DNA from: a virus
Virus record (IMG/VR): IMGVR_UViG_3300025141_000157
Coordinates: 1-49,210 of that record
Strand: one strand, 5' to 3'
DNA length: 49,210 nt
How positions within the stretch are numbered: the first letter of the stretch is position 1; every line of letters starts with the position of its first letter. The translations under genes and the position numbers were made by a program. The notes below the pieces were generated by a model. The model saw only the letters and a list, made by a program, of their open reading frames with translations, was not told the origin of the DNA and ran no database searches. Shown one piece after another: positions 1 to 49,210 of this stretch.

Positions 1-3000
1 GGAATATTCCCTAGTTTATCAGCATGTACAGCACAGTGTCAATCTTATTCATGTACAACAAATGGTTGTTACGGTCCTTTTGTAGGAACGGGGAATACAG
101 GAACTTATTTAGAAATGTCCTCATGTACCGCAACATGTTATCACTTTGAATGTGTAACATCTAGTTACGCGGCATCAGGAATCTTACCAAACGATTATAA
201 CTCTGCATCATCAGGAACAACAAACGGTTGTTTACAATTACCTGGTAGTGGAGGAACAAGCCCTAATGCTTTAGGGTTTAACGAATACACAACTTTATCT
301 GCTTGTACGGCTTCTTGTGTGTCTTGGCAATGTTGTGAACCACTATCAATAGGCCCAGACAGTGTAATGTATGTTTACTACGACATTACTTCTATGGACG
401 CCACTCAAACACAGAACGCTATTAAAGGTATTATTGATTGGACGGAAAACCATCTAGAATTTACAGGACATACCTATCACATGTTATGGTGGTCGGAAAG
501 ATGGTTAGCTTTCCCTACTGTCGCATACGATATGGATGTGTATAGATTTACCGATGGGGTACCTTCATCTTACCTTACAGACCCTAATAATTTAGCGGCA
601 GGTATAAGTTATGACGCACCAGCTATTTGGGGTTATATGGGGTTTGGTCAATCCTCCTCAGCATACTGGACCTCTTCGACTAGTAAACCTGTACAAGCGT
701 TAAGAGATGTATATCATCCAACAACTGGATTTGATTCTTGGATTACACCAGGCACATATAATGGAAACGCAACACATACTGTTCATGATAGTTTTTCACC
801 TGGAAGTACCAGCCCAACTTGGACGAATGGTCAGGTTACAAAAGGTTATGGTGGAGTAATGACGGCATCTACGTCAGACGACGTAATTACCATAATATTC
901 GAAGACGAGTCAGTTTCTCAATACCATTACCAGGGTAATGGTACTTCATTTGGTAATGAACCACATCAAGCCTATAAAGATGACCACACAAGATATTTCG
1001 CGATACACGACGCTGTTACCGCAACCACTCAAGGTGGGGGTACCGGAGGTAACATAAGAAGTTTTCTCTACCCTACAGTTACTACTTTAGGTGGTTCAAA
1101 TACTGCAGCCAAAGGTTTTGCTTTACATTCTATAGCTGCGATAGATAGTGGGACCAATAGTCCACTAGATGGTAAATGGACTTCAGCAACATATCCTTTA
1201 GATAATAACGCTTATGGGTATGTACAACCTTGGACACACGCTCAATGTAGCGTAATTACTCAGCTAAGTATATTAGTTTCACAAAACCCTTACTGGACTG
1301 GTACAGTACCAACATGGGGTGGACTAGACCAATATGGATGGTCAATTAATTTTAGATTTGACATATATGACCAAACTATTTTTGAAGAAGATTTAACTTC
1401 ATTTATGACCGGTAGTTCTCAAGCGTGTACAACTATATGTACATCAGGACATACTGCACTTGATGCCGAATTCCCATATAGTTCACAAACTCTATGTGAG
1501 GGACTAGTTAGTTTAGGTGAGTGTACGGGGTGTACTAAATTTAATTGTGGTCCAAACGGATGTTATACAGCAGCAACTGGAGAATTTGATTGTCTATCTG
1601 ATTGTACGGCATCTTGTTATTCTTATTCATGTACAACAACAGGTTGTACAGACCACAACCCACCAACAGGAACAACTTTCCCATATACATCAACAGATGG
1701 TGTGAGTTATTATTCATACTATGGTAGTGGTGGTACATTTAGTAGCAATACTGATTGTGAGTTAGTATGTAATAGTTGGGAGTGTGGTCCTGGTGGATGT
1801 TATATGCAAACAAATGGTACAGGAGGAACTTATAGTAGTGAGACACACTGTCAGCTTGAATGTTCAGGTTATAACTGTGACCAACAATTCGGGTGTATCC
1901 CAGAGATTGGTAATGACTATGAATACGCAACATTACTAGAGTGTCAGACTGGATGTACTTATTGGGAGTGTGATGTGGTACTGGGGTGTATATCAAAAAC
2001 CGGTGTTACGACAGGTTCCATATACGAATTTCAGAGTCAAACCGCATGTACTAATTATTGTGCATCATTTAATTGTGGAGTAAACGGATGTTATGAATTA
2101 AATAATTTATCAGGTACGTACCAAGATATAACTCTATTACCTATAATTTCATCTGCAGCATGTACCGCATCTTGTATATCATTTAATTGTGGTACTTCAG
2201 GTTGTAGTGAAGTAACAGGTACTGGTGGAACTTATAGTACTTCAGCTTCTTGTACAGGAAATTGTGTATCTTATTCTTGTGGTACCGATAGTAATCCTGG
2301 TTGTAATTTATGGAACGTACCAAACTACGGTACAGGTGGTACTTGGACATCAGTTATAGACTGTGACAATAATTGTATATCTTGGGAATGTGGTTCTGAA
2401 GCTTTGGGGGATTTATACAACGGAACCCCAACGGGATGTCTACCACAATCATATACAGGTGGTTCATTTAGTAGTTTAACACATTGTTTGGAGGAGGGAT
2501 ATGACTATCTATCACCAGACTATACAAATACTGGTAATTGTACAACTTGGGATTGTTCTGCTACTGGATGTATACCATTGACTGGTACTGGAGGACAATT
2601 TGTTTCACTGTCATCTTGTACGGGCGTATGTACATCATATGAATGTATTCCAGGTACAGCAACAAAACCGGAAGGTGGTCAGATATGGACTGGTGGTGGT
2701 TGTACACTCTATAACTCACCAAACTACGGTACTGGTGGAACTTTCCTATATGAATGGCAATGTAGTGGTGAATGTAGGTCTTGGGACTGTACAAGTACGG
2801 GATGTACTGAAGTAAGTGCAGGTGCGGGTAGTGGAGCAACTTATCTAACTGCATTAGCTTGTGATAGTGGATGTACGTCTTATAATTGTGGTGACACCGG
2901 ATGTACCTCACAAGTAGGTTCGGGAGGAACTTTCTTTAGTTCTACAAATCCTGATTGGGGTGTCACAGCGTGTACAGCAACATGTATCTCTTATGATTGT

Positions 3001-6000
3001 GGTATACCAGGATGTTACCAATACAATCAACAACTAGGAGGTGGTTCAGGGGGAACTTTCTATAACGCTACCGCATCAATATCAGCATTAACAGCTTGTA
3101 CCGCAGCGTGTATATCATACGAATGTACGACAGGTGGTTGTTCAGACATACAAGGTACTGGAGCAACAAATTCTTTCTCAGCTGAATCAGCATGTACCGC
3201 TACATGTATTAACTGGGGATGTCTAAACAACCCAATAGAAACAAACTGTGAAATTTATGCATATTACGATACAACCTCAATGGACTTTAACGCGGTAAAA
3301 ACGGCGATTACTGGTCTAGAGGATTGGATTACGACCATACAAAACTTTACTGGTGGTTTATACCACACATTAGTTAATGATGAAAGGTGGCTAAGTTGGG
3401 CTAGTTCAGTATACCATTCAGAATTTACAGCAGGAACCTCATCCATATTCCAAAACCCAACAGCAATGATGATTCATGATTGGGCGAGTGGGTTGTCTAT
3501 GACGAATGTTTATGATAATATGGCACCGGGTAATTCTACATTCCTATTCCCAGGAATAACAACAACAGGTCCAGCACCAGCGGCCTCACATACGGATTGT
3601 GTTTTAGTTATTACATTTATAGATGAGTCAGGACCTAATAATGGTCTGGGTACAACCAATGTTTATACTTCGGATGACGCGGGTAGTGTGAATAACGCTA
3701 TTCCTAATTTTGCAGGTATTTTATCTAACCCACTAGACCAACCAACACCAACGTGGAAAGTAGACTTTACCGCTTACTCAGCTACATATGCTACAGTAAC
3801 TACAGCAGGAGGGTCATTAAACTGTTTCATGTACCCAACAGAATCTTTCCAACCTCAGTCACCGGATAATGAATTATTCGCGTTACACGTGGTTGCAGCT
3901 ATTGATTCAGGAAATCAAGCAGTGGGAACTCAAGGAGAAAATTGGTTACCAGGTACTGCACCACGTAGATTAATTAGTGGTGGAATCCTAGGTGGTGTAC
4001 CAGAGCTATGTTCAATAGCAGACTTAACAGCTTTAGAGGTTAGTAATCCTTACCTCTTGTCAGTTGATTCCTACACACCAAATGTAGGTAACCTAGATAC
4101 TAAAGGATGGGGTTATAACATAAACTTTGGTTCTTACACCCCAGGTGGATTCAATAGTGATTTGAGTACTTTCTTAAATACAGTATCTTCTAATTTAACC
4201 TTATGTGTGTCAGCAAACACCATACCAACGATAGAATATCCATTCCCTACTCAATCTGCGTGTACTGCAGATTGTTACTCTTATGAATGTACATTCAATG
4301 GTTGTGTTGAATTTAACGGAACAGGTGGTACACCGACTTATTACCCTACTTTACTAGAATGTGAAAGTGCGTGTACTTCATGGAATTGTACAACTACAGC
4401 ATGTACAGTACAAGTAGGTACTGGAGGTACTTGGTTGAGTTCAGGAGCCTGTACCACAGCATGTACATCATTTAATTGTGAAGATATTACCACATACACC
4501 CCAAGTGTGTCGTGGCCAATAGCAAATGGATGTATAGAACAAACGGGTTCTGGTGGAACATTCTATGGAGCGGCAGCTGGAAGTTCAGGTAGTTCTATAT
4601 TTGGTTGGTCCGCATGTACTGCAGATTGTCAATCATGGAATTGTCTTGTAAATTGTACCGGTGGTACAACAGGATGTACAGCATGGCCAAATACGGCAGC
4701 AACATATACCGCTTTAACCTCGTGTACCGCAAGTTGTTCTATAGATTGGTATTGTACAGAAGCATATGAAATGGATACGTGTGATGGTTTAACAGATACC
4801 ACTTATGTAGATATGAATTTCTATGGTAGTGGAATACCATATTTTTCTGATAACCCAGGTAATCACACTCTAACTTTTGCAAATTATAAGTTTACAAGAA
4901 TTCTGGACCCAACACTACAAGCTTCATATACTACACCATGTGTTTCACCTTGGAACGCTTCTCATTACCAAGGACCACTACCTACGAGTATAGACCCATT
5001 ACAACCATACTTACCGAGTACTCTGGGACGTTATTCTTATATACAATATCTAGAAATATATGATACAACTTCACCAATACCATATCCAGGTAATGTTATA
5101 TCTGGACCACACATTAATTGGAGTAGTACTATCGCTGGTATATTAGGAATAAGTGACCAATGTTTACAAACTCAAGGATTGTCAACAAGTTCAAGCTGGT
5201 TGGATGTACATGCAGCTCTTGTTAGTTGTAACTACAACTTACATGCAACTTACAATTGGTGTACTTGTTATGAAGTACCGTGTGATGTTTTCTGTGACGA
5301 TGGTAATGTTACCATACCTGTTACAGCACAAGGACCATTTACTACTTCAGGTGCAGCAGAATCAGCATGTTGTGTAAGTGTAACATATAGTTGTATAACT
5401 GGTACAGAGATAGATAGTTGTAGTGGTAGAACAACTTTACCAGGACAATTTAATTCTACAACAGATGCTTGGGATTGGTTAGCAGTTAATTTAGGAAATA
5501 CTGATTTAACTACTTTACGATACGAGTCGACAACTCCAGCCGTAAATGTTAGTGGGGCATGTGCAGGACCAAACGGTGGTGTACTATATGAAATAGCACC
5601 AGTAACATACTCATTACTAAACCCAAATGTAAGTTATAATACTTGGAATTTATTTATAAATCAGATGCAGGGTGCTGGTACAACAGGTATCTTATCGGGT
5701 ATGAGTTATACAGATGTAAACACTTATGTTTACGCACAATCAGGCCAAACTATACAAGTATGTGATGAAATATGTCATTGTTCAGTTATACCATGTGAAT
5801 GTATTGAACTTTATGATGGTACAGGACAATATTTAACACATGAAGACTGTATGTCAGGTACTAGTACTTTAGCAGCATGTTGCCCAAATACCGGTACAAC
5901 TGGTACGTCTTGGGATTGTGTGTCAGGCATAACATACCTACCAATATGTGACACAAAACCATATATTGGTAACTTTAACGACCAGTTTGCCACGGTTGAC

Positions 6001-9000
6001 TACTTTAGAGTAGGAAACCCAACAGGTATCTTTGGACAACACAAATACACAGCAAGTAATGTTATAGATAATAACGGTACTAGTAGTGTAGTCATACCAA
6101 ACACATGGGCAGAAGTACAATCTAGTACTAACCCTGGGTACACATGGCAATCATGTTATAAAGAATTTAGTTTAACGTTATGGATTGCGGCGACGGTCGC
6201 TTATAGACCATATCAGTATATTAAAAGTATTTCACACCCAGCAGTTACAGGTGGTTTAGAGTATACTAACTGGAATGCATTCTATACAGCGGCAGCAGGA
6301 GCTTTTACACTAACAACTTCGTTAAACGCTCTCCAAGTTTGTCAAAGTATCGACAGTCAATATTGGGGTAGTAATAACTTTGGTTGTGTGGTAGATACAA
6401 TGAAGTGTTGTAACCAAGAAGATTGTTATTGTTACGAAACATTTACAACAGGGGGTACATACTTTACCGAAATACAATGTCTCGACCCATTAACTGGTTG
6501 TTGTCCAGAATATACTGGATGGACATGTGAAGTCGTAGACCCAATCACTTTAGCTGTAACAACTTCCTTACCTTGTTACTTTATTAGCCAAAGTTCACCA
6601 ATAATGTTATACCACACTATTGATACACCACTCAACATACCATTAGGAGGTGCACAATGGGAGTGTGACCAAAACTTTAGTTATTGTGACCCAGTACCAG
6701 TAGGAGAGATGTGGTCTTGTGTGACAACGCAAGTTAACACATGTGACCCTAACGGGGATAGTTTAGGTGAAATAACTGGAACCACACTAGGTCCAAACAT
6801 GGTACAAACCGACTTTACTTATGGTCAAGTACCTGGTTACCAATTACACCCTTCAATGTTATGTGATAACCCAACATACCCACTTGTGGGCACCTGTCAT
6901 ACTCAATATCCATTCTCAAGTAGTACAGACCAATTCTGGCCACTACTACAATCTACATCTCTAGCAATAGGAGCTTATTTAGGTGGGTATGGTCAAGTAG
7001 AAAGTATATTAACTGATTATCACTATTATGACCCATATACACCATTATCGTCTACTACATTCCAGTTAGGAAGTGTGGATATATTAGGTACAAGCCTTAT
7101 AAACCCTAATGACCCATCATGTGTGTATCCATTACCATATACTGTACCGCCGGAAACTTGTATGGGTATAAACGCAACAGGTGGAACAGGAATGCCACTG
7201 TTCAGTATTTTAAGTGTTGCACATAGAGATATTAATTATAACACACCGTATGGTTCTTGGGGTGAATTTATAGATGCAGCAATATTATTAGGTTATAGTG
7301 TTAACACTAACCATAATGTAGACCAGTTAGGGCAGCTTTACCCGTTAACATTTGGTTGTGATGAAGACATAATCACTACCCAAACCTCAACTACTGGAGC
7401 AGCATGGTATTCAGGGTGTGGATGGTCCTTTGATATGGTACCTTGTTTATGTGACATAACATGTTGTTGTGAAACTGGATTTACACAAGGATTCATTACC
7501 GAAGAAGAATGTTTAGACCCAGTTAATGGATGTTGTCCAGAACTAAGTTCTTATACATGTACCATTAATGGTTGTATAGACCCAGGGAATGGTAGTGGAG
7601 AATTTACTGGATTAACAGCATACGCACAATGTGAAGCAGTATGTAAAGAATGGAAATGTATATCAAGTACAACTGTAACAGATACATGTGCAAGTAAAAC
7701 AATAATACCGTCATTAGGTAATATTGATATTACAGAGTATACACCTAGTTATAATACTTTAACTAGAGGTCCATGGGATGCTTTAGCTTACTTAGCGGAC
7801 CCTATGAATGGACTACAAGGACAAACATGGGACAACTACAAATGGGATTGTGGTGAAGGTTGTGGTTGGGCTGTTGATGATTGTGACGCACCTCATGGAG
7901 CATATAAATTTATAAGTACTATAAATATACTAGACCCAGCACCTTCAGGTGGTTGGTATTGCCAAAACTGTGGGTCAGTTTCTAATTGGGCAGATTTAAT
8001 TTCATGGATGAACCTTAATATAGGTGGTGGAACTGCTTTATTTAATCTAGGTCAGGACTATAACCAAGTAGCACAAACTCTATGGAATGGAATTCCAGGA
8101 ACCAACTTTAACGGTGGACTAGAACTAGTACCTCAAATAGGAGCTTGTTCATGTATACCAGGACCTTGTGATTGTGTATTAACCGGTGGTACCGGACATA
8201 GTGGTACTTATCACTTAGTCACTGGACAAACACAGTGTGAGTGGGATTGTTGTTCAGGGGTAACTATCCCAGAATGCTCTATCCTAATTACTGGTAAAGA
8301 AGAAGGAGTACTTTACTACCAATTCGATACTAACTCAACAACTAAATTATTTGATACACCACCATATGAGAGGTTAGATATAGCGGCAAGACAAAATAAA
8401 TTATGGGTTTATGCGGACACGGGAGCAGCTTATGAAATTAAAGAATTTGATGTAGTATACTACCCATACTTCCAACACCTATTTAATAGGGATATTACTG
8501 TACCTGCAATTGCGATGGGTAGAGGTCTAACACCAACAGAAGACCCTAATATATTATTAACAGCAAATGATAAGGTTTATAAAATAGATATAACCACAAC
8601 TGTTGCAGTACCTACTTTACAATTCCCTCTACCTAGTGGGTTAACTTGTACTGGTGATATTATGTATGACCACATTACGGGCAACATGATTATTACTTAT
8701 GGTACTGGTGCTACACAATATGTAGGTAAATTTGACGGTGGAGGTAATCTTCTAGAAGAAAGTCATATCAATAGTACTACACCTGGTATAGGGGTTAATG
8801 AAAGTATAGACAGTTTATTCAACTACGGTACCTGGTCACCAGTTATAGTTAATCAACAATACTGGAATGGTAACACTGGACCTATATATGGAATAACAAA
8901 TCAGAGAAGAGTTATCGAGTTACTCCAAACTCCAACATTACAATTTGCACCAGTAGCAACACAAACATTAACACTAGTTAATCAAATAAGTAATGAGGTA

Positions 9001-12000
9001 CATGGAGCGACAAACATATTCAATATAATAAACGGGCAACTTAAGAGTTGTGTGGATATAACAGGTACAACCTCAATAGACGATGTATATTGGTGTGATG
9101 GTATGTTAGGGTGTCTACCTTATCCACCAAACGTTACTCCACCTAATTCATTTGGTCCACACATAGACTTATTAACATGTGAAAACCATTGTAATTTTGT
9201 TTGTGGTGACTGTGTTCAAAGTTGTGAGTGTACACTCGTAACCACACCTATTGGAAGTGGTTGTAACCCAGAACCAACTATGGCAGATTGTATATCACAA
9301 AATCTAGCTAATCCAACTACTGTGTATGGTGGTGAAGGTTGTTGTAACTGTTTCGCTTGTCAATCAGTAACGTTTACATATTATGAACCAACAGCTGGTG
9401 TATGGACACAACAAACCGTTAATACCAACATAAATACTTGGGGTACTTTCGCTTCGGCATGGTCTCCAATAATTTATAGTGTAGGTGATGTTGTTATGTA
9501 TACGGACCCATTAGGTAACACATGTTGTTACACACTGGTTTACCATCACTACGATGAAACTCAAACTCCGTACGATGCATGGACAGAATACTCAACAAAT
9601 TTAGCTAACGGAAATCCAACATGGCCAGGAGGAAGTAATGAAATTTCGTGGATAGTGTGTGATGAAGATTGCCCAACGATAATTACATGGTCTTGTATTA
9701 CTGGAACGACAGTAGTTTCAAATGACACATGTGGAGGAGCAGTAGACACTGGAACTGGAGGGTTATCTTTTACACCACAAATACAATATATTGCATATAA
9801 TGGTTATGCTTTATGGCATACACAATTTGAGGATTTAAAATGGGATTGTGGTAGTCAACAAAATCCATTACCAGGAAACCCATGTCCAGCAATGATTGGA
9901 CATTGGGCTAAGATAATTGGTTGTAGAATAACACATGTTAGTGGTGCACTAGCAACACCATCACAAGGAGTGATACAAACTACATGGGCTGACTTTATAG
10001 ACCAGATTAATGGTTTATTGGGTGGAAGCGTTTACAGTTTCGCTTACAGTGATAGATGGCAAGATTTAGAAGCTATTCTTGGAAGTCAAAGTTACGACGG
10101 TTCACCAGTTCCAGGAAACGCGGTAGACATAGAATGTCTATGGGAATATTGTGAATGTAACCCAACACTACCATCTCCACTTGTCGATGGTTGTGATGAC
10201 AAATCTGATATCACTAATACTATGAGTGCTTGGCAGACGGCAAATGGTATGTGGTGGCAAATGACCGTAAATTATTTCACCACACCAGGACAACCACAAT
10301 ATAATACATTAGCCGACCCTAATTCAGGGGATATAATTAGTAATTACAAATATGAACAACCAGATTTCCCTGGTAGTCAGAATCCATGTTATGGTCCATT
10401 AGGTGGAATCTATAGGTACGTCAATAAATTCGGTATTACTGGATGTAGAACTAGACATGCGGTCCAAACGGCAGCACAAGCTCAAAACGGTCATGTTAAT
10501 TATGGTCAATTTGTTGATTTCTGGAATAACCAAGGAATGTTAGGGACCGCCGATGAATTATACTATAGTGACCCATACACAACAAACTTTACAAAAGTAG
10601 AGGATTGGTGTGGTACGGGCCCAGACCCAGACAATGGAAATAATAATGCAATTGGTGGAAGTGCTATATGTAATTGTACATACCCACCAACACCTTCTTA
10701 TGAGCCTTGTCATTGTGAACCTATTTATGGACCAGGAGGATACCCAACATCAGCTATATGTGAAGAAATATGTTGTTCGGGTGACACGAGTTGGAGTTGT
10801 AATACGGGTACCACTATTGCGTGGGAAGACTCGGTAGATTGTGGCACTAGACCATACCATTTACCATCTTTGGTAACAACATCTACCGCTACTGACAATA
10901 TAAGTCCTACAGGACAACTTGCAAATCCAGCAAATGGACTACAACAGACACTACTGAGTCAATTGAAATTTGCCGCGGGGACCGTTAACAATGTAGCAGT
11001 AGCAGCGTTTGGTATCGGTCAATTCCCTAATGAATGTTGGGATGTTGAGGAGGTAGCGGTTGTTTATGGACCTGATTCTGCGTGGAGAACTATCGGTGAA
11101 GTAAAAATAATGTTATTCCAATCAACACAACCACCTACACCGGCAACAGTTATTCAATCTACAGTTTCATGGAAAGACTTGATAACTCAGCTCTCGTCTC
11201 CACCACACAATTTCAGTGTTAATTTAAGTATGACAGCACAACAAGTGGTGAATACGATAAATGCACAAACCACACAATTGGTTCAGGTTCAATTAGGATA
11301 CTCTGTAAATATGTGTACTTGTCCACCAACCCCTTGTGGGTGTACGGAGATACCGGGAACATTAGGGTATCCAACATCGGCATCTTGTGAAGCTGTATGT
11401 TGTCCTATAACAGCTGGTACATTATATGATTGTACAATTAATGGTTGTATACCATCATCTAATGGTACGTATAGTAACTTAACACATTGTGAAGAAGTTT
11501 GTAAAGAATGGATTTGTGATGAAGACGGGGATTGTATTGGTTCATGTGATATGGGTGGAAATAATACACCAAGAACAGCATATCCACTCTGGTTATTTGG
11601 AACACCAGAGGACCTATTACCTTATCTTGCATCACCGGCAACAATACCGTTACAATCGCCATTACTACCACCTATTGTTGGTAATATGCAAAACGCGGAT
11701 GTGACTTATTATAAGTTTGACTGTATAAATTGTTCGTCGGCAGCAATACAAACATGTCCATCTCCAAATGGAACTTATTGGGCACCTTCAGGTATGTGGA
11801 TAGAAAATACACCTAATGCCTCACCAATGGTTTACTCTGGACCACACTACACGTGGCAAGAGGTTGTGAATGCAGCTGTAACTCAAGGATTTATTGTGAA
11901 CAACAACACATCATATGATGACTTTAGAACAGAATTATCTTTATTAGAAAGACAAGTAGTGATTAAAGGAAACCCTTGTTATGGTAGTCCTACTGGATGT

Positions 12001-14718
12001 GATTGTGTACCTATCCCTGGTACAGGTCATACTGGTGGATGGGAATATACCACAGGTAATTACCACCCATGTGTATCTGCGTGTTGTTCAGGTGACACCT
12101 TTGATTGTACATTATATGGTTGTGTACCTAATATGACTAATTCAGGTCAATACCTATCAATGTCCTCATGTACAGAAGATTGTAAAGAATGGGAATGTAT
12201 ACCAGGTATTAACTTCACTAATAGTTGTAGTGGACAAACATTACTAAACATAGATTGGACTAGTACACCATTAGGTACTAATGGGTTCTTTGACCAAAAA
12301 CAATTATCCTACATCGCAGACTCTGCAAACGGATTACAATTCCAAGATGTAACTCAATATAAATGGTTTAACCAAAATGGTCCAGTATCAAATTCTAATA
12401 GTTACTGCACACATCCTTTTACTAGTGGTAATACCACAATGCAATTCGATTTAAGACCGTTCCTGGCTATTGTAACAACTAATAATTCATTCTCACAGAA
12501 TAATGCAGTATTTACTAACGCTGATAATTATAACCCATCGACACTCGCTTGTGACTCAACTGGTTGTAGATTTAGTACTTGGGCACAATTAGTTACTGGG
12601 TGTAATATAATGGGTGTGACAGATTGGTTTGGTAACCCAATAACACTCTCGAACACTTATATGGAGGTTAGGTCAGCTATATCATCTCATTGGGGGATTG
12701 TAGGTTCTATTTTAAGACTTTATAGTAATGCTTGTCTTTGTTATGGAAACGCATGTTCATGTTTAACAGTAGCAGGTACAGGACACACAGGAAATTACTA
12801 CACAGACTTCAATAGTTGTAATATAGCAGCAAACGCGAACCCATGTTGTACACTACCTACAGATTATTGGTACTGTCAACCGGGACTAAACACACAAAAC
12901 GGTTTACAAGGTAATTGTACATGTATACAAGGAATAACTGCAGGTCAACCAGGAGCTTACCCAACACTAGCAGATTGTAAAGCATCGACTGGTAATTGTT
13001 GTGATAATCATTGGTACGATTGTCTGGACCAGGGGACACCACAAGCAGGTTGTGTTGGATTAGCAAATAATGCTGTGGGACAATATCAAACATATATTGA
13101 TTGTTATCATGATTGTGATAAATTAGGTTATAATTGTGAAATTGTTGATGACGGTCCTGGTAATTCAGGCCCGGGAGGTTCAGGATATCTTTCTTGTGTA
13201 CCTTGCGTGGGAATCACATGTCAATATACTTACCTAACAGCAGCAGGGGCACCGTATTACGGGGACCCACTTGCACAATGTCAAGATAGTTGTCCAGGAA
13301 AAGACTGTTGGAAATGTTGTATGGATAAAAATGGGTGGATTACTCAGTTAAGTCCAGCATTATCACCAATACAATGTGTTTGTCCTAAAGGAACAGTAGA
13401 AGTACAATGTGACGGAAGTGGACCTTGTCCACATCCAGTATCTTGTATACCAGGATATGTTTATAATTGGACTTACTGTAAATGTGTATGTGAACCTAAT
13501 ATGTCATGTGCACCAGGTTACCATTGGAGTTATGACGCATGTACTTGTGTCCCTAATATTATTGGACCAGTTGATTTTGTAGGTTCACAAGGGGAAGTAC
13601 TACAAAGTATGGCAAACTTTAAACACCAACCAGGAGAAAGACCTATTATAAACGAATTTATAAAAGGGGTACAATTACTAGAGTATATGACGACAAAAGG
13701 TTATTACCTAGGTAGTGATGAATGTAGTCATTGTACTGATGGTACTCAAGGAATTTGTGTATTAGATGGATGTTTATATTTCCCTAATTATGAAAAATAC
13801 GGAAATAAGTATATAGGGTGGAAAAGTTTACTAGTTACAGGTAGTGACCCACAACTAACGACCGTAACACCAACCATAGGGCCACCAACAACACCTATCC
13901 TAACTGGAGCAACACTACAAGGTTATAGTTGTATTGACGACCCTACAAATCCACCAAATTACACTAACTGTGTTATGTATGGTACATCACAATATGTGGC
14001 TTATTATGGGACAGCAGCCCCACAATACGCAACCCTACAAGATTGTTTCATAGCAGGGTGTGATTTTTCAGGGAATGTACAAACAGTAGGGTTTAGTTGT
14101 GTAGATAACCCTGACAACCCACCAACCTATACTGAATGTTTAGAATATGGTACAGCACCTTATTTAGCTTACTTTGGGAACGCTGCACCACAATATTCAA
14201 CACTACAAGACTGTTTCATGGCAGGATGTGATTTTTCAGGAAGTGTATATTACCAATGTACAGTAGAAACAAATCCATTAGTAGGTGAAAGTCAACAATC
14301 ATGTATACCAGTTGATGGTGTAAGTGGTCCAGGATTATTTACCTCACTAGAAGATTGTTTAAATAGTGGTTGTGCTGGATGGATGGCATGTGACCAAACT
14401 AAAGTTACACAAGTTAATGGTATAGGTATAGAAGCAAATTCGATTTACCCAATCCCAATGTGTTGTGAAAGTTATATAAATTCAGCAACCATCCCATTAA
14501 CAGTAGAAAATTGTCAAAGTAACTGTAGTAATATGAGTGAACCTTGGTTCCCACTATATAATGTTATCGGAATAAATACTTATTATGAATCACCATTAGG
14601 TTATTTAATGAGAGAGTTGAATCCATATGTTAGAAATGGTACTTGTGCGGTTTCACTAACACCAGATAGTATAGGTAGAGGAAGGACCCAAAGAACTATA
14701 TATGATATAAATTATTAA
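1..14718 (+). CDS. Giant cysteine-rich repeat protein, 5' end outside the window
   Basis: The frame is open from base 1, so the first ATG at 115 is internal and at least 4905 residues are present. Most of the protein is short cysteine modules of the form C-T-A-x-C-x-S-[Y/F/W]-x-C-x(3)-G-C, followed by a G-T-G-G-T-[Y/F] strand. Two vWA-like blocks (about residues 117-475 and 1075-1400) interrupt the modules. From about residue 1580 a second, longer module type recurs, opening with W-x-C-x(2)-G/T and often containing A-N-G-L-Q or K-W-D-C. A beta-propeller-like stretch lies near residues 2757-3020. The C-terminal 350 residues contain P-G-E-R-P and a tandem duplication. No membrane segment is seen in the visible part. 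I infer a disulfide-rich virion surface protein such as a fibre or adhesin; a secreted protein is also possible. I do not recognise a named family for the whole. The downstream 39-codon ORF starts one base after the stop. Confidence 0.85.
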   Translation, partial: GIFPSLSACTAQCQSYSCTTNGCYGPFVGTGNTGTYLEMSSCTATCYHFECVTSSYAASGILPNDYNSASSGTTNGCLQLPGSGGTSPNALGFNEYTTLSACTASCVSWQCCEPLSIGPDSVMYVYYDITSMDATQTQNAIKGIIDWTENHLEFTGHTYHMLWWSERWLAFPTVAYDMDVYRFTDGVPSSYLTDPNNLAAGISYDAPAIWGYMGFGQSSSAYWTSSTSKPVQALRDVYHPTTGFDSWITPGTYNGNATHTVHDSFSPGSTSPTWTNGQVTKGYGGVMTASTSDDVITIIFEDESVSQYHYQGNGTSFGNEPHQAYKDDHTRYFAIHDAVTATTQGGGTGGNIRSFLYPTVTTLGGSNTAAKGFALHSIAAIDSGTNSPLDGKWTSATYPLDNNAYGYVQPWTHAQCSVITQLSILVSQNPYWTGTVPTWGGLDQYGWSINFRFDIYDQTIFEEDLTSFMTGSSQACTTICTSGHTALDAEFPYSSQTLCEGLVSLGECTGCTKFNCGPNGCYTAATGEFDCLSDCTASCYSYSCTTTGCTDHNPPTGTTFPYTSTDGVSYYSYYGSGGTFSSNTDCELVCNSWECGPGGCYMQTNGTGGTYSSETHCQLECSGYNCDQQFGCIPEIGNDYEYATLLECQTGCTYWECDVVLGCISKTGVTTGSIYEFQSQTACTNYCASFNCGVNGCYELNNLSGTYQDITLLPIISSAACTASCISFNCGTSGCSEVTGTGGTYSTSASCTGNCVSYSCGTDSNPGCNLWNVPNYGTGGTWTSVIDCDNNCISWECGSEALGDLYNGTPTGCLPQSYTGGSFSSLTHCLEEGYDYLSPDYTNTGNCTTWDCSATGCIPLTGTGGQFVSLSSCTGVCTSYECIPGTATKPEGGQIWTGGGCTLYNSPNYGTGGTFLYEWQCSGECRSWDCTSTGCTEVSAGAGSGATYLTALACDSGCTSYNCGDTGCTSQVGSGGTFFSSTNPDWGVTACTATCISYDCGIPGCYQYNQQLGGGSGGTFYNATASISALTACTAACISYECTTGGCSDIQGTGATNSFSAESACTATCINWGCLNNPIETNCEIYAYYDTTSMDFNAVKTAITGLEDWITTIQNFTGGLYHTLVNDERWLSWASSVYHSEFTAGTSSIFQNPTAMMIHDWASGLSMTNVYDNMAPGNSTFLFPGITTTGPAPAASHTDCVLVITFIDESGPNNGLGTTNVYTSDDAGSVNNAIPNFAGILSNPLDQPTPTWKVDFTAYSATYATVTTAGGSLNCFMYPTESFQPQSPDNELFALHVVAAIDSGNQAVGTQGENWLPGTAPRRLISGGILGGVPELCSIADLTALEVSNPYLLSVDSYTPNVGNLDTKGWGYNINFGSYTPGGFNSDLSTFLNTVSSNLTLCVSANTIPTIEYPFPTQSACTADCYSYECTFNGCVEFNGTGGTPTYYPTLLECESACTSWNCTTTACTVQVGTGGTWLSSGACTTACTSFNCEDITTYTPSVSWPIANGCIEQTGSGGTFYGAAAGSSGSSIFGWSACTADCQSWNCLVNCTGGTTGCTAWPNTAATYTALTSCTASCSIDWYCTEAYEMDTCDGLTDTTYVDMNFYGSGIPYFSDNPGNHTLTFANYKFTRILDPTLQASYTTPCVSPWNASHYQGPLPTSIDPLQPYLPSTLGRYSYIQYLEIYDTTSPIPYPGNVISGPHINWSSTIAGILGISDQCLQTQGLSTSSSWLDVHAALVSCNYNLHATYNWCTCYEVPCDVFCDDGNVTIPVTAQGPFTTSGAAESACCVSVTYSCITGTEIDSCSGRTTLPGQFNSTTDAWDWLAVNLGNTDLTTLRYESTTPAVNVSGACAGPNGGVLYEIAPVTYSLLNPNVSYNTWNLFINQMQGAGTTGILSGMSYTDVNTYVYAQSGQTIQVCDEICHCSVIPCECIELYDGTGQYLTHEDCMSGTSTLAACCPNTGTTGTSWDCVSGITYLPICDTKPYIGNFNDQFATVDYFRVGNPTGIFGQHKYTASNVIDNNGTSSVVIPNTWAEVQSSTNPGYTWQSCYKEFSLTLWIAATVAYRPYQYIKSISHPAVTGGLEYTNWNAFYTAAAGAFTLTTSLNALQVCQSIDSQYWGSNNFGCVVDTMKCCNQEDCYCYETFTTGGTYFTEIQCLDPLTGCCPEYTGWTCEVVDPITLAVTTSLPCYFISQSSPIMLYHTIDTPLNIPLGGAQWECDQNFSYCDPVPVGEMWSCVTTQVNTCDPNGDSLGEITGTTLGPNMVQTDFTYGQVPGYQLHPSMLCDNPTYPLVGTCHTQYPFSSSTDQFWPLLQSTSLAIGAYLGGYGQVESILTDYHYYDPYTPLSSTTFQLGSVDILGTSLINPNDPSCVYPLPYTVPPETCMGINATGGTGMPLFSILSVAHRDINYNTPYGSWGEFIDAAILLGYSVNTNHNVDQLGQLYPLTFGCDEDIITTQTSTTGAAWYSGCGWSFDMVPCLCDITCCCETGFTQGFITEEECLDPVNGCCPELSSYTCTINGCIDPGNGSGEFTGLTAYAQCEAVCKEWKCISSTTVTDTCASKTIIPSLGNIDITEYTPSYNTLTRGPWDALAYLADPMNGLQGQTWDNYKWDCGEGCGWAVDDCDAPHGAYKFISTINILDPAPSGGWYCQNCGSVSNWADLISWMNLNIGGGTALFNLGQDYNQVAQTLWNGIPGTNFNGGLELVPQIGACSCIPGPCDCVLTGGTGHSGTYHLVTGQTQCEWDCCSGVTIPECSILITGKEEGVLYYQFDTNSTTKLFDTPPYERLDIAARQNKLWVYADTGAAYEIKEFDVVYYPYFQHLFNRDITVPAIAMGRGLTPTEDPNILLTANDKVYKIDITTTVAVPTLQFPLPSGLTCTGDIMYDHITGNMIITYGTGATQYVGKFDGGGNLLEESHINSTTPGIGVNESIDSLFNYGTWSPVIVNQQYWNGNTGPIYGITNQRRVIELLQTPTLQFAPVATQTLTLVNQISNEVHGATNIFNIINGQLKSCVDITGTTSIDDVYWCDGMLGCLPYPPNVTPPNSFGPHIDLLTCENHCNFVCGDCVQSCECTLVTTPIGSGCNPEPTMADCISQNLANPTTVYGGEGCCNCFACQSVTFTYYEPTAGVWTQQTVNTNINTWGTFASAWSPIIYSVGDVVMYTDPLGNTCCYTLVYHHYDETQTPYDAWTEYSTNLANGNPTWPGGSNEISWIVCDEDCPTIITWSCITGTTVVSNDTCGGAVDTGTGGLSFTPQIQYIAYNGYALWHTQFEDLKWDCGSQQNPLPGNPCPAMIGHWAKIIGCRITHVSGALATPSQGVIQTTWADFIDQINGLLGGSVYSFAYSDRWQDLEAILGSQSYDGSPVPGNAVDIECLWEYCECNPTLPSPLVDGCDDKSDITNTMSAWQTANGMWWQMTVNYFTTPGQPQYNTLADPNSGDIISNYKYEQPDFPGSQNPCYGPLGGIYRYVNKFGITGCRTRHAVQTAAQAQNGHVNYGQFVDFWNNQGMLGTADELYYSDPYTTNFTKVEDWCGTGPDPDNGNNNAIGGSAICNCTYPPTPSYEPCHCEPIYGPGGYPTSAICEEICCSGDTSWSCNTGTTIAWEDSVDCGTRPYHLPSLVTTSTATDNISPTGQLANPANGLQQTLLSQLKFAAGTVNNVAVAAFGIGQFPNECWDVEEVAVVYGPDSAWRTIGEVKIMLFQSTQPPTPATVIQSTVSWKDLITQLSSPPHNFSVNLSMTAQQVVNTINAQTTQLVQVQLGYSVNMCTCPPTPCGCTEIPGTLGYPTSASCEAVCCPITAGTLYDCTINGCIPSSNGTYSNLTHCEEVCKEWICDEDGDCIGSCDMGGNNTPRTAYPLWLFGTPEDLLPYLASPATIPLQSPLLPPIVGNMQNADVTYYKFDCINCSSAAIQTCPSPNGTYWAPSGMWIENTPNASPMVYSGPHYTWQEVVNAAVTQGFIVNNNTSYDDFRTELSLLERQVVIKGNPCYGSPTGCDCVPIPGTGHTGGWEYTTGNYHPCVSACCSGDTFDCTLYGCVPNMTNSGQYLSMSSCTEDCKEWECIPGINFTNSCSGQTLLNIDWTSTPLGTNGFFDQKQLSYIADSANGLQFQDVTQYKWFNQNGPVSNSNSYCTHPFTSGNTTMQFDLRPFLAIVTTNNSFSQNNAVFTNADNYNPSTLACDSTGCRFSTWAQLVTGCNIMGVTDWFGNPITLSNTYMEVRSAISSHWGIVGSILRLYSNACLCYGNACSCLTVAGTGHTGNYYTDFNSCNIAANANPCCTLPTDYWYCQPGLNTQNGLQGNCTCIQGITAGQPGAYPTLADCKASTGNCCDNHWYDCLDQGTPQAGCVGLANNAVGQYQTYIDCYHDCDKLGYNCEIVDDGPGNSGPGGSGYLSCVPCVGITCQYTYLTAAGAPYYGDPLAQCQDSCPGKDCWKCCMDKNGWITQLSPALSPIQCVCPKGTVEVQCDGSGPCPHPVSCIPGYVYNWTYCKCVCEPNMSCAPGYHWSYDACTCVPNIIGPVDFVGSQGEVLQSMANFKHQPGERPIINEFIKGVQLLEYMTTKGYYLGSDECSHCTDGTQGICVLDGCLYFPNYEKYGNKYIGWKSLLVTGSDPQLTTVTPTIGPPTTPILTGATLQGYSCIDDPTNPPNYTNCVMYGTSQYVAYYGTAAPQYATLQDCFIAGCDFSGNVQTVGFSCVDNPDNPPTYTECLEYGTAPYLAYFGNAAPQYSTLQDCFMAGCDFSGSVYYQCTVETNPLVGESQQSCIPVDGVSGPGLFTSLEDCLNSGCAGWMACDQTKVTQVNGIGIEANSIYPIPMCCESYINSATIPLTVENCQSNCSNMSEPWFPLYNVIGINTYYESPLGYLMRELNPYVRNGTCAVSLTPDSIGRGRTQRTIYDINY
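346..1437 (+). other. vWA-like domain, copy 1, in the giant protein
   Basis: The block opens with a hydrophobic strand and Y-Y-D-I-T-S-M-D, resembling the D-x-S-x-S metal site of von Willebrand A domains but with T-S-M in place of S-x-S. A second strand, I-T-I-I-F-E-D-E-S, lies at about 889-920. An equivalent block recurs at 3223-4215. The fold assignment is an inference from motif placement and could be wrong. Confidence 0.4.
1438..3222 (+). repeat. Tandem cysteine-module array in the giant protein
   Basis: Roughly 15 to 20 consecutive modules of about 30-45 codons each carry C-T-x-x-C-x-S-[Y/F/W]-x-C-x(3)-G-C and a G-T-G-G-T-Y type strand. Spacing varies and DNA identity between modules is modest, so these are diverged protein repeats rather than recent DNA duplications. 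The even cysteine spacing suggests disulfide-stabilised small beta units. Confidence 0.8.
3223..4215 (+). other. vWA-like domain, copy 2, in the giant protein
   Basis: This is the paralogue of the first block. It has Y-Y-D-T-T-S-M-D near its start, a shared D/N-E-R-W-L element about 50 residues later, and V-I-T-F-I-D-E-S in the middle. It ends in the same way, with an aromatic strand before cysteine modules resume. Both copies keep the D-x-T-S-M signature, so that variant site appears to be conserved rather than a random loss. Confidence 0.4.
8269..9060 (+). other. Beta-propeller-like segment in the giant protein
   Basis: This stretch has very few cysteines, unlike its surroundings. It shows repeated strand patterns such as K-L-W-V-Y-A-D-T-G, I-L-L-T-A-N-D-K-V-Y-K-I-D and M-I-I-T-Y-G-T-G, each about 40 residues apart. 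That rhythm resembles NHL or YVTN propeller blades. It is an inference from pattern only. Confidence 0.4.
13921..14256 (+). repeat. Tandem 56-codon duplication near the C-terminus of the giant protein
   Basis: Copy 1 (13921-14088) and copy 2 (14089-14256) start with G-[Y/F]-S-C-[I/V]-D and share T-L-Q-D-C-F-[I/M]-A-G-C-D-F-S-G. They are close at protein level, with many synonymous differences in the DNA, so the duplication has been kept under protein-level selection. Confidence 0.85.
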
Positions 14719-14719
14719 A

Positions 14720-14839
14720 ATGGTAAAAGAAGAAAAACTTACTTATAAACAGATAAATAAAAAACTTAACCTTCTAATTAAGAAGGTTAAGGTTCTATCT
14801 GAGATGAAAAAGAAAAAAAACCAAAAGGTACTTGCATAA
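14720..14839 (+). CDS. Small basic 39-residue protein
   Basis: The ORF starts one base after the stop of the giant gene. Its TAA overlaps the next ATG in a TAATG junction, the layout of a translationally coupled operon. The product is lysine-rich with a short leucine/isoleucine/valine heptad-like helix (L-N-L-L-I-K-K-V-K-V-L) and a K-rich tail. I do not recognise it. A perfect 11-bp inverted repeat lies inside the frame, so part of this stretch may also act as RNA structure. Coupling at both ends is the main support for it being real. Confidence 0.55.
   Translation: MVKEEKLTYKQINKKLNLLIKKVKVLSEMKKKKNQKVLA
14765..14791 (+). repeat. Perfect 11-bp inverted repeat with 5-base loop
   Basis: CTTAACCTTCT pairs perfectly with AGAAGGTTAAG across AATTA. 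No T-tract follows, so it is not a typical intrinsic terminator. It lies in the small ORF after the giant gene and could be an RNA hairpin that tunes coupling or protects a message end. Confidence 0.6.
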
Positions 14840-15111
14840 TGACAAAAATTATGTTGTACTTTTTGGTCCTATTTCACCATTTAGGTATTATAGGATTTTT
14901 AGTCTCCGCTCCTTTATTAATGATAAAGGAACCATTCTGGGTGTGGTTACCAGTTAATACCTGGATTCTGCATTTAATCTTTTCACCAGTTTTGGTTTGT
15001 CCTTTAACAATATGGGAAAATAGATTAAGAAAAAAATTAGGGTGGGAAAAGATAGACACTTTTTTTAAACATTATTATATTAGACCTTACAAGAGATGGC
15101 GAAAAAAATAA
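14839..15111 (+). CDS. Small membrane protein resembling DUF2784
   Basis: The 90-residue product has two hydrophobic segments, at about residues 5-27 and 36-56. They are followed by C-P-L-T-I-W-E-N-R-L-R-K-K-L-G and a basic tail. The C-P-L-T-x-x-E-N-x-L-R signature after a second helix, with an H-H-L-G near the start, is what I recall of the DUF2784 family of small membrane proteins of unknown role. It overlaps the preceding small ORF by one base and the next gene by 16 bases, so the three are probably one operon. A role in the host membrane is inferred. Confidence 0.7.
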   Translation: MTKIMLYFLVLFHHLGIIGFLVSAPLLMIKEPFWVWLPVNTWILHLIFSPVLVCPLTIWENRLRKKLGWEKIDTFFKHYYIRPYKRWRKK

Positions 15112-15338
15112 TCATATCAGAAGAACAGTTAAAGAGAATCGTTAACAAAATTAACGAGGATGATAACTGGTGGGAAAGTGAAGGTCCTGATAAATGGGAC
15201 TTACTAGAAAAAGATTTAAGATTTGTTGTAGATAAGATTATAGACAAACACAAATCAAACTGGGGTGATGACCAGTATGCCGTAATAGGTGCAATCGAAG
15301 AAATTTTTCAAGGAATGTTTGCGAAGGTAGGTCGTTAA
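15096..15338 (+). CDS. Small protein with class A capsid-targeting-like leader
   Basis: The 80-residue product begins A-K-K-I-I-I-S-E-E-Q-L-K-R-I-V-N-K-I-N-E. The leader ends in I-N-E followed by D, which fits the [L/I]-x-E site of T4-type prohead proteases. After removal about 60 acidic and tryptophan-containing residues would remain (D-N-W-W-E-S-E). Several unrelated proteins in the window share this leader. The start lies inside the upstream membrane gene. The stop overlaps the stop of the convergent minus-strand gene by three bases (TTAA). The function of the mature part is not recognisable. Confidence 0.75.
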   Translation: MAKKIIISEEQLKRIVNKINEDDNWWESEGPDKWDLLEKDLRFVVDKIIDKHKSNWGDDQYAVIGAIEEIFQGMFAKVGR

Positions 15339-16261
15339 ACTAAAACAACCTCAACTCTACAGAACTGGTTAACTAAATCTCTATACTGGTCATAGTGGTC
15401 CCATAAAGATTCTATAGTTTCCATTTGGTCTTCAGTATAATTTCTAAATGAACTTAATTTATTTCTTGCACTTTCTGGGAATAAGGTCTGTATGAATGGT
15501 TCATCCCATTCAGAAGGTGGCTCACTAGTAACCAAATCACCATCCTTATCGATAAGGACCCTGATATCCCAACAAGCGTAACCAGATTCACCAAAGTCTA
15601 CAGATTCATCATATAAATAATCAAAACCTATAGGTTCAACTTTAAATTTTAAATTTTCAAAACCCATCTCACTAGTTTCCATCCAAGGGGCTTGTGCAAA
15701 ATCAGTATTTTCTATACCACCTAACCATTCCATTACTAATAGGGGGTATACAATGTCACCTACATTACGAAAATCCGTATAGTCTTCTGTACCCTCATGT
15801 TCCCCAACATTAAAATACTTTAAAACACCATAATCAGCTTTACCTAATTTATCCCATTGTTTAAAAATATAATCTTTATACTCTGGTTTAACATACTCAT
15901 CAAAATAAGGGTCAGTAGGAGATTTTTGTTCCATTAAAGAATCAGCACCACCTGTATCAGCAATTGTCTTTAAAAATATCGTTAAAGCACGGTATCTAGA
16001 CGAATTTTTTATACTTTCTTTATCAAAACCACGTACACTCACTTTATCATATAAATGTAGGTCATTAACCATCTTATTTAGCAGCTTTTTCTCTCTATGG
16101 TTTGCATGTCTTGCAAAGTTAATAACATCTGAGGTATCGAATCCACCCAGTATATGAATGAGTGTAAAAAGGGTATTATCGAGTTGTTTGGGTAATTCTT
16201 TAGTAATCATGTTCCCAGTATAATCTTCCTTTAATAATATGTCTTTAAATGTGGTGTGCAT
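15335..16261 (-). CDS. Putative packaged protein with short leader
   Basis: The 308-residue product starts M-H-T-T-F-K-D-I-L-L-K-E followed by D. This resembles T4 internal-protein leaders (M-K-T-Y-x-E-F-I-A-E type) and ends in an L-K-E cleavage-like site. The remainder is soluble and rich in acidic and aromatic residues, with E-M-G-F-E-N-L-K-F and S-G-Y-A-C-W-D-I stretches that I cannot place in a family. TATTTATA lies exactly four bases before the ATG on the minus strand, which predicts a leaderless message. It converges on the 80-residue gene. Confidence 0.75.
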   Translation of the reverse strand: MHTTFKDILLKEDYTGNMITKELPKQLDNTLFTLIHILGGFDTSDVINFARHANHREKKLLNKMVNDLHLYDKVSVRGFDKESIKNSSRYRALTIFLKTIADTGGADSLMEQKSPTDPYFDEYVKPEYKDYIFKQWDKLGKADYGVLKYFNVGEHEGTEDYTDFRNVGDIVYPLLVMEWLGGIENTDFAQAPWMETSEMGFENLKFKVEPIGFDYLYDESVDFGESGYACWDIRVLIDKDGDLVTSEPPSEWDEPFIQTLFPESARNKLSSFRNYTEDQMETIESLWDHYDQYRDLVNQFCRVEVVLV

Positions 16262-16265
16262 ATTA

Positions 16266-16273
16266 TATAAATA
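16266..16273 (-). promoter_or_regulatory. TATTTATA box, four bases before ATG
   Basis: On the minus strand the order is TATTTATA, TAAT, ATG of the 308-residue gene. This is the same register as the host-type -7 boxes of three other genes here, which supports a promoter role and a leaderless transcript. Confidence 0.5.
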
Positions 16274-16289
16274 TGGACTTAATAAGTGT

Positions 16290-16631
16290 TTATTTCCAGA
16301 AAATCTGAATTAAAAGTAATGAACTAGCAAGACATAGAGAAATTAATGTTTTAGTATTAATACCCTCACCCTTAAAAACCCACGTACAAACACTAAAAAT
16401 GGTAATACCACATGCAAACGCTAAAAATCTTTGGGGCCACAACAAACCATCGAAAGCTTCCACCCCGTAACGTGTACCCACTAAAAATAACCAACTTATA
16501 GGGAGACCAAATAATATAAGTAACCATTCGTACTTTCTAAAAGATTCCCACACAAATTGCCCATTTAATTGTAACCAAACCATAGTCTGAGCTAAAATAA
16601 AAATAGTTAAACAAATAATTAAATTTTTCAT
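16290..16631 (-). CDS. Small four-helix membrane protein
   Basis: The 113-residue product has four hydrophobic segments, at about residues 1-18, 34-52, 67-84 and 93-111. Short connecting loops include L-N-G-Q-F-V-W and G-V-E-A-F-D-G-L-L-W-P. I do not recognise a named family; conserved-looking polar loops argue for a real protein. It lies upstream of the 308-residue minus-strand gene with 28 bases between them and could share its transcript. The TATTTATA upstream sequences in this gap read toward the plus-strand neighbour, so its own promoter is not evident. Holin-like or other inner-membrane roles are possible but unsupported. Confidence 0.7.
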   Translation of the reverse strand: MKNLIICLTIFILAQTMVWLQLNGQFVWESFRKYEWLLILFGLPISWLFLVGTRYGVEAFDGLLWPQRFLAFACGITIFSVCTWVFKGEGINTKTLISLCLASSLLLIQIFWK

Positions 16632-16713
16632 ACCATAATAATAATAAAATTATATTAATATTTATAGTATAATGCTTATATTTATTTATATGCAAGCTAG
16701 CAGCTTTAAAAGC

Positions 16714-16721
16714 TATTTATA
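16714..16721 (+). promoter_or_regulatory. TATTTATA box close to ATG
   Basis: TATTTATA ends two bases before the ATG at 16724. Two further TATTTAT-like sequences lie at about 16654-16661 and 16679-16690. If the nearest one is not used, an upstream copy would give a short 5' leader. Confidence 0.4.
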
Positions 16722-16723
16722 AT

Positions 16724-17206
16724 ATGAAAAAAATAATTGTTAAGGAAAGTCAATTAGTTGACATAACTGAAAAAATTATCAGAGAACAATTCTCCGATGA
16801 CCCAAACGCATTTACAACAGACGTAAAGGATGTTAGTTTCTATGGGTTAGAAAAATATTTCACCGACTATGTAGGTCATGATATGGATGTGTCATATACA
16901 AACTGTTATGTTAAGTGGAGATATGATATGGATGTACGAAGTTGGGGAATTAAAGACGTTAGTGTTTATACCAGTAGTGTGATTATAAACGCGACTGTAG
17001 AAATTTACGACGAAGACTACACTAAAGTAGAGGTAGAAAAAGAAATAGAATTACTGGTGGATGATATGGGTGGATTTAGTGGTGATGAGGAAGGTAAATG
17101 GTACTATGAGGACCAAATGTCCGATGAGTTATTTTCACATAGTGTATTCCCGACAGGACTAGAAGTAGATTTTAACGATAAAATAGTCCACGTATTATGG
17201 AATTAA
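16724..17206 (+). CDS. Putative packaged protein with class A leader
   Basis: The 160-residue product begins K-K-I-I-V-K-E-S-Q-L-V-D-I-T-E-K-I-I-R-E and then Q. The leader matches the class A pattern and ends at an I-R-E cleavage-like site. The mature part looks beta-rich and acidic, with alternating hydrophobic residues (S-V-I-I-N-A-T-V-E-I-Y) and a late V-D-F-N-D-K-I-V-H-V-L-W. I recognise no family. The next gene also carries a leader and starts 45 bases downstream behind its own TATTTATA box. Confidence 0.75.
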   Translation: MKKIIVKESQLVDITEKIIREQFSDDPNAFTTDVKDVSFYGLEKYFTDYVGHDMDVSYTNCYVKWRYDMDVRSWGIKDVSVYTSSVIINATVEIYDEDYTKVEVEKEIELLVDDMGGFSGDEEGKWYYEDQMSDELFSHSVFPTGLEVDFNDKIVHVLWN

Positions 17207-17225
17207 CTATTTAATGATAACAAAG

Positions 17226-17233
17226 TATTTATA
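17226..17233 (+). promoter_or_regulatory. TATTTATA box upstream of the 398-residue leader protein
   Basis: TATTTATA lies 18 bases before the ATG at 17252, followed by A-rich sequence typical of Bacteroidota translation starts. No Shine-Dalgarno sequence is present. Confidence 0.45.
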
Positions 17234-17251
17234 ATAAAAGAATATAGAACT

Positions 17252-18448
17252 ATGAAAAAAGAAATATTAAGTGAAATAAACAGAAACCGTGAAATCATGG
17301 GTTTAAGTTTAATTACTGAAGCTTACGAAGTACGAGCGGAAGGTACAATAAAAGATTCTGCAGAATATATAAACAAGTACTTAACGAAAAAAGGATTTAA
17401 GGGAGGTCTTAAGTCTATACCAGGATATAACCAGCTACAAACATTAATGCAATCTGCTATATTTAGGACATACCCTCTTGGTGGAGGTAGTGAAGGTAGA
17501 AAGTTAGAGCCACACAATGTTATACAAGCTATAGTACAACATATGGGTGGTGGTAATGTAAAAAAAGGTATTAAATTATTAGTAAGAGCTATTAAAGAAC
17601 AAGGTCAGAAACTTTTTGTCGACCAAAAAACATTACCGGTTAATCTTAGTGGTGGACAAATAGCAACACACGGTGATGTTAGGCAAAACAAGGTTGATAC
17701 AGACGGTAGGAGAGCAATGAATAACAGAACTGCACCTAGTACATTAGTAACTTACTTAAATGGTTTTAATATGTCAGCATATGCAAATGACGGTGAAATA
17801 TATGATGTAGAGACTATGGATGATGGTGGGTTCTTAAACTTTATGCAAGGACCTAATGACCCAGGTGGGATATTAATAATATACTCTTTATCAAAAGGTA
17901 TGAAACAAACAGCAGAAACAGAAACAGATACTGATGTGGAAAAAGGATATAAGGCAACTGGAAAATATGACACAGATTATAAAGCGGGAGATTCTACTCC
18001 AGATTCTAAACTTGTAGCTAAAGCTGTTAATGAGATTGCTCAAATGTTCCCAGCGGATGTTGAGATAGACGTGTTTAATTTACAAGCAGGTGCAAGTGCT
18101 AACTGGGGTGAGGATGAGATATTCGAGAAAAGTGAGGGTAAAGGTGATACTGGATACGCTGAAGGTAATGAAGGTAAAAACCAAAAATTAGCTTTTGATA
18201 GAGGTAATAACTTTATGATGGCTGTTAACAAAGGATTAAAAGCTAAAGGACACCCAGGATTTGATAATTATGTTGTAAACTGGAAAGTTGAAGGTCAAAA
18301 TCAGTCAGACCAATTTATAGATTTAATGTTAAATGTGGATAAAAAAGATAAGATTAAAACTATTATTATTAAAACTTCTATAGAAGGTGATAAGGTGGTT
18401 AAATCAGGAAAATCAAATCTATTTGGTTTCCTTATCGGTTTAGAATAA
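17252..18448 (+). CDS. Putative packaged protein with class B leader
   Basis: The 398-residue product begins K-K-E-I-L-S-E-I-N-R-N-R-E-I-M-G-L and then S-L-I-T-E followed by A. This leader is nearly the same as that of the 579-residue protein at 25498, although the rest of the two proteins is unrelated. The I-T-E/A junction fits prohead protease cleavage. Around residues 260-335 there is D-V-E-I-D-V-F, a glycine/alanine-rich loop and N-Q-K-L-A-F-D-R, which weakly recalls OmpA-like peptidoglycan-binding domains (N-x-x-L-S-x-x-R-A). I give that low weight. A strong intrinsic terminator follows, so this gene ends its transcript. Confidence 0.75.
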   Translation: MKKEILSEINRNREIMGLSLITEAYEVRAEGTIKDSAEYINKYLTKKGFKGGLKSIPGYNQLQTLMQSAIFRTYPLGGGSEGRKLEPHNVIQAIVQHMGGGNVKKGIKLLVRAIKEQGQKLFVDQKTLPVNLSGGQIATHGDVRQNKVDTDGRRAMNNRTAPSTLVTYLNGFNMSAYANDGEIYDVETMDDGGFLNFMQGPNDPGGILIIYSLSKGMKQTAETETDTDVEKGYKATGKYDTDYKAGDSTPDSKLVAKAVNEIAQMFPADVEIDVFNLQAGASANWGEDEIFEKSEGKGDTGYAEGNEGKNQKLAFDRGNNFMMAVNKGLKAKGHPGFDNYVVNWKVEGQNQSDQFIDLMLNVDKKDKIKTIIIKTSIEGDKVVKSGKSNLFGFLIGLE

Positions 18449-18473
18449 TAAAAATCATTTTTAATAATATAAT

Positions 18474-18497
18474 AAAAGACCCGAAAGGGTCTTTTTT
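18474..18497. terminator. Intrinsic terminator, probably bidirectional
   Basis: A nine-base stem, AAAAGACCC with GGGTCTTTT across loop GAAA, is followed by T-rich sequence on the plus strand and preceded by A-rich sequence that gives T's on the minus strand. It separates two convergent genes. Confidence 0.85.
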
Positions 18498-19005
18498 ATT
18501 TTGAATGGAATGTAACATTCATATGAGTACCTCCTTCACTAGGGAAATGAAATACCGTAGTTACAGTAGACTCCACACTATCCAACCAACCAATAACTGT
18601 ACGGTGAGTCCAAGAATTAATCCAACCATTAACTACTTTAGAAGCTAAAAACTCCAAAGTTTCATCATCCGATAAGTCATGTCTACCCTTATTTCTTATT
18701 GACTTAAATAAACACTCACCATTAGCTGTAGGTGTAAGTTCTTCGTAAGTTGAGTGTCTCATTGTCTCGAATGAAAGTTTAGCGTTCATCTTTGTTACCT
18801 CATAACAATATTCTCTCATATCACCTAAACCAAACTTAGTTATAGTGTTTGGTATCCCATATCCTTTAGTTATCGCGTCCTCTGTTGTTCTATACTCATT
18901 AACTTTTTTCCAGATTAAAGAATCTAATTTTGTACAAGTAACAAAATCTTGACTATAAACTGTTAAACTTAAAATACTTAAAAGTGTAATTAATATATTT
19001 TTCAT
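18496..19005 (-). CDS. Secreted CAP-domain protein, copy 1
   Basis: I place the start at the ATG at 19005 because M-K-N-I-L-I-T-L-L-S-I-L-S-L-T-V-Y-S-Q-D is a clear signal peptide; the 41 upstream in-frame codons lack protein-like character. The 169-residue product has CAP/SCP features: an N-terminal helix with V-N-E-Y-R, a central H with G-E-C-L, and a late W-I-N-S-W-T-H-R-T motif that corresponds to W-x-x-S-x-x-H in the family. CAP proteins are usually secreted, and some bind lipids or polysaccharides. The neighbouring gene encodes a diverged paralogue, probably co-transcribed. Export to the periplasm or cell surface of the host is inferred. Confidence 0.75.
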   Translation of the reverse strand: MKNILITLLSILSLTVYSQDFVTCTKLDSLIWKKVNEYRTTEDAITKGYGIPNTITKFGLGDMREYCYEVTKMNAKLSFETMRHSTYEELTPTANGECLFKSIRNKGRHDLSDDETLEFLASKVVNGWINSWTHRTVIGWLDSVESTVTTVFHFPSEGGTHMNVTFHSK

Positions 19006-19081
19006 TTTATTTTTATTTGTTAGGTTGGTTATTATTATATACGTAAAATTTATCTTTGTAGTTACAGCATTTACATTTTTA

Positions 19082-19621
19082 TTAATGTAGGAATCGGTTA
19101 GGTACTTTTTCATTTTCATCCCAGTCAAGGTTTACATAATAGTCTTTATCTCGAAGAAATTGATATACCGACAAAGCAACGTACCTACCACCAAACGTAT
19201 TACTTTTAAAGACATATACAGCATTAAAACCTCTTTTCATATACTTACTTTCCATACCCTCTTTATGGGATGGAGAATTATTCCACGCGAGTACCAGTGT
19301 TGACGCTATCTCATCCACCGACTTAAGAACTTCGTACTCATCACCAATAGCCATTATCCCGATAATCTCAATTCCCGCAGCACAACCACAGTGATAAATT
19401 TCCCCACCAGACTCCAAGTCATTAATAATCAAGGTTTCAGCCCAAGGAATGGCTCTTTTATTGTCATAGTTAAATTCTACCATGTGCAAACCTAAACTAT
19501 CTCTATGTCTGTTTATCTCATTAAAAATAGCTCTTTCTATGGTTGTATCCCTATAGTAGTCTTGTGAATAAGTTAATAAAGATAGTAAAACTAATAATAT
19601 GGTTGTTGTTATTTTTTTCAT
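19082..19621 (-). CDS. Secreted CAP-domain protein, copy 2
   Basis: The 179-residue product has a signal peptide (K-K-I-T-T-T-I-L-L-V-L-L-S-L-L-T-Y-S-Q) cut near Y-S-Q. A CAP-like domain follows, with I-F-N-E-I-N-R-H-R-D-S-L-G-L at its start and L-A-W-N-N-S-P-S-H-K-E-G-M further on, a textbook W-x-x-S-P-x-H motif. A strand with R-Y-V-A-L-S-V-Y follows. C-G-C-A-A in the middle may form a disulfide after export. It is preceded by a perfect Bacteroidota promoter with the -7 box four bases from the ATG. The smaller paralogue lies 76 bases downstream. Target and role are unknown; envelope modification or attack on competing infection are guesses. Confidence 0.8.
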   Translation of the reverse strand: MKKITTTILLVLLSLLTYSQDYYRDTTIERAIFNEINRHRDSLGLHMVEFNYDNKRAIPWAETLIINDLESGGEIYHCGCAAGIEIIGIMAIGDEYEVLKSVDEIASTLVLAWNNSPSHKEGMESKYMKRGFNAVYVFKSNTFGGRYVALSVYQFLRDKDYYVNLDWDENEKVPNRFLH

Positions 19622-19625
19622 ACTA

Positions 19626-19657
19626 CAAAGATAATAAATTTAAATGACTTAAACAAA
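19626..19657 (-). promoter_or_regulatory. Bacteroidota-type promoter for the CAP genes
   Basis: On the minus strand TTTG (19657-19654), 20 bases, then TATCTTTG (19633-19626), then TAGT and the ATG. It matches TTTG-N19/20-TAnnTTTG exactly. Transcription would start at or next to the ATG. Confidence 0.75.
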
Positions 19658-19712
19658 TAAAAGTCTATTTATTATTAGTTAAACTATTAGTAGTTTTAAA
19701 AAAAATATAATT

Positions 19713-20027
19713 ATGGATATTACAACAACACAACAATTTGACCAAATAATTAATGACTCAGATAAAAAAGCTGTATTGATAGATTTTTGGGCTCCCTGGT
19801 GTGGACCATGTAGAATGTTAACACCTACAATAAGTAAACTTTCTCAAACGTACCCAAATAACGTATATAAGGTTAATGTGGACGTACAAAGACAAGTGGC
19901 AGCTAGATATGGTATTCGAGGAATCCCTAGTGTAAAAATCTTCAAAAATGGGGATGTTATGGAAACATTACAAGGAGTACAACCAGAAAATGTATATTCA
20001 GAAAAGTTAAAATACTATATGAGTTAG
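19713..20027 (+). CDS. trxA: Thioredoxin
   Basis: The 104-residue product has the full thioredoxin fold signature. The active site W-A-P-W-C-G-P-C-R has cysteines at residues 30 and 33, the cis-proline at residue 72 is in R-G-I-P-S-V, and the C-terminal helix is present. It reduces protein disulfides in the cytoplasm. In other phages thioredoxin-like proteins can supply reductase partners or processivity factors; nothing here shows which applies. No signal peptide is seen. It diverges from the CAP genes and converges on the minus-strand gene at 20028, whose stop directly abuts it. A TATTTATT-like box lies 39 bases upstream. A link to folding of the cysteine-rich giant protein is inference. 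Confidence 0.95.
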   Translation: MDITTTQQFDQIINDSDKKAVLIDFWAPWCGPCRMLTPTISKLSQTYPNNVYKVNVDVQRQVAARYGIRGIPSVKIFKNGDVMETLQGVQPENVYSEKLKYYMS

Positions 20028-20987
20028 TTAATTCATTTCTTCACCACCATTATTTAAAGCAGCAATAGTATAATGATATTGTAAAGTCTTAGTAACAAGT
20101 TCATCTATTCTTTCATCTGTAGATGTTGGTGTCCATTTAGGCCCATCCACCTCAGTACGCCATACACCAGTAAATGGTGTTGGGTTCGTAAAATCTCCCG
20201 TCATATCCGGTAAAACCATCTCATTAGTAGGTTTGTTGGATAATTCTTTAGTTTCTTTGTTAAAATAATGACTATTTGGGTGTTTTTCGTTTAAAATGTA
20301 GTCTAAAATGTGATTTTTTATATTTTTAGGTAAATTGACCATTAAACCATCTATCCTATCATCTTTACTGTTCCACCACGACAACTCCTTAGTTTTTAGT
20401 TCGTAATAAACCCCAATCTTATCGTTAGTGTCTCTATTTATCACATATAAAATAACACCCCGACGGGAATAGTCATAAAATGTTTCTGGGTTATTAGATG
20501 AAGTACACCATTTAGTTGAGGCACCGTACTTTCTACTAGAAACTATATTAAGTGGTTTTAAAATTAGATAATCATCATCCAATACTATTTCTTGATGAGG
20601 TTCACAACTCTTATCCAACAACTCTAATTCTTTCTTATATACCACATCTACAATTTCATTAAGATTAGAATATTTTTGTATGTCATTCTTTTTTATTAAT
20701 TTTCTATCTAGTAAATTGTTAAACTTATGTAGAGAATTAACAGATTCTAAACCACCCACTAATTCTACTAAATAGTTAAGTATTACTCTTGCGACTGGAG
20801 GTAGATGTTCTGTCCTAACTTCTAAATTATCGGTATAATCCCCGTACTCATGAGCGGGAATAGTCCTCAGTTCATTTAGTAAAATATACATAAATTTGCC
20901 AGTCTTAGATGGGTCCAATAACCTAAGTAAATCTAAAATTGACACATCATAATCCTTATTTTGTTTCTTAATATTCTTTAACCCCAT
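20028..20987 (-). CDS. Unknown protein with T-K-W-C-T motif
   Basis: The 319-residue product has a central stretch around residues 150-200: Y-G-A-S-T-K-W-C-T-S, then F-Y-D-Y-S-R-R-G-V-I-L-Y-V-I, then a K-I-G-V-Y-Y-E strand. I have seen this arrangement (G-x-x-T-x-W-C-T followed by Y-x-x-x-G-x-L-Y) in phage proteins without a known function. It has no leader, signal peptide or membrane helix. A TAAATTTG box (21018-21011) sits 24 bases upstream on the minus strand, which suggests host-type transcription, although no clear -33 box is visible. Its stop codon abuts the thioredoxin stop. Confidence 0.7.
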   Translation of the reverse strand: MGLKNIKKQNKDYDVSILDLLRLLDPSKTGKFMYILLNELRTIPAHEYGDYTDNLEVRTEHLPPVARVILNYLVELVGGLESVNSLHKFNNLLDRKLIKKNDIQKYSNLNEIVDVVYKKELELLDKSCEPHQEIVLDDDYLILKPLNIVSSRKYGASTKWCTSSNNPETFYDYSRRGVILYVINRDTNDKIGVYYELKTKELSWWNSKDDRIDGLMVNLPKNIKNHILDYILNEKHPNSHYFNKETKELSNKPTNEMVLPDMTGDFTNPTPFTGVWRTEVDGPKWTPTSTDERIDELVTKTLQYHYTIAALNNGGEEMN

Positions 20988-21182
20988 AGCATTTTTATTA
21001 AAAAATAAGACAAATTTATAGGAAAATCAAGAGAGATTTATCGTACAATGTCCACCATATAGCTTAATTTTTACCACATTTTGACCTCAAAACCCGATAT
21101 TTTTAAAATATATTGACTTTTTGAAATTAAGCGGTACATATTAACAAGACTATCATGAAGTGGATATCCAGATTATGGTAGT

Positions 21183-21190
21183 TATCTTTG
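21183..21190 (+). promoter_or_regulatory. Host-type -7 box TATCTTTG
   Basis: TATCTTTG matches TAnnTTTG. No good TTTG lies 19-20 bases upstream, so only half of the promoter is convincing. It would give a leader of about 45 bases for the two-helix membrane gene. Confidence 0.35.
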
Positions 21191-21238
21191 AGTTACCGGA
21201 ACTTAAAAGATATAAACGAATTTAAAAAAGAAAAAATT

Positions 21239-21463
21239 ATGGATTCAGTAATGAAATATGTAACAGGATTTTTCGCTGGTTTAGGTGGTATTATGATGGC
21301 AGTTATTCCAGTATCAATCCTATGGTATGTATTAACCGGTGGTGCTATATTCAACATGGATGTGGTAGCTAACCTTACTGCACTTATTACTTCACTAGGA
21401 GATGGTGGATTTGTAGGACTTGTAGTATTAGTGTTATTAGCATCATTTTTTACTAAGAAGTAA
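21239..21463 (+). CDS. Small two-helix membrane protein
   Basis: I prefer the ATG at 21239 over the in-frame TTG at 21188, because the TTG overlaps a TATCTTTG -7-like box (21183-21190) and would be upstream of transcription. The 74-residue product has two hydrophobic helices, at about residues 6-31 and 52-70, with a G-G-A-I-F turn and a short F-T-K-K tail. The size and topology would suit a holin or small inner-membrane effector, but there is no lysis gene beside it to support that. It is followed by the outer-membrane barrel gene in the same direction. Confidence 0.65.
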   Translation: MDSVMKYVTGFFAGLGGIMMAVIPVSILWYVLTGGAIFNMDVVANLTALITSLGDGGFVGLVVLVLLASFFTKK

Positions 21464-21545
21464 GTAAAAAAAAGAGGCCCCTACTTTTGAGTGTCTCATT
21501 AAATAAGTAAAATCAAGAGTATAAAAGTTAAAAGAAAAAAAACAA

Positions 21546-21971
21546 ATGAAAAAATTGATTTTAACATCCGCTATAGCATTCTCAACATTATTTGCTTCAG
21601 CTCAAAACTTTATGGTTGTATCGACTTATGACGGTGACCAAGAAGAAACTATGGACATGTTAACACAAAACTTAGGTTTTGGTTACGCTATTAATGACAC
21701 ATGGACTTTGGGTTTAATGCAAAATGGTGAAGATGTAGATGGTGAAACTATTTATGACTTATGGGCAAGATACAATATGAAAAATGATATGTATGTTTCT
21801 CTACAAGCACCACAAGAAGAAATGATGGACAACTTAACAGTTGGACTTGGTTACTCCTTTAATGTTTGGAAAGGTCTTAATGTGGAGCCAAGGTATAGTA
21901 TGGGATTAAAAGAAGACGAAGCTGGTGAGAGAGAAGGAACTTTCAACCTAGGTTTCTCGTATAAGTTCTAA
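21546..21971 (+). CDS. Small outer-membrane beta-barrel protein
   Basis: The 141-residue product has a signal peptide (K-K-L-I-L-T-S-A-I-A-F-S-T-L-F-A-S-A-Q) with cleavage near S-A-Q. Alternating-residue amphipathic strands follow (W-T-L-G-L-M, Y-D-L-W-A-R-Y-N, L-T-V-G-L-G-Y-S-F-N-V, F-N-L-G-F-S-Y-K-F). It ends with a C-terminal phenylalanine, the usual barrel-assembly signal. Length suggests about eight strands, like small OmpX or OmpW-type barrels. Acidic loops (E-D-V-D-G-E) separate strands. A TACTTTTG box lies at 21482-21489, and a strong terminator follows the gene. A phage-made barrel could mask receptors or alter permeability; that is inference. Confidence 0.8.
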   Translation: MKKLILTSAIAFSTLFASAQNFMVVSTYDGDQEETMDMLTQNLGFGYAINDTWTLGLMQNGEDVDGETIYDLWARYNMKNDMYVSLQAPQEEMMDNLTVGLGYSFNVWKGLNVEPRYSMGLKEDEAGEREGTFNLGFSYKF

Positions 21972-21990
21972 GTAGTAGGGCGTATGAATT

Positions 21991-22020
21991 AAAAAACCCT
22001 GGCGATAGTCAGGGTTTTTT
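21991..22020. terminator. Intrinsic terminator, bidirectional
   Basis: An eleven-base perfect stem, AAAAAACCCTG with CAGGGTTTTTT across GCGATAGT, has flanking A and T runs that work in both directions. It separates the barrel gene from the convergent small minus-strand genes. Confidence 0.9.
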
Positions 22021-22021
22021 A

Positions 22022-22216
22022 TTATGCTGATTTTAATTTCTTATTTTTGTTCTTCATAACTTTATCTAAAGCATACGACCATCTATCACGAGTATCCTTA
22101 TACTTATGTTTGTCCTGACCCCTCATCTTCTCAAGTTGAGCGTCAAACTCATCTTTAATACCATATTTTTCAACCGACTCAGTAATTTCATACCAAAAGT
22201 CCTCATAATGTCCCAT
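22022..22216 (-). CDS. Small unknown protein, 64 residues
   Basis: The product is charged and probably helical: Y-E-D-F-W-Y-E-I-T at the start, then a lysine/aspartate-rich middle with D-R-W-S-Y-A-L-D-K-V and a lysine-rich tail. I do not recognise a named family. It lies six bases after the 53-residue gene on the same strand and shares its host-type promoter. The bidirectional terminator follows at once. Confidence 0.6.
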   Translation of the reverse strand: MGHYEDFWYEITESVEKYGIKDEFDAQLEKMRGQDKHKYKDTRDRWSYALDKVMKNKNKKLKSA

Positions 22217-22222
22217 TAGTTT

Positions 22223-22384
22223 TTATATTTTATTCCCACGTTTTACCCAATAATAACTTTTTCCCATACTCCAGTAAGCATCATTCGCTAAACCTTTTTG
22301 TTTTAACTTACCCATCTCAACCAACTTTTTTTGGTTACTCATATCTATACCTACCAATCTATGTGTTTTAAGTTTTTCTTTCAT
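22223..22384 (-). CDS. Small unknown protein, 53 residues
   Basis: I choose the ATG at 22384 (M-K-E-K-L-K-T-H-R-L-V-G-I-D) because a complete host-type promoter sits directly before it. The longer frame upstream would only add a random hydrophobic stretch encoded across that promoter. The product is basic, with W-S-M-G-K-S-Y-Y-W-V-K-R-G near the end. Function is unknown. It heads a two-gene minus-strand operon. Confidence 0.6.
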   Translation of the reverse strand: MKEKLKTHRLVGIDMSNQKKLVEMGKLKQKGLANDAYWSMGKSYYWVKRGNKI

Positions 22385-22388
22385 AACA

Positions 22389-22420
22389 CAAAAATAATAA
22401 AAATTATTTACATGACCAAA
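22389..22420 (-). promoter_or_regulatory. Bacteroidota-type promoter for two small genes
   Basis: On the minus strand TTTG (22420-22417), 20 bases, TATTTTTG (22396-22389), then TGTT and the ATG at 22384. It matches the consensus fully and lies four bases from the start codon. Confidence 0.7.
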
Positions 22421-22434
22421 TAAAGATACCATGA

Positions 22435-22442
22435 TATTTATA
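22435..22442 (+). promoter_or_regulatory. TATTTATA box upstream of the 137-residue leader protein
   Basis: The box lies 16 bases before the ATG at 22459 and directly behind the divergent host-type promoter of the small minus-strand genes. Confidence 0.45.
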
Positions 22443-22458
22443 AATAAAATAACTAAAA

Positions 22459-22872
22459 ATGGCAAAAAAATTAACATTAACAGAATCACAGTTAACTGGT
22501 ATTATTAAAAAAATTCTAGAACAAGAATTAGGTGATGACGAAGTATTAGCACAGTTAGATTTAGATGATAACCCTACCTTAGAAGATGAGGAAATGGTTG
22601 ATGCAGACTTAGAGGCATTAGAAGATGAGATAGAACAAATTCTTTCACCCGAAGAAATAATGGGGTTAATGGAAGAACAAATTATACAATTACAAGATAG
22701 AGCACAATATCTGGAGGAATTAAATGCTGATGTATTAGAGTTCACCTCTTTCTTAATGGAAGACTTAGAAAAATCACCAGAATTAAATCTAAAAAAATCT
22801 AAACAAAAATTAAGAGCTTTAGAAACACGTGCTGGTAGAGAAATTTTCTGGTTAAAATCAAGAAGACTTTAG
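22459..22872 (+). CDS. Acidic coiled-coil protein with class A leader
   Basis: The 137-residue product begins A-K-K-L-T-L-T-E-S-Q-L-T-G-I-I-K-K-I-L-E and then Q, a close match to the leaders at 15096 and 16724, ending at an I-L-E cleavage-like site. The mature part is very acidic and helical (D-A-D-L-E-A-L-E-D-E-I-E-Q-I-L) with a basic C-terminus, R-A-G-R-E-I-F-W-L-K-S-R-R-L. Acidic helical proteins of this sort are common among prohead core and internal proteins. It heads a run of plus-strand genes to 28362. Confidence 0.75.
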   Translation: MAKKLTLTESQLTGIIKKILEQELGDDEVLAQLDLDDNPTLEDEEMVDADLEALEDEIEQILSPEEIMGLMEEQIIQLQDRAQYLEELNADVLEFTSFLMEDLEKSPELNLKKSKQKLRALETRAGREIFWLKSRRL

Positions 22873-22919
22873 GATTTTTAAATATTACATAATATTTAAC
22901 TTACAAAAGATTTAATATT

Positions 22920-23198
22920 ATGGTAATAGAAGAAATACATTCGTTTTTTGTAAACGAACAAAGAGAAACAGTAGAAGTGGAGTTTACTGTTGTAGAAGAT
23001 GATTTAGAAACCACAACAACCTTAGAGATTTTATTTGAAGAACTAGTTGGTGTGTGTGATTTATTCGATGAGGTAGATTGGTACGATACAGAAGATGATG
23101 ATACGGGATACCTACAACTACAAAGAAAAATAAACCCATATGAATTAAAAGAGGGTTTAAGTATATACGTAAATCAAAACAGAAATCTGTTATTTTAA
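22920..23198 (+). CDS. Small acidic unknown protein
   Basis: The 92-residue product is acidic, with alternating hydrophobic strands (V-E-V-E-F-T-V-V-E-D) and D-W-Y-D-T-E-D-D-D-T-G-Y-L-Q-L. There is no clear class A or B leader, although F-F-V-N-E followed by Q at residues 9-14 resembles the cleavage-like end seen elsewhere. It starts 47 bases after the preceding gene, in the same direction. A short hairpin follows. Confidence 0.65.
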   Translation: MVIEEIHSFFVNEQRETVEVEFTVVEDDLETTTTLEILFEELVGVCDLFDEVDWYDTEDDDTGYLQLQRKINPYELKEGLSIYVNQNRNLLF

Positions 23199-23200
23199 AG

Positions 23201-23223
23201 AAGGTAGGCAATTAGTCTACCTT
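23201..23223 (+). terminator. Weak hairpin, possible terminator
   Basis: A seven-base stem, AAGGTAG with CTACCTT across a nine-base loop, is followed by TGTTATATTT. The stem is short and the T-tract is broken, so termination would be partial. A TATTTATA box for the next gene follows directly. Confidence 0.4.
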
Positions 23224-23228
23224 TGTTA

Positions 23229-23236
23229 TATTTATA
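23229..23236 (+). promoter_or_regulatory. TATTTATA box upstream of the 262-residue leader protein
   Basis: The box lies 18 bases before the ATG at 23255, inside a run of alternating AT that includes further TATA-like sequence. Confidence 0.4.
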
Positions 23237-23254
23237 TATATAATATATTATAAG

Positions 23255-24043
23255 ATGCCTACCATACAAGAAGAAATTGCTAGAGTCAAAGAACTCATAT
23301 TCGGTGCCCAACCCAAAACATCACTAAATGAAGGGTGTGGGGACGTTGAGCCCCAACAAACTGAAAAAAAACATAGTGATTCTTCATATATGGCAAAACA
23401 ACAACTTTACAATATAGCTAAAAAAGCACAAAGTGTTCATGATAGATTGGAGGGTGGTATTGAATTAGAGGACTGGATGGAATCTAAAATTGCACAAATG
23501 GCAGATAATATAGATAGTGTTTCTAATTCTTTTGATTATGATGAACATGAACAACATAAAGATGTTGATTATGAAGATGATTATAATATAGATGATGAAG
23601 AGGTAGTTACTCTAGATTTAGGTGAAGAGATAATGTCAGGACTACAATTTGGTTATCCCGATGCTGACAGTGAAACAACACCAGGGTATAACTACCAAAG
23701 TAAAGGAGCTTTAGGTTCTGAACCAGAATTAGAAGATGAAGGTTTCACAGAACCAGCAACAAATTATTCTAAATTAGATAAAGCTTATACGTTTGACAGT
23801 GACGGACCTCACGATAGTTATATTTCGGACCCTTCTGAAATGCAATCAAGAATGGCTTTTGAATTAGGTGAACAAGATGAGGGTACAGAAAGTGGTGAAT
23901 CAGATGATGGTGGTGGTGCAGGAACCGCAAGTATGGGTATCTGGGATTCGGGTATTGCGAGAGGTATAGCAAATCAAATAGCTACCGGTAAGTGGGCAGA
24001 TTCCTATCAACCAGGTAGAGGTAAAGCAAATCCATTATGGTAA
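23255..24043 (+). CDS. Acidic protein with class B-like leader
   Basis: The 262-residue product begins P-T-I-Q-E-E-I-A-R-V-K-E-L-I and reaches S-L-N-E followed by G at residues 23-27, a cleavage-like end after a class B-type helix. The body is acidic and low in complexity (D-Y-E-D-D-Y-N-I-D-D-E-E, G-E-S-D-D-G-G-G-A-G). It closes with a conserved-looking tail, S-G-I-A-R-G-I-A-N-Q-I-A-T-G-K-W and G-R-G-K-A-N-P-L-W. I know no family. It sits 23 bases before the next leader gene, and no separate promoter is obvious there, so co-transcription is likely. Confidence 0.75.
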   Translation: MPTIQEEIARVKELIFGAQPKTSLNEGCGDVEPQQTEKKHSDSSYMAKQQLYNIAKKAQSVHDRLEGGIELEDWMESKIAQMADNIDSVSNSFDYDEHEQHKDVDYEDDYNIDDEEVVTLDLGEEIMSGLQFGYPDADSETTPGYNYQSKGALGSEPELEDEGFTEPATNYSKLDKAYTFDSDGPHDSYISDPSEMQSRMAFELGEQDEGTESGESDDGGGAGTASMGIWDSGIARGIANQIATGKWADSYQPGRGKANPLW

Positions 24044-24066
24044 TGATAAATAATAAAAAATAGAAA

Positions 24067-25470
24067 ATGGCTAATACAATACAATTAACGGAACAAGAAG
24101 TACAAAAACTGATAATAGAAATTTATAATGAAATTACTGATAAAAATTTTATATTGAATAATATTAATAAAGCAAAACGTAATTATAAAAAAACAGGTGT
24201 AGTCGAACAAGCTTATATTGATGATGGTATGATGTACTTAGACCAAAACCAATCCATGGAAGCTAATATGAAAGAAGTCAACCGGCTACAAAAAGAGATG
24301 GAAGCTGCTATAGAAGAAGCAAAGAGAAAACACCCTGAAGGGGTCGCAGCCTTAGATTCTGGAAGTACTGCCTGGTATAATGATAAACATCTCTGGATGG
24401 ATATATTAGCAGCGATATTATATGTGGTAGGGGGACTTACTTCTTATGCTGGTGTTGGTGTATTACTGATAGGGGCGGCAATCATCGTAGAATTATATAA
24501 TGCCTATACCTACTATCAAGAAGAAGATTATTTTATGGCGGGACTAACCGCTTCTTTTATAATAATTCCCGTGGTTAATATGGCCTATATTAAGGGACTA
24601 TTCGGACCCGCACTAAGACAACTATCCAAAATCGTTAATAAATTTATTAAAAACCCATCCATCAAAATGTCTCAAGTTCTTGGTGAATTGGGAACCAAAA
24701 CGCTTAATAATATAGTAAAACAATTAAAAAAGAATCCACAAATTCTTAATGCACTGAAAAAAGCTAAAAAGTGGTGTCATAAAATGATTGATGCATTGGA
24801 CGGAGTTATTAGGAGAGTGGTAAATTGGAATGATGATTGGTTGTACGATTATCTCATTCACGATGGGTGGATTAGGTTTCTTAAGAAGACGCGTACTATA
24901 CTAAATGCTTTGGGACGAGCTATTAATTTAGCTTTAGCGGTAATAGCGGAAATGATGATATATGACCCACAATTTCCAGCAGAACTTCTTGAATTAGTAG
25001 CGGGTAATAACTCATTTTCTAATTGGTTAAAGGACCAACCAAAATACGGTCTTAATTTGTGGAATAAAATGTTAGATTATGCGGGTAATATTAAAGGGGT
25101 GCTTACCACAACACCTTACGATTGTACTGGTAATGTATATGTGTGGACTAAAGAGGAAACTGGTAATTCGGTAGAAAAAGGTTGGAATATAGATTTTAGG
25201 AATAAACTTGAAGAATCAGACTATGAGTTCACTGAAGAAAATGTGTGGAGGGAATGGCAGAATGGATGGAGACCAAAAGGATTAGACAATGATGAGGTGA
25301 TAGTATATAATTTTATAGTGGAGGAATATCCAGAAGTAGCAAAGAGATATCCAAAATATATGAAAGATTGTAAAACTTGGTTGAGAAAATCACAGAGTAA
25401 GAGTGGTGCAGATACTGAAATGATGTATACTATCTATAAGGAAGCGGGGTTAGACCCTATAGGCCGTTAA
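24067..25470 (+). CDS. Putative packaged protein with class A-like leader and hydrophobic segments
   Basis: The 467-residue product begins A-N-T-I-Q-L-T-E-Q-E-V-Q-K-L-I-I-E-I-Y-N-E, close to class A; I-I-E at residues 16-18 is the best cleavage-like site. Three hydrophobic segments follow, at about residues 111-125, 128-143 and 157-176, after which come amphipathic basic helices (Q-L-S-K-I-V-N-K-F-I-K-N). The C-terminal part has W-R-E-W-Q-N-G-W-R-P and a K-S-G-A-D-T-E tail. A packaged protein with membrane segments could form part of a DNA ejection channel, as T7 core proteins do. This is a functional analogy only, not sequence similarity. Confidence 0.75.
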   Translation: MANTIQLTEQEVQKLIIEIYNEITDKNFILNNINKAKRNYKKTGVVEQAYIDDGMMYLDQNQSMEANMKEVNRLQKEMEAAIEEAKRKHPEGVAALDSGSTAWYNDKHLWMDILAAILYVVGGLTSYAGVGVLLIGAAIIVELYNAYTYYQEEDYFMAGLTASFIIIPVVNMAYIKGLFGPALRQLSKIVNKFIKNPSIKMSQVLGELGTKTLNNIVKQLKKNPQILNALKKAKKWCHKMIDALDGVIRRVVNWNDDWLYDYLIHDGWIRFLKKTRTILNALGRAINLALAVIAEMMIYDPQFPAELLELVAGNNSFSNWLKDQPKYGLNLWNKMLDYAGNIKGVLTTTPYDCTGNVYVWTKEETGNSVEKGWNIDFRNKLEESDYEFTEENVWREWQNGWRPKGLDNDEVIVYNFIVEEYPEVAKRYPKYMKDCKTWLRKSQSKSGADTEMMYTIYKEAGLDPIGR

Positions 25471-25497
25471 TAAAAGTACAAAGAAGTAAAAAAGAAT

Positions 25498-27237
25498 ATG
25501 AAAAAACAAATATTAAATGAAGTAAATAGAGCTCGTGAAATCATGGGTCTAAAACCACTACTTTTAGAACAAGCAACACTTTTGACACTCTTTAGAAAGC
25601 TCTTAAAAAACTCTAGTGCAATAGAGGCTTTTGGGGGAGTACTAAAAAAGAAATTTGGAAAAATCCCAGCAACGGGAATACCTATAACTACTATAGGTCG
25701 TTCCCGTGAGTTAGTACCGATTATGTTAGAGATGATGCAAAACACAAAAACAATAGTGCGTAGTAATGGACAATTATTAAAGAAAAAATTAGCATTAAAT
25801 GGTGTTGAGATAACGGAATCTCAAGCACATACTCTCTCAACCGCGTGGAAACAGGGTGATGATGTATTCACAGATGCTTTAGAGACTCTGGGAAGGGTAG
25901 GTGGTGACTTTGATAGTATAGCATCTATCCTATCTAAAGGAAGATTATCAGATTTACAAAAACCATTAGCTGAAGCTATCGAAAGCGCACTGACTAAAGC
26001 GAAAATAAGTAATATTGATGATTTAGGTAGATTACTTAAAGAGTTAGAACTGCCTGACGCCGAAATACAAGCAATCTTAAAGAATATAAATGAATTCGGT
26101 ACAATTGGTAGTGGTGACAAATTAGAAAGAATATTTGGGGCACTTATAAGTCATCCAAACTACCAAGACGATGTAATAAAAATCCTAAAGAACTCCTCTG
26201 AATTTCAAGATTTGGTCCGAATTAAGGGGGATGGTAAGTTTACCCAGTCAAACTTAGCTAAGGCAATGGGGCTAGATGCAGATGACCCGGTGGTTAAACT
26301 TATTTATAGTAAAGTAATCAAAGAAACAGGTGGTGAATTTCTATGGAGATATACTAAGGGTGGTCTCAAAAAATTGTTTTTGACTCCGGCTGGACGAGCT
26401 TTTCTAATAGGAGCGACAGTCACCATTGGGATTAATTATTTTTTGGATTGGATATATGGTAGTAAAGGAAAAGCAAAAGCGGGGTTGACTCCCGATATGT
26501 ATATAGATGTGTCAGGGAATAAAAGCTTCCTGAAGAAATATGGTGGTTATACTGATGCCGAAGCATTAAAGAAAGCACAGATAATCCAAGAAGCTCTATA
26601 TGGAAATGTAATTCCAGGAACAGTAGATGACAAGGCGATTACGAAAGTGTATGATGACGCACCTAGTATTTTAGCAGCATCCCAGATTTGTTATATGTGG
26701 GAAGTTATGGTACCTAATACTTCGGGTACACTAGAAAATACACTTAAAGATAGGATGTCAATTAAAATATTACCAACGCCACTAACAAAATTAGCTGGAG
26801 ACACCCAAATAGGACACATTAAAGACGAATTAGAAAGTAAGAGATGGACAACCTCTAAGACCGCTGAAACAAGATTAAAATATCTAGTAGAACTAAGAAG
26901 AAATTGGCCACGATATCGAAGCACATTAACGGAAGGAAACACAAAATGGTATAGTAGATTAAAAGGTCCAATAGACAATGCTCTATTAGCTAAACTCATG
27001 GAGGATGAAAGGTGTGAGGGTCAGACTATGGAAGACTGTTTAAGAAAATTTCCACCAAGAGCCTTTAATGCTACATCTAGAGAACTAGAAGAGTTTAAAA
27101 CAGATATTTATTCAAAAACACAACCAGACACAGTACAAGATACTGAAGAAGGATTTTTTAATGGATTCTTAAGTGACTTAGACGCGGAAGAAGATAAAGT
27201 AAAATGGTTAACAGATATCTTAAAAGAAACTCTTTAA
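25498..27237 (+). CDS. Large putative packaged protein with class B leader
   Basis: The 579-residue product begins K-K-Q-I-L-N-E-V-N-R-A-R-E-I-M-G-L and then K-P-L-L-L-E followed by Q. The leader is almost the same as that at 17252 and ends at L-L-E. The rest is largely helical, with repeated short acidic/hydrophobic helices (L-G-R-L-L-K-E-L-E-L-P-D-A-E-I) and one hydrophobic segment at about residues 296-320 (R-A-F-L-I-G-A-T-V-T-I-G-I-N-Y-F). C-E-G-Q-T-M-E-D-C near residue 505 could form a local disulfide. No enzyme motif is seen. It sits 27 bases after the 467-residue gene, and the next gene starts three bases after its stop. Confidence 0.75.
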   Translation: MKKQILNEVNRAREIMGLKPLLLEQATLLTLFRKLLKNSSAIEAFGGVLKKKFGKIPATGIPITTIGRSRELVPIMLEMMQNTKTIVRSNGQLLKKKLALNGVEITESQAHTLSTAWKQGDDVFTDALETLGRVGGDFDSIASILSKGRLSDLQKPLAEAIESALTKAKISNIDDLGRLLKELELPDAEIQAILKNINEFGTIGSGDKLERIFGALISHPNYQDDVIKILKNSSEFQDLVRIKGDGKFTQSNLAKAMGLDADDPVVKLIYSKVIKETGGEFLWRYTKGGLKKLFLTPAGRAFLIGATVTIGINYFLDWIYGSKGKAKAGLTPDMYIDVSGNKSFLKKYGGYTDAEALKKAQIIQEALYGNVIPGTVDDKAITKVYDDAPSILAASQICYMWEVMVPNTSGTLENTLKDRMSIKILPTPLTKLAGDTQIGHIKDELESKRWTTSKTAETRLKYLVELRRNWPRYRSTLTEGNTKWYSRLKGPIDNALLAKLMEDERCEGQTMEDCLRKFPPRAFNATSRELEEFKTDIYSKTQPDTVQDTEEGFFNGFLSDLDAEEDKVKWLTDILKETL

Positions 27238-27240
27238 AAT

Positions 27241-28362
27241 ATGGCAAATTGTAGTTGCATAAATATTACTCATTCACATTGGGATTTTACTAGCCCTGTT
27301 AGCAAGAAGGTTAATGACACAACAGTAGATAACAAAGGTAAGGAAACAGTTGTAGTAGTACATAAGTCAATCATAGATAACTTTGATGGTATCGACAAAT
27401 CAGAAGCTTGTTCTTTAAAAGGTTTGTTACAAGATTTGAAGGAGGCGAGCTTCGTTCGAACAAATGCCGATGAAGAGGCTGTGGTTGTGAAGTTACTACA
27501 GGAAATATGTGCCGTTATCGGTGAAGAAGAAGTTGTGGTTAATAATGGGAAGGAGGAGAAACCCAAAGTAATAGCAGAACCAGAAAAGGTGTATGGGTGC
27601 TTAGACCCAACCGCATCCGATTATTGGTGTAAGATTAAAGGAAATGACTGTGTGGATGATAAACCACCAAAACATGTTATAGATAGTCCTTGTTCCTATT
27701 CAAAAGAATTAGCTGTTAATAACAAGTATCTCTTTTGTAATAATCCGAATGGTTGCGGGTCGGACGACACTACGGATGAAGGGTGGATAACACCTAACAC
27801 CGACATCGCAACATGGACAAATAATGGTGCTATAGATAATGACCATATTTTCCAGGTACAAGAAGGGATGAAAGAACTAGTAGATAAAATTACACCTAAT
27901 TACTTATTCCTAAAAACTAAAAAAGGTTTCTATAGACAACAATTCCCAGAATCACTTAAAAATGAATTAGCCAATGCTTTAACGGTAGCCGTATTTAAGA
28001 CAAAATTTAAAAAAGATTCGGATAGCACATTTCCTTTTACTAGACTTACTGTATATTCCACAGACTCAAAACCTATGGGACAGTTTAGCATAGCACCAAA
28101 AACAGGTAAAAATGGGGAAATGGACAGTATCACCAAGATAAAACCACACACTTCAACATGGCATCTTAATAAAAGATTACAAGACGAAGTTGGTTCAGAG
28201 ATATTAGACCCTAATACAGAAAGTAGTTATAATAGGGTATTAAATGATTGGGATATCAGATATACCATTAAAGATGGTAAAGTGATAAAACAACAAGTTA
28301 ATGAAGGACTAGGTTCACTTCTACAGAAAGAACCAATCGGATTAGCAAAATTATTAAAATAA
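27241..28362 (+). CDS. Unknown protein with Bacteroidota-style Y-G-C-L-D-P-T-A-S motif
   Basis: The 373-residue product has no leader. Its N-terminal part has scattered cysteines (A-N-C-S-C-I). Around residue 118 comes Y-G-C-L-D-P-T-A-S-D-Y-W-C, which resembles the G-C-x-D-P-x-A-x-N-Y modules found in many Bacteroidota surface proteins. The C-terminal half is soluble and mixed alpha/beta (F-P-F-T-R-L-T-V-Y-S, Y-T-I-K-D-G-K-V-I). It ends with V-N-E-G-L-G-S-L-L-Q-K. It follows the 579-residue gene directly and ends the run, with a terminator after it. Function is unknown. Confidence 0.7.
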   Translation: MANCSCINITHSHWDFTSPVSKKVNDTTVDNKGKETVVVVHKSIIDNFDGIDKSEACSLKGLLQDLKEASFVRTNADEEAVVVKLLQEICAVIGEEEVVVNNGKEEKPKVIAEPEKVYGCLDPTASDYWCKIKGNDCVDDKPPKHVIDSPCSYSKELAVNNKYLFCNNPNGCGSDDTTDEGWITPNTDIATWTNNGAIDNDHIFQVQEGMKELVDKITPNYLFLKTKKGFYRQQFPESLKNELANALTVAVFKTKFKKDSDSTFPFTRLTVYSTDSKPMGQFSIAPKTGKNGEMDSITKIKPHTSTWHLNKRLQDEVGSEILDPNTESSYNRVLNDWDIRYTIKDGKVIKQQVNEGLGSLLQKEPIGLAKLLK

Positions 28363-28363
28363 A

Positions 28364-28386
28364 AAAAGGACCTAAATGGTCCTTTT
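28364..28386. terminator. Intrinsic terminator
   Basis: A nine-base stem, AAAAGGACC with GGTCCTTTT across TAAAT, is followed by CTTTTT. It ends the plus-strand run. Read from the minus side it lies just past the 3' end of the tmRNA, so it may end both transcripts. Confidence 0.85.
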
Positions 28387-28391
28387 CTTTT

Positions 28392-28802
28392 TGGTGGAGG
28401 TGGTGGGTTTCGAACCCACGTCTTGTTCATCTTCTACTAACGTCTATCCTACACGTTTAGTTTATTCTTTTGATGTCGGACTTAATCTTATAGAATAAAC
28501 AACCTTCAAATCAGTCCCAAGTCCCCATGTACATCATACCGGCCGAGAACGTTACCGGGGTCGATTTGTCTGTTTGACATCTCATAATCTAAAGACACAA
28601 ATCTTTAATTCTTTAGAAGAGATGGAGCTATGTCGTAACTTAGTTACGCTACAGCCACTGTTGACTCCTCACGGACAAGTCCTAAAAGTGCCAACTTAGC
28701 AATTGTTTTGCCAGTTAAAAAAACGAATCAGTTTTACAAGCTTAATTCAGGCTTGACGTGCTGACATTAATCGACTGATGCCAATCAATTCCAGTCACCC
28801 CC
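28392..28802 (-). ncRNA. ssrA: tmRNA
   Basis: On the minus strand the RNA starts GGGGGUGACUGG and ends with a T-arm (GUGGG, UUCGAAA, CCCAC) and CACCUCCACCA, so CCA is encoded. The seven acceptor pairs form completely and include a G-U at the third pair, the alanyl-tRNA synthetase identity element. The message part reads from 28712 to 28647 with stop UAA at 28646-28644. It gives a 22-residue tag starting G-K-T-I-A-K and ending E-E-S-T-V-A-V-A. The stop lies in a small hairpin (CGTAAC/GTTACG), as in the P5 helix of known tmRNAs. It rescues stalled ribosomes and marks products for proteolysis. The 65-residue gene ends four bases upstream, so both may share one transcript. Confidence 0.93.
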
Positions 28803-28805
28803 ATA

Positions 28806-29003
28806 TTATTTATTACCCAAAGTAAAAGGTACTTCCCCACTATCTTCTTGTGGGTTATTTTTAGCTTCTTCAGCCATTTTCTTAACATAAGCTTCTTGAA
28901 CGGCTTCTAATGTCTCCTGCATTTTTTTAGCTTCACTTTTAAGTCTCATGTTACGAGCAGCAACCTTCTTCTTATGGTTTTTTCTATTTTTTGATTTCGG
29001 CAT
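28806..29003 (-). CDS. Small basic protein upstream of tmRNA
   Basis: The 65-residue product starts P-K-S-K-N-R-K-N-H-K-K-K-V-A-A-R. It continues with a helical heptad-like part (A-K-K-M-Q-E-T-L-E-A-V-Q-E) and an acidic end. Strongly basic N-termini of this kind suggest RNA or ribosome contact, but I do not recognise a family. Its stop is four bases from the tmRNA 5' end and its promoter is a full host-type promoter. The tight pairing with the tmRNA is the notable context. Confidence 0.65.
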   Translation of the reverse strand: MPKSKNRKNHKKKVAARNMRLKSEAKKMQETLEAVQEAYVKKMAEEAKNNPQEDSGEVPFTLGNK

Positions 29004-29027
29004 ATCTATTTATTCTTTAATTCTCTA

Positions 29028-29058
29028 CAAATATAAGTATCTTATTCTAATAATCAAA
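29028..29058 (-). promoter_or_regulatory. Bacteroidota-type promoter for the 65-residue gene and tmRNA
   Basis: On the minus strand TTTG (29058-29055), 19 bases, TATATTTG (29035-29028). The -7 box lies 24 bases before the ATG. It is back-to-back with a plus-strand TATTTATA box for the next gene. Confidence 0.7.
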
Positions 29059-29059
29059 A

Positions 29060-29067
29060 TATTTATA
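29060..29067 (+). promoter_or_regulatory. TATTTATA box upstream of the 214-residue protein
   Basis: The box lies 11 bases before the GTG at 29079 and is divergent from the host-type promoter of the tmRNA operon. Confidence 0.45.
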
Positions 29068-29078
29068 ATAAAAAATAA

Positions 29079-29723
29079 GTGAGTAAAATAAAAAAACTTT
29101 TAAGTCGAGTAGATAGTGTAGTTAAAAATTCCGAACCGGACACATTAATAGAAATTAAAAATATTTCTAATATTTTGGAGGTGAATGGTAAAGTAGCTAC
29201 TGTTTTACATTTTGTAAATAAAGATAGTAGTTGGAACCCACACACACTTACTCTTTTAGATGACCTTTTAGAAGAGGAAAGATTAACTGAGGGTATGGAC
29301 CAAGAAAAACTAGATTTTTATCTTATAAACTATTTGGATAAACATTGGAAAGACTTGGTAATAAAAAGATTAATGGCAGCTAAAGGTCTTCATTTTGTCA
29401 CTACTTGGTTAACACCTGTTGTGAACGTAATTGTAGATGATGTTACTAAACTAGGGTTATATCCAGAAATTGACTTTAAAAGAAACGTGGAAAAAGGTCA
29501 GGTTACATATGAAGATTACAAACAATTATTTGGTGATGCTAGTATGTTTCTTTATGGACCTTTGGTTGATTGGTTACATGATGTGGTTAAATCAGAAGAA
29601 AAAGATGGTCTAGTAGTACAACAAAACTCACAAGACAGCATTGATAGAGGAAAAAGCCCAAGACACTTTTTTGATGCTACTCCTACAGGTGAATATGATA
29701 GAGATGAGGATGGAGGATACTAA
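29079..29723 (+). CDS. Unknown protein, GTG start
   Basis: The 214-residue product starts with GTG (S-K-I-K-K-L-L-S-R-V-D-S-V-V-K-N), placed 11 bases after a TATTTATA box; no ATG in frame is closer. The N-terminal helix is amphipathic and basic like the packaged-protein leaders, but a clear [L/I]-x-E end is only seen later (L-I-E at about residues 23-25). The middle is helical with W-L-T-P-V-V-N-V-I-V-D-D. The tail is charged and glycine-rich (Y-D-R-D-E-D-G-G-Y). Its stop overlaps that of the peptidase gene by four bases. Function is unknown. Confidence 0.65.
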   Translation: MSKIKKLLSRVDSVVKNSEPDTLIEIKNISNILEVNGKVATVLHFVNKDSSWNPHTLTLLDDLLEEERLTEGMDQEKLDFYLINYLDKHWKDLVIKRLMAAKGLHFVTTWLTPVVNVIVDDVTKLGLYPEIDFKRNVEKGQVTYEDYKQLFGDASMFLYGPLVDWLHDVVKSEEKDGLVVQQNSQDSIDRGKSPRHFFDATPTGEYDRDEDGGY

Positions 29724-30526
29724 TCGAACCAAAAGTCAGACTCTTTTTGTTTGGATTTAAATTCATAAAAAGAATTACCTAACTTACTTATAACATTTTC
29801 ACCTAGTCTTATAGAATTTTTCACATCCTCAACAATAACATATTCATTAGAAGTGTGATAATTATAATATCCAGCAGCAAAGTTTAAACACGCAAAATTA
29901 AATTTATCTTTAAGAACCATAGTGTCGGTATATGGGTGATGTCTCCACTCAGTAAAACCATGTTCTAAAATTATATTACGAGTCTTATTAAAGAACTCGG
30001 ATTTTTGTTCGAACAATCTTACCCCCATTAAAGAAAGTGACATCGTATCATTTTCTGTAGAGTCAAATTGGATAGCGTACCCAACATCCTTAAAAAATTC
30101 CTCTTTAGCACCTCTACTTCCATGACACCCAGTTTCTTCAGCAACCGGGAAGAATGCTTTAATCACATCGAATTTTTCTAAAAGTTGTAAACATATAAAA
30201 ACCCCAGCTTTATCATCACCCCCTATACCAGTTGGTGAACCATCTTCTTTTTTATAGGCCTTAAGAGCCAATTTACTTTCTCCCTGGGAATTAGGTAAAT
30301 ACTCTTCTTTAACAACCATTTCCTCAATGTCGTGTACACTATCAGTGTGTGCAAGAACTAAAGGATAATAATCGGAAATACCTTTTGTTACATACAGATT
30401 ACCTAAATCATCTTTTTCATATTTATAACCCTTTTCTTCGAAATGACCTATAAGATATTTGATTAATCTTTCCTCCTCCCAAGTCTTAGTTGGTATTGAT
30501 AATAATTCTTTTAATTTTTCTTTCAT
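29720..30526 (-). CDS. M20/M42-type metallopeptidase
   Basis: The 268-residue product shows the expected di-zinc ligand order: H60 and D62 in A-H-T-D-S-V, D104 or D105 in G-I-G-G-D-D-K-A-G, E130/E131 in V-A-E-E-T-G, D155 in F-D-S, and H224 in Y-N-Y-H-T-S-N-E. This layout fits aminopeptidases and peptidase T-like enzymes of the M20/M42 group. It is shorter than most M20 enzymes and seems to lack a separate dimerisation domain, closer to M42. It would cut small peptides in the cytoplasm. It is the last gene of an operon with SprT-like and unknown genes, spaced by one base or overlapping. Confidence 0.85.
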   Translation of the reverse strand: MKEKLKELLSIPTKTWEEERLIKYLIGHFEEKGYKYEKDDLGNLYVTKGISDYYPLVLAHTDSVHDIEEMVVKEEYLPNSQGESKLALKAYKKEDGSPTGIGGDDKAGVFICLQLLEKFDVIKAFFPVAEETGCHGSRGAKEEFFKDVGYAIQFDSTENDTMSLSLMGVRLFEQKSEFFNKTRNIILEHGFTEWRHHPYTDTMVLKDKFNFACLNFAAGYYNYHTSNEYVIVEDVKNSIRLGENVISKLGNSFYEFKSKQKESDFWFD

Positions 30527-30527
30527 A

Positions 30528-31058
30528 TTAAACTCTTTTAGAGTAACCCACTACTTGATAGTAATCTCTCTTACCATCACAGAAGTCAATTACTAATTGT
30601 AATAAACCTTTAAACATAAATGCACCATCTGAACGTTTTTCACATAGAATAAATAATTCGATGATTGTGGACAAAAATTCTACACTAAGGTATCCACGAC
30701 CATCTAGGCCCTGAAAGTCTGTTAGAGACCCCCCTACATGTTGTAGTTCGTATGTATTACGTTCTTCTTGAGACTCAAAAGGAACCATAACATCGTATAG
30801 GTCTAGATATTTCTGAACAAAATCCCTAACCATTTCTTTATTAAATTCTGCTTTCACCAGAAGGTCAACAATCCAGTGAGTATGAGATGGGGTTCTTAAT
30901 TTTTTTATTGGTTCTTTATATTTCACAATAAAATCTAATTCAGGATAAGAACCCCTAAATCCCTGAAACATCGCAACTATTGTATTATCATTAAGTGTAA
31001 ATTCATTTACCGACTCCACTCTTGGTCCATTTTTTATTTTATATTGTAGTCTTTCCAT
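30528..31058 (-). CDS. Unknown protein in the SprT-peptidase operon
   Basis: The 176-residue product has F-Q-G-F-R-G-S-Y-P-E-L-D-F-I-V-K-Y near residue 32 and R-T-P-S-H-T-H-W-I-V-D-L-L beyond it. The C-terminal half is helical with a cysteine in L-F-I-L-C-E-K. I do not recognise the family. Its ATG overlaps the upstream SprT stop in a TAATG junction, and its own stop lies one base before the peptidase ATG. Such tight coupling suggests a shared function with the two proteases. Confidence 0.7.
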   Translation of the reverse strand: MERLQYKIKNGPRVESVNEFTLNDNTIVAMFQGFRGSYPELDFIVKYKEPIKKLRTPSHTHWIVDLLVKAEFNKEMVRDFVQKYLDLYDVMVPFESQEERNTYELQHVGGSLTDFQGLDGRGYLSVEFLSTIIELFILCEKRSDGAFMFKGLLQLVIDFCDGKRDYYQVVGYSKRV

Positions 31059-31558
31059 TATCTATATTTTACAACTTTGGGATTCAGTTCCCAGTTAAAC
31101 TTATATTTTGAAGTATACTTGTTATTGTTATGTTCTTTACAACACACCCCACAAGCTTTTTCTACTTTTGTTTTTCTTGCGTAATAAACTTTTCTTTCAC
31201 AATTAGGACAAGTAGCCATCCATTTCATAAATTGAGACTTATCCACACCCGACCCACTACTACATCTTTCACCACTACAACCTATAGACCTAGCCACTCT
31301 TTTCCATTCAGCATCGTGATTAGAGTAACCTCTATTTCTATAATCTAATCCGTGAGCAATTTCATGAAGAATAGTATTAATTACTCTTCTTTCATTAGTT
31401 TCGTGTTGAGTCATTGGTCTAGAAAGAGTAATAACTTTAGTTCTTCCATTACAAGACCCAAATCTTCTCACAGCTCTATCCCATTTAAATGTGTAGTCAC
31501 TGAGACCGTGTTGTCTCATTAATCTTATTGCGGTATTTCTTGTTTTTTCTAAATTCAT
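31058..31558 (-). CDS. SprT-like zinc metalloprotease
   Basis: The 166-residue product has H-E-I-A-H at residues 65-69 and a third ligand in Y-S-N-H-D-A-E-W. A C-terminal zinc ribbon with C-P-N-C and C-G-V-C-C pairs follows. This is the SprT/Spartan layout, whose members act on DNA-bound or cross-linked proteins. Length is normal for bacterial SprT. It heads an operon of three genes. The promoter has TATCTTTG four bases before the ATG and an imperfect -33 box. A role in clearing proteins from phage DNA is plausible but is inference. Confidence 0.88.
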   Translation of the reverse strand: MNLEKTRNTAIRLMRQHGLSDYTFKWDRAVRRFGSCNGRTKVITLSRPMTQHETNERRVINTILHEIAHGLDYRNRGYSNHDAEWKRVARSIGCSGERCSSGSGVDKSQFMKWMATCPNCERKVYYARKTKVEKACGVCCKEHNNNKYTSKYKFNWELNPKVVKYR

Positions 31559-31562
31559 ACTA

Positions 31563-31594
31563 CAAAGATAAGAAAAAAATATTAAATGGCCGAA
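31563..31594 (-). promoter_or_regulatory. Bacteroidota-type promoter for the SprT operon
   Basis: On the minus strand TTCG (three of four bases match TTTG), 20 bases, TATCTTTG (31570-31563), TAGT, then the ATG. The -7 box and the four bases after it are the same as those before the CAP genes. Confidence 0.6.
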
Positions 31595-32682
31595 TATAAA
31601 CGTGAAATTTTTCTTAAAGAATCATGTCCTGCTTTATTAAAGCGTTTTTCCCAGAATTTAAGAAAGTTTTGTGGGGATGACAGGACCTTATTAGATAGGT
31701 TAGGTATTTTTATTGTTTCATCAGCAGAAAAATCTTTTAAGAAATCTTCATAGGTTACCGACCAGTTTTGTATGAGTTGGTCTAAAACCACATTCTTTAT
31801 CTCATCTATCGGGGTTTTTTTACCATCATAGTCTCTAACCCTATCTATTGTTTCCTGAGATAACTCAAAATCCTCGAAAAACTTTTCAGCACTAAAATTA
31901 TTAAGTCGTTTAGCGTAAGAGAAAGCTCTGGAAGTCTTTAAAAAGTCTACAAATTCTTCCTTAGAGGTAATATTTTTATTTCTTAATAAACCATAAACCT
32001 CAGATATTCTCGCATTAAGTTCAAAACTCAGATGTAGGTAAATCATAAACATCAACTCATCCCAATCATCCACAGCTCCCATCTTATTTAACATCTGAGT
32101 AAGGTTAGCAACCTGCTCAAAGTTTGGTTTCGCAGAATTACTTAATATTCTTTTGTAAAATTCATAAACATGAGTTAACTCATGAAATAAAATAGATTCG
32201 GCATAAGGTTTTATTTCGGAATTATAAAGTTCTACGAAAGAGCCATTCTCATAAGCAGACTGAGGAATATTTATCTCCATATTGATGATACCACCCACCA
32301 CTAAAGGGAATGTTTTACCATCATCAAAAGTAGCATCCACTAAATTAATCTCACTCGTATCAAAAGAAGCGGCGTCTATATAATCATCACCATTTCTTAT
32401 ACTTTCATCAGGCACAACATTTAATTTTAAGTTTAATTGTGGTTCAGCTAAGGGAAAATCTAAAAACTTATCATTAGAACTATTCCAACCCATAGAAACA
32501 GCTTTTGATTGGACATCGTCACCGGTGAAAAAAACTTCTGTATCTTCTGAAGATAATAACATTAACAACCCATCATTAATTACATCCGAAAAGGTATCAA
32601 CCCAAAACTCAATTGATTTTGGTACACCTAAGGCTTCTTTAATTAATCGTCTAGACTGTTTTTTTGTTATTATTAGTTTCAT
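31582..32682 (-). CDS. Leader-bearing HExxH protein, putative packaged metalloprotease
   Basis: The 366-residue product begins K-L-I-I-T-K-K-Q-S-R-R-L-I-K-E followed by A, a class A-like leader ending at I-K-E. At residues 167-171 it has H-E-L-T-H within I-L-F-H-E-L-T-H-V-Y-E-F, the zinc-binding helix of many metalloproteases. A later helix with F-E-L-N-A-R-I-S-E could supply a glutamate ligand. The rest is helical and charged and not recognised. TATTTATA lies exactly four bases before the ATG. If packaged, this would be a protease carried in the virion. The active-site reading is inference from one motif. Confidence 0.75.
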   Translation of the reverse strand: MKLIITKKQSRRLIKEALGVPKSIEFWVDTFSDVINDGLLMLLSSEDTEVFFTGDDVQSKAVSMGWNSSNDKFLDFPLAEPQLNLKLNVVPDESIRNGDDYIDAASFDTSEINLVDATFDDGKTFPLVVGGIINMEINIPQSAYENGSFVELYNSEIKPYAESILFHELTHVYEFYKRILSNSAKPNFEQVANLTQMLNKMGAVDDWDELMFMIYLHLSFELNARISEVYGLLRNKNITSKEEFVDFLKTSRAFSYAKRLNNFSAEKFFEDFELSQETIDRVRDYDGKKTPIDEIKNVVLDQLIQNWSVTYEDFLKDFSADETIKIPNLSNKVLSSPQNFLKFWEKRFNKAGHDSLRKISRLYSAI

Positions 32683-32686
32683 GGCC

Positions 32687-32694
32687 TATAAATA
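32687..32694 (-). promoter_or_regulatory. TATTTATA box, four bases before ATG
   Basis: On the minus strand TATTTATA, GGCC, ATG of the HExxH gene. It has the same register as the other leaderless candidates. Confidence 0.5.
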
Positions 32695-32702
32695 TCCATA
32701 TA

Positions 32703-34739
32703 CTATTGTTTCTCAATCAACTTAAACTTTTCTGTTGTTTTATTATAACTCATAGTATAGACCTGACCTTCACTTACAATATTCTTAAGTATTTGAGCGG
32801 CAATAAAATCTTCTACTTCGGATTGTATAGACCTTTTAAGTGGTCTAGCTCCGAATTTCTCATCATAACCAATCCTACAAATATGGTCTACAATGGAAGA
32901 ACCAAATTTAATGGTATATCCTTTTTCCACCAATCGAGAAGTCAAATGAGACAATTCTATTTTAACAATTTTCTTAATACTAGCTCTATCCAAAGACTCA
33001 AATATTATAATATCATCTAACCTATTAAGAAATTCTGGGTTAAAGGTATTTTTAAGAGATTTTGAAATTATCGTCCTAACTCTTTCTTTATCAGTTTGTT
33101 GGGATGCTTTGGTGGTGAACCCTAAACCATTACTAAAATCCTGTGAATTTTTAACACCGATATTAGAGGTCATCATTATTAATGTATTCTTAAAATTTAT
33201 TTTTCTTCCAGAAGCATCAGTAACGTAACCATCATCTAAAATCTGTAATAGAATATTAAATATTTCACGATGACCCTTCTCTATTTCATCAAAAAGAATT
33301 AAAGAATAAGGATTTTGTCTAACTTTTTCCGTAAACTGACCCCCCTCATTATAACCCACATATCCAGGAGGAGAACCTATTAATCGTGAAACAGAGTGTT
33401 TTTCTTGGTACTCAGACATATCTACCCTAATCATAGATTCTTCAGAACCGAACATTAATTCAGCTAATTTTTTTGCTAAGTGTGTTTTCCCCACACCAGT
33501 AGGGCCTAGACAAATAAAAGAACCAATAGGTTTATCTAATTCCTTAATACCAACTGAATTTCTTCTAACCGATTTTACAATGGTATCTATGGCCTTATCT
33601 TGCCCCACAACACTCTTTTTTAAATGCTTATCCAAATTAAGAAGATTCTTTTTCTCGTTTTGATTCATTCTACTTAAAGGAATCTTTGTTATTTTAGAAA
33701 CCACCGACATTATATTTTCTACGGTAACAGGGATTTTATGTAAAGACTGTTTCTCTTCCCAGTTCTGAGTTAGAGTCTTTAGTTTAGTTGTTAACTTACG
33801 CTCCTTATCCCTCAGGTCAGCAGCTTTTTCATAGTCTTGAGATTTAACAACATCAATCTTCTCCTTTTTTAAAGTACTAATTTCAGTTCTTAATTTTTCT
33901 AAAGCTTTCGGGGTTTTAACATCTATTTGGACCATCGAACCTACCTCATCCATAATATCTATAGCTTTATCTGGAAATGCTCTATCACTAATATATCTAT
34001 CTGCCAACTTTACACATAATTCCACACAATCCTCATTATATGTCACATTATGGTGATTTTCATAAACATGTTTTATATTTTCCAAGATTTCTATAGTTTC
34101 ATTTAATGAAGGTGGTTCGATAGTCACTTTTTGAAATCTTCTCTCTAAAGCACCGTCCTTCTCAATCTTCTCACGATATTCATCCATTGTTGTTGCACCA
34201 ATACACTGGACTTCCCCCCTAGCTAATGGTGGTTTAAATATATTAGCGGCATCCAGGTTACCAGAAGAATTACCAGTACCAACCACCGTATGTATTTCAT
34301 CAATGAAAATAATAACATCTTTATTTTCTCTTAATTCATCTATAATTGCTTTCATTCTTTCTTCGAATTGCCCACGATACTTAGTTCCAGCAACTAACGA
34401 AGAAAGTTCTAAAAGCACTATTCTTTTATTAAGTAGTTTTCTGGGACACTCACCTTTGTGAATCATTGTCGCTAACATTTCTACCACAGAAGTTTTACCA
34501 GCCCCAGGTTCCCCAATGAGAACTGGATTGTTCTTTTTACGTCTCGCAAGAATCTGTACAATTCTTTTTACCTCATCATCTCTACCGATAACAGGGTCTA
34601 ATCTATTTTTTGCTGCGAGAGCAGTTAAATCACGTGAAAAATTATCTAAAATTGGTGTACCACTTTCACTGTTTGGTTGTGTAGGTTCTTCTTTCCCACT
34701 AATTTCTTCCATATCGGAATCCGCACTAAAATCTATCAT
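32703..34739 (-). CDS. ClpC-like AAA+ unfoldase lacking the N-terminal Clp domain
   Basis: The 678-residue product has two AAA+ domains. The first has G-E-P-G-A-G-K-T at about residues 76-83 and I-F-I-D-E-I-H. The second has G-P-T-G-V-G-K-T and I-L-F-D-E-I-E-K. Between them is a UVR-like helix (Y-E-K-A-A-D-L-R-D-K-E), which points to ClpC rather than ClpB. Residues 1-30 are an acidic linker in place of the roughly 140-residue Clp N domain, so adaptor binding may be altered. L-G-F at residues 539-541 sits where ClpC carries its ClpP-docking loop, so use of host ClpP is possible. It diverges from dnaK. A near-consensus promoter (TTG, 19 bases, TAAATTTA) lies upstream on the minus strand. Confidence 0.9.
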   Translation of the reverse strand: MIDFSADSDMEEISGKEEPTQPNSESGTPILDNFSRDLTALAAKNRLDPVIGRDDEVKRIVQILARRKKNNPVLIGEPGAGKTSVVEMLATMIHKGECPRKLLNKRIVLLELSSLVAGTKYRGQFEERMKAIIDELRENKDVIIFIDEIHTVVGTGNSSGNLDAANIFKPPLARGEVQCIGATTMDEYREKIEKDGALERRFQKVTIEPPSLNETIEILENIKHVYENHHNVTYNEDCVELCVKLADRYISDRAFPDKAIDIMDEVGSMVQIDVKTPKALEKLRTEISTLKKEKIDVVKSQDYEKAADLRDKERKLTTKLKTLTQNWEEKQSLHKIPVTVENIMSVVSKITKIPLSRMNQNEKKNLLNLDKHLKKSVVGQDKAIDTIVKSVRRNSVGIKELDKPIGSFICLGPTGVGKTHLAKKLAELMFGSEESMIRVDMSEYQEKHSVSRLIGSPPGYVGYNEGGQFTEKVRQNPYSLILFDEIEKGHREIFNILLQILDDGYVTDASGRKINFKNTLIMMTSNIGVKNSQDFSNGLGFTTKASQQTDKERVRTIISKSLKNTFNPEFLNRLDDIIIFESLDRASIKKIVKIELSHLTSRLVEKGYTIKFGSSIVDHICRIGYDEKFGARPLKRSIQSEVEDFIAAQILKNIVSEGQVYTMSYNKTTEKFKLIEKQ

Positions 34740-34752
34740 ATTCTTTTTTATT

Positions 34753-34782
34753 TAAATTTACTATATTTCTTATAAGAATCAA
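34753..34782 (-). promoter_or_regulatory. Near-consensus host-type promoter for the ClpC-like gene
   Basis: On the minus strand TTG (34782-34780), 19 bases, TAAATTTA (34760-34753), 13 bases before the ATG. The last base of the -7 box departs from TAnnTTTG. Confidence 0.45.
34767..34778. repeat. 12-bp perfect palindrome in the ClpC promoter spacer
   Basis: TTCTTATAAGAA is self-complementary and lies between the -33 and -7 boxes of the proposed ClpC promoter. It could be an operator or simply AT-rich symmetry. Confidence 0.5.
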
Positions 34783-34786
34783 CCAC

Positions 34787-34799
34787 TGACAAAATGTCA
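34787..34799. promoter_or_regulatory. Dyad operator candidate 1, TGACA-N3-TGTCA
   Basis: TGACA, AAA, TGTCA is a perfect dyad next to the -33 box of the ClpC promoter. Its centre is about 20 bases, two helical turns, from a second dyad with the same core. Confidence 0.5.
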
Positions 34800-34805
34800 C
34801 ACGTT

Positions 34806-34821
34806 ATGTCAGGTTTGACAT
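34806..34821. promoter_or_regulatory. Dyad operator candidate 2, ATGTCA-N4-TGACAT
   Basis: ATGTCA, GGTT, TGACAT is a perfect six-base dyad that overlaps the -33 TTTG of the dnaK promoter. It has the same TGTCA/TGACA half-sites as the first dyad, in inverted order. Confidence 0.5.
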
Positions 34822-34845
34822 CCAAGTTATTATTTATTACCTTTG
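34814..34845 (+). promoter_or_regulatory. Bacteroidota-type promoter for dnaK
   Basis: TTTG (34814-34817), 20 bases, TACCTTTG (34838-34845). It matches the consensus fully. The transcript would have a 5' leader of about 65-70 bases before the ATG at 34919. Confidence 0.75.
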
Positions 34846-34918
34846 GTACAGTAATTGTACTACAAAACTAATGAAAATAATTTCATAAACAAATAAAAAA
34901 AAAGAAAATTAATTAAAA

Positions 34919-36796
34919 ATGGCAAAAGTAATTGGAATTGATTTAGGAACCACGAATTCGTGTGTTTCTGTGGTAGAGGGTGGAAACCCAGAAATAATTG
35001 TAAATTCAGAAGGGAAAAGAACCACACCTTCTATAGTATCTTTTAAAGGGGGAGACCGTAGTGTTGGGGACCCAGCAAAAAGACAAGCGGTTACAAACCC
35101 AGAAAATACTGTGTATTCAGTAAAAAGATTTATTGGGAGTAAATTTAGCGAAATTAGTAAGGACGCAAAGAAAATGCCTTACTCAGTAGTTAAAGGAACA
35201 AAAGATATTGTAACCATAAAAGTAAATGATAAAAAATATGTACCCCAAGAAATATCAGCGGTCGTATTACAAAATCTAAAAAAGACAGCGGAAGACTATC
35301 TGGGTGAAAAAGTTACAGACGCAGTAATTACTGTACCAGCCTACTTCAACGACGAACAAAGAAACGCAACTAAAGAAGCGGGAGAGATAGCTGGACTAAA
35401 CGTGTTAAGAATCATCAACGAACCAACAGCAGCAGCACTAGCTTATGGAATGGATAAACAAAATAAAGACATGACTGTTGCGGTATATGATTTAGGTGGT
35501 GGTACATTCGACGTATCAATCCTAGAGTTAGGTGATGGAGTTTTTGAGGTTAAATCAACTAACGGTGATACTCATTTAGGTGGTGATAATTTTGATGAAA
35601 AGATTATTGAGTGGTTACTCGAGGAATTTAAAACAGAGAATGGGATGGACCTATCTAGTGACCCAGCAGCACTACAAAGACTAAGAGAGGCAGCTGAAAA
35701 AGCAAAAGTAGAACTATCCAACTCAAACACAACAGAGATTAACTTACCTTATATTACTGCTGATAGTACTGGACCTAAACACTTAGTTCGTAATTTATCG
35801 AGAGCAAAGTTTGAGTCTATGGTAGAGGATTTGGTTAAGAAGAGTTTAACACCATGTAGGAAAGCATTAAAAGACGCGGGATTAAAAGCAACCCAAATTG
35901 ACGAGATTCTTTTAGTGGGTGGTTCTACTAGAATTCCAGCTGTACAAGAAGCGGTGGAAAACCTATTTAAGAAAAAACCATCAAAAGGAGTTAACCCAGA
36001 TGAGGTGGTAGCAATGGGAGCAGCAATCCAAGGTGGTGTACTGGCAGGGGATGTTAATGACGTTCTTTTATTAGATGTTACACCACTATCTTTAGGTATC
36101 GAGACAATGGGACAAGTAATGACAAAGTTAATAGATGCAAACACAACAATCCCTACATCTAAAAGTCAAGTATTCTCAACAGCAGTCGACAACCAACCAG
36201 CAGTAGACATACACGTACTTCAAGGGGAAAGACCTATGGCGGGAGATAATAGAACATTAGGCAAGTTCCAACTAACGGATATCCCACCATCACCAAGAGG
36301 AATCCCACAAGTTGAAGTGACTTTTGATATTGACGCAAATGGTATTATAGATGTTAAAGCAGTAGATAAAGGAACTGGTAAACAACAAAATATTAAAATT
36401 GAGTCTGGTAGTAGTTTGTCTGACGAGGAGATAGAAAGAATGAGACAAGAAGCTGAAGCAAATTCTGAAGCGGATGCACAAAAACTGGAGAAAATTCAAA
36501 AGTTGAATGAAGCCGACTCACTAATGTTCCAAACTGAAAAACAGATAAAGGAGTTTGGAGATAAACTAGAAGATGCAGATAAATCACGTTTAGAAAATAC
36601 AATTAAAGAACTTAGAGATGTCTGTAAAGAAGAAGATATGGAAGGTGTGGAGGACTTAACTGAAAAGTTAAATAGTACTTGGCAAGAAATTAGTACTAAA
36701 TTATATGAAGCTACGGAACCAGAAGCAACTGAGGATGGTGTACAAGATAACCCAGAAGACTCTGCAACAGATGTAGAATATGAGGAGGTAAAGTAA
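34919..36796 (+). CDS. dnaK: DnaK (Hsp70) chaperone
   Basis: The 625-residue product is a full-length DnaK. It starts [17 protein letters not shown] and has the [10 protein letters not shown] phosphate-site region, the [12 protein letters not shown] loop and [12 protein letters not shown]. The linker [13 protein letters not shown] leads to a complete substrate-binding domain and helical lid. It ends V-E-Y-E-E-V-K, close to the usual D-V-x-F/Y-E-E-V-K end. The protein binds unfolded segments in an ATP cycle and normally needs DnaJ and GrpE, neither of which is in the window. Host acquisition is likely, given its closeness to bacterial DnaK. A terminator follows. Confidence 0.98.
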
Positions 36797-36804
36797 ATTA
36801 GTTA

Positions 36805-36835
36805 AATGAAAGGAAACAAAGAGTTTCCTTTCATT
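36805..36835 (+). terminator. Intrinsic terminator after dnaK
   Basis: A 13-base stem, AATGAAAGGAAAC with GTTTCCTTTCATT across AAAGA, is followed by ATTTTTATTT. It isolates dnaK from the glutaredoxin gene. Confidence 0.85.
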
Positions 36836-36840
36836 ATTTT

Positions 36841-36848
36841 TATTTATA
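36841..36848 (+). promoter_or_regulatory. TATTTATA box upstream of glutaredoxin
   Basis: The box lies 21 bases before the ATG at 36870, directly after the dnaK terminator. An A-rich stretch precedes the start. Confidence 0.45.
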
Positions 36849-36869
36849 AATTTTAAAAAAAAAAGAATT

Positions 36870-37304
36870 ATGTTTAAATTATATACAAACCCAACATGTC
36901 ACTATTGTCATAGAATTAAAGACCAACTCGATAAAGCAGAAATGGAGTATGAAGAAATAGTAGCTAAAGATAATGAAGAAGAGTGGAATGAATTAGTTAG
37001 AATTACAGGTATTGGTATGACCCCTACAATTGTAATGCAAGAAGAGATTTGGTTACCTAATAGAGATTTCAGAACACCGGATGAATTAATAGGTAAAATT
37101 AATCACTTTAAAACTTCACCTATGAGAACTTTAAAGTTTGAGGAGAGAATTGACCAACTCCACAATACAGTTAAAAACCTAACACTATTGTTAAATCAAA
37201 TGAACCAAACTATCCAACAACTTAATAGTAAAGTCCCAACCCAACCACCAATTAATAGTGGTCCAGGACAACCCCAAGTACAAGCTGCACAGAATCAACA
37301 ATAA
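36870..37304 (+). CDS. Glutaredoxin with coiled-coil and proline/glutamine tail
   Basis: The first 75 or so residues form a glutaredoxin: F-K-L-Y-T-N-P-T-C-H-Y-C-H with cysteines at 10 and 13, and G-M-T-P-T-I-V with the cis-proline. Residues 85-125 add a heptad-like helix rich in leucine and asparagine (I-D-Q-L-H-N-T-V-K-N-L-T-L-L-L-N-Q-M). A proline/glutamine tail follows (T-Q-P-P-I-N-S-G-P-G-Q-P-Q). Standard glutaredoxins stop near 85 residues, so the extension is added, perhaps for oligomerisation or virion attachment. The TATTTATA box places it with late genes. Redox control of the cysteine-rich giant is one possible role. Confidence 0.9.
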   Translation: MFKLYTNPTCHYCHRIKDQLDKAEMEYEEIVAKDNEEEWNELVRITGIGMTPTIVMQEEIWLPNRDFRTPDELIGKINHFKTSPMRTLKFEERIDQLHNTVKNLTLLLNQMNQTIQQLNSKVPTQPPINSGPGQPQVQAAQNQQ

Positions 37305-37305
37305 A

Positions 37306-37551
37306 ATGGCTATTAAGAAAGAAAAAATAGTGGGTAAATTAATTCTAAACGAATACGATTCATCGAATTTAAAAAGTTCAGAATATAATACCACCACTAG
37401 TGAATTAATTGTGGAGTTTAAAAAAGGTGGCAAATACTCATATGAGAAGGTACCAATCAAAGTATTTACACAAATGAGGTTGGCAGAAAGTCAAGGTTCC
37501 TACTTTTCTAAAAACATTTCTAAAAGTTACAAATATAAAAAATTGTCATAG
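37306..37551 (+). CDS. KTSC-domain protein
   Basis: I choose the ATG at 37306, one base after the glutaredoxin stop, over an in-frame GTG at 37258 inside the upstream gene. The 81-residue product fits the KTSC pattern: Y-D-S-S-N-L near residue 20, L-I-V-E-F-K-K-G-G-K-Y-S-Y-E-K-V-P, then A-E-S-Q-G-S-Y-F-S-K-N-I-S. KTSC domains occur alone or fused to other domains in phages and bacteria; their exact role is not settled. It is probably co-transcribed with glutaredoxin. Confidence 0.85.
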   Translation: MAIKKEKIVGKLILNEYDSSNLKSSEYNTTTSELIVEFKKGGKYSYEKVPIKVFTQMRLAESQGSYFSKNISKSYKYKKLS

Positions 37552-37565
37552 ACCTTTCTTACCTA

Positions 37566-37573
37566 TATTTATA
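37566..37573 (+). promoter_or_regulatory. TATTTATA box, four bases before ATG
   Basis: TATTTATA, GTAT, ATG at 37578. It is one of four TATTTATA cases with exactly this register. Confidence 0.5.
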
Positions 37574-37577
37574 GTAT

Positions 37578-38321
37578 ATGGGAAGTACAAACAAAAATAT
37601 TATAAGTAGCTTTAATATACAAGAAGAACTTAATCCTGATATTTGGTATTATGATGGCGAAAGCTATAAAATGAAACCAGAAATTAGGATTTCGTTATTA
37701 GATATAGTGAAAGATTATGTGGGGTTCGTTGATGTAGAACTAGATATTGACGACGTAACCCTAACAGGGTCACTATCCAACTTCAACTGGTCCGAATTCT
37801 CGGATGTAGATTTACACATACTTATGGATTTTGAAAATACCGACCAATTACTTAAAAAGTATTTGGATAGTAGAAGGATTATATGGAATTCTTTACGGGA
37901 TGTAACAGTTAAAGGTTTTGATGTGGAGATATATGTACAAGATAATAGTGAAGCACATTTTGCTAGTGGTGTGTACTCCGTACTATATAATGAATGGATT
38001 GTAGAACCCCAAGAAGAAGAAGTGTCTATAGATTCTAAAAAAATTCTTAGCAAAGCTAAAAACTGGATGTCACAAATAGATAAGTTCGAAGTAAACTCAA
38101 ACAGGGAAGACCCTTTAACAGTTCTGGATAGTATTCAGAGGTTTAAAGATAAAATAAAAAAATATCGAGGAAGTGGTTTAAAAGATAAGGGTGAATACTC
38201 TTATGAAAATTTAACATTTAAATTTTTACGTAGAAATGGGTACCTAAAAAAATTAAATGACGTTAGAAATTCACTAATAGATAAAAATCTTACATTAGAT
38301 GAAAATGTTTCTCGTATTTAA
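37578..38321 (+). CDS. Nucleotidyltransferase-like protein with leader
   Basis: The 247-residue product begins G-S-T-N-K-N-I-I-S-S-F-N-I-Q-E followed by E, a leader ending at I-Q-E. Residues 64-79 read G-S-L-S-N-F-N-W-S-E-F-S-D-V-D-L, which fits the G-S-x(n)-S-D-x-D-[L/I] metal site of polymerase beta-type nucleotidyltransferases. A third acidic residue in F-D-V-E-I-Y near 117 is in the right place. The C-terminal half is helical and basic. Substrate is unknown; relatives transfer nucleotides to tRNA, proteins or small molecules. If packaged, it could act on host molecules at the start of infection. TATTTATA four bases before the ATG predicts a leaderless message. Confidence 0.75.
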   Translation: MGSTNKNIISSFNIQEELNPDIWYYDGESYKMKPEIRISLLDIVKDYVGFVDVELDIDDVTLTGSLSNFNWSEFSDVDLHILMDFENTDQLLKKYLDSRRIIWNSLRDVTVKGFDVEIYVQDNSEAHFASGVYSVLYNEWIVEPQEEEVSIDSKKILSKAKNWMSQIDKFEVNSNREDPLTVLDSIQRFKDKIKKYRGSGLKDKGEYSYENLTFKFLRRNGYLKKLNDVRNSLIDKNLTLDENVSRI

Positions 38322-38324
38322 GTA

Positions 38325-38332
38325 TATTTATA
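38325..38332 (+). promoter_or_regulatory. TATTTATA box upstream of the 119-residue protein
   Basis: The box lies 19 bases before the ATG at 38352, followed by repeated AAT sequence. Confidence 0.45.
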
Positions 38333-38351
38333 AATAAATAAATAATTAATT

Positions 38352-38711
38352 ATGGCTGGAGGAAATTACGGAGGAAGCTCGTTACCAACGACACCAGTAC
38401 CAGGAGCTGCTTTAGTAAGCGGTAACAAGACTGTGTATAAGAATTTTAAATGCACTACTGCTTTAGATGGTACTAGTTTTGTATATGATGATGTTACAAT
38501 CACAATGCCCACGGATGGTACACCAGTAGAAATGGTGATAAGTCCAGCAAAAGTAACAACCGTTACCGGAGCAGTGGTTTTTTTATGCTACAACTGTAGT
38601 TGTAATGACATCATGAGTGGTACCACCGCACCGTCAGCGGTGAATTATTCTGGAGCATCAGCACCTATGTGGAAACCCGTTATAATAGGTGGTGATGGAT
38701 TAAATAGTTAA
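38352..38711 (+). CDS. Small beta-rich protein, possible virion surface component
   Basis: The 119-residue product starts A-G-G-N-Y-G-G-S-S-L-P-T-T-P-V-P-G-A and continues with beta-type strands (D-D-V-T-I-T-M-P-T-D-G-T-P-V-E-M-V-I). A C-Y-N-C-S-C-N motif lies near residue 80. Serine, glycine and threonine dominate and there are few charges, as in phage decoration or fibre tip proteins. I do not recognise a family. It stands between leader genes and the acidic protein, in late-type context with a TATTTATA box. Confidence 0.7.
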   Translation: MAGGNYGGSSLPTTPVPGAALVSGNKTVYKNFKCTTALDGTSFVYDDVTITMPTDGTPVEMVISPAKVTTVTGAVVFLCYNCSCNDIMSGTTAPSAVNYSGASAPMWKPVIIGGDGLNS

Positions 38712-38738
38712 AATAAATTAAAATTAAAAAAAAATAAA

Positions 38739-39920
38739 ATGGGAAAATTAAAACCTATAGGTAGTGAAAAATTGACAGGAGATGCTAAAGTGAAAAGAAT
38801 CATGGAGATTGCTCGTTATGGTGAAGTCACTAAAAACGAAGACTACCACACACAAACCAATTCGTTTAATAAAAAAGGAGCCGATGGAAAAATTTATGCG
38901 ATAGTCCAAGAAAAGGATGGTTATTATGTAAAATCAGGTATTAATGAATCGGAATTAGACTATGTAAGTGGGTTCATGAATAAAAAGAAAGACAGACACA
39001 GAAGTTATTCCTCAGCACTTAAAAGAATGAACCTAATATTCAAACCATTAAATGAAACTCATAATGACGGTAAGGGTATTACTATGTATGAACAATTTGA
39101 AACAGTTGACCTAGAAATGGACGAACAAGAAAAATTTGTTTTAAATGTCCCAAATGAAGGTGGTGATGAAGAAATGGATATGGACATGGATATGGGGGAT
39201 GACATGGGCGACGAAGAAATGGACATGGATATGGAAGATGATATGGGAGATGAAGAAATGGATGTTGATGTGGATGTTGAAGATGAGATGGGTGGTGAAG
39301 AAGACATGGAAGGTTTTATGAAATCCATTCAAAAACTAACTGGTAAGTTAGGACAAAAACTTCGTGATGTAGAAGAAGAAATGGGGAGTTCAGATATTAA
39401 GTATGTGTTAAATTCAGTAATATCTGCTGTTGATTTAGAAAATTTAGATGATGAAGATAAAGAAGATGTTTTAGATAGATTTGAAGATGATGAAGTAGCG
39501 TATGGGGATGAAGAGGAAATGGATGTAGATATGGATATCGATATGGAAGGTTCTGAGGATGAAATGGATATGGGTGATGAAGATATTGACATGGAAATGG
39601 AAGATGAAGAGGAAATGGCTATGGAATCACTTAAAAAAAGAGTGGGTAATCTTTTAGAATCTTATATCACAAAAAAAGATAAAAAAAAAGAAACTAAAAA
39701 TATCGACCCTAAAGAATACCTACAATCTAGATTAAATACCATAATTAAAGAAAATAGATTAACTAAAAATGCTAAGACAGTAGAACAAGAATTAAGTATT
39801 AAAAAAGTATTAAAGGAAAATAAAAATGTTAATTTAGAGAAAAAGAACAAAGATGGGGATGTGATTTTAAAATCTTCAGAAAAAAAAATAGTTGTAAAAA
39901 AAGACGGGAGTATAAAGTAG
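38739..39920 (+). CDS. Acidic Met-Asp repeat protein, possible prohead core component
   Basis: The 393-residue product has a mixed N-terminal part with K-D-G-Y-Y-V-K-S-G-I-N-E. Two blocks of very acidic methionine-aspartate repeats (E-E-M-D-M-D-M-D-M-G-D-D) follow at about residues 145-195 and 255-300, around a helical segment (F-M-K-S-I-Q-K-L-T-G-K-L). The C-terminal 90 residues are lysine-rich and helical. The acid-then-basic layout resembles prohead core proteins and the partial gene at 48398. It is 27 bases after the small beta-rich gene and one base before the next, so it is in an operon. Scaffold-like function is inference. Confidence 0.75.
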   Translation: MGKLKPIGSEKLTGDAKVKRIMEIARYGEVTKNEDYHTQTNSFNKKGADGKIYAIVQEKDGYYVKSGINESELDYVSGFMNKKKDRHRSYSSALKRMNLIFKPLNETHNDGKGITMYEQFETVDLEMDEQEKFVLNVPNEGGDEEMDMDMDMGDDMGDEEMDMDMEDDMGDEEMDVDVDVEDEMGGEEDMEGFMKSIQKLTGKLGQKLRDVEEEMGSSDIKYVLNSVISAVDLENLDDEDKEDVLDRFEDDEVAYGDEEEMDVDMDIDMEGSEDEMDMGDEDIDMEMEDEEEMAMESLKKRVGNLLESYITKKDKKKETKNIDPKEYLQSRLNTIIKENRLTKNAKTVEQELSIKKVLKENKNVNLEKKNKDGDVILKSSEKKIVVKKDGSIK

Positions 39921-39921
39921 T

Positions 39922-40329
39922 ATGAAACTTTTATTCATAAATGAACTGGGACCAAACTATAAAAATGAGAACATTTATGAATTTATTTTTGGTAGTGAAA
40001 CAGAAGAATTATGGGGTGATGATTGGGATGCTAGACCGGCACATAGTAAACCAGGACCTCCAGAATTAGAATATATTGAAACAGTCGGAGTATTAAATAA
40101 CACTAAAGTAGCTTTAGATTTAGTACAAAACTCGGATTATTTTAGTATGGAACACGCTCTAGATAATGTAATAGCTTTAGGGTGGGAAACATATGAGGAA
40201 GACTATGAAAATGGTAATGAAGAAAGATTAGTTTTTCATTTTGGTGAAACTCTCCAAAAAGTAAAAGATAAATTATATTCACGAGATATAATATTAAAAT
40301 TTGATAAAAAATTCGAGCATGTTAAATAA
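39922..40329 (+). CDS. Unknown acidic protein with very short leader-like start
   Basis: The 135-residue product begins M-K-L-L-F-I-N-E-L, in which I-N-E followed by L resembles the cleavage-like ends of neighbouring leaders, although only seven or eight residues would be removed. The rest is acidic with W-G-D-D-W-D-A-R-P and W-E-T-Y-E-E-D-Y. I do not recognise it. It starts one base after the acidic repeat gene and overlaps the next by 11 bases. Confidence 0.65.
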   Translation: MKLLFINELGPNYKNENIYEFIFGSETEELWGDDWDARPAHSKPGPPELEYIETVGVLNNTKVALDLVQNSDYFSMEHALDNVIALGWETYEEDYENGNEERLVFHFGETLQKVKDKLYSRDIILKFDKKFEHVK

Positions 40330-41326
40330 TAGAAAAGAATTGGTTAAAAGATTTTTAAAGGAAGGGTTCACACATAGGACCCTATCTTCATTTTCAGACA
40401 CTCAGTTAAAAGCATTAAGTAAAAAATTATTCACAGAAGAAGTTACAGATAAGGATATAACAGCTAAAGAGAAAGAATTAGCTGATTTATATATGGCTAA
40501 AGCTGCTGAATTAGAAGAGGTTGAGGCGGAAGAAGAAAAAAATATAGAAACCGACCCGATGGGGAATCCAGAAGTTAGTATAGATGATGAACCATTACTA
40601 GTTGAACTGCCACAAGAAGTGGAAGAAAAATTTGCTTCCAAAGCTCAACAAAAATACTTATACTCGGTTAACCCCGCAGCAGCAGAAAAATTAGCATCTA
40701 AGATGAGTAAATCCGATTACGAAAAACTTCCAGAATATGTTAACGAACAAGAAGCCTTGGAAAATTGGATAATGTCATTAGTAGAATCTAAAGAATTACC
40801 TACCATCTCTAAAGGAAATTTTATAAAAACTATAAAAGAAAATTTAGGTATCGATAATGATGATGCACCCTATACAATTGGTACCGAGGCTCAACAAGAC
40901 TCATTCGCGAATGTTATAGAGATAGCAAGAGAAATGGCACCCCCTATGAGTGTAGAGGTTGACGGGTTTGATGATGATGGTTATATGAATGGATACTTAC
41001 AACATCCAGAAGATGAACAAATTATTGAGTTAAATATTTGTCCTTCTGGTGATATAAAATTAAATGGTAATCCGGTTGGGAGTATGGAATTAAGTGAAAC
41101 AGATAGAGATGTGGAGGGTGAATATATGGGTGCTCCGGTAGATACAGCACCAGCACCATTAAAAACACCTACTATCGCACCAACAAAACCAGGTGAGAAG
41201 AAAAGAAGAGGACCCTTTGAAAGACCAAAAACAAAACCAAAACCTAAAGCTAAAGGAAATGACTCGTCATTGCCAGAGTGGTTAAAATCAACGAATTTGG
41301 GTAAAGCATTAACACAACATGGCTAA
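40319..41326 (+). CDS. Putative packaged or core protein with leader
   Basis: I use the ATG at 40319 rather than the in-frame TTG at 40301. It gives a 335-residue product with start M-L-N-N-R-K-E-L-V-K-R-F-L-K-E followed by G, a leader ending at L-K-E. The body is acidic and helical at first (K-E-L-A-D-L-Y-M-A-K-A-A-E-L-E-E), then has Y-T-I-G-T-E-A-Q-Q and mixed strands. It ends in a proline/lysine-rich stretch (K-P-K-P-K-A-K-G) and S-L-P-E-W-L-K-S. No family is recognised. It overlaps the genes before and after, indicating a coupled operon leading to the terminase. Confidence 0.75.
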   Translation: MLNNRKELVKRFLKEGFTHRTLSSFSDTQLKALSKKLFTEEVTDKDITAKEKELADLYMAKAAELEEVEAEEEKNIETDPMGNPEVSIDDEPLLVELPQEVEEKFASKAQQKYLYSVNPAAAEKLASKMSKSDYEKLPEYVNEQEALENWIMSLVESKELPTISKGNFIKTIKENLGIDNDDAPYTIGTEAQQDSFANVIEIAREMAPPMSVEVDGFDDDGYMNGYLQHPEDEQIIELNICPSGDIKLNGNPVGSMELSETDRDVEGEYMGAPVDTAPAPLKTPTIAPTKPGEKKRRGPFERPKTKPKPKAKGNDSSLPEWLKSTNLGKALTQHG

Positions 41327-42638
41327 GAAAAAACTTAATGAAGCACCACCTATTGATTATGGTGATGGTAGAGAAAGAATGTCACCCGACATTGAGGGCA
41401 AGTTAAAGTCACAAGACCACCCACTTGGTGGTCATCAAGCATTTCCAGACATTGATAAGGACGGAATCCCAGATAACTTCGAAGAACTAATAGCATCCCA
41501 AAGATTTCAAGATGTGGTACAAAAAGTAAAAGACGCAACAGGTGTGGAAAACATAGACCCACAAACCTTTATGTCATTACAACCCATGTTAATGCAAGCA
41601 GCAAGAAGAATCATGGAGATAGAATCGCAAAACAGAGAAACCTTAGAAAATTTAGCTGTAGAGTTAGTGGTTGATGAAATGGGTATACCAGAAGGAGATT
41701 TACAATTTGACGCAAAGCTAGAAAAACCTGATACTTCTGGAATGCAAATGAAACCTCAAAAAAAGAAGAAAAAAGAACCAGAATTCCCGAACTTTGAAAT
41801 GGAAGATGAGGCAGCAAAAAGACTACAGAAATTAGATTTAGAAAAACAAAAAAGAAGATTTATAAATTCATTGATACAAGGGTCAGCAAAAAAAGCACAC
41901 TATATGTATCATTTAGTTAATGAAAGATTAAATGAGATTAATCCTGATTTAGTTGGTTTATACTCTATAGTAATGTCCGTAAATGACTTACTTTATTGGG
42001 TGATGCCAGATATGGAAGGTATGATAGGTGGGGGAGGAGCAGAATCTGCAATGGCTGGAAAAGAAGAACTAGACTTAGAAACAGACCCCCCAACGATTAA
42101 AGCAACAGGACTCATGTTTCCTATATTAGTACATGAACTATATAAAGGGGTTATGGAATACGTTTCTGCTCATGGATTACCTTCGGACCCAGAAATGGCA
42201 GATGAGGTAATAGGTATGGAAGATACATTACCTGCGGAAGTATGGGACTTAAGATTAGGACCGGTAATTTGGGAGAAGTTCTTAGAAGTATATCCTGATA
42301 ATTTTTTCGATATAGATGAACAAAAAAGAATTAAAAATTATTTTTATTACAAGTTTGTAAGTTTAGAGGCCGAACAATTTCTTACTCTAGCTAAAGAAAT
42401 TTTATCTGGAAGTCAGAAAGGAAAAGACCAAGTTAAAAAAATGATTGATGAAATAGTAAATCAATTAAAACAAGAAGATTACGAAGATGCTTCAGGAGAA
42501 ACACCAACCCAAATAGACGACACACCGCAAATCTCGGATGTTGAGGAATTAGATATGGATACCATTTTAGACAAAATAAATAAAAGTGGTATGGATTCTT
42601 TAACAAAAGCAGAGAAAGACTTTTTATATAACTTGTAA
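41319..42638 (+). CDS. Conserved-looking protein upstream of terminase
   Basis: The 439-residue product begins M-A-K-K-K-L-N-E-A, with L-N-E followed by A as a possible cleavage site. Near residues 42-54 is F-P-D-I-D-K-D-G-I-P-D-N-F, a calcium-binding-like D-x-D-x-D-G loop. The middle contains R-R-F-I-N-S-L-I-Q-G-S-A-K-K-A-H-Y-M-Y-H and long helices. The end is acidic with D-M-D-T-I-L-D-K-I-N-K-S-G. I know of no firm family but have the impression of similar proteins near terminase in other T4-like phages. Overlap of eight bases with the preceding gene shows coupling. Confidence 0.75.
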   Translation: MAKKKLNEAPPIDYGDGRERMSPDIEGKLKSQDHPLGGHQAFPDIDKDGIPDNFEELIASQRFQDVVQKVKDATGVENIDPQTFMSLQPMLMQAARRIMEIESQNRETLENLAVELVVDEMGIPEGDLQFDAKLEKPDTSGMQMKPQKKKKKEPEFPNFEMEDEAAKRLQKLDLEKQKRRFINSLIQGSAKKAHYMYHLVNERLNEINPDLVGLYSIVMSVNDLLYWVMPDMEGMIGGGGAESAMAGKEELDLETDPPTIKATGLMFPILVHELYKGVMEYVSAHGLPSDPEMADEVIGMEDTLPAEVWDLRLGPVIWEKFLEVYPDNFFDIDEQKRIKNYFYYKFVSLEAEQFLTLAKEILSGSQKGKDQVKKMIDEIVNQLKQEDYEDASGETPTQIDDTPQISDVEELDMDTILDKINKSGMDSLTKAEKDFLYNL

Positions 42639-42657
42639 AGAGTTAATATTTTTACGA

Positions 42658-42665
42658 TATTTATA
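42658..42665 (+). promoter_or_regulatory. TATTTATA box, four bases before the terminase ATG
   Basis: TATTTATA, GCAT, ATG at 42670. It has the exact register of three other TATTTATA genes and three host-type genes. Confidence 0.5.
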
Positions 42666-42669
42666 GCAT

Positions 42670-44415
42670 ATGAACAAACAAGAGTTGATACAAGAATATG
42701 CAAGGTGCCTTCAAGACACCAATTATGCTATTAAAACTTATTTAGAGACTTATGATAACACCCAATCTAAATACGTGCCTTTTGATTTATTTCCTGAACA
42801 GGAAATGATGTTAAAAAATTTCGACACCTACAACGATAATATAACTAAAAAATATAGACAAGCTGGGGTATCCACCGCTACAGCAGCATGGGTTTCTAAA
42901 AAATTACAATTTGCCTCCAAGAACAAACCAGAGAAAATTCTTATTATTGCAAATAAACTAGATACAGCTTCGGAATTTGCAAATAAAGTAAGAGGGTTTC
43001 TAAATCAATGGCCTAGTTGGATTAATGTTGGGTTTTCTAAAGAAAAAGATTCACAAAAACATTTTAAATTAAATAATGGTAGTGAGGTAAAAGCAGTAGC
43101 CACTTCCGTAGATGCTTTGAGGGGATTTACACCTACCACACTAATTTTTGATGAGGCCGCTTACATAGAAGCTGGAGACGATTTTTGGGCGGCTTGTATG
43201 GCATCTTTATCTACTGGGGGTAAAGTAATCGTGATATCAACACCTAATGGGTACGATAAAATTTATTATGAAATTTACGAACAATCTATAAAAGGTTTAA
43301 ATAGTTTCCATATTTCAGAACTTCATTGGGAAAATGACCCTAGATTTACAAAAGATTTATATTGGGTAAAAACAAAAGATATTGTACATTTTTTATTAAA
43401 CATAGAGGATTTTGATAGTAGTAAGTTTATACATGAAAAAGATTTAGCTAAATTTGATGATTTAATTAGAAATGGGTATAAACCTTGTTCTTCTTGGTTT
43501 GAGAGTATGGTTAAAAAACTTAAATATGATAGAAGAAAAGTTTCACAAGAATTAGAAAGTGCCTTTTTAGGTTCTGGTGATAATGTAATACCAGTAGAAA
43601 CAATAGAAAGAATAAAAAATGAAGATATTAGAGACCCGGAAGAAATGTTTGTTGGGAATCAATTATGGGTCTGGGAGAAACCAAAAGAAGGACATAGATA
43701 TATTTTAGGGTGTGATGTAAGTAGGGGGGACTCAGAAGATTTTACCTCCATCATAATAATAGACTTTGATGACAGATGTCAAGTATTAGAGTATTTGGGT
43801 AAAATACCACCAGATTTAGCGGCAGATATCATATACAAGTGGGGTAGTATGTATAACGCTTACGTTGTTACCGACATTACAGGTGGTATGGGTGTGGCCA
43901 CCTCGAGAAAATTACAAGAACTAGGATATAAAGACTTATACGTAGAAGGGATGAACACAGCGGATAAATGGAAATACAACCCAAATGAAGGAAGTAAAAC
44001 CCCAGGATTAGCATTTAACAATAAAAGAAGTCAAATTGTAGCAGCATTCGAAGAATCACTAAGACATAAATTTACTATACGGTCTAAAAGATTATTAAAC
44101 GAACTTCATACATTTGTTTATATAAATGGAAAACCAAATCACATGAAAGGTAAACATGATGATTTAATAATGGCTATTGCAATGGCATTGTATGTTGGTG
44201 AAAATTCTTTTTCCCAATTACAAAAAGCAGACAGTTTAACGAAAGCAATGTTGGAAAGTTGGACCACATCCACTAGTGTTGAAGGTGAGACAGGAGACCC
44301 CGAACATAGAAGACCCGCCTCTAATAGAGGTATTTTCGGCCAACCAGGAAATCAAAATAATGACTCAAAACAAATGTATAAAGATTATGGTTGGTTATTT
44401 GGTAAGGTCCGATAA
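42670..44415 (+). CDS. Large terminase subunit, T4 gp17-like
   Basis: The 581-residue product has an N-terminal packaging ATPase: K-Y-R-Q-A-G-V-S-T-A-T in the Walker A position (about residues 62-71), T-L-I-F-D-E-A-A-Y as Walker B with D161 and E162, and V-I-S-T-P-N-G as the coupling motif. The C-terminal RNase H-like nuclease shows L-G-C-D-V-S-R-G-D, V-V-T-D-I-T-G-G and H-D-D-L-I-M-A. It drives DNA into proheads at the portal and cuts concatemers. Length is close to T4 gp17. The portal gene follows at 44460. Confidence 0.95.
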   Translation: MNKQELIQEYARCLQDTNYAIKTYLETYDNTQSKYVPFDLFPEQEMMLKNFDTYNDNITKKYRQAGVSTATAAWVSKKLQFASKNKPEKILIIANKLDTASEFANKVRGFLNQWPSWINVGFSKEKDSQKHFKLNNGSEVKAVATSVDALRGFTPTTLIFDEAAYIEAGDDFWAACMASLSTGGKVIVISTPNGYDKIYYEIYEQSIKGLNSFHISELHWENDPRFTKDLYWVKTKDIVHFLLNIEDFDSSKFIHEKDLAKFDDLIRNGYKPCSSWFESMVKKLKYDRRKVSQELESAFLGSGDNVIPVETIERIKNEDIRDPEEMFVGNQLWVWEKPKEGHRYILGCDVSRGDSEDFTSIIIIDFDDRCQVLEYLGKIPPDLAADIIYKWGSMYNAYVVTDITGGMGVATSRKLQELGYKDLYVEGMNTADKWKYNPNEGSKTPGLAFNNKRSQIVAAFEESLRHKFTIRSKRLLNELHTFVYINGKPNHMKGKHDDLIMAIAMALYVGENSFSQLQKADSLTKAMLESWTTSTSVEGETGDPEHRRPASNRGIFGQPGNQNNDSKQMYKDYGWLFGKVR

Positions 44416-44427
44416 CAAATGATTTAC

Positions 44428-44435
44428 TATTTATA
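44428..44435 (+). promoter_or_regulatory. TATTTATA box upstream of portal
   Basis: The box lies 24 bases before the ATG at 44460, directly after the terminase stop. Confidence 0.45.
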
Positions 44436-44459
44436 AAATAATTAATATTATTAAACAAC

Positions 44460-46295
44460 ATGGCAGATAACCTAACAATATACCAGAGACTAAGTAAATT
44501 ATTTGGACCCGCAGGACCTACACAAGAGGAACCTACGTACCAAAAATTTAAAATGTTACCAAAAGACATTCTCAAAACAGACTCAAAAGGTGAGTATGAA
44601 AAAGAGAAATTACAAATGCAACAGTCATTGTACCTATCGAACCAATGGCAAAAAATAGATAACGAATTATATACTAAATCCGTATATTACGAACCAACAA
44701 GATTAGCCTCATATTATGATTATGAATCTATGGAGTTCACACCAGAAATCTCTGCTGCGTTAGATATATATTCGGAGGAAGCAACAACACCTTCAGAAAA
44801 AGGGTATATGTTAGCAATTTATTCGGAATCAACTAGAATTAAATCTATTTTAGGTGACTTATTTAATAATATATTAGATGTGAATACTAACCTACCTATG
44901 TGGATTAGAAATACATGTAAATACGGAGATAATTTCGTTTATCTAAAAATTGACCCGGAAAAAGGGATTATAGGGGTTAATCAATTACCTAATATTGAAC
45001 TAGAGAGAAATGAAGGGCATAGTGCGTTAAATCAAATAAGTAATGACGACCCCAACTCACATAAAGTAGAATTTAACTGGAGAGAGAAAGATATAAAATT
45101 TAATTCATGGGAAGTCGCACATTTTAGATTATTAGGTGACGACAGGAGATTACCATACGGAACTTCTATGTTAGAAAAATGTAGAAGAATATGGAAACAA
45201 TTATTATTAGCTGAAGACGCTATGTTAGTCTATAGAACATCTAGAGCACCCGAAAGGAGAGTGTTTAAAGTTTTTGTTGGGAATATGGATGATAAAGATG
45301 TTGAAGCTTATATCCAAAAAGTCGCAAATAAGTTTAAAAGAGACCCGATTGTAGACCCACAAAATGGTAACGTAGACTTAAGAATGAATCAGATGGCGGT
45401 AGACCAAGATTACTTTATACCTGTAAGAGACCAAGCGGCAGCAAGTCCGATAGACACATTACCTGGAGCTACAAACTTAAGTGAGATAGCCGATATTGAG
45501 TATATTCAGAAAAAACTTCTAGCTTCATTGAGGATACCTAAAGCGTTTTTAGGGTTTGAGGAGGTTGTCGGTGAAGGTAAAAATCTAGCTTTATTAGATA
45601 TTAGATTCGCTAGAACTATAAATAAGATTCAAAAAGCTATTATACAAGAATTAAATAAAATTGCTATTATTCACCTCTACGTCTTAGGGTTTGAGGATGA
45701 ACTAGAGAATTTTTCTTTAGGACTAACCAATCCATCAACTCAAGCAGAACTACTGAAGTTAGAACAATGGCAAACTAAGATAACATTATATAAAGATGCT
45801 GTAGGTGACCCAGGTAGTGGAATCGCACCAGTATCTGCAACGTGGGCTAAGAAATTTATCTTAGGGATGAGTGATGAGGAGATTAAGTTGGATTTACAAC
45901 AACAAAGATTTGAAAAGGCATTATCCGGAGAATTAGAAAAAACTGCAGAAACTATTAAGAAGACGGGGTTATTCAATAATGTAGATAAGTTATACGGTGA
46001 ACCACCAGCAGAAGAAGGAGCTGGGGACGCCGCTACGGATGAACCAGGATTAGACGCGGGAAGTGAAGATGTTGCAGATTTTGATATGGGTGGTCCAGAA
46101 ACAGAAGCACCTGGAGGTGGGGATGAAGTGACTGAACCTGTTCCAGCGGCAGAAGAGTTTAAGAAAGAAAAAGGATTACCTTTATTGATGGAAGAAAAAG
46201 GTTTGTCTTTAGAAGGTCTAGAAGAAGTAGTTAATAGAACAAAAAATAATATTAATACGATAAATGAAGAAGTAGACTCATTATTGGAGGATTAA
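44460..46295 (+). CDS. Portal protein, T4 gp20-like
   Basis: The 611-residue product has the T4-type portal pattern: Y-E-S-M-E-F-T-P-E-I-S-A-A-L-D-I-Y-S-E-E near residue 83, W-I-R-N-T-C-K-Y-G-D-N-F-V-Y later, then W-K-Q-L-L-L-A-E-D-A-M-L-V-Y-R and R-A-P-E-R-R-V-F-K-V. The core ends near residue 500. An acidic, glycine-rich extension follows (E-E-G-A-G-D-A-A-T-D-E-P), then a terminal helix, which suggests prohead core contact. It forms the dodecameric gate for DNA. Its position after terminase fits T4-like order. Confidence 0.95.
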   Translation: MADNLTIYQRLSKLFGPAGPTQEEPTYQKFKMLPKDILKTDSKGEYEKEKLQMQQSLYLSNQWQKIDNELYTKSVYYEPTRLASYYDYESMEFTPEISAALDIYSEEATTPSEKGYMLAIYSESTRIKSILGDLFNNILDVNTNLPMWIRNTCKYGDNFVYLKIDPEKGIIGVNQLPNIELERNEGHSALNQISNDDPNSHKVEFNWREKDIKFNSWEVAHFRLLGDDRRLPYGTSMLEKCRRIWKQLLLAEDAMLVYRTSRAPERRVFKVFVGNMDDKDVEAYIQKVANKFKRDPIVDPQNGNVDLRMNQMAVDQDYFIPVRDQAAASPIDTLPGATNLSEIADIEYIQKKLLASLRIPKAFLGFEEVVGEGKNLALLDIRFARTINKIQKAIIQELNKIAIIHLYVLGFEDELENFSLGLTNPSTQAELLKLEQWQTKITLYKDAVGDPGSGIAPVSATWAKKFILGMSDEEIKLDLQQQRFEKALSGELEKTAETIKKTGLFNNVDKLYGEPPAEEGAGDAATDEPGLDAGSEDVADFDMGGPETEAPGGGDEVTEPVPAAEEFKKEKGLPLLMEEKGLSLEGLEEVVNRTKNNINTINEEVDSLLED

Positions 46296-46298
46296 GTA

Positions 46299-46306
46299 TA
46301 TTTATT
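46299..46306 (+). promoter_or_regulatory. TATTTATT variant box
   Basis: TATTTATT, 13 bases before the ATG at 46320. It differs from TATTTATA at the last base. The same variant precedes the prohead protease and scaffold genes. Confidence 0.35.
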
Positions 46307-46319
46307 ATAAAAGACACTT

Positions 46320-47060
46320 ATGAAAAATTTCGGTTACTACAAAAACAATATAGATAGTATTTTAGAAAATTCTTTTACTAATAGCGATAAATTTAAAAGA
46401 AATTTATCGGTAGTTATGGGAGCTATGAAATACTCTAAAATATTAAGAGAATTCTTTACACTATATAACGAAATAGAAAATAAACATTTCGAGAATAAAG
46501 ACGACTCTAGAAACTACATAAATGAAGCTGTAGATTTTCTAAAATCCAATAAACATAAACTAAATAAAGTTACACCAATCTTAAATAAAATTATTTTAGA
46601 TAGAAAAGATTTATGCACAAAGGAAACCAATAAGGTTTATGAGAATATAGACAATATAGTATTTAATAATTCCATAACGAATCTAGAGACAATAAGTGAG
46701 TCAAAAAACTTTTTAACCGAAAATACACTACAAACCAAGAAGTCTACTACCAAAATCAAAAACCCAAAAATACTTTCCCATGTTTTATCTAAAAATTATG
46801 GTGAGGCATATAATGAGTCTTTAACTGAAAATGAACAAACCATCTTAAAGAATACCTTATTAATGAACGAGGATAGTTTAAGTTCGGAATTTAGTAATGT
46901 AAAAGAAATCACTCTAAATAAAATTAATGATATCTTAAAGGAATCTAAAGATGATAGTTTGTCAGCAAAATTAGTTGAGGTTAAGAATGAAATTAGAGGG
47001 TTGAATATAACCAAAAAATCATATATTAGGGTTAGGAGCCTTCTAGAGGACTTGAACTAA
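46320..47060 (+). CDS. Helical protein in the prohead core position
   Basis: The 246-residue product begins K-N-F-G-Y-Y-K-N-N-I-D-S-I-L-E followed by N, a leader-like start ending at I-L-E. Another possible site is F-L-T-E followed by N near residue 134. The protein is charged, helical and rich in asparagine and lysine. In T4 the small core proteins gp67 and gp68 lie between portal and protease, so position suggests a core role, but the size is much larger and no sequence link is visible. Confidence 0.7.
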   Translation: MKNFGYYKNNIDSILENSFTNSDKFKRNLSVVMGAMKYSKILREFFTLYNEIENKHFENKDDSRNYINEAVDFLKSNKHKLNKVTPILNKIILDRKDLCTKETNKVYENIDNIVFNNSITNLETISESKNFLTENTLQTKKSTTKIKNPKILSHVLSKNYGEAYNESLTENEQTILKNTLLMNEDSLSSEFSNVKEITLNKINDILKESKDDSLSAKLVEVKNEIRGLNITKKSYIRVRSLLEDLN

Positions 47061-47076
47061 ACATACCTATTTTTTA

Positions 47077-47084
47077 TATTTAAG
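47077..47084 (+). promoter_or_regulatory. Weak TATTTAAG variant box
   Basis: TATTTAAG, 18 bases before the ATG at 47103. It is a weaker match than the other boxes, listed because spacing and context agree. Confidence 0.25.
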
Positions 47085-47102
47085 TATAAAAAAAATATAA
47101 GT

Positions 47103-47540
47103 ATGATAAAACAAGGAAGGGAAATAAACACCAAAATTTCTGATGTATTTAAGACATCCTATGGTACGGTAGATGTATCATCTTTAAAATCAATTTACCT
47201 TAATCTATCTACTTGGGCAGAACCAAAAGAAGAGTTACTTAATTGGGAAAGACCAATTAAAAAAGTAAAAAATGATATAAAACATAGGGTATATAATAAG
47301 TTATCAGAAACCCCATTCAAAGACAAAACTATAGTAGATTTAGATTTAAGAGCTAGTGGCATAAAAAAAGGTAAAAGAAGTTTTCTTAGGTGTGAAATAA
47401 CTCTATTTCTAAAAGACCTTAAACATAAAGACATTAAAGTTCCTTGTATTTCCGAATCCGTAACCAACCTCACAAATGAGATTATAAATAAAACTCTACT
47501 TACCTCACCCACATTCCAGTTCCATAAATCCAAAAAGTAA
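47103..47540 (+). CDS. Unknown protein between portal and protease
   Basis: The 145-residue product is basic and of mixed alpha/beta type, with S-I-Y-L-N-L-S-T-W, T-I-V-D-L-D-L-R-A-S-G and R-S-F-L-R-C-E-I-T-L-F-L strands. There is no leader. I do not recognise the family. Placement within the head block suggests a role in capsid or neck assembly, without further support. Confidence 0.7.
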   Translation: MIKQGREINTKISDVFKTSYGTVDVSSLKSIYLNLSTWAEPKEELLNWERPIKKVKNDIKHRVYNKLSETPFKDKTIVDLDLRASGIKKGKRSFLRCEITLFLKDLKHKDIKVPCISESVTNLTNEIINKTLLTSPTFQFHKSKK

Positions 47541-47566
47541 TATAAGATTTTTTTGTCTAACACCAC

Positions 47567-47574
47567 TATTTATT
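47567..47574 (+). promoter_or_regulatory. TATTTATT variant box upstream of prohead protease
   Basis: The box lies 13 bases before the ATG at 47588, the same spacing as before the gene at 46320. Confidence 0.35.
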
Positions 47575-47587
47575 TAAAAAGAATATT

Positions 47588-48280
47588 ATGAGAGTATTAG
47601 AAGCAAGAGAAATCGGTCATGGTATATTAGTTGAACATGACGGGCATCTTTCACCAGATGATAATAAAGGCATCTTAAGAGAGATGGCAAAAGATAATTT
47701 CGATGGTGAAATATATATGAACGCTATACTCCAAAAATACAACACTCCGAATAGGAATGGTAGGATATATCCAGAAGAGATATTAAAAAGAGAAAATGAA
47801 AGATACCAGGATGTTATAAAAAGAGGTGGTGCGATATCAGAACTTAACCATCCAGAATCATCACTTATAGATTTAGATAGAGCTTCTCACATAATCACAG
47901 AAACATGGTGGGATGGAAATAGACTAATAGGTAAACTTAAATTGTTAACATCCCCAGGTTATTTAAAAGAAGGTGTAATATCCTGTGTTGGTGATATGGC
48001 AGCAAATTTATTAAGACAAGGCGTTACATTAGGTATTTCCTCTCGAGGAGTAGGTTCCTTAACTAAGAATGGTGAATATAATGAAGTACAAGAGGACTTT
48101 GAGTTAATTTGTTTTGATTTAGTCTCTTCACCGTCAACCCCAGGGTCTTATTTATTTAAGGAAGATGAAAATGCTGACAGTGTAGACGAACCTACAGAAG
48201 TGATAGAATCCTCCAAATCAGGAGGTGTAAATAAGTCATTATCTATGATGTCCAAACTGGACAACTTCTTAAATAGATAA
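47588..48280 (+). CDS. Prohead core protease, T4 gp21-like
   Basis: The 230-residue product has the caudoviral prohead protease pattern: Y-N-T-P-N-R-N-G-R-I-Y-P, then E-L-N-H-P-E with H88 as the likely catalytic histidine, G-I-S-S-R-G-V-G with the serine at 151 or 152, and F-D-L-V-S-S-P-S with D177. The fold is shared with herpesvirus assemblins. In T4 the enzyme cuts after [L/I]-x-E in core, capsid and internal proteins. The many leader-like N-termini in this window that end in that motif are its predicted substrates. The next gene encodes a scaffold-like protein, as in T4. Confidence 0.93.
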   Translation: MRVLEAREIGHGILVEHDGHLSPDDNKGILREMAKDNFDGEIYMNAILQKYNTPNRNGRIYPEEILKRENERYQDVIKRGGAISELNHPESSLIDLDRASHIITETWWDGNRLIGKLKLLTSPGYLKEGVISCVGDMAANLLRQGVTLGISSRGVGSLTKNGEYNEVQEDFELICFDLVSSPSTPGSYLFKEDENADSVDEPTEVIESSKSGGVNKSLSMMSKLDNFLNR

Positions 48281-48319
48281 ATTCCCCACTAAAAACCCGG
48301 AAATAAGGATTTTTTACAA

Positions 48320-48380
48320 AAAGTTTATATTTATTATAAACCCTGCTGCGGTATGCAGTGCGGTATAATAATAAACTTTT
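48320..48380. repeat. Long inverted repeat around a structured loop
   Basis: The arms AAAAGTTTAT-ATT-TATTATA and TATAATAATAAACTTTT pair over 17 bases with one three-base bulge. The 22-23-base GC-rich loop holds its own small hairpin (CTGC, GGTAT, GCAG). A TATTTATT box (48328-48335) lies within the left arm. This occupies most of the gap between the protease and scaffold genes. Confidence 0.65.
48328..48335 (+). promoter_or_regulatory. TATTTATT variant box upstream of the scaffold-like gene
   Basis: The box lies 62 bases before the GTG at 48398. Use of it would place the GC-rich hairpin in the 5' leader of the scaffold message. Confidence 0.35.
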
Positions 48381-48397
48381 AAAAAAATAAAAAAAAC

Positions 48398-49210
48398 GTG
48401 AGCGAATCAATTTTAGAAAAAGCGTTGCTCGAGGCGGAACAGTTGGAAGAAACTATGAAGTCTAATGCAAAAGAAATACTTTCTTCGACAATGAAGGAAG
48501 AAATTCACGAACTAGTAAAAGAATCGTTGAATCAAGACGATTACCTTAAGGAGCAAGAAGAAGAAGAAGAAGTTGATGTTTTAGATATTGAGGATGACAT
48601 GGAGGGTGAAGAACCTGAAATGGAATTAGCTATATCTGATGACATGGAACTTGATATTGAGGACGAGACAGACGACGTAGAGTTACCTGAACTGCCACCT
48701 CTAGATTTAACATTAGCATCCGATGAAGAAGTATTAAAAGTATTTAAAGCAATGGGAGACGAAGACGGAATTATCATCCAACAGGACGATGATGAAATTG
48801 AGTTAACCGATAATACTACTGATGCTGAATACATCATTAAATTAGAAGAAAGCAAAAAAATCAAAACTATGAAAAAAGCAGTAAACGAAAACAAAACAGA
48901 AGTGTCGGAAATGGAGGACATGGATAACATGGACGAAATGGACGATATGGAAGATGACGTAGTTTATGAAATTGAGCTATCTGAAGATGATGTTATAGGT
49001 ACTAGTAATACTGGTGCTGAAGACGAATCCGGTTCTTCCGAAGATGAAGAAGCATTGAAAGATGCTGATGCATATGAGGATAAAACTAATATAGAAGTAA
49101 CAGAAGGGGGAGCTAAAAAAGGCGACCAATCTGCAACTCATAGAGATTATATGAAGGAAGGTGGTGCAAAGAAGGGAGACCAATCTGCAACACATAGAGA
49201 TTATATGAAG
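48398..49210 (+). CDS. Acidic prohead scaffold-like protein, GTG start, 3' end outside the window
   Basis: A GTG at 48398 opens a frame that runs to the window edge (271 codons); an upstream in-frame stop lies at 48380-48382. The start S-E-S-I-L-E-K-A-L-L-E-A-E-Q is helical and contains I-L-E. The rest is very acidic with Met-Asp stretches (M-D-N-M-D-E-M-D-D-M-E-D-D). The last 36 codons are two copies of an 18-residue repeat. In T4 the scaffold gp22 follows protease gp21, so position and composition both fit. The internal acidic repeats also resemble the protein at 38739. The major capsid gene would be expected next. Confidence 0.8.
   Translation, partial: MSESILEKALLEAEQLEETMKSNAKEILSSTMKEEIHELVKESLNQDDYLKEQEEEEEVDVLDIEDDMEGEEPEMELAISDDMELDIEDETDDVELPELPPLDLTLASDEEVLKVFKAMGDEDGIIIQQDDDEIELTDNTTDAEYIIKLEESKKIKTMKKAVNENKTEVSEMEDMDNMDEMDDMEDDVVYEIELSEDDVIGTSNTGAEDESGSSEDEEALKDADAYEDKTNIEVTEGGAKKGDQSATHRDYMKEGGAKKGDQSATHRDYMK
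49103..49210 (+). repeat. Tandem 54-bp repeat, two units to the window edge
   Basis: The units at 49103-49156 and 49157-49210 encode the same 18 residues, E-G-G-A-K-K-G-D-Q-S-A-T-H-R-D-Y-M-K. They differ only at synonymous positions. More copies may continue outside the window. Confidence 0.9.

Follow-up and report, generated by a model that had tools for sequence, protein, structure and literature searches.

The window analyzed here is an entire IMG/VR record (IMGVR_UViG_3300025141_000157), a linear sequence of 49,210 bp that lacks end repeats and is therefore likely a fragment. It opens with the 3′ part of a giant cysteine-rich gene (1..14718, + strand; 4905 codons), which was delineated on the basis of its open frame, an orthologous frame in L109 and dN/dS. 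The initial annotation had described a frame of more than 4900 residues, still open at the window edge and unusually dense in cysteine, and inspection bears this out: frame 1 runs open from the first base to a stop at 14718, its 5′ end lies off the contig, and 311 of the 4905 encoded residues (6.3%) are cysteine. Threonine (11.8%) and glycine (10.1%) are abundant, where lysine and arginine together make up 2.1%. Extrapolation from the split forms of the locus described below, combined with an extra domain half seen in the relative G002, suggests that the full fused protein would span ~5900–6000 aa. The size is notable but not a record, with huge-phage proteins reported to reach 7694 aa (PMC7162821).

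A TerL search of IMG/VR returned 503 relatives, and the nearest cultured phages are Flavobacterium phages at ~27% identity. In the closest relative, G002, whose TerL is 93% identical to that of the window, the same giant frame continues without a break across at least 5119 codons (more than 15 kb) at ~65–70% identity to the window protein, and is likewise cut by the contig at its 5′ end. Comparison of the two genes across 4800 aligned codons reveals codon position 3 to be the most variable (0.38 versus 0.23 and 0.20), with dN of 0.24, dS of 0.79 and dN/dS of ~0.3, where the ratio stays below 0.45 in all 800-codon blocks. Cysteine is the most constrained among the residue classes tallied, being 97.2% conserved between the window and G002, above glycine (84%) and tryptophan (81%). 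Across three ortholog comparisons, cysteine conservation is 97.2%, 94.7% and 96.0% against overall identities of 69.7%, 61.6% and 62.4%, respectively, with the split pairs following the pattern seen for G002. Such strong constraint is as expected for disulfides or metal sites. Judged from these alignments, the giant frame is confirmed as a real gene under selection and not a product of chance.

Self-comparison of the window protein resolves two alpha/beta domains, several copies of a 170–220 aa cysteine-containing domain and a propeller-like segment, besides small four-cysteine modules; all coordinates that follow are on the + strand. The motif list and self-comparison place a first cluster of hairpin-helix modules at 25..333 (residues 9–111), followed by the first copy of the alpha/beta domain (334..1440), which carries a YVYYDITSM motif at residue 124. 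The main module array, cluster 2, extends over 1441..3222 (residues 481–1074) and is separated by the second alpha/beta copy (3223..4200) from cluster 3 (4201..4755). The repeated 170–220 aa domains (WxC...TC.G ... TWxDFI ... CxC..PCxC) then occupy 4747..8241, and a beta-propeller-like segment (8263..9030, residues 2755–3010) is assigned on a weak basis, its best match being the U3 snoRNA-associated Utp5 at E 0.2. A block at 9061..9732 best matches a cysteine-rich paralogue from a baseplate gene cluster (33–34% identity), and within it lies a CBM5/12-like segment (9460..9660; WSP..YSVGDVV....CCY....W.VC). A second tract of TWxDFI-type domains (9688..12870) includes single four-cysteine modules at 11425–11502 and 12100–12183, and a conserved C-terminal region (14251..14715) is present in only three other IMG/VR contigs, namely G002, G003 and G008. 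In one split relative, the second giant protein (L106 ORF 6867–12089, − strand) has its propeller-like segment split at residues ~827–954 by a Hint/intein-type domain (PT-HINT, E 1.5e-21; intein splicing motif present).

A von Willebrand-A-like topology was suspected for the alpha/beta domain, where a D-x-[TS]-S spotted by eye recalls the MIDAS of that family (DxSxS...T...D). The AlphaFold model of the domain reaches a pLDDT of 33 and the fold search made from it was uninformative, so the von Willebrand-A identity stays a guess. The domain yielded no significant sequence match, and its profile found no match in 148 genomes of the Flavobacteriales order discussed below.

The initial annotation had described dozens of CTAxCxS[YFW]xCx3GC modules. 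That count is overstated: in its strict form the motif occurs only six times, where a looser Cx3Cxx[YFW]xC junction occurs 24 times, nearly always within residues 1–1600. The natural unit is better written as ~30 residues with four cysteines, comprising [YFW]xC, GC a few residues on, a Gly/Thr-rich loop and Cx3C, and 17 full four-cysteine modules match a strict regular expression. They lie mainly in residues 1–1600, with further single copies around residues 2518, 3809 and 4034, and the other two thirds of the window protein consist of other repeated domains. The structure prediction that had been proposed for single modules was run with AlphaFold2 on a pair (4282–4479, in cluster 3; 19 aligned pairs), and returned a hairpin plus helix twice at a pLDDT of 78.5. 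The best match of this model among solved structures is non-significant (TdPI, E 0.62), and the best matches by sequence profile are anntoxin and Ixolaris (E 0.08–0.1). All three we take to be Kunitz-type or Kunitz-related. Fold search and sequence profile agree on the Kunitz class, although neither is significant: the phage module bears a weak sequence and fold resemblance to Kunitz/BPTI proteins through its hairpin and Cx3C helix, but has four cysteines rather than six and half the size, and Pfam gave no Kunitz (PF00014) match. Aligned module triples varied too much to serve in a scan of the collection, for which degenerate DNA patterns were used; one locus recovered by that scan, L004, was judged a chance match.

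G006 and G008 also encode the baseplate-cluster paralogue, a protein of 2454–2883 aa with 8% cysteine, located between baseplate wedge genes, which were read as gp25- and gp6-type from matches to baseplate wedge subunit PHROGs, and large downstream genes. A scan with the N-terminal 700 residues of this protein recovered 14 contigs, some near-identical, encoding proteins of 2454–2966 aa with 8% cysteine. As far as each contig reaches, the order is invariant: gp25, gp6, 1170 aa, 600 aa, 295 aa, the cysteine-rich protein, 305 aa and 1150 aa. Residues 3021–3244 of the window protein match the paralogue at E 1e-17 to 7e-27, with weaker matches elsewhere; common to both proteins are the TWxDFI-type domains and the CBM-like block. 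The four-cysteine module profile found no match in the contigs that carry only the baseplate paralogue. Among WSPxxxYxxGDVV...CCY segments, 5 of 17 match Pfam CBM_5_12 (PF02839; best E 3.3e-5), whereas the window copy does not, and the full-length paralogue scores 18 bits, under the curated cut-off of 26.2 bits. The position of the paralogue inside a baseplate gene cluster in 14 contigs points to a virion protein. The window gene itself, in contrast, lies outside any conserved tail or baseplate cluster, so it is paralogy that would place its product in the virion.

To the question of export, the split relatives are the most informative. In G003 and G008 the locus takes the form of two adjacent ORFs (2955/2948 and 1593/1740 aa) whose starts are visible, where the N-termini, MSNKCWVLVNDN / MADKCWVLLNDN and MSWNSIKVD / MATWNDIKVN, are hydrophilic and only 1–12 codons separate the upstream stop from the start. 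With so little room, no signal peptide fits in either phage, and an N-terminal Sec signal peptide is accordingly absent from both relatives with visible starts, the N-terminus of the window protein lying beyond the contig. Across all the proteins, the Kyte-Doolittle mean stays below 1.8 in every 19-residue segment, and the T9SS sorting domain (TIGR04183/PF18962) was found neither in the C-terminal 905 aa of the window protein nor in L107 ORF b, nor by Pfam. The suggestion in the initial annotation of a secreted product is thereby disfavored. A GCTDxxATNYDPTATxNC motif occurs inside the split giant proteins (G003b residue 652, G008b residue 668), and one of the same kind is found in the module-bearing bacterial protein L221.

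The module is not confined to phages. The DnaK encoded in the window is closest to that of a Flavobacteriales metagenome-assembled genome (68%), and the phage module profile finds six matches in that genome. Matches extend to seven of ten genomes of its family and, at the level of its order within the Flavobacteriales, to 39 of 396 genomes, every one of them 1.0–2.0 Mb in size; among 395 Bacteroidota drawn across the phylum, only the centre genome matches. Most bacterial carriers have apparent N-terminal signal peptides, as read by eye, and six of the eight tested pass the curated cut-off for T9SS type A, where the T9SS-positive carriers also bear such domains as glucose/sorbosone dehydrogenase, nuclease-like or copper-binding ones. 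A reciprocal profile built from 25 bacterial modules matched five of eight phage proteins but not one of 48 control sequences, either reversed or shuffled with cysteines fixed; the match thus goes further than cysteine spacing and indicates a real family common to phage and bacteria that is extracellular in the latter. The likeness to T9SS cargo of small-genome marine Flavobacteriales (e.g. L221, L222, L223, L234 and L236) thus extends to homologous modules of 28–32 residues with reciprocal profiles. The architectures differ, however: the bacterial proteins are mostly 325–1403 aa among the matches listed, hold 1–5 modules in those read, and have in most cases an apparent signal peptide and as a rule a T9SS domain, whereas the phage protein has at least 4905 aa and ~20 modules, with no T9SS domain and, in the relatives, no signal peptide. 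Since the modules belong to the same family as those that these bacteria place before T9SS sorting signals, the phage probably acquired them from its hosts.

The module family has no name in Pfam or NCBIfam. A known family matching over most of the length of the giant protein was sought in Pfam, PHROGs, PDB and GenBank phages, and none was found: Pfam and PHROG searches gave no family at curated cut-off, a PDB sequence search with the whole protein gave no meaningful match, and tblastn against GenBank phages returned nothing for both halves of the window protein, relative ORF a, the baseplate paralogue or the neighboring wedge protein. The statement in the initial annotation that no described family has this layout therefore stands for Pfam, PHROGs, NCBIfam and GenBank phages, but not for the module itself, which is common to T9SS cargo of small-genome Flavobacteriales.

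Three described systems invite comparison. In crAss-like phages, bacterial-type BACON domains occur in tandem in association with the tail, so that there too a protein of Bacteroidota phages repeats a bacterial extracellular domain, with a presumed role in host binding (PMC6949934); BACON is an Ig-like fold, however, whereas the module here is cysteine-rich, of another fold and more numerous, and no BACON domain was found by Pfam. The contractile injector AlgoCIS, from a Bacteroidota species, depends for firing on a disulfide in its baseplate and has a cage with putative carbohydrate-binding modules (PMC13314943), a likeness that joins a contractile-tail baseplate, a functional disulfide and putative carbohydrate binding, though it involves one critical disulfide in a baseplate protein as opposed to hundreds of cysteines. 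The recently described moraphages, which the phages studied here resemble when set against the published description, are aquatic with predicted Bacteroidota hosts and encode DnaK/DnaJ, glutamine synthetase, glutaredoxin and gp6/gp25 (PMC12619734). Markers of this type are found here as DnaK, Clp-type ATPase and glutaredoxin-like genes in the window, gp6/gp25 matches in relatives, and glutamine synthetase-like and DnaJ-like genes read by eye in G008, but the moraphage description mentions no cysteine-rich giant proteins (PMC12619734).

The neighbors of the giant gene in the window are small genes, including secreted CAP-type proteins. Two adjacent CAP-like proteins, read by eye, are encoded at 18496–19621 (− strand) and have orthologues near the giant gene in relatives, and in each of the two split-locus relatives the gene immediately upstream of the giant gene is lipoprotein-like (MKKYLLSL..TSCQKEDD; L107:18652–19359 and L110:8069–8767, both − strand). 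More distant phages encode T9SS cargo of their own, namely proteins of 1049–1123 aa that have an apparent signal peptide, repeat GCTDPxAxNYxPxATxDDGSC in tandem and carry a T9SS sorting domain (L244:5419–8796, − strand; L246:4154–7303, + strand; similar in L247–L249). Many proteins encoded in the window (at 15096, 16724, 17252, 22459, 23255, 24067, 25498 and 31582), and similar ones in G003/G008, begin with one of two N-terminal sequences, K-x-LTESQLxxIIxxI(L)xEQ or ILxEINRxREIMGLxxLxE, each of which runs up to an [LI]xE site around residue 20. By sequence, they resemble a capsid-targeting tag of the T4 type that the prohead protease cleaves, which would mark a large head-packaged set. The same phage fragment encodes a full-length DnaK (34919–36796), a Clp-type ATPase (32703–34739) and a tmRNA gene (28392–28802), as well as a thioredoxin-like (WCGPC) gene (19713–20027) and a glutaredoxin-like gene (36870–37304), the last two of which could perhaps matter for the reduced state of the giant protein before lysis.

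Considered together, these observations lead us to favor, with reasonable though far from complete confidence, a disulfide-stabilized virion adhesin assembled from host-type extracellular modules. The virion location is suggested by paralogy and the nature of the modules. The giant modular adhesin would belong to the phage particle, its most likely position being at or close to the tail tip or baseplate, and would be synthesized in the host cytoplasm without a signal peptide. Each ~30-residue module would consist of a beta-hairpin and a helix clamped by four cysteines, such that lysis into oxygenated sea water could lead to formation of two disulfides per module. The long oxidized chain may then stay protease-resistant outside the cell and offer carbohydrate-binding-like as well as alpha/beta domains for contact with the surface of its host, a marine member of the Flavobacteriales. 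Cytoplasmic synthesis and the constraint on cysteine are supported at the sequence level; the later steps, together with the timing and pairing of the disulfides, the ligand and the identity of the host, are what we infer. The proposal in the initial annotation of a disulfide-stabilized fiber or adhesin that matures after lysis thus gains support of an indirect kind, from near-invariant cysteines, relatives that lack signal peptides, a paralogue in a baseplate cluster and modules found in secreted bacterial proteins.

Several other explanations were weighed against this one. Export from, or display on, the infected cell, with the protein altering the host surface, blocking superinfection or acting in the surrounding matrix, is the main rival and would account for modules that are those of T9SS cargo and for a neighborhood encoding secreted CAP-type proteins and, in relatives, a lipoprotein. 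More distant phages with the same 113-aa neighbor gene encode cysteine-repeat-rich T9SS cargo within a few kb, and phage-encoded T9SS cargo has been reported previously (Cryophage, PMC7468147). We nonetheless regard export as rather unlikely, given that relatives with visible starts have neither a signal peptide nor room for one (the N-terminus of the fused form lying beyond the contig edge) and that the C-terminus lacks a T9SS domain. A little less probable again is a virion protein whose job is structural, serving for instance as a head decoration, a tail sleeve, a ruler or a long whisker. Such a role would suit the size of the protein, its modular repeats and its kinship with a conserved protein of the baseplate cluster, but CBM5/12-like segments and modules homologous to extracellular bacterial proteins favor surface binding, and the form of the locus is variable, being fused in two phages, split in two and without trace in other contigs, a pattern more in keeping with an accessory protein for host contact than with a core ruler.

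Metal binding by the cysteines (zinc or iron-sulfur), with the protein remaining in the reducing cytoplasm, was considered and judged unlikely, indeed quite improbable. Four cysteines per module is also the count of a zinc site and the phage carries thioredoxin-like and glutaredoxin-like genes, yet homologous modules occur in T9SS-exported proteins, where disulfides are expected, the spacing (Cx4C...Cx3C) and the hairpin-helix model resemble disulfide modules, and lysine plus arginine account for only 2% of residues. Least credible is a pseudogene, chimaera or assembly artefact. While a contig edge cuts the frame in the window and its closest relative alike, an independent contig holds the same frame intact, and a broken frame, looked for in relatives only, was not found; the intact frame in the relative and the dN/dS values led us to reject both pseudogene and chance.

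A phage adhesin built from bacterial-type extracellular domains is a known kind of protein, where the unusual features of this candidate adhesin are its likely disulfide chemistry, its size and its host-lineage specificity. Structural proteins that phages make in the cytoplasm generally contain few cysteines. In contrast, this marine phage group encodes giant proteins with ~85–310 highly conserved cysteines each, one of them encoded within the baseplate cluster in about ten distinct phages, such that the hardening of tail parts by disulfides may be a regular strategy of phages in sea water. The occurrence of one module in a phage protein and in the secreted proteins of a narrow bacterial group also provides a concrete host prediction for an uncultured phage, in which certain marine Flavobacteriales are the likely hosts. 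In a bolder form, which we consider unlikely, the phage would have turned a lineage-specific extracellular module of its host into a giant disulfide-dense virion fiber that folds only after lysis and docks like-to-like with module-bearing proteins of the host surface. The common module makes molecular mimicry at the cell surface a testable idea.
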